Shown here one piece after another: positions 1-18,811 of a DNA stretch of 18,811 nucleotides (the first letter of the stretch is position 1; each line of letters starts with the position of its first letter). A model generated the notes under the pieces. The model worked only from the letters and a program-made list of their open reading frames with translations. It searched no databases and had not been told where the DNA came from. The position numbers and the translations under genes are program-made. The DNA is from an archaeon (GTDB lineage: Archaea; Thermoproteota; Nitrososphaeria; Nitrososphaerales; CADDZS01), in assembly GCA_021806865.1 (NCBI GenBank), contig JAKAPU010000035.1, forward strand, positions 1 through 18,811, given 5' to 3'.

Positions 1-1064
1 TGATCAATACTCACTCCAAGAAAATCAAGGCCCTCACATATCATCGACCTGACTAGAGGAGAATTCTCTCCTATCCCGGCCGTGAAAACTAATGCATCCG
101 CACCTCCCAAGACAGCAGCACAGGCTCCTATGTACTTCCTAATCCTGTAGGCGAACATATCAATCGCGAGTTGGCATCTCTTATTCCCAGCATCCGCTTG
201 CTTGATGATTTCCCTCATGTCATTGCTGACACCAGAGATTCCAAGCAGACCACTCTTCGTGTTCAGAATGTTGTAAATCTCGTCAATAGAGAGATTTGCC
301 ACCTTTGACAGGTAGTATATCACTCCGGGGTCCACATCTCCACTTCTTGTCCCCATCATCAGTCCCTCGACGGGTGTGAGCCCCATACTCGTGTCAACAG
401 ACTTGCCGTCGGAGATCGCATCCACGGTGACGCCATTACCAAGGTGACAAACTATCGTCTTTAGCTCATTGAGAGGTCTTCCCAAGATTTCAGCTGCTCT
501 CTGCGAAACGTATCTACATGAAGTTCCGTGGAATCCATACTTCCTCACCTTGTACTTCTCATAAAGCTCGTAAGGTATAGGATAGAGGAACGCTTTTTCG
601 GGTAGCGTCTGGTGGAAGGATGTATCAAAGATCGCAACCTGCGGTACGGTCGGTAATAGCTTGCTCACAGCTTCAATACCGGCCAGGTTATGCGGATTAT
701 GGAGCGGTGCAAGCGGGATGCATTCTCTTATCTTATCGAGAACCTTTTCCGTAATAAGAGTCGAAGCGGTGAAAGCCTCGCCGCCGTGCACGACTCTGTG
801 CCCCACCGCAGAAATTTCAGACAGGTCCCGAATAACTCCGTGCTCGCGATCGGTCAAGTATTTGATGATAAGATCGAGCCCTGAGGCATGATCTGCTATT
901 GGAACTTCTCTCTCGATTTTGGCGGTTGCCGTTTCATTGTGAATGTAGGAACCAGATTCACCAATCTTTCCTACAATCCCCTGTGCCAAGACAATGTCTT
1001 TGTTCACGTCAACAAATTGATACTTGATTGACGAGCTACCACAATTGAGTACGAGAATTCGCAA
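1..1064 (-). CDS. ackA: Acetate kinase, C-terminus cut by window edge
   Basis: Acetate kinase interconverts acetyl phosphate + ADP and acetate + ATP, a cytosolic substrate-level phosphorylation step. About 354 residues are in the window; the family is near 400, so roughly 45 C-terminal residues lie beyond base 1. Visible motifs in order: the N-terminal ASKHA signature VLNCGSSSIK, GHRVVHGGE, APLHNP, AIFDTSFHQTLP, YGFHGTS, the phosphate/ATP loop HLGNGVTVDAISDGKS, VDTSMGLTPVEGLMMGTRSGD and the late VFTAGIGENS. The start is TTG at 1064: an in-frame TGA immediately precedes it and the conserved VLNCGSSS begins four codons later, so no upstream start exists. No clear Shine-Dalgarno or TATA box precedes it, so it may be cotranscribed with the gene ending at 1156, 91 bp upstream. 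Its usual partner Pta is at 3929-4945 on the other strand. Family assignment is secure; butyrate kinase fits less well. Confidence 0.95.
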   Translation of the reverse strand, partial: MRILVLNCGSSSIKYQFVDVNKDIVLAQGIVGKIGESGSYIHNETATAKIEREVPIADHASGLDLIIKYLTDREHGVIRDLSEISAVGHRVVHGGEAFTASTLITEKVLDKIRECIPLAPLHNPHNLAGIEAVSKLLPTVPQVAIFDTSFHQTLPEKAFLYPIPYELYEKYKVRKYGFHGTSCRYVSQRAAEILGRPLNELKTIVCHLGNGVTVDAISDGKSVDTSMGLTPVEGLMMGTRSGDVDPGVIYYLSKVANLSIDEIYNILNTKSGLLGISGVSNDMREIIKQADAGNKRCQLAIDMFAYRIRKYIGACAAVLGGADALVFTAGIGENSPLVRSMICEGLDFLGVSID

Positions 1065-1155
1065 TCAGGTTTCACTGCCGACGCAACGATCTACAGTAAC
1101 AAAATTACAGATTAATGGATAGTTCAGAGTGGCACTTTCGAAGAACACAAGTTCT

Positions 1156-1605
1156 TCAAACGCCAATGCTCGGCACTTCTTCTGGCATCGGAGTTTTTAA
1201 TTCGTAACAGTTCAAAGTCAAGGCGCCAGTGTCGGAGAAGAAATCTCCGTCGAACACGTCCACTCTGCTGTTGTAGGATCCATACTTCGTCGAGGCAGTT
1301 TCGTATGTTATGAAGCCCTTCAATTTCATCTTTCCGTTGATTGGAACAAGGCCGTACCCGCCTATTTTGACCGCTATTGTCTCGTTATCTTTCGTGGTAA
1401 TTACGCCAAGTGAATTGATAACTGAAATTCCATCGGGTCTTGTGAGTAGATAATCAGTGGTTTTCATTGATGCTGAAAAATCTCTTCCACTCACCGTCCA
1501 TTCCACAGACACATTCGATCTCGATCCCAGAGGGGTTTTGCCGACGTCCACCGAACCTATTGCCTTGCCACGCATGATCGTTCTTTCTTCTGACAAGATC
1601 ATCAC
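1156..1605 (-). CDS. DUF3237-like small protein
   Basis: A 149-residue protein of unknown function (GTG at 1605; ATG at 1602 gives 148). The pattern of a DY-LLTRPDGI stretch, then GVITTKDNETIAV, then a GFITYETAS segment, a YNSRVDVF stretch and a terminal beta strand LTLNCYEL resembles the DUF3237 beta-barrel family, which is also about 150 residues; this is by eye and could be wrong. There is no signal peptide or membrane segment. A TATA-like AAAATAAATAG at 1628-1638 lies about 27 nt upstream of the start, which implies a leaderless transcript beginning at the GTG/ATG pair. A later ATG at 1575 is possible but is not where the promoter points. It reads toward ackA, 91 bp away, and may share its transcript. 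Being real is likely; function is unknown. Confidence 0.7.
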   Translation of the reverse strand: MMILSEERTIMRGKAIGSVDVGKTPLGSRSNVSVEWTVSGRDFSASMKTTDYLLTRPDGISVINSLGVITTKDNETIAVKIGGYGLVPINGKMKLKGFITYETASTKYGSYNSRVDVFDGDFFSDTGALTLNCYELKTPMPEEVPSIGV

Positions 1606-1627
1606 GGATGTGAATTAGTATGCGATC

Positions 1628-1638
1628 CTATTTATTTT
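1628..1638 (-). promoter_or_regulatory. TATA-like box for the DUF3237-like gene
   Basis: The minus strand reads AAAATAAATAG, centred about 27 nt upstream of the GTG/ATG start at 1605/1602. This is the usual archaeal box-A to start spacing, so the message would be leaderless. It overlaps the end of the small ORF 1628-1798. Confidence 0.45.
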
Positions 1639-1798
1639 GGGAGATGTTTCTCAAATCTGATAACAATACAAATGCTCGGACAATCACTATTGACAAAGAA
1701 ATCAAAACAATTATCGGCAATACTAATTGCAGAACGCCTAGTGCACCTGTAATCGTCGCTGCCATAACAATCACGACATTATCAATGTTGAAGATCAT
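1628..1798 (-). CDS. Possible small hydrophobic membrane peptide
   Basis: A 56-codon minus-strand frame (ATG at 1798, TAG at 1628-1630). It encodes a short N-terminus (MIFNIDN), a long hydrophobic run of about 37 residues from roughly residue 8 to 45 with a glycine near residue 18 that could break it into two helices, and a polar tail ending SDLRNISQNK. That composition is typical of a real membrane peptide. It lies in the divergent gap between the DUF3237-like gene and the thiolase. The symmetric AT-rich box at 1805-1815 is only about 10 nt from this ATG, so if that box fires leftward the start would be the internal ATG at 1765 (45 residues). No Shine-Dalgarno is obvious. It could instead be an AT-rich intergenic region that is open by chance; I recognise no family. 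Confidence 0.4.
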   Translation of the reverse strand: MIFNIDNVVIVMAATITGALGVLQLVLPIIVLISLSIVIVRAFVLLSDLRNISQNK

Positions 1799-1806
1799 AG
1801 AGCCAT

Positions 1807-1815
1807 TTTTTATAA
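1807..1815 (+). promoter_or_regulatory. TATA box for the thiolase-DUF35-ACP-pta genes
   Basis: TTTTTATAA is a good match to archaeal box A. Transcription would begin near 1837, leaving about 11 nt before the ATG at 1848. Confidence 0.55.
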
Positions 1816-1847
1816 CTCGATTGTCCTAAGTTCGTTGGTTTTCTCAA

Positions 1848-3128
1848 ATGGGCAATCTTAGAGGAGCTGCATCTATAGTAGGTGTTGGCATGACTCGATT
1901 CGGAAATGTCCTGGAAACTCCGGAGATAAAGGACCAAAGTCTCCATGATCTCATGACAGAAGCCGCATACGAAGCGATGGATGACGCTGGTGTGAGTCCG
2001 AGAGACATCGACCTTTGTCTTTACTCTCACTATCAAGTCCCGACTAGCCATGTCAACGTTCCGTACAGAATTATGGATTGGATTGGAACCAAGTTCAAGA
2101 AGGCAATTTCATACAACACTGCGTGTTCCACGACGAATACAGGAGCAGGGCTTGCTGCGACCATGATAAACGGCGGAATGGCCGACAGAGTCTTGGTTGT
2201 CAGTGGAGAGATACTCAACAGCGGGGCAAAGTTCGACCCTACGGTCCGAGAACCGCTCGGTCCAGCGGATGTGTGGGAAGTCACGGACTACGGAGGAGAT
2301 CAAGAGTACTTTTACCAAAACTGGTACTCTGTCGGCATCCTCTACGGTGCCGCGCCAATTCTATCTTATGCAAAGAAGTATCACGTCCCGATGGACAAGA
2401 TGGAGGAATCCTTGATGTCAATCACCAAACATCTCAGAAGGTGCTCTTCGATGAACTCGAAGGCTTACCTTCAGGAGACACTCGAGGACGAAGCGCATGA
2501 TCGCGGCTTCAAGGACACGTCAGAATATTGGAGATCGAAGTACAATCCCTACATGGCTTACCCGGTGAGAGCGATGAACGCTCTTACGATAGCGGATGGA
2601 GCCTCCGCATACGTGGTAACAAAATCAGACATTGCAAGAAACCACACGGATGTTCCAATCGACATCCTCGGTTTTGATTGGAGGACTTTCTCCATGACCG
2701 ACTGGTATGGGGGCAGCGGAGAGGATCCTTCGAACTGGCCAGCAGTAAGAGAGACTTTCAGAAACGCCTACCGGATGGCAGATGTCGAGCCTAGCGACAT
2801 TGATTACTTGCACATCCACGACTGCATGCACAGCGAGTACTTCACCACAGCCGAATTCTCTGGTTACTTCAAGAGAGGAGAAGCCTGGAAAGCGTACAGC
2901 GAGGGAAGGATCGACTTTGACGGTGACAAGCCAGTCAACTGCTCCGGAGGTCGCCACGGAGTTGGGCACGCATTCGCAGCATCAGGAGGCGCAGATCTCT
3001 ACGACATTGTGAAGCAGATGCAAGGAAAAGCCGGAAGGAGGCAGATCAAGCCAGAGCCAGAGCGAGTGGCTTGGCACAACACGGGATACGGTCAGCATGC
3101 TTCTGTTACAATTCTTGGGAGGAGGTGA
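1848..3128 (+). CDS. Divergent SCP-x/archaeal-type thiolase
   Basis: A 426-residue thiolase-fold protein with two alpha-beta-alpha halves. The N-terminal strand is ASIVGVGMTRFG; the probable nucleophile is Cys93 in YNTACSTTN; His324 lies in LHIHDCMHSEYF; the glycine-rich GGRHGVGH carries His374; the C-terminal motif is WHNTGYG. This is the archaeal/SCP-x type that forms or cleaves carbon-carbon bonds between acyl thioesters and usually acts with a DUF35 partner, which follows 9 bp downstream. Several active-site segments are altered: the usual NPSGG is NCSGG, GHPLGATG is GHAFAASG, and HDCFTIAE is stretched to HDCMHSEYFTTAE. The substrate is therefore open: acetoacetyl-CoA thiolase, a longer-chain or ACP-linked ketothiolase, or a PhlC-like acyltransferase. 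HMG-CoA synthase, the common mevalonate neighbour, is absent here. The ATG at 1848 gives the expected N-terminus and lies behind a TATA box. Confidence 0.88.
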   Translation: MGNLRGAASIVGVGMTRFGNVLETPEIKDQSLHDLMTEAAYEAMDDAGVSPRDIDLCLYSHYQVPTSHVNVPYRIMDWIGTKFKKAISYNTACSTTNTGAGLAATMINGGMADRVLVVSGEILNSGAKFDPTVREPLGPADVWEVTDYGGDQEYFYQNWYSVGILYGAAPILSYAKKYHVPMDKMEESLMSITKHLRRCSSMNSKAYLQETLEDEAHDRGFKDTSEYWRSKYNPYMAYPVRAMNALTIADGASAYVVTKSDIARNHTDVPIDILGFDWRTFSMTDWYGGSGEDPSNWPAVRETFRNAYRMADVEPSDIDYLHIHDCMHSEYFTTAEFSGYFKRGEAWKAYSEGRIDFDGDKPVNCSGGRHGVGHAFAASGGADLYDIVKQMQGKAGRRQIKPEPERVAWHNTGYGQHASVTILGRR

Positions 3129-3137
3129 GTTGAGAGA

Positions 3138-3581
3138 ATGCAAATCATCGAAAAAAGAAAGGCAGAAGTGACAACTAAGCACCAAACTCGGGTCCTCAAG
3201 AAATTCTGGGACTCTCTCAAGCAGGGCAAGATAACTGCGCTGCAGTGTTCCAAATGTGGCACGTACATGTTCCCTCCGGTTCCAACCTGCAGAGAGTGCC
3301 TAAGCAGAGACCTACAATGGGTGGAGCTAAGCGGTGAGGGAGAGCTGCTTTACTTTACATCTTCACCGATGCCGGCAAAGCCGTTCCTAGAGTTCGCTCC
3401 ATACGCGTACGGCGGAGTGAGGTTCAAGGAAGGCCCGATATTCCTTACGAGGATAGATGGCGTCGACATCTCCAGCACCGAGAAGATGCTGAAAGAGTTC
3501 GAAAGGCTCCCTCTTCCTGTCAAGGCAGAGATAAAGCCAGTGAAAGGTTTGAACACGATAACTTTCAAAGTGGTGCGGTAG
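3138..3581 (+). CDS. DUF35 zinc-ribbon/OB-fold thiolase partner
   Basis: A 147-residue DUF35 protein. After a basic helical N-terminus it has a rubredoxin-like zinc ribbon with Cys37, Cys40, Cys51 and Cys54, followed by a beta-rich OB-type domain (WVELSGEGELLYFTS to the C-terminus). In archaea DUF35 proteins bind SCP-x-type thiolases and, in the mevalonate pathway, bridge thiolase and HMG-CoA synthase and hold the CoA pantetheine arm. Here the only partner is the thiolase ending 9 bp upstream, and the next gene encodes an ACP, so it could seat an ACP-bound pantetheine instead; that is inference. The AGGAGGTGA at the 3' end of the thiolase is a strong Shine-Dalgarno for ATG 3138 and suggests translational coupling. 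Confidence 0.9.
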   Translation: MQIIEKRKAEVTTKHQTRVLKKFWDSLKQGKITALQCSKCGTYMFPPVPTCRECLSRDLQWVELSGEGELLYFTSSPMPAKPFLEFAPYAYGGVRFKEGPIFLTRIDGVDISSTEKMLKEFERLPLPVKAEIKPVKGLNTITFKVVR

Positions 3582-3606
3582 AGACGCCGGCCCCTTCTTA
3601 CGCATC

Positions 3607-3634
3607 GTCTGCCTCGGTGTCAGAGGCAGACACC
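3607..3634 (+). repeat. Two overlapping inverted repeats over the ACP start codon
   Basis: GTCTGCCTC (3607-3615) and GAGGCAGAC (3623-3631) form a perfect 9-bp stem with a 7-nt loop. The GTG start codon of the ACP gene (3617-3619) lies in that loop. A second perfect pair, GGTGTC (3616-3621) and GACACC (3629-3634), shares bases with the first, so only one hairpin can form at a time. This may tune ACP translation; it could also be chance. Confidence 0.45.
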
Positions 3635-3907
3635 GAACGTAAGGTCAAGGAAATCGTAGCCGAAGTATTTCACAGAAACACGAGCGAACTTACCAGCAGT
3701 ACCGACTTTGTCAAAGACCTTCACGCAAAATCAGCAAACATGATTGAATTGATTGCTCTGCTTGAGGATGCCTTTAGTATCGAGATACCTTTCGCGCAGG
3801 TCATCAATAACAGTACAATCGGCTCGGCAACAGAGTACGTAACGAGAAAACTTTCTCAAAAGAGAGAGACAAAAGAGAAGGTGGAAGGAAGGGTTCGTTC
3901 ACCATAG
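3617..3907 (+). CDS. Acyl carrier protein with a variant Ser site
   Basis: A 96-residue ACP-like protein. Order: helix 1 with VKEIVAEVF, loop, then the phosphopantetheine region FVKDLHAKSANMIELIALLEDAF, quoted here only as a map of residues 31-53, then IEIP and a charged C-terminal tail. Ser39 is the expected carrier of 4'-phosphopantetheine. The classic DSL triad around it is K38-S39-A40, so the Asp and Leu are replaced. Carrier proteins shuttle acyl groups for fatty acid or polyketide chemistry and are uncommon in archaea. The neighbours suggest the cargo: thiolase and DUF35 upstream, Pta 21 bp downstream and AcpS to activate it. Start is GTG at 3617, the only start candidate after the DUF35 stop that keeps helix 1; no Shine-Dalgarno is visible and a hairpin covers it. 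Confidence 0.85.
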   Translation: MSEADTERKVKEIVAEVFHRNTSELTSSTDFVKDLHAKSANMIELIALLEDAFSIEIPFAQVINNSTIGSATEYVTRKLSQKRETKEKVEGRVRSP

Positions 3908-3928
3908 TCGTAGTTGGTTAGATGTTCA

Positions 3929-4945
3929 ATGAGCGCTTCAATCATTGATGAATTCAAACAAAATGCTCGAGCACACCCTCAGCGTGTCGCTCTACCCGAA
4001 TCGGAAGACGCTCGGATCCTCAAAGCAGCGAGTGTGGTTTCTAAGGAGAGCATCGCAATACCAATTCTCATAGGAAAACAAGCAGTAATCAATGCTTTTG
4101 CAGATGCTCTTCACGTAGACCTTCAAGGAGTTGAAGTGATCGACCCTGAATCATTCTCAAAATTCGAAGAATACGTTGATCTCTACTCCAAGCGGAAGAA
4201 CGCTTCCACTAGAATCGCGCGAGCGCTACTGAAAAAGCCTCTGAACTTCGGATACATGATGACCGTGACTGGAGACGCGGCAGCCGTGATAGCAGGGGCC
4301 TTCCACACTTCTGCAGAGGTAATCGCTGCAGCGGATCTCGTCGTTGGTCTCTCTCCCGGAATTTCGATTCCTTCGAGTTTCTTTTTGATGGTAACACCAG
4401 GGTCAAGCTATGGTGAGAAAGGAGCACTCATTTTTGCCGATGCCTCGGTTAACCCAAACCCTGAACCAGAGTGCATGGCAGACATTGCGGCCGCAAGCGC
4501 AATGAGTGCTCGCACCATGCTTGGATGGGAACCAAGAATCGCGATGCTGTCATTCTCAACGAAGGGAAGCGCAGCCCACCCACTCGTTGACAAGGTGATC
4601 GCGGCGACAAGAATTGCTAGAGAGAAATTTCCTGACTTGATGATAGATGGCGAGCTACAGGCGGATGCGGCTCTAGTCCCGGAAGTTGCAAGGAGAAAAT
4701 TAACCGAACCAAGCCAGGTGGCAGGAAGAGCAAACGTCCTAATTTTTCCGGACTTGAATTCTGGAAATATCGCTTACAAGCTTGTCGAAAGGCTCGCCGG
4801 TGCGCACGCCTATGGACCAATCCTTCAGGGCTATTCGCGACCGATAAGCGACCTCTCTCGAGGAGCTAGTGTCGACGATATAGTCGGAACCATCGCGATG
4901 CTTTCTGTGCAGGCCCAAAGGTGGGCGCCACAGATCTCAGCCTAG
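3929..4945 (+). CDS. pta: Phosphate acetyltransferase, short single-domain type
   Basis: Pta transfers the acyl group of acetyl-CoA to phosphate, giving acetyl phosphate for acetate kinase. The 338-residue protein matches the short single-domain form (about 330). Motifs include RVALPESEDARILKAA near the N-terminus, GAFHTSAEVI, SSFFLM, FADASVNPNPEPE, MLSFSTKGSAAHP, IDGELQADAALVPEVA, ANVLIFPDLNSGNIAYKL and DLSRGASVDDIV. ATG 3929 is preferred; an in-frame TTG at 3914 would add five residues. It sits 21 bp after the ACP gene. Related acyltransferases such as PlsX accept acyl-ACP, so an ACP-linked substrate is conceivable, but the conserved motifs argue for ordinary Pta chemistry. The butyryl homologue Ptb is less likely. 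Confidence 0.95.
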   Translation: MSASIIDEFKQNARAHPQRVALPESEDARILKAASVVSKESIAIPILIGKQAVINAFADALHVDLQGVEVIDPESFSKFEEYVDLYSKRKNASTRIARALLKKPLNFGYMMTVTGDAAAVIAGAFHTSAEVIAAADLVVGLSPGISIPSSFFLMVTPGSSYGEKGALIFADASVNPNPEPECMADIAAASAMSARTMLGWEPRIAMLSFSTKGSAAHPLVDKVIAATRIAREKFPDLMIDGELQADAALVPEVARRKLTEPSQVAGRANVLIFPDLNSGNIAYKLVERLAGAHAYGPILQGYSRPISDLSRGASVDDIVGTIAMLSVQAQRWAPQISA

Positions 4946-5012
4946 CCTGGATCAGAATCTCACAATCGAAAACGTTGCAGCAGTGCGGTGAAGAGCGCCT
5001 AACACAGAATCA

Positions 5013-5387
5013 TCATTCCAAAACGCAGAAGGCAACCGCGTATTCGGAATCATACGAAAGACTCAGGAAGACCTCCTCCACGCCTTTTCTTCTAGCCAGC
5101 TTTTCAATGCCTCCTCCAAGCTCTACGATGGGGGCGCCAAGTCGATTTCGCTTTATCTCGATGTCTGTTCCCTTCCCTGCCGCCCAACCCACGCCGAACG
5201 CTTTCAGGATACTCTCTTTAGCAGCAAAGAGAGTTGCGTAATATTCTGCCTTGCCTCCCTTCCTCTTAGAGGATCGAGAGATCTCACCTTCCGTGAATAA
5301 TTTGTTGAGAAACTTCTCGCCACTCGTATCCATGATGTCGGCTATGCGTTTGATCTCCACCAGATCTACGCCTATGCCCTTAACCAT
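5013..5387 (-). CDS. acpS: Holo-[acyl-carrier-protein] synthase
   Basis: AcpS moves 4'-phosphopantetheine from CoA to the serine of apo-ACP. The 124-residue protein has the family length. GIGVDLVEIKRI carries the metal ligand Asp8, and FAAKESILKAFGVG carries Glu58 and the lysine that define the family. The C-terminal LSLSYDSEYAVAF corresponds to the usual SISHD segment with His replaced by Tyr. ATG 5387 places the first conserved strand right at the N-terminus; upstream in-frame starts up to 5438 add an unlikely basic extension. An AT-rich box at 5404-5418 is about 25 nt upstream, which fits a leaderless message. It converges on pta and is 1.1 kb from the ACP gene, its obvious substrate. Confidence 0.9.
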   Translation of the reverse strand: MVKGIGVDLVEIKRIADIMDTSGEKFLNKLFTEGEISRSSKRKGGKAEYYATLFAAKESILKAFGVGWAAGKGTDIEIKRNRLGAPIVELGGGIEKLARRKGVEEVFLSLSYDSEYAVAFCVLE

Positions 5388-5403
5388 GTGCCTAATACGG
5401 AGT

Positions 5404-5418
5404 TTATTCTTACTTATC
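5404..5418 (-). promoter_or_regulatory. AT-rich TATA-like region for acpS
   Basis: The minus strand reads GATAAGTAAGAATAA, centred roughly 24 nt upstream of ATG 5387. This would give a leaderless or nearly leaderless acpS message. Confidence 0.35.
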
Positions 5419-5485
5419 GGTTGCGAGCGGTAATACACTTGAACTCAAAACATGGAATGAAAGCAATTGACAGTCTAAGCAATCA

Positions 5486-5493
5486 GATAAAAT
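5486..5493 (+). promoter_or_regulatory. TATA-like box before the 202-residue protein
   Basis: GATAAAAT is centred about 25 nt upstream of the GTG at 5515, which is consistent with a leaderless transcript and supports that start. Confidence 0.45.
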
Positions 5494-5514
5494 CTCAAAG
5501 AAGATTTCAGGTAA

Positions 5515-6123
5515 GTGGCCGATGTCTGTTTCAGATTTTCGCTCAGCAATGTCAAAGTCGTCAGAGTAAGCGTCGAAAAGAAATCAAAGACGGGAGTCTT
5601 TGGGAGCGATTTTGTTTCAGGCGGTCTGAAGGATTTCCCCGTTGTCTATGAGGATGGATATTGGATTGTGGTAAAGTCTGAGTTGTCTCCATCTAACGTC
5701 GAAGATGCAATTCGAGAAGCCATCCTAGTGGAATTAGGTTCGAAACCATCAATCTACCTAGAGACTAAAGAGTCCTACCTAATTGTTGCATCGTGGAAGG
5801 GTTCGACTATTGAAGAGCAAGACCTGTTCAAACGAATCGGTCAAAAGATAATGTCGACCAATCTGATATTGGACGAAAGTCGTCTCGCTGCAATGAAGAA
5901 GCGACAGAAGTTGGGCGAATTTGAGCATGATGCGCTGGTCGTAGTTAGAGAAGGAAACGCGCTACGTCTCTGGGAAAAATATGGAAGAACTATAGAGGAG
6001 TTAGAGAAACTAGGATCCGTCAGACGAAAGAAAACTGGTGGTCGGCTTAATCGCTCGGAGAAGTTCGAGCTGACGCCAGAGGGATATGATGCAATGGAAA
6101 AGAGCAAGCGAAGTAGATGGTAG
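5515..6123 (+). CDS. Unknown soluble protein, 202 residues
   Basis: I do not recognise this protein. The first 70 residues are beta-rich with VYEDGYWIVVKSEL, the middle (about 70-130) alternates helices and strands, and the C-terminal 60 residues look like a small helix-turn-helix or winged-helix unit (ALRLWEKYGRTIEELEKLG, then a basic RRKKTGGRLNRSEKF and FELTPEGYDAM), similar in style to archaeal DNA-binding domains. No signal peptide or membrane span is seen. It is flanked by acpS (divergent) and the 3' end of etfB (convergent, 29 bp gap). GTG 5515 is chosen because it is positioned 25 nt after a TATA-like box. A transcription-regulator role for the neighbouring operons is possible but unproven. 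Confidence 0.75.
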   Translation: MADVCFRFSLSNVKVVRVSVEKKSKTGVFGSDFVSGGLKDFPVVYEDGYWIVVKSELSPSNVEDAIREAILVELGSKPSIYLETKESYLIVASWKGSTIEEQDLFKRIGQKIMSTNLILDESRLAAMKKRQKLGEFEHDALVVVREGNALRLWEKYGRTIEELEKLGSVRRKKTGGRLNRSEKFELTPEGYDAMEKSKRSRW

Positions 6124-6152
6124 GACTTCGTTTTTCAATCATCGTCTTTTTG

Positions 6153-6944
6153 TTAGCCAATGCCAGTCGTTTCCTTGATTATCTCGACAAGCTTGTGTGC
6201 TATCTCTTGCGAGCTCCCGGTGAGAAACTCTCCTCTTCGAGACGGTGTTGGAAGGCTCTTTGTTTCCTTCACGATTGTGTAGGAGCCTTGCGCCCCCACT
6301 TCACTTGCATTGAGCTGCAGGTCTTCTAGATTCCAAGTTGTGAGCTTGAATTCTCTCTCCACCCATCTCTTTCTTCTAAAATCTGGAAATCTTGGAGAGT
6401 TGCATCCTAGCTCAACGCTTATCAGCACAGGTAGTGCAGTCTCTATCATTTCGTAGCCTCCCGTGATCACTCTTCTGGCGACTATCTTTGAATCTTCTAT
6501 CTTGACATCGTTCGCGTAAGTGATTTGCGGAATGCCCAGCCACTCTGCAATGCTGGATGGTACTTGCTCCGTGCTTCCATCGGACGAAGCTTCTCCGCAA
6601 AAAACCAAGTCAAACGCTCCGGTCTTCTTAATGCCTTGGGCAAGAACTCTCGAAGTCGCAAAAGTATCTGCTGCCGCAAAGCTCCTATCAGTCAAAAGTA
6701 TCGCATCATCGGCTCCCATCGCGACTGCAAGCTTGAGGTATGGTTCGAACGACGGCGGCCCCATCGAGATCACCGTGATCGTTCCTCCATGCTTTTCTTT
6801 GAGACTAAGCGCAGCTTCGAGAGCGTTTTTGTCCGCCTCGTTGATCTCGTTTTCTACGCCTTCCCGAATTATCGTTTTCTTTTGCTCGTTGAATTTGATC
6901 TGGTCGACCTTCGGTGTTATCTTCAAGCAGACAAGTTGTTTCAT
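6153..6944 (-). CDS. etfB: Electron transfer flavoprotein, beta subunit
   Basis: EtfB (263 residues) pairs with EtfA to form a soluble heterodimeric flavoprotein that carries electrons between dehydrogenases and other redox proteins. Seen: N-terminal MKQLVCLKITPKVDQI, an NEADKNALEAALSLKEKHGG segment (beta-subunit AMP/FAD domain), VISMGPP, AVAMGADDAILLTDRSF, and the family DGSTEQVPSSIAEWLGIP stretch. Length is normal. It is the last gene of the kor-hdr-etf operon, 24 bp after etfA. Whether this ETF is a bifurcating type cannot be settled by eye; the HdrA/HdrD neighbours make a bifurcation-like role plausible. Confidence 0.93.
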   Translation of the reverse strand: MKQLVCLKITPKVDQIKFNEQKKTIIREGVENEINEADKNALEAALSLKEKHGGTITVISMGPPSFEPYLKLAVAMGADDAILLTDRSFAAADTFATSRVLAQGIKKTGAFDLVFCGEASSDGSTEQVPSSIAEWLGIPQITYANDVKIEDSKIVARRVITGGYEMIETALPVLISVELGCNSPRFPDFRRKRWVEREFKLTTWNLEDLQLNASEVGAQGSYTIVKETKSLPTPSRRGEFLTGSSQEIAHKLVEIIKETTGIG

Positions 6945-6968
6945 TTCTTTCTCATAGCTCCCATCGAA

Positions 6969-7955
6969 TCATGACTTTGCCAGCTCTGAATTGAGAAGAG
7001 GCAGTATCTCAAACACGTCCGCATTGACGCAGTAATCGGCCTGTTTGAAGATCTGCGATTTCGGATCGGTATTTATTGCGATCACCTTTTTGACATCGCG
7101 AATTCCAGAAACGAAATGCGCGGCCCCGCTCACGCCAAGAACGATTGCAAGCTCTGCATTAAGGCTCGAACCGGTTGACCCTACAACGTGTTCCCTGTCG
7201 TAGAGACCTCTATCAGCAACGGGCCTCGAAACAGCAAACTCGGCATTAATCTCTTCGGCAAGCTTCTTTGGTAGAGCAAGATCCTTGCACCCAAGTCCCG
7301 CGACCACAACTCTTTCCGCGCGACTGATCTCTTTTGTTCGTTTCACGTTTCTTTCAAGCACATTGCACTTCTTGTCAGCTTCTGACAGATTCAATTTGAT
7401 ATACTCAATTTGTGTCTTGTTGCTCTTCAAAGGCTCAAGTGGTTTGAATATGCCGGGCCTGACAGTTGCCATCTGAGGTCTTCCCTTGCTGCACTTGCAT
7501 ACGGAAACGATGCTTCCTCCAAAACCTGGCACAGAGCCCAGCAGCATCGCTGTTCCTTCTTCTATTTCGAGATCAATGACATGTGCCATCAGTCCTGCTC
7601 CCACTCTTACTGCCAGGCTTGCGGCAAGGCTCGCCCCGTTGTGCGTAGCTCCAATCAATAAGCTGTCAGGATCCCTTTCCTTTATCAATGAGGCGACGAC
7701 CTTAGAATAAGCTTCTGTCGTGTAATCCCTTAGGAGCGGAGAATCTCCCGCGAAAACAATATCCGCCCCCCTTGTCGAAACGTCCCGTGCCAGTTCCGAA
7801 ACATTCTCTCCGAGAATGACTGCGGCCACACTACTACCAAGTCTGTTCGCTATTTCTCTTGCCTTGCCAAGTACTTCAAGAGAGACTTGCTCGATGATTC
7901 CGTCGGTCTGCTCTACGAATACGAATATCTCGTGTTTGGAATCCGTTACATTCAT
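6969..7955 (-). CDS. etfA: Electron transfer flavoprotein, alpha subunit
   Basis: EtfA (328 residues) binds the FAD of the ETF heterodimer. The C-terminal FAD domain is clear: VGSTGSSLNAELAIVLGVSG, HFVSGI, VIAINTDPKSQIFKQADY and a closing FEILPLL. The N-terminal half begins EIFVFVEQTDG and contains LLIGATHNGASLAASLAVRVGAGL, the usual domain-I core. Start ATG 7955 follows a GGGGTTGAG-rich stretch and lies 36 bp after the hdrD stop. The partner hdrD-type protein resembles FeS oxidoreductases that exchange electrons with ETF in archaeal fatty-acid and alkane oxidisers, which is the best hint to its function here. Confidence 0.94.
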   Translation of the reverse strand: MNVTDSKHEIFVFVEQTDGIIEQVSLEVLGKAREIANRLGSSVAAVILGENVSELARDVSTRGADIVFAGDSPLLRDYTTEAYSKVVASLIKERDPDSLLIGATHNGASLAASLAVRVGAGLMAHVIDLEIEEGTAMLLGSVPGFGGSIVSVCKCSKGRPQMATVRPGIFKPLEPLKSNKTQIEYIKLNLSEADKKCNVLERNVKRTKEISRAERVVVAGLGCKDLALPKKLAEEINAEFAVSRPVADRGLYDREHVVGSTGSSLNAELAIVLGVSGAAHFVSGIRDVKKVIAINTDPKSQIFKQADYCVNADVFEILPLLNSELAKS

Positions 7956-7991
7956 CTACTCACTCAACCCCTTGTATCCTCCAATCCAATC

Positions 7992-9161
7992 TCACTTTCT
8001 TGATCTCAAAGAATCGTTAAGCAATTCCGAGACATCCCTGACTATGAGCTTCATTCCTTTGGTCTTGGCGGCATCCTCGAAATTCTGTATACAGTAGGGA
8101 CAGGACGTAGCAAGAACGGTGGCGTTTGTTTCCGCGGCCTGAGATACTCTTTCATGGCTGGGACGAACGGTCTCATTTTCGTTCCACATCTGACCTCCAC
8201 CACCACCGCAGCAAAGTGCATTGTCCTTGTTGTCTTTCATTTCAATCAGAGTGATTCCATGTATGCTCTGCAGGATCTTTCTGGGTTGCTCATAGATCCC
8301 ATAATATCTTCCCAGATAGCAGGGGTCATGATACGTAGCAGCGATGTTGTTCTTCTCTGGAGAATCTGTACTTCCATTGAAACTCAGATCCACATGATCT
8401 ACGAATTCCGAAAGTATCTCTGTGTAGTGAACCACATTTGGCATCTTGCCAAAATGCGGATAGACGTTCTTGAACATGTTAAGGCAGTGCGGAGAAACCG
8501 TCACCAACGTTTCTACCTTGTTTTCATTGAACATCTTGATGTTTTTCTCGGCAAGCTCTTCGAGGAAACCCTCTTCTCCTATCTGATAGGCAACATCGCC
8601 GCAGCAACTCTCGCTCTCTCCTAGAATGGAAACTTCAGCTCTCGCCTTTTGGAAAACTTCAATGACGGAGCGCGCAACGTTCTGCAATCTCGGATCGTAT
8701 GAAGATGCGCATCCTGTGTAGACCACGTACTTTGAAGACTGTTTGTTGGTCTGGCCAACCACAGGAACATTCAGCCCATCGGCCCATTTCCCCCTTTCAC
8801 TCTTTTTGCCGCCGTAGGGATTGCCTTGTTCGTAAATTCCCCACAGGGCCTGCTCAAGTTTCTGTGGTGCTTTTCTTGCCTCAAACGAAAGCACTCTGAG
8901 CGAGTGAAGAATATCTGTGATGCTCACTCCTCTAGGGCATTGCAGTTCGCAAAGCTTGCACGCGGCACAGCTCCATAGATTGCCGCCACTTAGTGCGTCA
9001 CTCTTTGATCCTACTTGGATGTCGCGCAGGAGTTTCCTCACTTGAACACCAAGCGGGCAAGATGCGGTGCAAGTCCCACACTGGTAGCACAGTGATGCCG
9101 TTGTTCCACCAATCTCTTCTATCTTGGTTACAAGTGATGTGTCAAATACGAGCGCGCACAT
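7992..9161 (-). CDS. hdrD: HdrD-like FeS protein (HdrC-HdrB fusion)
   Basis: A 389-residue cytosolic FeS protein. The N-terminal HdrC-like domain has two 4Fe-4S sites: Cys25, 28, 31, 35 (CYQCGTCTASCP) and Cys65, 68, 71, 75 (CAACKLCELQCP). The C-terminal HdrB-like part has two CCG cysteine-rich domains: YTGCASSYD, ESCCGD, SPHC and then YHDPCYLG, ALCCGGGGG, TSCPYC. In HdrB such motifs hold noncubane 4Fe-4S clusters that reduce disulfides, but many relatives act in other redox reactions. No membrane segment is visible. ATG 9161 is preferred, with GGAG 9 nt upstream; a TTG at 9170 would overlap the hdrA stop as TTGA. Its position between hdrA and etfA suggests it links HdrA to ETF. The symbol denotes architecture rather than proven heterodisulfide activity. 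Confidence 0.88.
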   Translation of the reverse strand: MCALVFDTSLVTKIEEIGGTTASLCYQCGTCTASCPLGVQVRKLLRDIQVGSKSDALSGGNLWSCAACKLCELQCPRGVSITDILHSLRVLSFEARKAPQKLEQALWGIYEQGNPYGGKKSERGKWADGLNVPVVGQTNKQSSKYVVYTGCASSYDPRLQNVARSVIEVFQKARAEVSILGESESCCGDVAYQIGEEGFLEELAEKNIKMFNENKVETLVTVSPHCLNMFKNVYPHFGKMPNVVHYTEILSEFVDHVDLSFNGSTDSPEKNNIAATYHDPCYLGRYYGIYEQPRKILQSIHGITLIEMKDNKDNALCCGGGGGQMWNENETVRPSHERVSQAAETNATVLATSCPYCIQNFEDAAKTKGMKLIVRDVSELLNDSLRSRK

Positions 9162-9166
9162 GTTCT

Positions 9167-12100
9167 TCAACTCCGCTTTCCCGGAACCCTGATCCTCAAA
9201 GTAGTCGAAGCGAGCTCATCCTCAGAAAGTTCAAGCACGAACTCGCTCATCTCCTTAGCCTTTTGTTGGAATCTCTTGCCCTCCGCGGCGCTCACCCACC
9301 ATAACTGTAACCTATCTTCGTTTACACCTCTAGTTTTCAGCGCATGCCTCCATTTTTCGACTCTCTTCCGGGTGTTCTCATTCGCATTGATGTAGTGGCA
9401 ATCTCCTATGTGGCATCCTGTAACAAGCACTCCTCCTGCACCTTTCGAGAAGGCGTACATCACAAGCTTTTGTGAAACTCTTCCAGAGCACATAGTTCGG
9501 ATGATTCTTGTGCTGGTTGGATACTGCAATTTCATGACGCCAGCTAGATCGGCGCCGGCATAAGAACACCAGTTGCAAGCGAAAATTAGCAGTTTCTTCT
9601 TGGCATCTTCCTCGAGCGCAGCGTCAACCTGTGCCATTACCTGTTCGTCCGTGAATCCTTCTTGTGTCAGGGCACCATCTACCGTGCACTCAGCTACGCA
9701 TGTTCCACATCCCTGGCACATCGCGGAGATGAACTCTATGCTCTTGCCCAGCTGACCCTTTATCGCGCCGTAGGGACACACGACCACACACCGTTGGCAT
9801 TTCGTGCACTTGTCCAAATTCACTACAGCGACAAATGGATCACGTTCTATCTCATTCTTTGAGATTATCGTTGCTGTTTTGGCTGCGGCGGAAAGAGCTT
9901 GGATGCAAGATTCGCGAACGGTCTTTGGATATTGAGCGGTGCCCGCAATAAAGACTCCTGCCGTGGCGGCTTCGGCGGGACCGAGCTTTGGATGGCTCTC
10001 CAAAAGGAAGCCGTTTTGGTCTGTCGAAACCTTGAGCTGCTGTATCACACCTCCCTCTTCCTTCACGGGCGTAAGTCCAATATTTAGGACAAGGAGGTCC
10101 GTAGGTATCGACACTTCTTTCGCGACGAGTTCATCCTTGAGAACTATTGATCCTCCTTCAATCCTCATCGCCTTTTCGGGAGTCTGATCATGAGGATATT
10201 GGACGAAGACGACTCCGTTCCTGCAAGCCTTTTCGTACTCCTCTTCTCCGAACCTTGAGAAAGTTCTCAAATCCTTGTAGAGAACCTTCACATCATTTCC
10301 ATTTTCTTTGAGCTTGTTTGCTTGTCCCATCATCGTCTGGCAACAGTATCTTGAACAGCCCATGGAATCGTTTCTAGATCCTACACAGGAAACTATGGAC
10401 ACTTTCTTATCTCGAATGTGATCGATGCTACCCTCAAGCTCAAGAGATGTAACTATGTCTGGATTCGTTCCGTATCCAAATTCGCTCGGCTTGTAAGGGT
10501 CTGCGCCGGTAGCTAGGATGACCGTCCCCACAGCGAGATGCGTGCCATCAGTGAGATGCACATCAAAGTTTCCGACAAACCCACTGATGCTGTCCACCTT
10601 GCTGTTTGTGTGAACCACTGCCCCGCTCTGATCTAGCTCTTCTTGCAGCTGGCGCAGGATGTCCCTCGATTTGATTCCGAGAGGTGCAATCTCAGATATT
10701 TCATTCACTATTCCGCCCAGACGATCTCTCTTCTCGACCAAGTGTGTTTCGAAACCCTGACCGGCCAAGTTAGCTGCGGCCACCATTCCAGCGACTCCTC
10801 CGCCAACAACGAGAGCAACTTGAGTTACGGGAAACCTCATCGGATCAAGAGATTTCATGTTTAGGGCTTTTAGGACGCCCATCTTCACCATGTCCTTTGC
10901 TTTCCGAGTTGCTCCTTCTTTGTCCTCCTTGTGCACCCAGCTGTCCATATTCCTGATGTTGGCCATTTCCAAGAGGTACGGGTTCAACCCCGCACGTTCA
11001 AGCGAACCCTGAAATGTTGGATAATGAGTCTTTGGAGAACACGATGCGACGACTACGCGATTGATCTTCTTGTCCTTGATGACTTGGCTGATGTCGGTGA
11101 GCGTGTTTGCGGCGCACGAATACATCTGATCTTGAGAATGGACCACTCTGGGCAAGGTGCTGGCGTAATCGACTACTTGCTTCACATCGACCGTTCCAGC
11201 GATGTTTGAACCACAGTGACAAGTAAAAACGCCTACTCGCGGTTCACCCTCTGAAGCGAGCTTGATTATTTGAGCAGGTTCCGGCCAACTCTTGGAGGTT
11301 ACGTGAGTTAGGGCTTTGGCAGTGGCTGCGCCTGCCTCCATCACACTGTCTGGAATGTCCTTCGGCCCAGTTGCACAACCCGCAAGATAGATCCCTTTTC
11401 TTGAGCTGTTTACGAATGCTCCTTTCTCATCCATCGTCTTGAAGAATCCATCTTCTCCAAGATCAATACCGAGAGTTTTTGCTAGCTCCTCCGTCCCTGC
11501 TTTTGGAATGGCTGCTAGCGCGAGTACCACAAGGTCGTATTTTTTCCTCTGCATGGAGAAACTACCACTTTCGGTATCTTCGAAGAAAACATTCAATCCA
11601 TCACTTCCAGGGGTAACTTTTGCAGGCCGCCCTCGAGTGAATCTTACGCCCGAATCCAGTGTTCTATCAAAGAAATCATCAAAGCCCTTACCATAAGCTC
11701 TAATGTCCATGTATGCCACATCGACTTCGTTGATTCCATGGTCCTTGAGTTGGTAGGCTTCCTTGATGCTGTACATGCAACAGATTCTCGAACAGTAGTC
11801 TTGATGCCTTTTGTCCCTTGAGCCTGCACACAGAACGAAAAGCACGTTCTTCGGATGTTGGCTGTCGGACGGTTTGAGCACTTCCCCCATAGTCGGACCC
11901 GAAGCTTGGAGCATTCTTTCAAGTTCCATCGACGTAATCACGTCGGGATGCTTCCCGTATCCGTATTCGGTCAGGTACTCTCCGTTCAGGATGTCGAATC
12001 CGGTTGCAACTATAAGGGCTGCCACGTCGCGCTCGATTCTCTTTGGCCTCAAGTTGAAGTCGATCGCAGCCGGACCGCAAGCGTCTGTGCATCTGCTGCA

Positions 12101-12613
12101 TGGAAGATAGTTCGGAAGTTCGTTCAGGCAATTGTCCTGGTCAATTACGTAAGCGCCTGGAACGGATTGCTCAATTGGAGTATAGATTGCCTTCCGCACT
12201 GCCATTCCAAAATCAAATTCATTCTTCAAAATCACTGGGCAAACTGGAACGCATTCTCCGCACCTCGTGCAAGCGTCGGTAACAAAACGAGGTGACTGGT
12301 TGATGACTGCCTTGAAGTGACCGGCTTCTCCATCCAGTTTCTTGACCTCTGCCAGACTCAGGAGCTCGATATTGGGATGAAGTCCAACCTCGCTCATCTT
12401 CGGCGATTCGATGCAAATCGAACAGTCAAGCGTTGGGAAATTCTTGTCGAGCACAGACATCTTTCCTCCGACTGTGCCCTCTTTTTCAACAAGCACTGCC
12501 TTGGCTCCAGCGTTGGCCGCATCGAGAGATGCCTGTATCCCTGCTATGCCTCCACCAATGATGAGTATTGTGTCAGATCCTGGGGAATGACTGTTCATCT
12601 GCGATTTACTCAC
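9167..12613 (-). CDS. hdrA: Double HdrA fused to MvhD, FAD/FeS protein
   Basis: A 1148-residue flavoprotein. Module 1 (about 1-445) is HdrA-like: FAD loop GGGIAG at 20-25, 4Fe-4S cysteines 115/118/121/125, a second set 162/172/175/179, and the HdrA hallmark CSRICC at 274-279. Module 2 (about 455-925) has the HdrA N-terminal domain (FTCHCGSNIAG, ASCSPKTHYPTFQ, AGLNPYLLEMANIR), a second FAD loop GGGVAG at 604-609 and CSRYCC at 753-758. Then come two ferredoxin clusters (936-946, 966-976) and an MvhD/FrhD domain (about 1005-1140; Cys1013, 1016, 1042, 1067, 1072). HdrA is the flavin-based bifurcating subunit of heterodisulfide reductase. Here MvhD is fused but no MvhAG hydrogenase follows, so electrons must come from another donor such as ferredoxin or ETF. 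GTG 12613 overlaps the korC stop as GTGA; ATG 12598 is an alternative. Confidence 0.93.
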   Translation of the reverse strand: MSKSQMNSHSPGSDTILIIGGGIAGIQASLDAANAGAKAVLVEKEGTVGGKMSVLDKNFPTLDCSICIESPKMSEVGLHPNIELLSLAEVKKLDGEAGHFKAVINQSPRFVTDACTRCGECVPVCPVILKNEFDFGMAVRKAIYTPIEQSVPGAYVIDQDNCLNELPNYLPCSRCTDACGPAAIDFNLRPKRIERDVAALIVATGFDILNGEYLTEYGYGKHPDVITSMELERMLQASGPTMGEVLKPSDSQHPKNVLFVLCAGSRDKRHQDYCSRICCMYSIKEAYQLKDHGINEVDVAYMDIRAYGKGFDDFFDRTLDSGVRFTRGRPAKVTPGSDGLNVFFEDTESGSFSMQRKKYDLVVLALAAIPKAGTEELAKTLGIDLGEDGFFKTMDEKGAFVNSSRKGIYLAGCATGPKDIPDSVMEAGAATAKALTHVTSKSWPEPAQIIKLASEGEPRVGVFTCHCGSNIAGTVDVKQVVDYASTLPRVVHSQDQMYSCAANTLTDISQVIKDKKINRVVVASCSPKTHYPTFQGSLERAGLNPYLLEMANIRNMDSWVHKEDKEGATRKAKDMVKMGVLKALNMKSLDPMRFPVTQVALVVGGGVAGMVAAANLAGQGFETHLVEKRDRLGGIVNEISEIAPLGIKSRDILRQLQEELDQSGAVVHTNSKVDSISGFVGNFDVHLTDGTHLAVGTVILATGADPYKPSEFGYGTNPDIVTSLELEGSIDHIRDKKVSIVSCVGSRNDSMGCSRYCCQTMMGQANKLKENGNDVKVLYKDLRTFSRFGEEEYEKACRNGVVFVQYPHDQTPEKAMRIEGGSIVLKDELVAKEVSIPTDLLVLNIGLTPVKEEGGVIQQLKVSTDQNGFLLESHPKLGPAEAATAGVFIAGTAQYPKTVRESCIQALSAAAKTATIISKNEIERDPFVAVVNLDKCTKCQRCVVVCPYGAIKGQLGKSIEFISAMCQGCGTCVAECTVDGALTQEGFTDEQVMAQVDAALEEDAKKKLLIFACNWCSYAGADLAGVMKLQYPTSTRIIRTMCSGRVSQKLVMYAFSKGAGGVLVTGCHIGDCHYINANENTRKRVEKWRHALKTRGVNEDRLQLWWVSAAEGKRFQQKAKEMSEFVLELSEDELASTTLRIRVPGKRS

Positions 12614-13182
12614 CTTGAAATCTGCTCCTGTTGCTGGCCATACGGTTGCCGTAGCGTAGAGCCGATCTCGAAGCCGCGATCTAGTGCTTTCATGTTGAGT
12701 TCAGCGGACTTTGCAAATCGATCGGCAGTTGCTCTTTTCACGTCCTCTAATGAAACGGCCTCGCACACTGCTGGGACAGCCCCAAGCATCACAACGTTTG
12801 CGATCATCTTCTTTCCAAGAGATTCTGCAGTGGCTATTCCAGGAACAGCAATCGCTCGGAGATCCTTTCGCGCGTTTCCAAGATTCACTAGCCGACTCTC
12901 GGCAATTACTGTTCCTCCCATCTTCATCATCTTCAAATTCAAATCCAGGCCTTCTTGATACATTGTCAGCAGGACATCGAGTTTTGTGACAAGTGGATAA
13001 TCGATTGGCTTGTTAGAGACAATCACGTCGGCTCTCGACCATCCACCTGTCACGTAAGGACTGTAGCCTTCTGTGACGACAGCCTCTTTTCCACCGTAAA
13101 TGACGGCTGCTCTTCCCAGGACGTTTCCTACGGTTATTGCGCCCTGCCCACCTATTCCTGTGAATCTAAATTCCCACCTCAT
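12610..13182 (-). CDS. korC: 2-oxoacid:ferredoxin oxidoreductase, gamma subunit
   Basis: A 190-residue gamma subunit. The N-terminus FTGIGGQGAITVGNVLGRAA is the family signature, followed by YSPYVTGGWSRADVIVS and MYQEGLDLN. It completes the four-subunit enzyme that oxidatively decarboxylates a 2-oxoacid with CoA to acyl-CoA and reduced ferredoxin, or runs in reverse. The start is ATG 13182, 24 bp after the korB stop with GGAG in the gap. The 3' end overlaps the hdrA start by GTGA. Kor (2-oxoglutarate) is preferred over Vor (branched-chain) because of the D-A-B-C gene order; the substrate cannot be proven from sequence alone. Confidence 0.88.
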   Translation of the reverse strand: MRWEFRFTGIGGQGAITVGNVLGRAAVIYGGKEAVVTEGYSPYVTGGWSRADVIVSNKPIDYPLVTKLDVLLTMYQEGLDLNLKMMKMGGTVIAESRLVNLGNARKDLRAIAVPGIATAESLGKKMIANVVMLGAVPAVCEAVSLEDVKRATADRFAKSAELNMKALDRGFEIGSTLRQPYGQQQEQISR

Positions 13183-13206
13183 TTCTTCAAATCAAACTCC
13201 CTAAAT

Positions 13207-14079
13207 TCACTTTTGTGATCTCCCTTGCAGCTCGGAAAGAAGCTCCTGGTACGATGGGCGCTTCCTATCAACGAAATTGCCCACGATGATTCTATCATCA
13301 GTGTTTGTGGAAACCTGGATCGTGGAGAGATCTGCCATATCGTCAACTACACTCTTTTCTCGAAAATGTTTCATCATGTCCAATGCTTGAGGATAGCCAT
13401 TGAATTCCCCGTAGGTAGGAGGGCAAGGAGAAAGAACCTCAAGAAAGGCAAATCCCTCAATCTCCATCATTCTTCGAATAGCCTTCGAGACCTGCCTAAC
13501 GTGCAACGCTGTCCAGCGCGCAACGAAGGATGCTCCGGCCGCCGCAACCAAGTAAGGCACGTTGAAAGGAGATTCTACGTTTCCAAATGGTGTTGTATGC
13601 GTTCTTGCTCCCAGAGGGGTGGTCGCTCCGTGCTGGCCGCCTGTCATTCCATAATTGAAGTTGTTCACCATGATGACATTTAGGTCAACATTTCTTCTTG
13701 CGGCATGAATCAAATGATTCCCGCCGATGGTCGATATGTCTCCATCCCCTGCTATCACAAAGACTTCAAGATCTGGTCTGGAGACTGCAATCCCGGTTGC
13801 GAATGCGATTCCTCTGCCGTGAGTGGTGTGGTATGAGTCTTGGCGAAGATATCCTGAAAATCGACCGGTGCAGCCGATTCCAGAGACAACGATCTGCTTC
13901 CCGATTGGCGTCGCAGATTTCGCGACCGCGTTCACGTAAGCGGTAAGCACTATGCCTATGCCGCAACCAGGACACCAAATGTTGGGAAGCCTTTCTGACC
14001 GCAGCATTTCATCCATGGGGTGCTTGGAGGAAATCATCTCCCTCCAGCCTCGCATTGTCTTGGGAGATTGCTCTGTCAC
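13207..14079 (-). CDS. korB: 2-oxoacid:ferredoxin oxidoreductase, beta subunit
   Basis: A 290-residue thiamine-diphosphate subunit. LPNIWCPGCGIG is the start of the conserved beta fold, GIGCTGRF and HGRGIAFATGI follow, and the ThDP/Mg motif GDGDISTIGGNHLIHAARRN runs into VIMVNNFNYGMTGGQ. Its own FeS cysteines appear in WCPGCG, GCTG and near SPCPPTYG. The GTG at 14079 gives a GTGA overlap with the korA stop and the expected length; a farther upstream ATG at 14163 would lie wholly inside korA and add 28 unconserved residues. It is the second catalytic subunit of the kor enzyme and sits between korA and korC. Confidence 0.92.
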   Translation of the reverse strand: MTEQSPKTMRGWREMISSKHPMDEMLRSERLPNIWCPGCGIGIVLTAYVNAVAKSATPIGKQIVVSGIGCTGRFSGYLRQDSYHTTHGRGIAFATGIAVSRPDLEVFVIAGDGDISTIGGNHLIHAARRNVDLNVIMVNNFNYGMTGGQHGATTPLGARTHTTPFGNVESPFNVPYLVAAAGASFVARWTALHVRQVSKAIRRMMEIEGFAFLEVLSPCPPTYGEFNGYPQALDMMKHFREKSVVDDMADLSTIQVSTNTDDRIIVGNFVDRKRPSYQELLSELQGRSQK

Positions 14080-15224
14080 CTCGCAACCACCTCTAATGCG
14101 TCGAGTATCGCCGCTGGATCGATTAGCTGACCAGGTGCGTCGTTGACCCCGATTACGGGGCACTTTGCATTCTCTTTGATAGGATGGATTATCTGGCCAT
14201 AGTTTATCTCAGGGACGATTATGTTGTTGACCTTCCGGCTGGCTCTTTCAACAACTGCGTCTGGAAAGGGCCACGGAGTGATTAGTCTCAATAGACCTGC
14301 CTTGATTCCCTTCGCCCGAGAGCTCTTCACAGCCGAGAGTGCGGAACGCGAAGTCGAACCGTAAGCGATTACAAGCTCTTCGGCGTCATCAGTCATGAAC
14401 TCATCCCATTTCCAAATCTCGTTAGCGTGATCCCTTACCTTCCCAAGCAGATGGCTAAGCATGTTCTCCGAAACGGAGTGATCCGTGCTTGGATATCCTC
14501 TGGTATCATGCGTGAGGCTGTCGATGTTAGTGTAAGTGCCTCTCCCAGCAATGGGCATAGGAGCAAAATCGTCATTGTAATCAAACGGCATATCCCTGCT
14601 CCCTGGCTCCAGAATCTTCCGGTTTGCGATCTCGATCTTTTCGATTGGCGGAACTACTAGGCGCTCCCACATCGTTCCAATTATTTGGTCCGCCATCACA
14701 AAGACAGGTGTCCGAAATCTTTCTGCGGTGTTAAAGGCCGCTATCGTCAGGTCGAAGAACTCTTGAACGCTGTTCGGAGCGTATGCAATCGTTTCCAAAT
14801 CTCCGTGCGAGCCCCATCTCGATTGCATCATGTCGCCCTGTCCAACCAGCGTTGGTATTCCGGTGCTAGGCCCTGCCCTTTGGACATTGATTATTACAAT
14901 TGGAGCCTCGGTGATGAAAGCCAGTCCAATATTTTCCATCATCAAGCTGAATCCCGGCCCCGACGTCGCCGTCATAGCTTTGTTTCCTGCAAACGATGCT
15001 CCGACAAGCGCTGCGGCACTCGAAATTTCGTCTTCCATCTCAATCGCGTAGCCGCCAACTTGAGGGAATCTTATCGAAGCCCTCTCAAATATCTCGGAGG
15101 ACGGTGTGATCGGATAGCCGGCATAAAATCTGCAGCCAGCAATTAGCGCAGCTTCCACTGCAGCAAAATTTCCCATCATGAAGTACGTGCCTGGCTTTAG
15201 GTCAAACTTTCCATAGACGCTCAT
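14076..15224 (-). CDS. korA: 2-oxoacid:ferredoxin oxidoreductase, alpha subunit
   Basis: A 382-residue alpha subunit. [19 protein letters not shown] and [15 protein letters not shown] are the family opening, followed by [39 protein letters not shown] and [13 protein letters not shown], then [15 protein letters not shown] and the C-terminal transketolase-like domain ([13 protein letters not shown]). These domains hold the pyrophosphate side of ThDP and the CoA region together with korB. Length is normal. ATG 15224 overlaps the korD stop by ATGA. With korB, korC and korD it forms a complete oxygen-sensitive enzyme feeding ferredoxin to the Hdr/Etf genes downstream. Confidence 0.93.
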
Positions 15225-15562
15225 TGAATGGGCTTGACCTCCTCAACGTAGATCGCGAATTCCGGGCATATCCATTCGCACATACCGCATTTGACGCAGT
15301 CACTCTCTTTGCCTTGCTTAACTCTTGGATGATGATAGCCGAGCGAGTTTATCTCTGTCGAGACCTCCAAGACCTCCTGCGGACAAAATGTCCAACAGTA
15401 ATTGCACTCTTTACACCGTTCAGGAATTATGAAAACACGCCCGATGGGCCTTTCGTATCGATTCTTGTTGATCGGCTCCCGAATGAGTCCACCTCCTGTT
15501 CGCCGCTCTACCCTCGCGACGACGGGGGAATGCAAATTCTTCAACTTTGAATCCAAAATCAT
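15221..15562 (-). CDS. korD: 2-oxoacid:ferredoxin oxidoreductase, delta (ferredoxin) subunit
   Basis: A 113-residue 2x[4Fe-4S] ferredoxin-like subunit. The cluster cysteines lie in [12 protein letters not shown] and [12 protein letters not shown], spaced by a PQEVLEVS and LGYHHP segment typical of the delta subunit. It passes electrons from the korAB active site to soluble ferredoxin. It is the first gene of the eight-gene operon. ATG 15562 lies about 27 nt after a TATA-like AATAAATG, which implies a leaderless message. The N-terminal 40 residues before the first cluster are basic and unusual in length for this subunit. Confidence 0.9.
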
Positions 15563-15584
15563 GCTAAACTACGAAGGTAATGAG

Positions 15585-15592
15585 CATTTATT
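15585..15592 (-). promoter_or_regulatory. Predicted kor-hdr-etf operon promoter with half-site
   Basis: The minus strand reads AATAAATG here, 27 nt before the korD ATG. It is overlapped by a lone TATTGGA half-site at 15589-15595, the same half-site that makes up the palindrome 30 bp to the right. A protein bound there would occlude the TATA box. Confidence 0.5.
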
Positions 15593-15612
15593 GGATTGGA
15601 GCGAGGCGGAAT

Positions 15613-15620
15613 CTTATATT
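15613..15620 (+). promoter_or_regulatory. TATA-like box for the 360-residue regulator-like gene
   Basis: CTTATATT lies about 44 nt upstream of ATG 15661, so transcription would begin near 15643. The palindrome 15617-15635 overlaps its downstream half, as expected of a repressor operator. Confidence 0.5.
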
Positions 15621-15635
15621 GGACCAAGTCCAATA
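15617..15635 (+). repeat. Inverted repeat TATTGGA-N5-TCCAATA, copy 1
   Basis: Perfect 7-bp arms with a CCAAG spacer; counting the paired C and G at the spacer edges, the arms are 8 bp. It lies in the divergent promoter gap between korD and the 360-residue protein. An identical arm sequence with the same 5-nt spacer length occurs at 16734-16752. It probably acts as an operator. Confidence 0.6.
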
Positions 15636-15660
15636 ATTGACGAAAGCTTAATCTTACTCC

Positions 15661-16743
15661 ATGCCTAACTACACTGCCATGCCCGTCGGCAAGGGGCAGG
15701 TTCCTCTTTGTCTTCTTGGGTCGTTTACTCCTGACCAGTGGACAGAAGAATTATATGTTAGAGCGCCACCTTTCGTCGTGGAGAACACTGCCGGCAGGGT
15801 CCAGGTCATTCCCTTCGACTCTGAAACTCTTGAAATTCTTGATAACCTCACCCGTTCACTTGGTCTTGTAAAGAGAAAACAAGAATACGTCAGATACATC
15901 GTCAACAGAAGCGACTCGATTAAGGCACTTCGATTGTTCGACTGGTTTGTGAGAAGGAGCTGGAGAGACAAACGATATGCCGTTCTTTGGGCAATCCTCT
16001 ACATCGGAGAGGTAAAACGCTGGTCTCACCCGAAAATATCTCTAGAATCAGTATCAGAGATGGCACGTTGCGATCCAAAGATCTGCGGCGAGATCATGCA
16101 GAACATACTGGACGGAGTTGCGGCTCCAAGCAAGATTCTTGGTTACGTAGAATACGATCTGAAAAGGGACAGAGCTACGACATTTTTGAACGACCTACTG
16201 AAAGAGCTCCCCACTTGGACGGAGGAAATGGTAATGAAATCTCTCTGCTCTGGGATGGGGGGCTCGGTCGAAGACGTATACGAGCGGATAATGTTCCAGG
16301 GTCTTGGCATCGAAGCTGCGTACAAGACAGTCGAGCGATTGAAGCAAACGGGCTATGTGTATGCCGCTAGATATTACAGAGTAAATGACCGCGGACCAAT
16401 GAGAGAACAGCTCGCGGCAAATTGCAGAAATTGTTTCTATGGATACTCAAATGAAGATAGGTGCCTAATGGACACTCTTCGGCAGATTGAAAGCAACATT
16501 TCAAGATACTACAACAGGCAACTGTCCGAGGACGAAAAACAGTCTCTTTACTCATCAATAAAGCGCATCCCGCTGAGCTCACGTGTCAGCAGACGAGTGC
16601 TAGAGTCACTCGATCTCATCCATGAAGTCGAGACTATGACCAATGAAAGGGGTGTTTTGAACGTGTTGAACAAGATCGAGGAAGGGCATGGGATTGAGTT
16701 CCCGATCAGAAAAACTCCAAAAGGCAACGAGAATATTGGATAA
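15661..16743 (+). CDS. Unknown Cys-containing protein, likely DNA-binding regulator
   Basis: A 360-residue protein I do not recognise. It is mainly helical after residue 50. Two stretches look like DNA-binding folds: residues 125-150 (SLESVSEMARCDPKICGEIM) read like a helix-turn-helix, and 203-240 (SVEDVYERI, then AAYKTVERLKQTGYVYAARYYRV) read like a winged helix. Cys137, Cys142 and Cys196 are scattered, and Cys255, Cys258 and Cys268 form a C-x2-C-x8-C group that could hold a metal or FeS cluster. It is divergent from the kor-hdr-etf operon and framed by two copies of one inverted repeat, so an autoregulated redox- or metal-responsive regulator of that operon is the favoured idea. ATG 15661 follows a TATA-like box; ATG 15679 is an alternative start. 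Confidence 0.75.
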   Translation: MPNYTAMPVGKGQVPLCLLGSFTPDQWTEELYVRAPPFVVENTAGRVQVIPFDSETLEILDNLTRSLGLVKRKQEYVRYIVNRSDSIKALRLFDWFVRRSWRDKRYAVLWAILYIGEVKRWSHPKISLESVSEMARCDPKICGEIMQNILDGVAAPSKILGYVEYDLKRDRATTFLNDLLKELPTWTEEMVMKSLCSGMGGSVEDVYERIMFQGLGIEAAYKTVERLKQTGYVYAARYYRVNDRGPMREQLAANCRNCFYGYSNEDRCLMDTLRQIESNISRYYNRQLSEDEKQSLYSSIKRIPLSSRVSRRVLESLDLIHEVETMTNERGVLNVLNKIEEGHGIEFPIRKTPKGNENIG

Positions 16744-16754
16744 TTTCCAATATT
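16732..16754 (+). repeat. Inverted repeat copy 2, spanning the stop codon
   Basis: AATATTGGA and TCCAATATT form perfect 9-bp arms around TAATT. It contains the core TATTGGA-N5-TCCAATA (16734-16752) seen also at 15617-15635. The TAA stop of the regulator-like gene is in the spacer. It may be an operator for the downstream small zinc-ribbon genes, whose TATA-like box begins 26 bp later, or a terminator hairpin; the exact match to copy 1 favours an operator. Confidence 0.6.
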
Positions 16755-16779
16755 GACCTCTCACTAGAATATTACCACA

Positions 16780-16790
16780 TTTTAATATTT
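16780..16790 (+). promoter_or_regulatory. TATA-like box for the zinc-ribbon pair
   Basis: TTTTAATATTT lies about 50 nt upstream of ATG 16838, so transcription may begin near 16811 and leave a leader of some 27 nt. It is just downstream of inverted repeat copy 2. Confidence 0.4.
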
Positions 16791-16837
16791 CTTGTGACCC
16801 GTTAACACTAGGTGAACGCCTGGGAAGCGCGCATGAA

Positions 16838-17008
16838 ATGTCAACTGTGTTTCGGACACGTTATGACACGAGAATAGGAGTTGTTAGGCATTGCCCTAAA
16901 TGCGGTGGAGAGCTCAACTCAGAAGATAGCTGCAAAGATTGCACGTATTCCGATGAGGAATACCTCACTCCAGAAGAAGCTCGGGAATTCACTTTCGCGG
17001 GGGATTGA
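16838..17008 (+). CDS. Small zinc-ribbon protein A
   Basis: A 56-residue protein with a C-x2-C-x9-C-x2-C ribbon: Cys19 and Cys22 in HCPKCGGEL, Cys32 and Cys35 in SCKDCTYS. The C-terminus is EEYLTPEEAREFTFAGD. The function is unknown; such ribbons bind zinc and often serve nucleic-acid or protein contacts. The start ATG 16838 keeps the whole ribbon. It is followed after 4 bp by a paralogue with the same layout. The matched cysteine pattern and the repeated LTxEEAREF/Y ending are strong evidence that both genes are real. Confidence 0.75.
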   Translation: MSTVFRTRYDTRIGVVRHCPKCGGELNSEDSCKDCTYSDEEYLTPEEAREFTFAGD

Positions 17009-17012
17009 TCGG

Positions 17013-17186
17013 ATGGAGTATGCATTGGAAAGAAAGGAACAGGTCCCTAAGGCCCTGTATTCTACGTACTGTCCCAAATGTGGAATGATTGTTCCTAGTC
17101 CAGATGCGCCTTGTCTCTGGTGTAACTATTCGATCGAAACCGAGTTGACATCTGAGGAAGCAAGGGAATACACTCATTCTGACTAA
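17013..17186 (+). CDS. Small zinc-ribbon protein B, tandem paralogue
   Basis: A 57-residue protein with Cys20 and Cys23 (YCPKCGMIV) and Cys34 and Cys37 (PCLWCNYS), ending ETELTSEEAREYTHSD. It aligns with protein A along the ribbon and the C-terminal LTxEEARE tail, so the two arose by tandem duplication. ATG 17013 is chosen because the upstream part of a longer open frame only shadows protein A. The 4-bp gap implies cotranscription. Function unknown. Confidence 0.75.
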   Translation: MEYALERKEQVPKALYSTYCPKCGMIVPSPDAPCLWCNYSIETELTSEEAREYTHSD

Positions 17187-17280
17187 AGCTCATTCGCTAC
17201 GGATATACTAGCCGAACCCTTCCTTTAACAGTTTCTTCCTTGGCACTCTCAGAGCTCGTCTATTGATCTTAACAAGGAAC

Positions 17281-17478
17281 TTATGCCTTCAACCTGCCAA
17301 GCAAATCCCCTTCCAAAGAATATTCACCCTGCCAGATCAGCAAGTGCTTGCGCGACTTTTTTTTGCGCCCTCTCATTCGCAACTTTATCCCACATTCATT
17401 AGATCTGTTGCATGTCACTTTCAGGAAGCCTGTATGCTCTAATATATGCTTGTTACGAACTCGTATCTTCCAATCCAT
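17281..17478 (-). CDS. Doubtful small basic ORF, 65 residues
   Basis: The minus-strand frame starts at ATG 17478 (MDWKIRVRNKHILEHTG) and gives a basic protein with two cysteines (TCNRSNEC) and a RGRKKKSRK patch. No TATA box or Shine-Dalgarno is seen, and the start lies on an inverted repeat arm. The mixed hydrophobic-basic composition is protein-like, but the evidence is thin. Confidence 0.3.
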   Translation of the reverse strand: MDWKIRVRNKHILEHTGFLKVTCNRSNECGIKLRMRGRKKKSRKHLLIWQGEYSLEGDLLGRLKA

Positions 17479-17507
17479 TTCTGTTCGCGGAAAACGGTGG
17501 ATTGGAA
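17468..17507 (+). repeat. Inverted repeat TTCCAATCCA...TGGATTGGAA
   Basis: Perfect 10-bp arms at 17468-17477 and 17498-17507 with a 20-nt loop. The arms contain TCCAAT and ATTGGA, the same hexamers as in the palindromes at 15617 and 16732, but in the outward arrangement. Confidence 0.45.
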
Positions 17508-17898
17508 TCATCTGCCACCAAATGAAGCGGCGACTTTGCCACCAACAGCAAAACAAGTGATGAAATGAAACAGAAGAAAAAGGGCGCATTTCAGACCCCA
17601 ATGTGGTTCGAGCCGCGGCGCACAAAAGAAAAATATAGGGATTGGCTCACTTTTAAAATTCTAAAATTCTTTTCATCACAAGTTACATCTTGGGAGGGGA
17701 TATGCAGATCAGTAGTTACAGTGGGAAGCATCAATAGTATATCGAAAACAAGGAGAGGGGTACCCCCTAGAGGGGTCATACTAACTGACTGTCACAAAGG
17801 GAAAACACGAAGGAGTTTGACGATCGTCGAGAAGGAAAAGGGTACCCCTGGGGGATGGACTATGTCTATCTATCACGAATGAAAGGAGAGAAACACAA

Positions 17899-18109
17899 AT
17901 GAATGCAAAAGGTCAAACAGAATATCGTAGGATGCGTAGGAGCCATCCACTACGTCCTTCATATACAGAAATCTTTTCTCAATTCTTCGCAGGCGCGATC
18001 TCTTTCACGGCACAGCGTGTTTCAAGCTCTGAAAGCTCGGAACATTGCGTTTAAGGCCCTTTCAAACGAACAAGCCAAGAAAAGCGATTCTGCCACGCCG
18101 GACGAATAG
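17899..18109 (+). CDS. Uncertain small ORF, two competing frames
   Basis: AAGGAG at 17881-17886 lies before two nearby ATGs in different frames. ATG 17899 gives 51 residues ending at a TAA near 18054 (MNAKGQTEYRRMRRSHP..., then a TEIFSQFFAGAISF stretch). ATG 17903 gives 68 residues ending at 18107-18109 (MQKVKQNIVGCVGAIHY, tail KKSDSATPDE), 8 bp before the next gene. Spacing favours the first; the close junction favours the second. Neither matches a family I know. Confidence 0.35.
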
Positions 18110-18117
18110 GTCAGAGC

Positions 18118-18429
18118 ATGGAGGTGCAAACAGAAAGCGTCGATTTCCAGAATCTGTTTATATCTTCTCAGGGGATTCAAAGGGCGGAAGTCCGTCAGTT
18201 GGAATCTAGCGACGACAAGGAACTCTACGACGTAAAGGTCACGATGCAGATCACAAAGAAGGGCAAGATCGTCGAGATGAAAAACATGGAACTAAACAAC
18301 CTCAACGAGGCGTACGTCAGGGGACTGGCCGATCTCTTCTCGATGCTCGCAGCAAACACCGAGTACCTCAAAAAACTCACCCCACAATTTGAAAAGCTGG
18401 ACAAGAGCAAGCCAAGCTACCTTCGGTGA
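18118..18429 (+). CDS. Unknown 103-residue protein coupled to MoaD-like gene
   Basis: I do not recognise this protein. It is soluble, with a beta-rich middle (AEVRQLESSDDKELYDVKVTMQITKKGKIVEMKN) of which residues 25-60 form likely strands, and a helical C-terminal half (NEAYVRGLADLFSMLAANTEYLKKL). The stop overlaps the next start as GTGA, so translation of the two is probably coupled, and a partner role with the MoaD-like protein is possible. ATG 18118 is the first start in frame. Confidence 0.65.
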   Translation: MEVQTESVDFQNLFISSQGIQRAEVRQLESSDDKELYDVKVTMQITKKGKIVEMKNMELNNLNEAYVRGLADLFSMLAANTEYLKKLTPQFEKLDKSKPSYLR

Positions 18430-18725
18430 GTGCCCAAGCGATGTTGATCCACGTGCAGATCTCTGGACACCTCAAAGACTACACTGGCAGGCAAAACAAT
18501 CTCGAGATGACGGACGTCGCAACAGTGTTTCAGCTCGTGGAGAAGTTGAACGAGAAATTTCCAGGAATAAAGGAAAGGATTTTTGACGATCAGGAAAGGA
18601 CGCGGCTCTTCGTCAACATATTCCTGAACGGAGACAGCATCCGCGAGCTCGACGGTGAAAAGACAACCCTTGAGGACGGAGACATCGTGCGAATACTTCC
18701 ATCGGTGGCTGGTGGATTTGCCTAG
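18426..18725 (+). CDS. MoaD/ThiS-like beta-grasp protein ending GG-FA
   Basis: A 99-residue ubiquitin-fold protein. Strand IHVQISGHLKDYTG, helix VFQLVEKLNEKFPG, strand RLFVNIFLNGDSI and the end ETTLEDGDIVRILPSVAGG region, with ILPSVAGGFA at the terminus, match MoaD/ThiS. These proteins are adenylated on a C-terminal diglycine and then carry sulfur for molybdopterin or thiamine synthesis, or are attached to proteins as archaeal SAMPs. Here two residues, Phe-Ala, follow the GG. The start is GTG 18426 (GTGA overlap with the previous stop); ATG 18441 would give 94 residues. No molybdopterin or E1 gene is in the window, so the pathway is not fixed. Confidence 0.82.
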   Translation: MSAQAMLIHVQISGHLKDYTGRQNNLEMTDVATVFQLVEKLNEKFPGIKERIFDDQERTRLFVNIFLNGDSIRELDGEKTTLEDGDIVRILPSVAGGFA

Positions 18726-18744
18726 TACTGAGAAAAACCTCCTG

Positions 18745-18811
18745 ATGGTCGCAGACAGGAAGGATGGAAGAGGTGCCTTGAGCCTTCGACTACTAATCTA
18801 CCTCTTCGCCA
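18745..18811 (+). CDS. Possible start of a gene running off the window
   Basis: ATG 18745 opens a frame for 22 codons to the edge (MVADRKDGRGALSLRLLIYLF...), basic then hydrophobic, as in a membrane-anchored N-terminus. It begins 19 bp after the MoaD-like stop. Too short to classify. Confidence 0.3.
   Translation, partial: MVADRKDGRGALSLRLLIYLFA

Follow-up and report, generated by a model that had tools for sequence, protein, structure and literature searches.

Gene block and conservation

The window, which here means the whole stretch of 18,811 nucleotides of archaeal DNA that was analysed, carries on its minus strand eight open reading frames (6153..15562), namely korDABC, hdrA, hdrD and etfAB, all of whose products match the expected families above the Pfam cut-offs. 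They are listed below, together with the parts of HdrA and a gene on the opposite strand, P360.

korD, 15221..15562, minus strand: 2-oxoacid oxidoreductase delta subunit with two [4Fe-4S] motifs and two Fer4 domains (Pfam)
korA, 14076..15224, minus strand: alpha subunit with a YPITP motif (POR_N, 2.2e-62; NF006412, 489 bits against a cut-off of 411)
korB, 13207..14163, minus strand: TPP-binding beta subunit (TPP_enzyme_C, 5.7e-31)
korC, 12610..13182, minus strand: gamma subunit (POR, 5.5e-29)
hdrA, 9167..12613, minus strand: 1148 aa, fused double HdrA with a C-terminal MvhD/FlpD domain
HdrA N-half, residues 14-440, 11294..12574, minus strand: FAD domain with an inserted two-cluster ferredoxin domain, lacking the N-terminal domain
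HdrA C-half, residues 456-1002, 9608..11248, minus strand: N-terminal Fe-S domain, FAD domain and C-terminal ferredoxins
HdrA C-terminal MvhD-like [2Fe-2S] domain, residues 1006-1130, 9224..9598, minus strand (FlpD, 1.7e-46; 5odc_D, 3e-36)
hdrD, 7992..9170, minus strand: 392 aa, soluble EtfD/FadF-like Fe-S protein (CCG, 1.6e-34)
etfA, 6969..7955, minus strand: ETF alpha with ETF and ETF_alpha domains; Val142 where the b-FAD N5 arginine is expected
etfB, 6153..6944, minus strand: ETF beta of the bifurcating-ETF lineage (ETF, 3.8e-41), with altered b-FAD and NAD motifs
P360, 15661..16743, plus strand: divergent winged-helix protein with four invariant Cys; homologue in 16/30 of the loci described below

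The genes overlap by 4 bp at korD/korA, korC/hdrA and hdrA/hdrD and are separated by 24 bp at korB/korC and at etfA/etfB and by 36 bp at hdrD/etfA. The korA/korB overlap is 88 bp as drawn and falls to 4 bp if korB begins at the GTG at 14079, which is likely the true start and yields a product of 290 aa, near the length of most homologues. A first-pass annotation, made from the sequence, had described eight same-strand genes joined by start/stop overlaps and short gaps, with no hydrogenase or formate dehydrogenase among them; this description held, the junctions being 4-bp overlaps or gaps of 24-36 bp and neither gene lying within the block. Scans returned 4 promoter sites against 8.2 expected and 11 terminators against 9.2 expected. 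P360 is a candidate redox regulator, linked to the block by position only; neither it nor a 202-aa neighbour matched PHROGs or NCBIfam, and structure comparison gave it weak matches (TM scores of 0.12-0.21 against the query, with an E of 1.6e-4 for the best).

Our searches recovered the same gene order in 30/30 further loci, all chosen by HdrA similarity, of which 5 came from a first HdrA search, 9 from a 400-genome draw of the class and 16 from a set of 398 genomes. All eight genes are present in 23 of the loci, the other 7 being interrupted by contig ends, and the order is unbroken down to 33-51% identity in archaea only distantly related, including in a genome that we take to be Vulcanisaeta distributa IC-017T, a cultured strain of biosafety level 1. 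Because it is kept in every homologous locus examined, the shared order of the eight genes exceeds chance. The earlier claim that the genes form one unit is thereby upheld for loci selected by full-length HdrA, and homologues in which the modules are never neighbours, which that annotation had set against its own claim, are not what these loci contain. In the class draw, 23/400 genomes match HdrA and 12 carry an HdrA of the operon type; among the remaining 11 matches, the nine contexts examined (L077-L085, with G048 and G032 left out) contained neither kor nor etf. In the 398-genome set, 40 genomes match HdrA, and the block occurs in all 17 rows above 1100 bits and was not found in the four weaker rows examined (L121-L124). 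The lineages differ in how their genes diverge: korA identity is 68-75% where that of hdrA is 54-55% (L106, L110, L112 and L114), and 54-58% where that of hdrA is 55-56% (L107-L109, L111 and L113).

The flanks vary while the ends of the block stay constant, with housekeeping genes at L108 and L116, for example, and a transporter on one side at L112. A second 2-oxoacid oxidoreductase set adjoins the block in 8/30 loci (by Pfam for three of them). In L110, L112 and L114 (3/30), genes for an acyl-CoA dehydrogenase and an acyl-CoA-synthetase-like protein follow about 4 kb past P360, and no acyl-CoA dehydrogenase match was present within the stretches examined at the other 27 loci. We therefore rejected the flanking genes as a guide to function.

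Protein architecture and genome context

Kor is made up of four subunits and is closest to characterised 2-oxoglutarate:ferredoxin oxidoreductases (OGORs), as judged from KorA and KorB. The nearest solved structures to KorA are 1yd7 (a 2-keto acid oxidoreductase) and then 8ys5 (a 2-oxoglutarate synthase), and the top match of KorB is chain C of 8ys5; we take 1yd7, 8ys5 and 6n2n to be the Pyrococcus, Helicobacter and Magnetococcus enzymes, respectively. The cluster Cys of KorD are kept in 28/28 family members (the Kor, HdrD, EtfB and P360 sets exclude truncated or unlabelled members), and the equivalents of K49b and D468a are Arg in 27/27 and Leu in 28/28, both as in the aligned OGORs. As to specificity for 2-oxoglutarate, the K49R change is, by contrast, reported to favour pyruvate in StOFOR1 (PMC5020499).

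HdrA, to which the first-pass annotation had given that plain label, proves to be a double copy with a fused MvhD domain; it matches FlpD (1.7e-46) and FAD domains in Pfam, and HdrA2 of NCBIfam above the cut-off. Its N-half aligns with about residues 149-574 of a solved HdrA (8rwn_A) and has equivalents of Cys197 (C67), Lys409 (K284) and Glu356, while its C-half, which aligns with 5odc_A over 539 residues, lacks the inserted ferredoxin and Cys197 and does not conserve Lys409. Across 31 HdrA members, Lys409 is kept in 31/31 N-halves and 6/31 C-halves; in the N-half, Cys197 and the examined cluster Cys are kept in 31/31 and the Glu356 position holds Glu in 26 and Asp in 5, and in the C-half the Cys of the N-terminal domain are present in 31/31. 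The FAD with Lys409 and Glu356 and the N-terminal cluster completed by Cys197, as known from HdrA-type bifurcating complexes, are thus represented across the two halves. From these patterns we infer a single chain that fuses the two HdrA of a heterodimer and whose sole bifurcation-competent FAD would sit in the N-half.

The protein labelled HdrD combines HdrC-like clusters with two CCG domains, and its best match among solved structures is 9ojn (6.6e-56), followed by HdrC (1.4e-18) and HdrB (2e-5); 9ojn is taken to be mycobacterial EtfD because its 1042 aa fit the description of that protein (PMC13083937). The ligands listed there for the EtfD D2 domain are C637, C672, C673, C709 and C712 together with His583. 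Equivalents of C637, C672, C673 and His583 (His228 in the window) occur in 29/29 HdrD members covering the positions, and those of C709 and C712 in 27/27. In the first CCG motif, the C581 equivalent is Ser in 29/29 members covering it and the C584 equivalent is Cys in 16, Ser in 9 and Val in 4, and L004, L005, L067 and L068 have in addition lost C503 and/or C538. HdrD thus has the D2 ligand set and His583 of EtfD/FadF and lacks the two intact CCG motifs with supernumerary Cys of a heterodisulfide reductase. FadF and DgcB, which are thought to partner ETF, are likewise described as lacking D1 ligands (PMC13083937). Since a ligand of the first CCG cluster is missing and the histidine is non-catalytic, a heterodisulfide reductase role, as the first-pass annotation had assumed, is unlikely, and a soluble wire of the EtfD/FadF type fits the residues better. 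A modified cluster at the first CCG motif is possible, given that the window protein and many other members retain most of the Cys there. Only residues 403-747 of EtfD align, and the HdrC-like and CCG domains fill the 392 aa, which by this alignment leaves no place for a membrane domain with heme.

EtfA and EtfB both score higher against five solved bifurcating ETFs than against canonical ones, which places them with the bifurcating-type ETFs named group 2 (PMC6085437). The arginine at N5 of the b-FAD (R205 of LctC) is nonetheless Val in 27/27 EtfA tested, a set made up of the window and 26 loci that leaves out L004, L068 (where EtfA is present but masked by an overlapping ORF) and the cut L075 and L076; the L004 copy, on another contig, also has Val. 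The same Val occurs in 120/120 EtfA database homologues among the matches listed, whereas the Arg is kept in 10/10 other EtfA of five operon genomes. Of the remaining motifs, D122 and T125 are kept and D124 is lost in 27/27, the Pro of SPT is lost in 26/26 covered, and RxFxG is variable. In Ldh-EtfAB, R205A is reported to abolish bifurcation while NADH:DCPIP activity is kept (PMC9232219). As judged from these residues, the block ETF descends from bifurcating ETFs and has lost the Arg that bifurcation needs, which disfavours it as a second bifurcation site; bifurcation, one of the two roles that the first-pass annotation had named for ETFs, is not supported for it.

Acyl-CoA dehydrogenase genes are present in 30/30 operon genomes, and in the class draw in 12/12 operon genomes against 155/388 others (p 2e-5, with kinship ignored and operon absence judged from HdrA similarity alone). 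Some of those in operon genomes adjoin other ETFs. Heme-copper oxidases above the cut-off occur in 25/30 operon genomes, so an energy-saving argument framed for strict anaerobes does not apply directly. Fer4_ETF_QO matches occur in 21/30 at E<=1e-3, 16 of them above the cut-off; several adjoin other ETFs (e.g., G001:C137, G355:C12 and G041:C65), and the match in G023, 1.2 kb beyond korD, fits an ordinary dicluster ferredoxin with a better score, making the domain a weak marker of ETF:QO. CofD, found in only 11/30, rules out F420 as a general mid-potential carrier, and no gene for a mid-potential partner lies in the block.

Proposed electron coupling at HdrA and its alternatives

The reading we prefer, at a probability of roughly 45%, is that the products of the eight genes assemble into a single soluble complex for flavin-based electron coupling, in which the electrons of Kor and ETF are joined at HdrA. 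The oxidation of a 2-oxoacid, either 2-oxoglutarate or one derived from an amino acid, by KorDABC would yield acyl-CoA and CO2 and release low-potential electrons. The single bifurcation-competent FAD in the HdrA N-half would couple these with high-potential electrons from ETF, to which the EtfD-like HdrD would connect it as an Fe-S wire, and EtfAB would act as a non-bifurcating shuttle trading electrons with acyl-CoA dehydrogenases. The decarboxylation of 2-oxoacids lies near -0.5 V and the oxidation of acyl-CoA near 0 V. In heterotrophs, the likely net reaction would be confurcation, with one electron pair from a 2-oxoacid and one from an acyl-CoA meeting at HdrA and middle-potential electrons leaving for a mid-potential carrier, with the fused MvhD domain as the probable exit. 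The breakdown of Leu, Ile and Val yields both pairs in a 1:1 ratio and would feed the two inputs equally. This reading is favoured by the unbroken gene order, the residue patterns of HdrA, HdrD and ETF, the acyl-CoA dehydrogenases of all operon genomes (near the block in three loci), the second 2-oxoacid oxidoreductase set of eight loci and the diet of V. distributa. Weighing against it are the lack of a mid-potential partner gene in the block, the 27 loci with no dehydrogenase match in the stretches examined, the frequent oxidases, the choice of loci by HdrA similarity and the dehydrogenases of 155/388 class genomes that lack the operon. The first-pass annotation had likewise coupled Kor and ETF electrons through HdrA and HdrD; its HdrA part is plausible, given the bifurcation-linked residues retained there, and its Hdr part gives way to an EtfD/FadF-like protein.

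One competing account treats HdrA as a mere wire in a linear 2-oxoacid:ETF oxidoreductase. Electrons from Kor would run downhill to EtfAB by way of HdrA and HdrD, and EtfAB would hand them to quinone, via ETF:quinone oxidoreductases encoded elsewhere, or to NAD+ at ETF beta. The oxidases, the Fer4_ETF_QO matches, an ETF without its own bifurcation arginine and the NADH:DCPIP activity left to the R205A variant (PMC9232219) all suit such a route. We nonetheless consider it unlikely: the HdrA N-half keeps Cys197, Lys409 and Glu356 (or Asp), which a mere wire could do without, and several of the Fer4_ETF_QO matches lie near other ETFs, while the one in G023 fits a dicluster ferredoxin better. The potential span from Kor to ETF is about 0.4-0.5 V, which the linear route would waste. 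Were it true, respiring archaea would gain a dedicated drain for Kor electrons.

Kor, Hdr and ETF occur as independent enzymes in other systems, and the different divergence of kor and hdrA between lineages would likewise suit three separate, co-regulated enzymes of one pathway: an ordinary KorDABC that depends on ferredoxin, a complex of HdrA with HdrD, and an ETF. This arrangement seems rather improbable to us, as the order is intact in 30/30 loci down to 33-51% identity, the block offers HdrA no other partner gene, and all tested copies of the block ETF carry Val, a sign of a dedicated partner. Least probable is a reductive use, the second option of the first-pass annotation, in which electrons from a mid-potential donor would be bifurcated, half to ETF (with enoyl-CoA or quinone beyond it) and half to Kor for the carboxylation of acyl-CoA in carbon fixation or glutamate synthesis. 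Kor enzymes do work reversibly, and HdrA complexes have been proposed to be bidirectional in methanogens and methanotrophs (PMC9012536). Yet the putative V. distributa genome would be that of a heterotroph that uses peptone and casamino acids (PMC3035369), each of 14 operon genomes searched has 3-7 POR_N genes, so that other enzymes could handle synthesis, and the acyl-CoA dehydrogenases in 30/30 genomes fit oxidation.

If the coupled Kor-HdrA-EtfD-Etf complex is real, this conserved unit would give archaea a joint disposal of electrons from 2-oxoacid (Kor) and acyl-CoA oxidation and would put HdrA coupling into oxidase-bearing archaea; in any case, the labels "HdrD" and "bifurcating ETF" are misleading for this block. 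More tentatively still, it may represent an undescribed class of flavin-based confurcation, shared by anaerobes and oxygen respirers within one archaeal phylum. Two successive oxidations of amino-acid carbon, decarboxylation of a 2-oxoacid by Kor and acyl-CoA dehydrogenation through a non-bifurcating ETF and soluble EtfD, would be averaged electrically at one HdrA flavin, bifurcation having moved from ETF to HdrA.

Relation to known systems

The first-pass annotation did not recognise a single operon joining the three modules as described, and this stands within the open-licence literature, where we found no description of the eight-gene Kor-Hdr-Etf set; most subscription journals lay outside that scope. 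The HdrA systems on record draw on H2, formate, F420H2 or NADH (PMC5861303, in the portion available), and in the available text of a survey of twelve bifurcating systems (PMC6085437), "2-oxoglutarate" is absent and two words begin with "Kor", one or both being Korarchaeota.

The block EtfA and EtfB score highest against CarCDE, Ldh-EtfAB, Bcd-EtfAB, the A. fermentans Etf and EtfABCX, from which the block ETF differs in its Val for the N5 Arg and in the loss of D124 and the SPT Pro; unlike CarE and LctC, EtfA has no ferredoxin domain. With the ETF:menaquinone oxidoreductases EtfD, EMO, FadF and DgcB, HdrD shares the noncubane ligand set of D2, His583 and an ETF partner, but its 392 aa leave no space for a membrane domain and it is paired with HdrA rather than quinone. 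Similarly, HdrF3-EtfBA of Desulfobacterium autotrophicum places an Hdr-like CCG protein beside EtfBA as a proposed acceptor of beta-oxidation electrons; there, however, HdrF is membrane-bound, and the passages available on that cluster name neither Kor nor HdrA (PMC2702500).

In MetFV-HdrABC-MvhD of Moorella thermoacetica, too, a double HdrA is paired with a flavoenzyme, which there is methylene-H4F reductase (PMC5861303, PMC9012536). ANME and methanogens have a double HdrA as well, named HdrA3/HdrA4 (PMC9012536) or type II (PMC12054007); its single chain likewise holds two FAD modules, in which Cys197 and the N-terminal domain complement each other. These two papers differ on the order of the halves, and the block HdrA fits the A6-then-A12 order of PMC12054007. 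In the block, MvhD is fused and Lys409 is conserved only in the N-half, whereas PMC12054007 finds both residues in 75% of its type II sequences and takes the two modules to be competent alike. The type II clusters described in these sources carry FdhAB-like genes, where the block has Kor and Etf. Finally, HdrABC-MvhADG and HdrABC-FdhAB of methanogens and HdrA2B2C2 share with the block a bifurcating-FAD HdrA, MvhD and HdrC-type clusters. Their donor is hydrogenase, formate dehydrogenase or F420H2, whereas in the block Kor would take that place, with an EtfD-like protein replacing HdrB, ETF replacing CoM-S-S-CoB, and two HdrA fused into one.

The eight-gene block and its conservation

The block korDABC, hdrA, hdrD, etfA and etfB, read as a Kor-Hdr-Etf electron-coupling operon, is tightly packed in the window. 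Its junctions from korD to etfB are 4-bp overlaps or 24-36 bp gaps, in agreement with the first-pass annotation, which had described eight same-strand genes with start/stop overlaps and gaps under 40 bp.

Genes of the block, with names backed by Pfam and NCBIfam (corrected for HdrA and HdrD), and its immediate neighbours
15661-16743, plus: P360, diverging upstream of korD
15562-15221, minus: korD
15224-14076, minus: korA
14163-13207, minus: korB (real start probably GTG 14079 rather than 14163)
13182-12610, minus: korC
12613-9167, minus: hdrA
9170-7992, minus: hdrD (name corrected in the text)
7955-6969, minus: etfA
6944-6153, minus: etfB
ending at 6123: convergent 202-aa gene, beside the etfB end

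The window HdrA, used as a query, led to five genome contigs that carry block genes as far as each contig reaches (at locus L002, korD and part of korA are missing at the contig start; at L004, etfA and etfB are missing at the contig end). A further 25 loci came from the class and the phylum to which the genome holding locus L001 belongs, surveyed in 400 and 398 genomes respectively, bringing the operon loci to 30. Counting the genes found, gene order is identical in all 30; 23 loci hold all eight genes, and the remaining 7 end at a contig edge. The same order thus recurs in other genomes, where the first-pass annotation had proposed to look for it, and the three modules adjoin throughout rather than never being neighbours in homologues. 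Other HdrA genes, with lower scores, were read in context at 13 loci, none of which has the block. Identity to the window falls as low as 33% for HdrD and 45% for HdrA, and in three loci hdrA is two genes (L004:9986-13452, L005:9947-13368 and L068:7272-10699), with pieces of ~842-857 and 298-299 aa and a common boundary between the FAD modules and the ferredoxin-MvhD part.

HdrA is similarly distant from the window (54-56% identity) in L106, L110, L112 and L114 and in L107-L109, L111 and L113. KorA identity is 68-75% in the former set vs 54-58% in the latter, a discrepancy that may reflect transfer of kor genes from one lineage to another.

Subunits of the putative complex

The closest solved structure to HdrD is 9ojn (6.6e-56), which we take to be mycobacterial EtfD, followed by HdrC (1.4e-18), with HdrB at only 2e-5. 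According to the accessible part of one study, EtfD holds a linear cluster in its first CCG motif (D1) and a noncubane cluster with His583 in its second (D2), and FadF and DgcB, without the D1 Cys, are regarded as partners of ETF (PMC13083937). Across the HdrD family, the equivalent of EtfD C581 is Ser in 29/29 and that of C584 is Cys in only 16/29, L004, L005, L067 and L068 lack additional D1 Cys, and every member covering the equivalents of the D2 Cys and His583 retains them (L075 is truncated, as are L004 and L117 for the last D2 Cys pair). The window HdrD itself retains most Cys of the first CCG motif. The loss of D1 ligands disfavours a disulfide reductase; with its resemblance to 9ojn, it also counts against the original naming of hdrD as an Hdr-type gene, and we read the protein, from its sequence, as an electron wire for ETF.

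HdrA is a double flavoprotein, in which residues 14-440 align to solved HdrA minus the N-terminal domain, residues 456-1002 to solved HdrA minus the inserted ferredoxin, and residues 1006-1130 match MvhD (AlphaFold mean pLDDT 76, the inserted ferredoxin being poorly predicted). C67 of the window protein aligns with Cys197 of solved HdrA. Among 31 sequences, Cys197, the ferredoxin Cys and Lys409 are invariant in the N-terminal half, which has Glu (26) or Asp (5) at Glu356; the C-terminal half keeps the N-terminal-domain Cys, lacks Cys197, and has Lys at the Lys409 position in only 6. In the portions available of two papers, Lys409 and Glu356 are treated as hallmarks of bifurcation (PMC12054007), and a Cys197 and an N-terminal domain that complement each other as indicating a self-contained HdrA heterodimer (PMC9012536). 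From these residue patterns, we predict one bifurcating flavin per HdrA chain.

Among solved structures, EtfA and EtfB score highest against five bifurcating ETFs, and the b-FAD and NAD motifs are retained in part. In Ldh-EtfAB, loss of the Arg contacting N5 of the bifurcating FAD abolishes bifurcation and keeps NADH:DCPIP activity (PMC9232219). That Arg is replaced by Val in 27/27 operon EtfA (window plus 26 loci), which argues against this ETF as a bifurcating module. Val also occupies the site in all 120 matches listed of 842 homologues, the window's own protein included, and Arg does so in 10/10 distinct non-operon EtfA from five genomes (G001-G005).

The nearest solved structures are 1yd7 (2-keto acid oxidoreductase) and 8ys5 (2-oxoglutarate synthase) for KorA, and 8ys5 for KorB. 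The YPITP motif and carboxylate Arg are invariant, and the substrate-pocket residues are OGOR-like; K49R in StOFOR1, which favoured pyruvate (PMC5020499), points the other way.

Neighbouring genes and genome background

P360 has no match in Pfam, PHROGs or NCBIfam. Of the 30 operon loci, 16 carry a homologue, which diverges from korD in 15 of them and follows etfB in L067. Its predicted winged-helix elements (pLDDT 86) and four invariant Cys (C196, C255, C258, C268) make it a candidate operon regulator that carries Fe-S or senses redox state.

The block ends are constant across loci and the flanks vary. A second 2-oxoacid oxidoreductase set adjoins the block in eight loci (confirmed by Pfam in L001, L067 and L108, the last with POR_N and PFOR_II); in L105, L107-L109, L111 and L113 it lies directly past P360, resembling korC, ferredoxin, korA and korB at ~26-29% identity. 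Three related loci (L110:10605-13999, L112:1-3416, L114:3-3265) carry past P360, in one row, an AMP-binding acyl-CoA-synthetase-like gene, a methyltransferase (that of L114 left out of the domain scan) and an acyl-CoA dehydrogenase ~4 kb from korD, which may serve a common pathway with the block. Housekeeping genes lie beside others, such as L116.

Genome G503, which has the eight-gene block too, encodes elsewhere (L121:4450-11913, without the block) a second HdrA of 1255 aa with an HdrC-like gene, adjoining four genes for another 2-oxoacid oxidoreductase (POR_N, TPP_enzyme_C by Pfam), so that HdrA stands next to such an enzyme twice in this genome. In the window, thiolase, DUF35-type OB protein, acyl carrier protein, phosphate acyltransferase and 4'-phosphopantetheinyl transferase genes adjoin one another (1848-5438), an acyl-carrier-protein set of a kind unusual in archaea; at 18118-18725 (plus), a ThiS/MoaD-like small protein gene overlaps a 103-aa gene without assigned family.

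The acyl-CoA dehydrogenase that the first-pass annotation suggested seeking elsewhere in the genome is present in 30/30 operon genomes, as are further ETF genes apart from the block. In the class draw, the dehydrogenase occurs in 12/12 operon genomes vs 155/388 others, counts that ignore kinship. POR_N genes number 3-7 in each of 14 genomes searched, and heme-copper oxidase lies above cut-off in 25/30 operon genomes. CofD is found in 11/30, and was not found in G477, G503 or G508, whose largest contigs (2.3-2.4 Mb) approximate whole genomes.

Proposed mechanism and relation to known systems

ETF usually operates at high potential, and Kor would supply low-potential electrons. HdrA is predicted to hold a single bifurcating flavin and offers three ports: the inserted ferredoxin, HdrD and MvhD. 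On the economical reading, it would receive Kor and ETF on two of them and a diffusible mid-potential carrier on the third, confurcating in heterotrophs. The same design could also run backwards, or could act as a wire.

The first-pass annotation had not recognised a single operon joining Kor, Hdr and Etf as described, and we likewise found no korDABC-hdrA-hdrD-etfAB operon in the full texts of open-licence papers, nor in the accessible parts of PMC9012536, PMC12054007, PMC9723716, PMC10640624, PMC10833072, PMC2702500, PMC5861303 and PMC6085437. A Vulcanisaeta genome annotation may hold the block genes without comment; V. distributa IC-017T, in the available part of its description, is an anaerobe dependent on sulfur or thiosulfate, with peptone, casamino acids and gelatin as substrates (PMC3035369). 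We rate the block as different from the described HdrA-based systems, yet as belonging among them.
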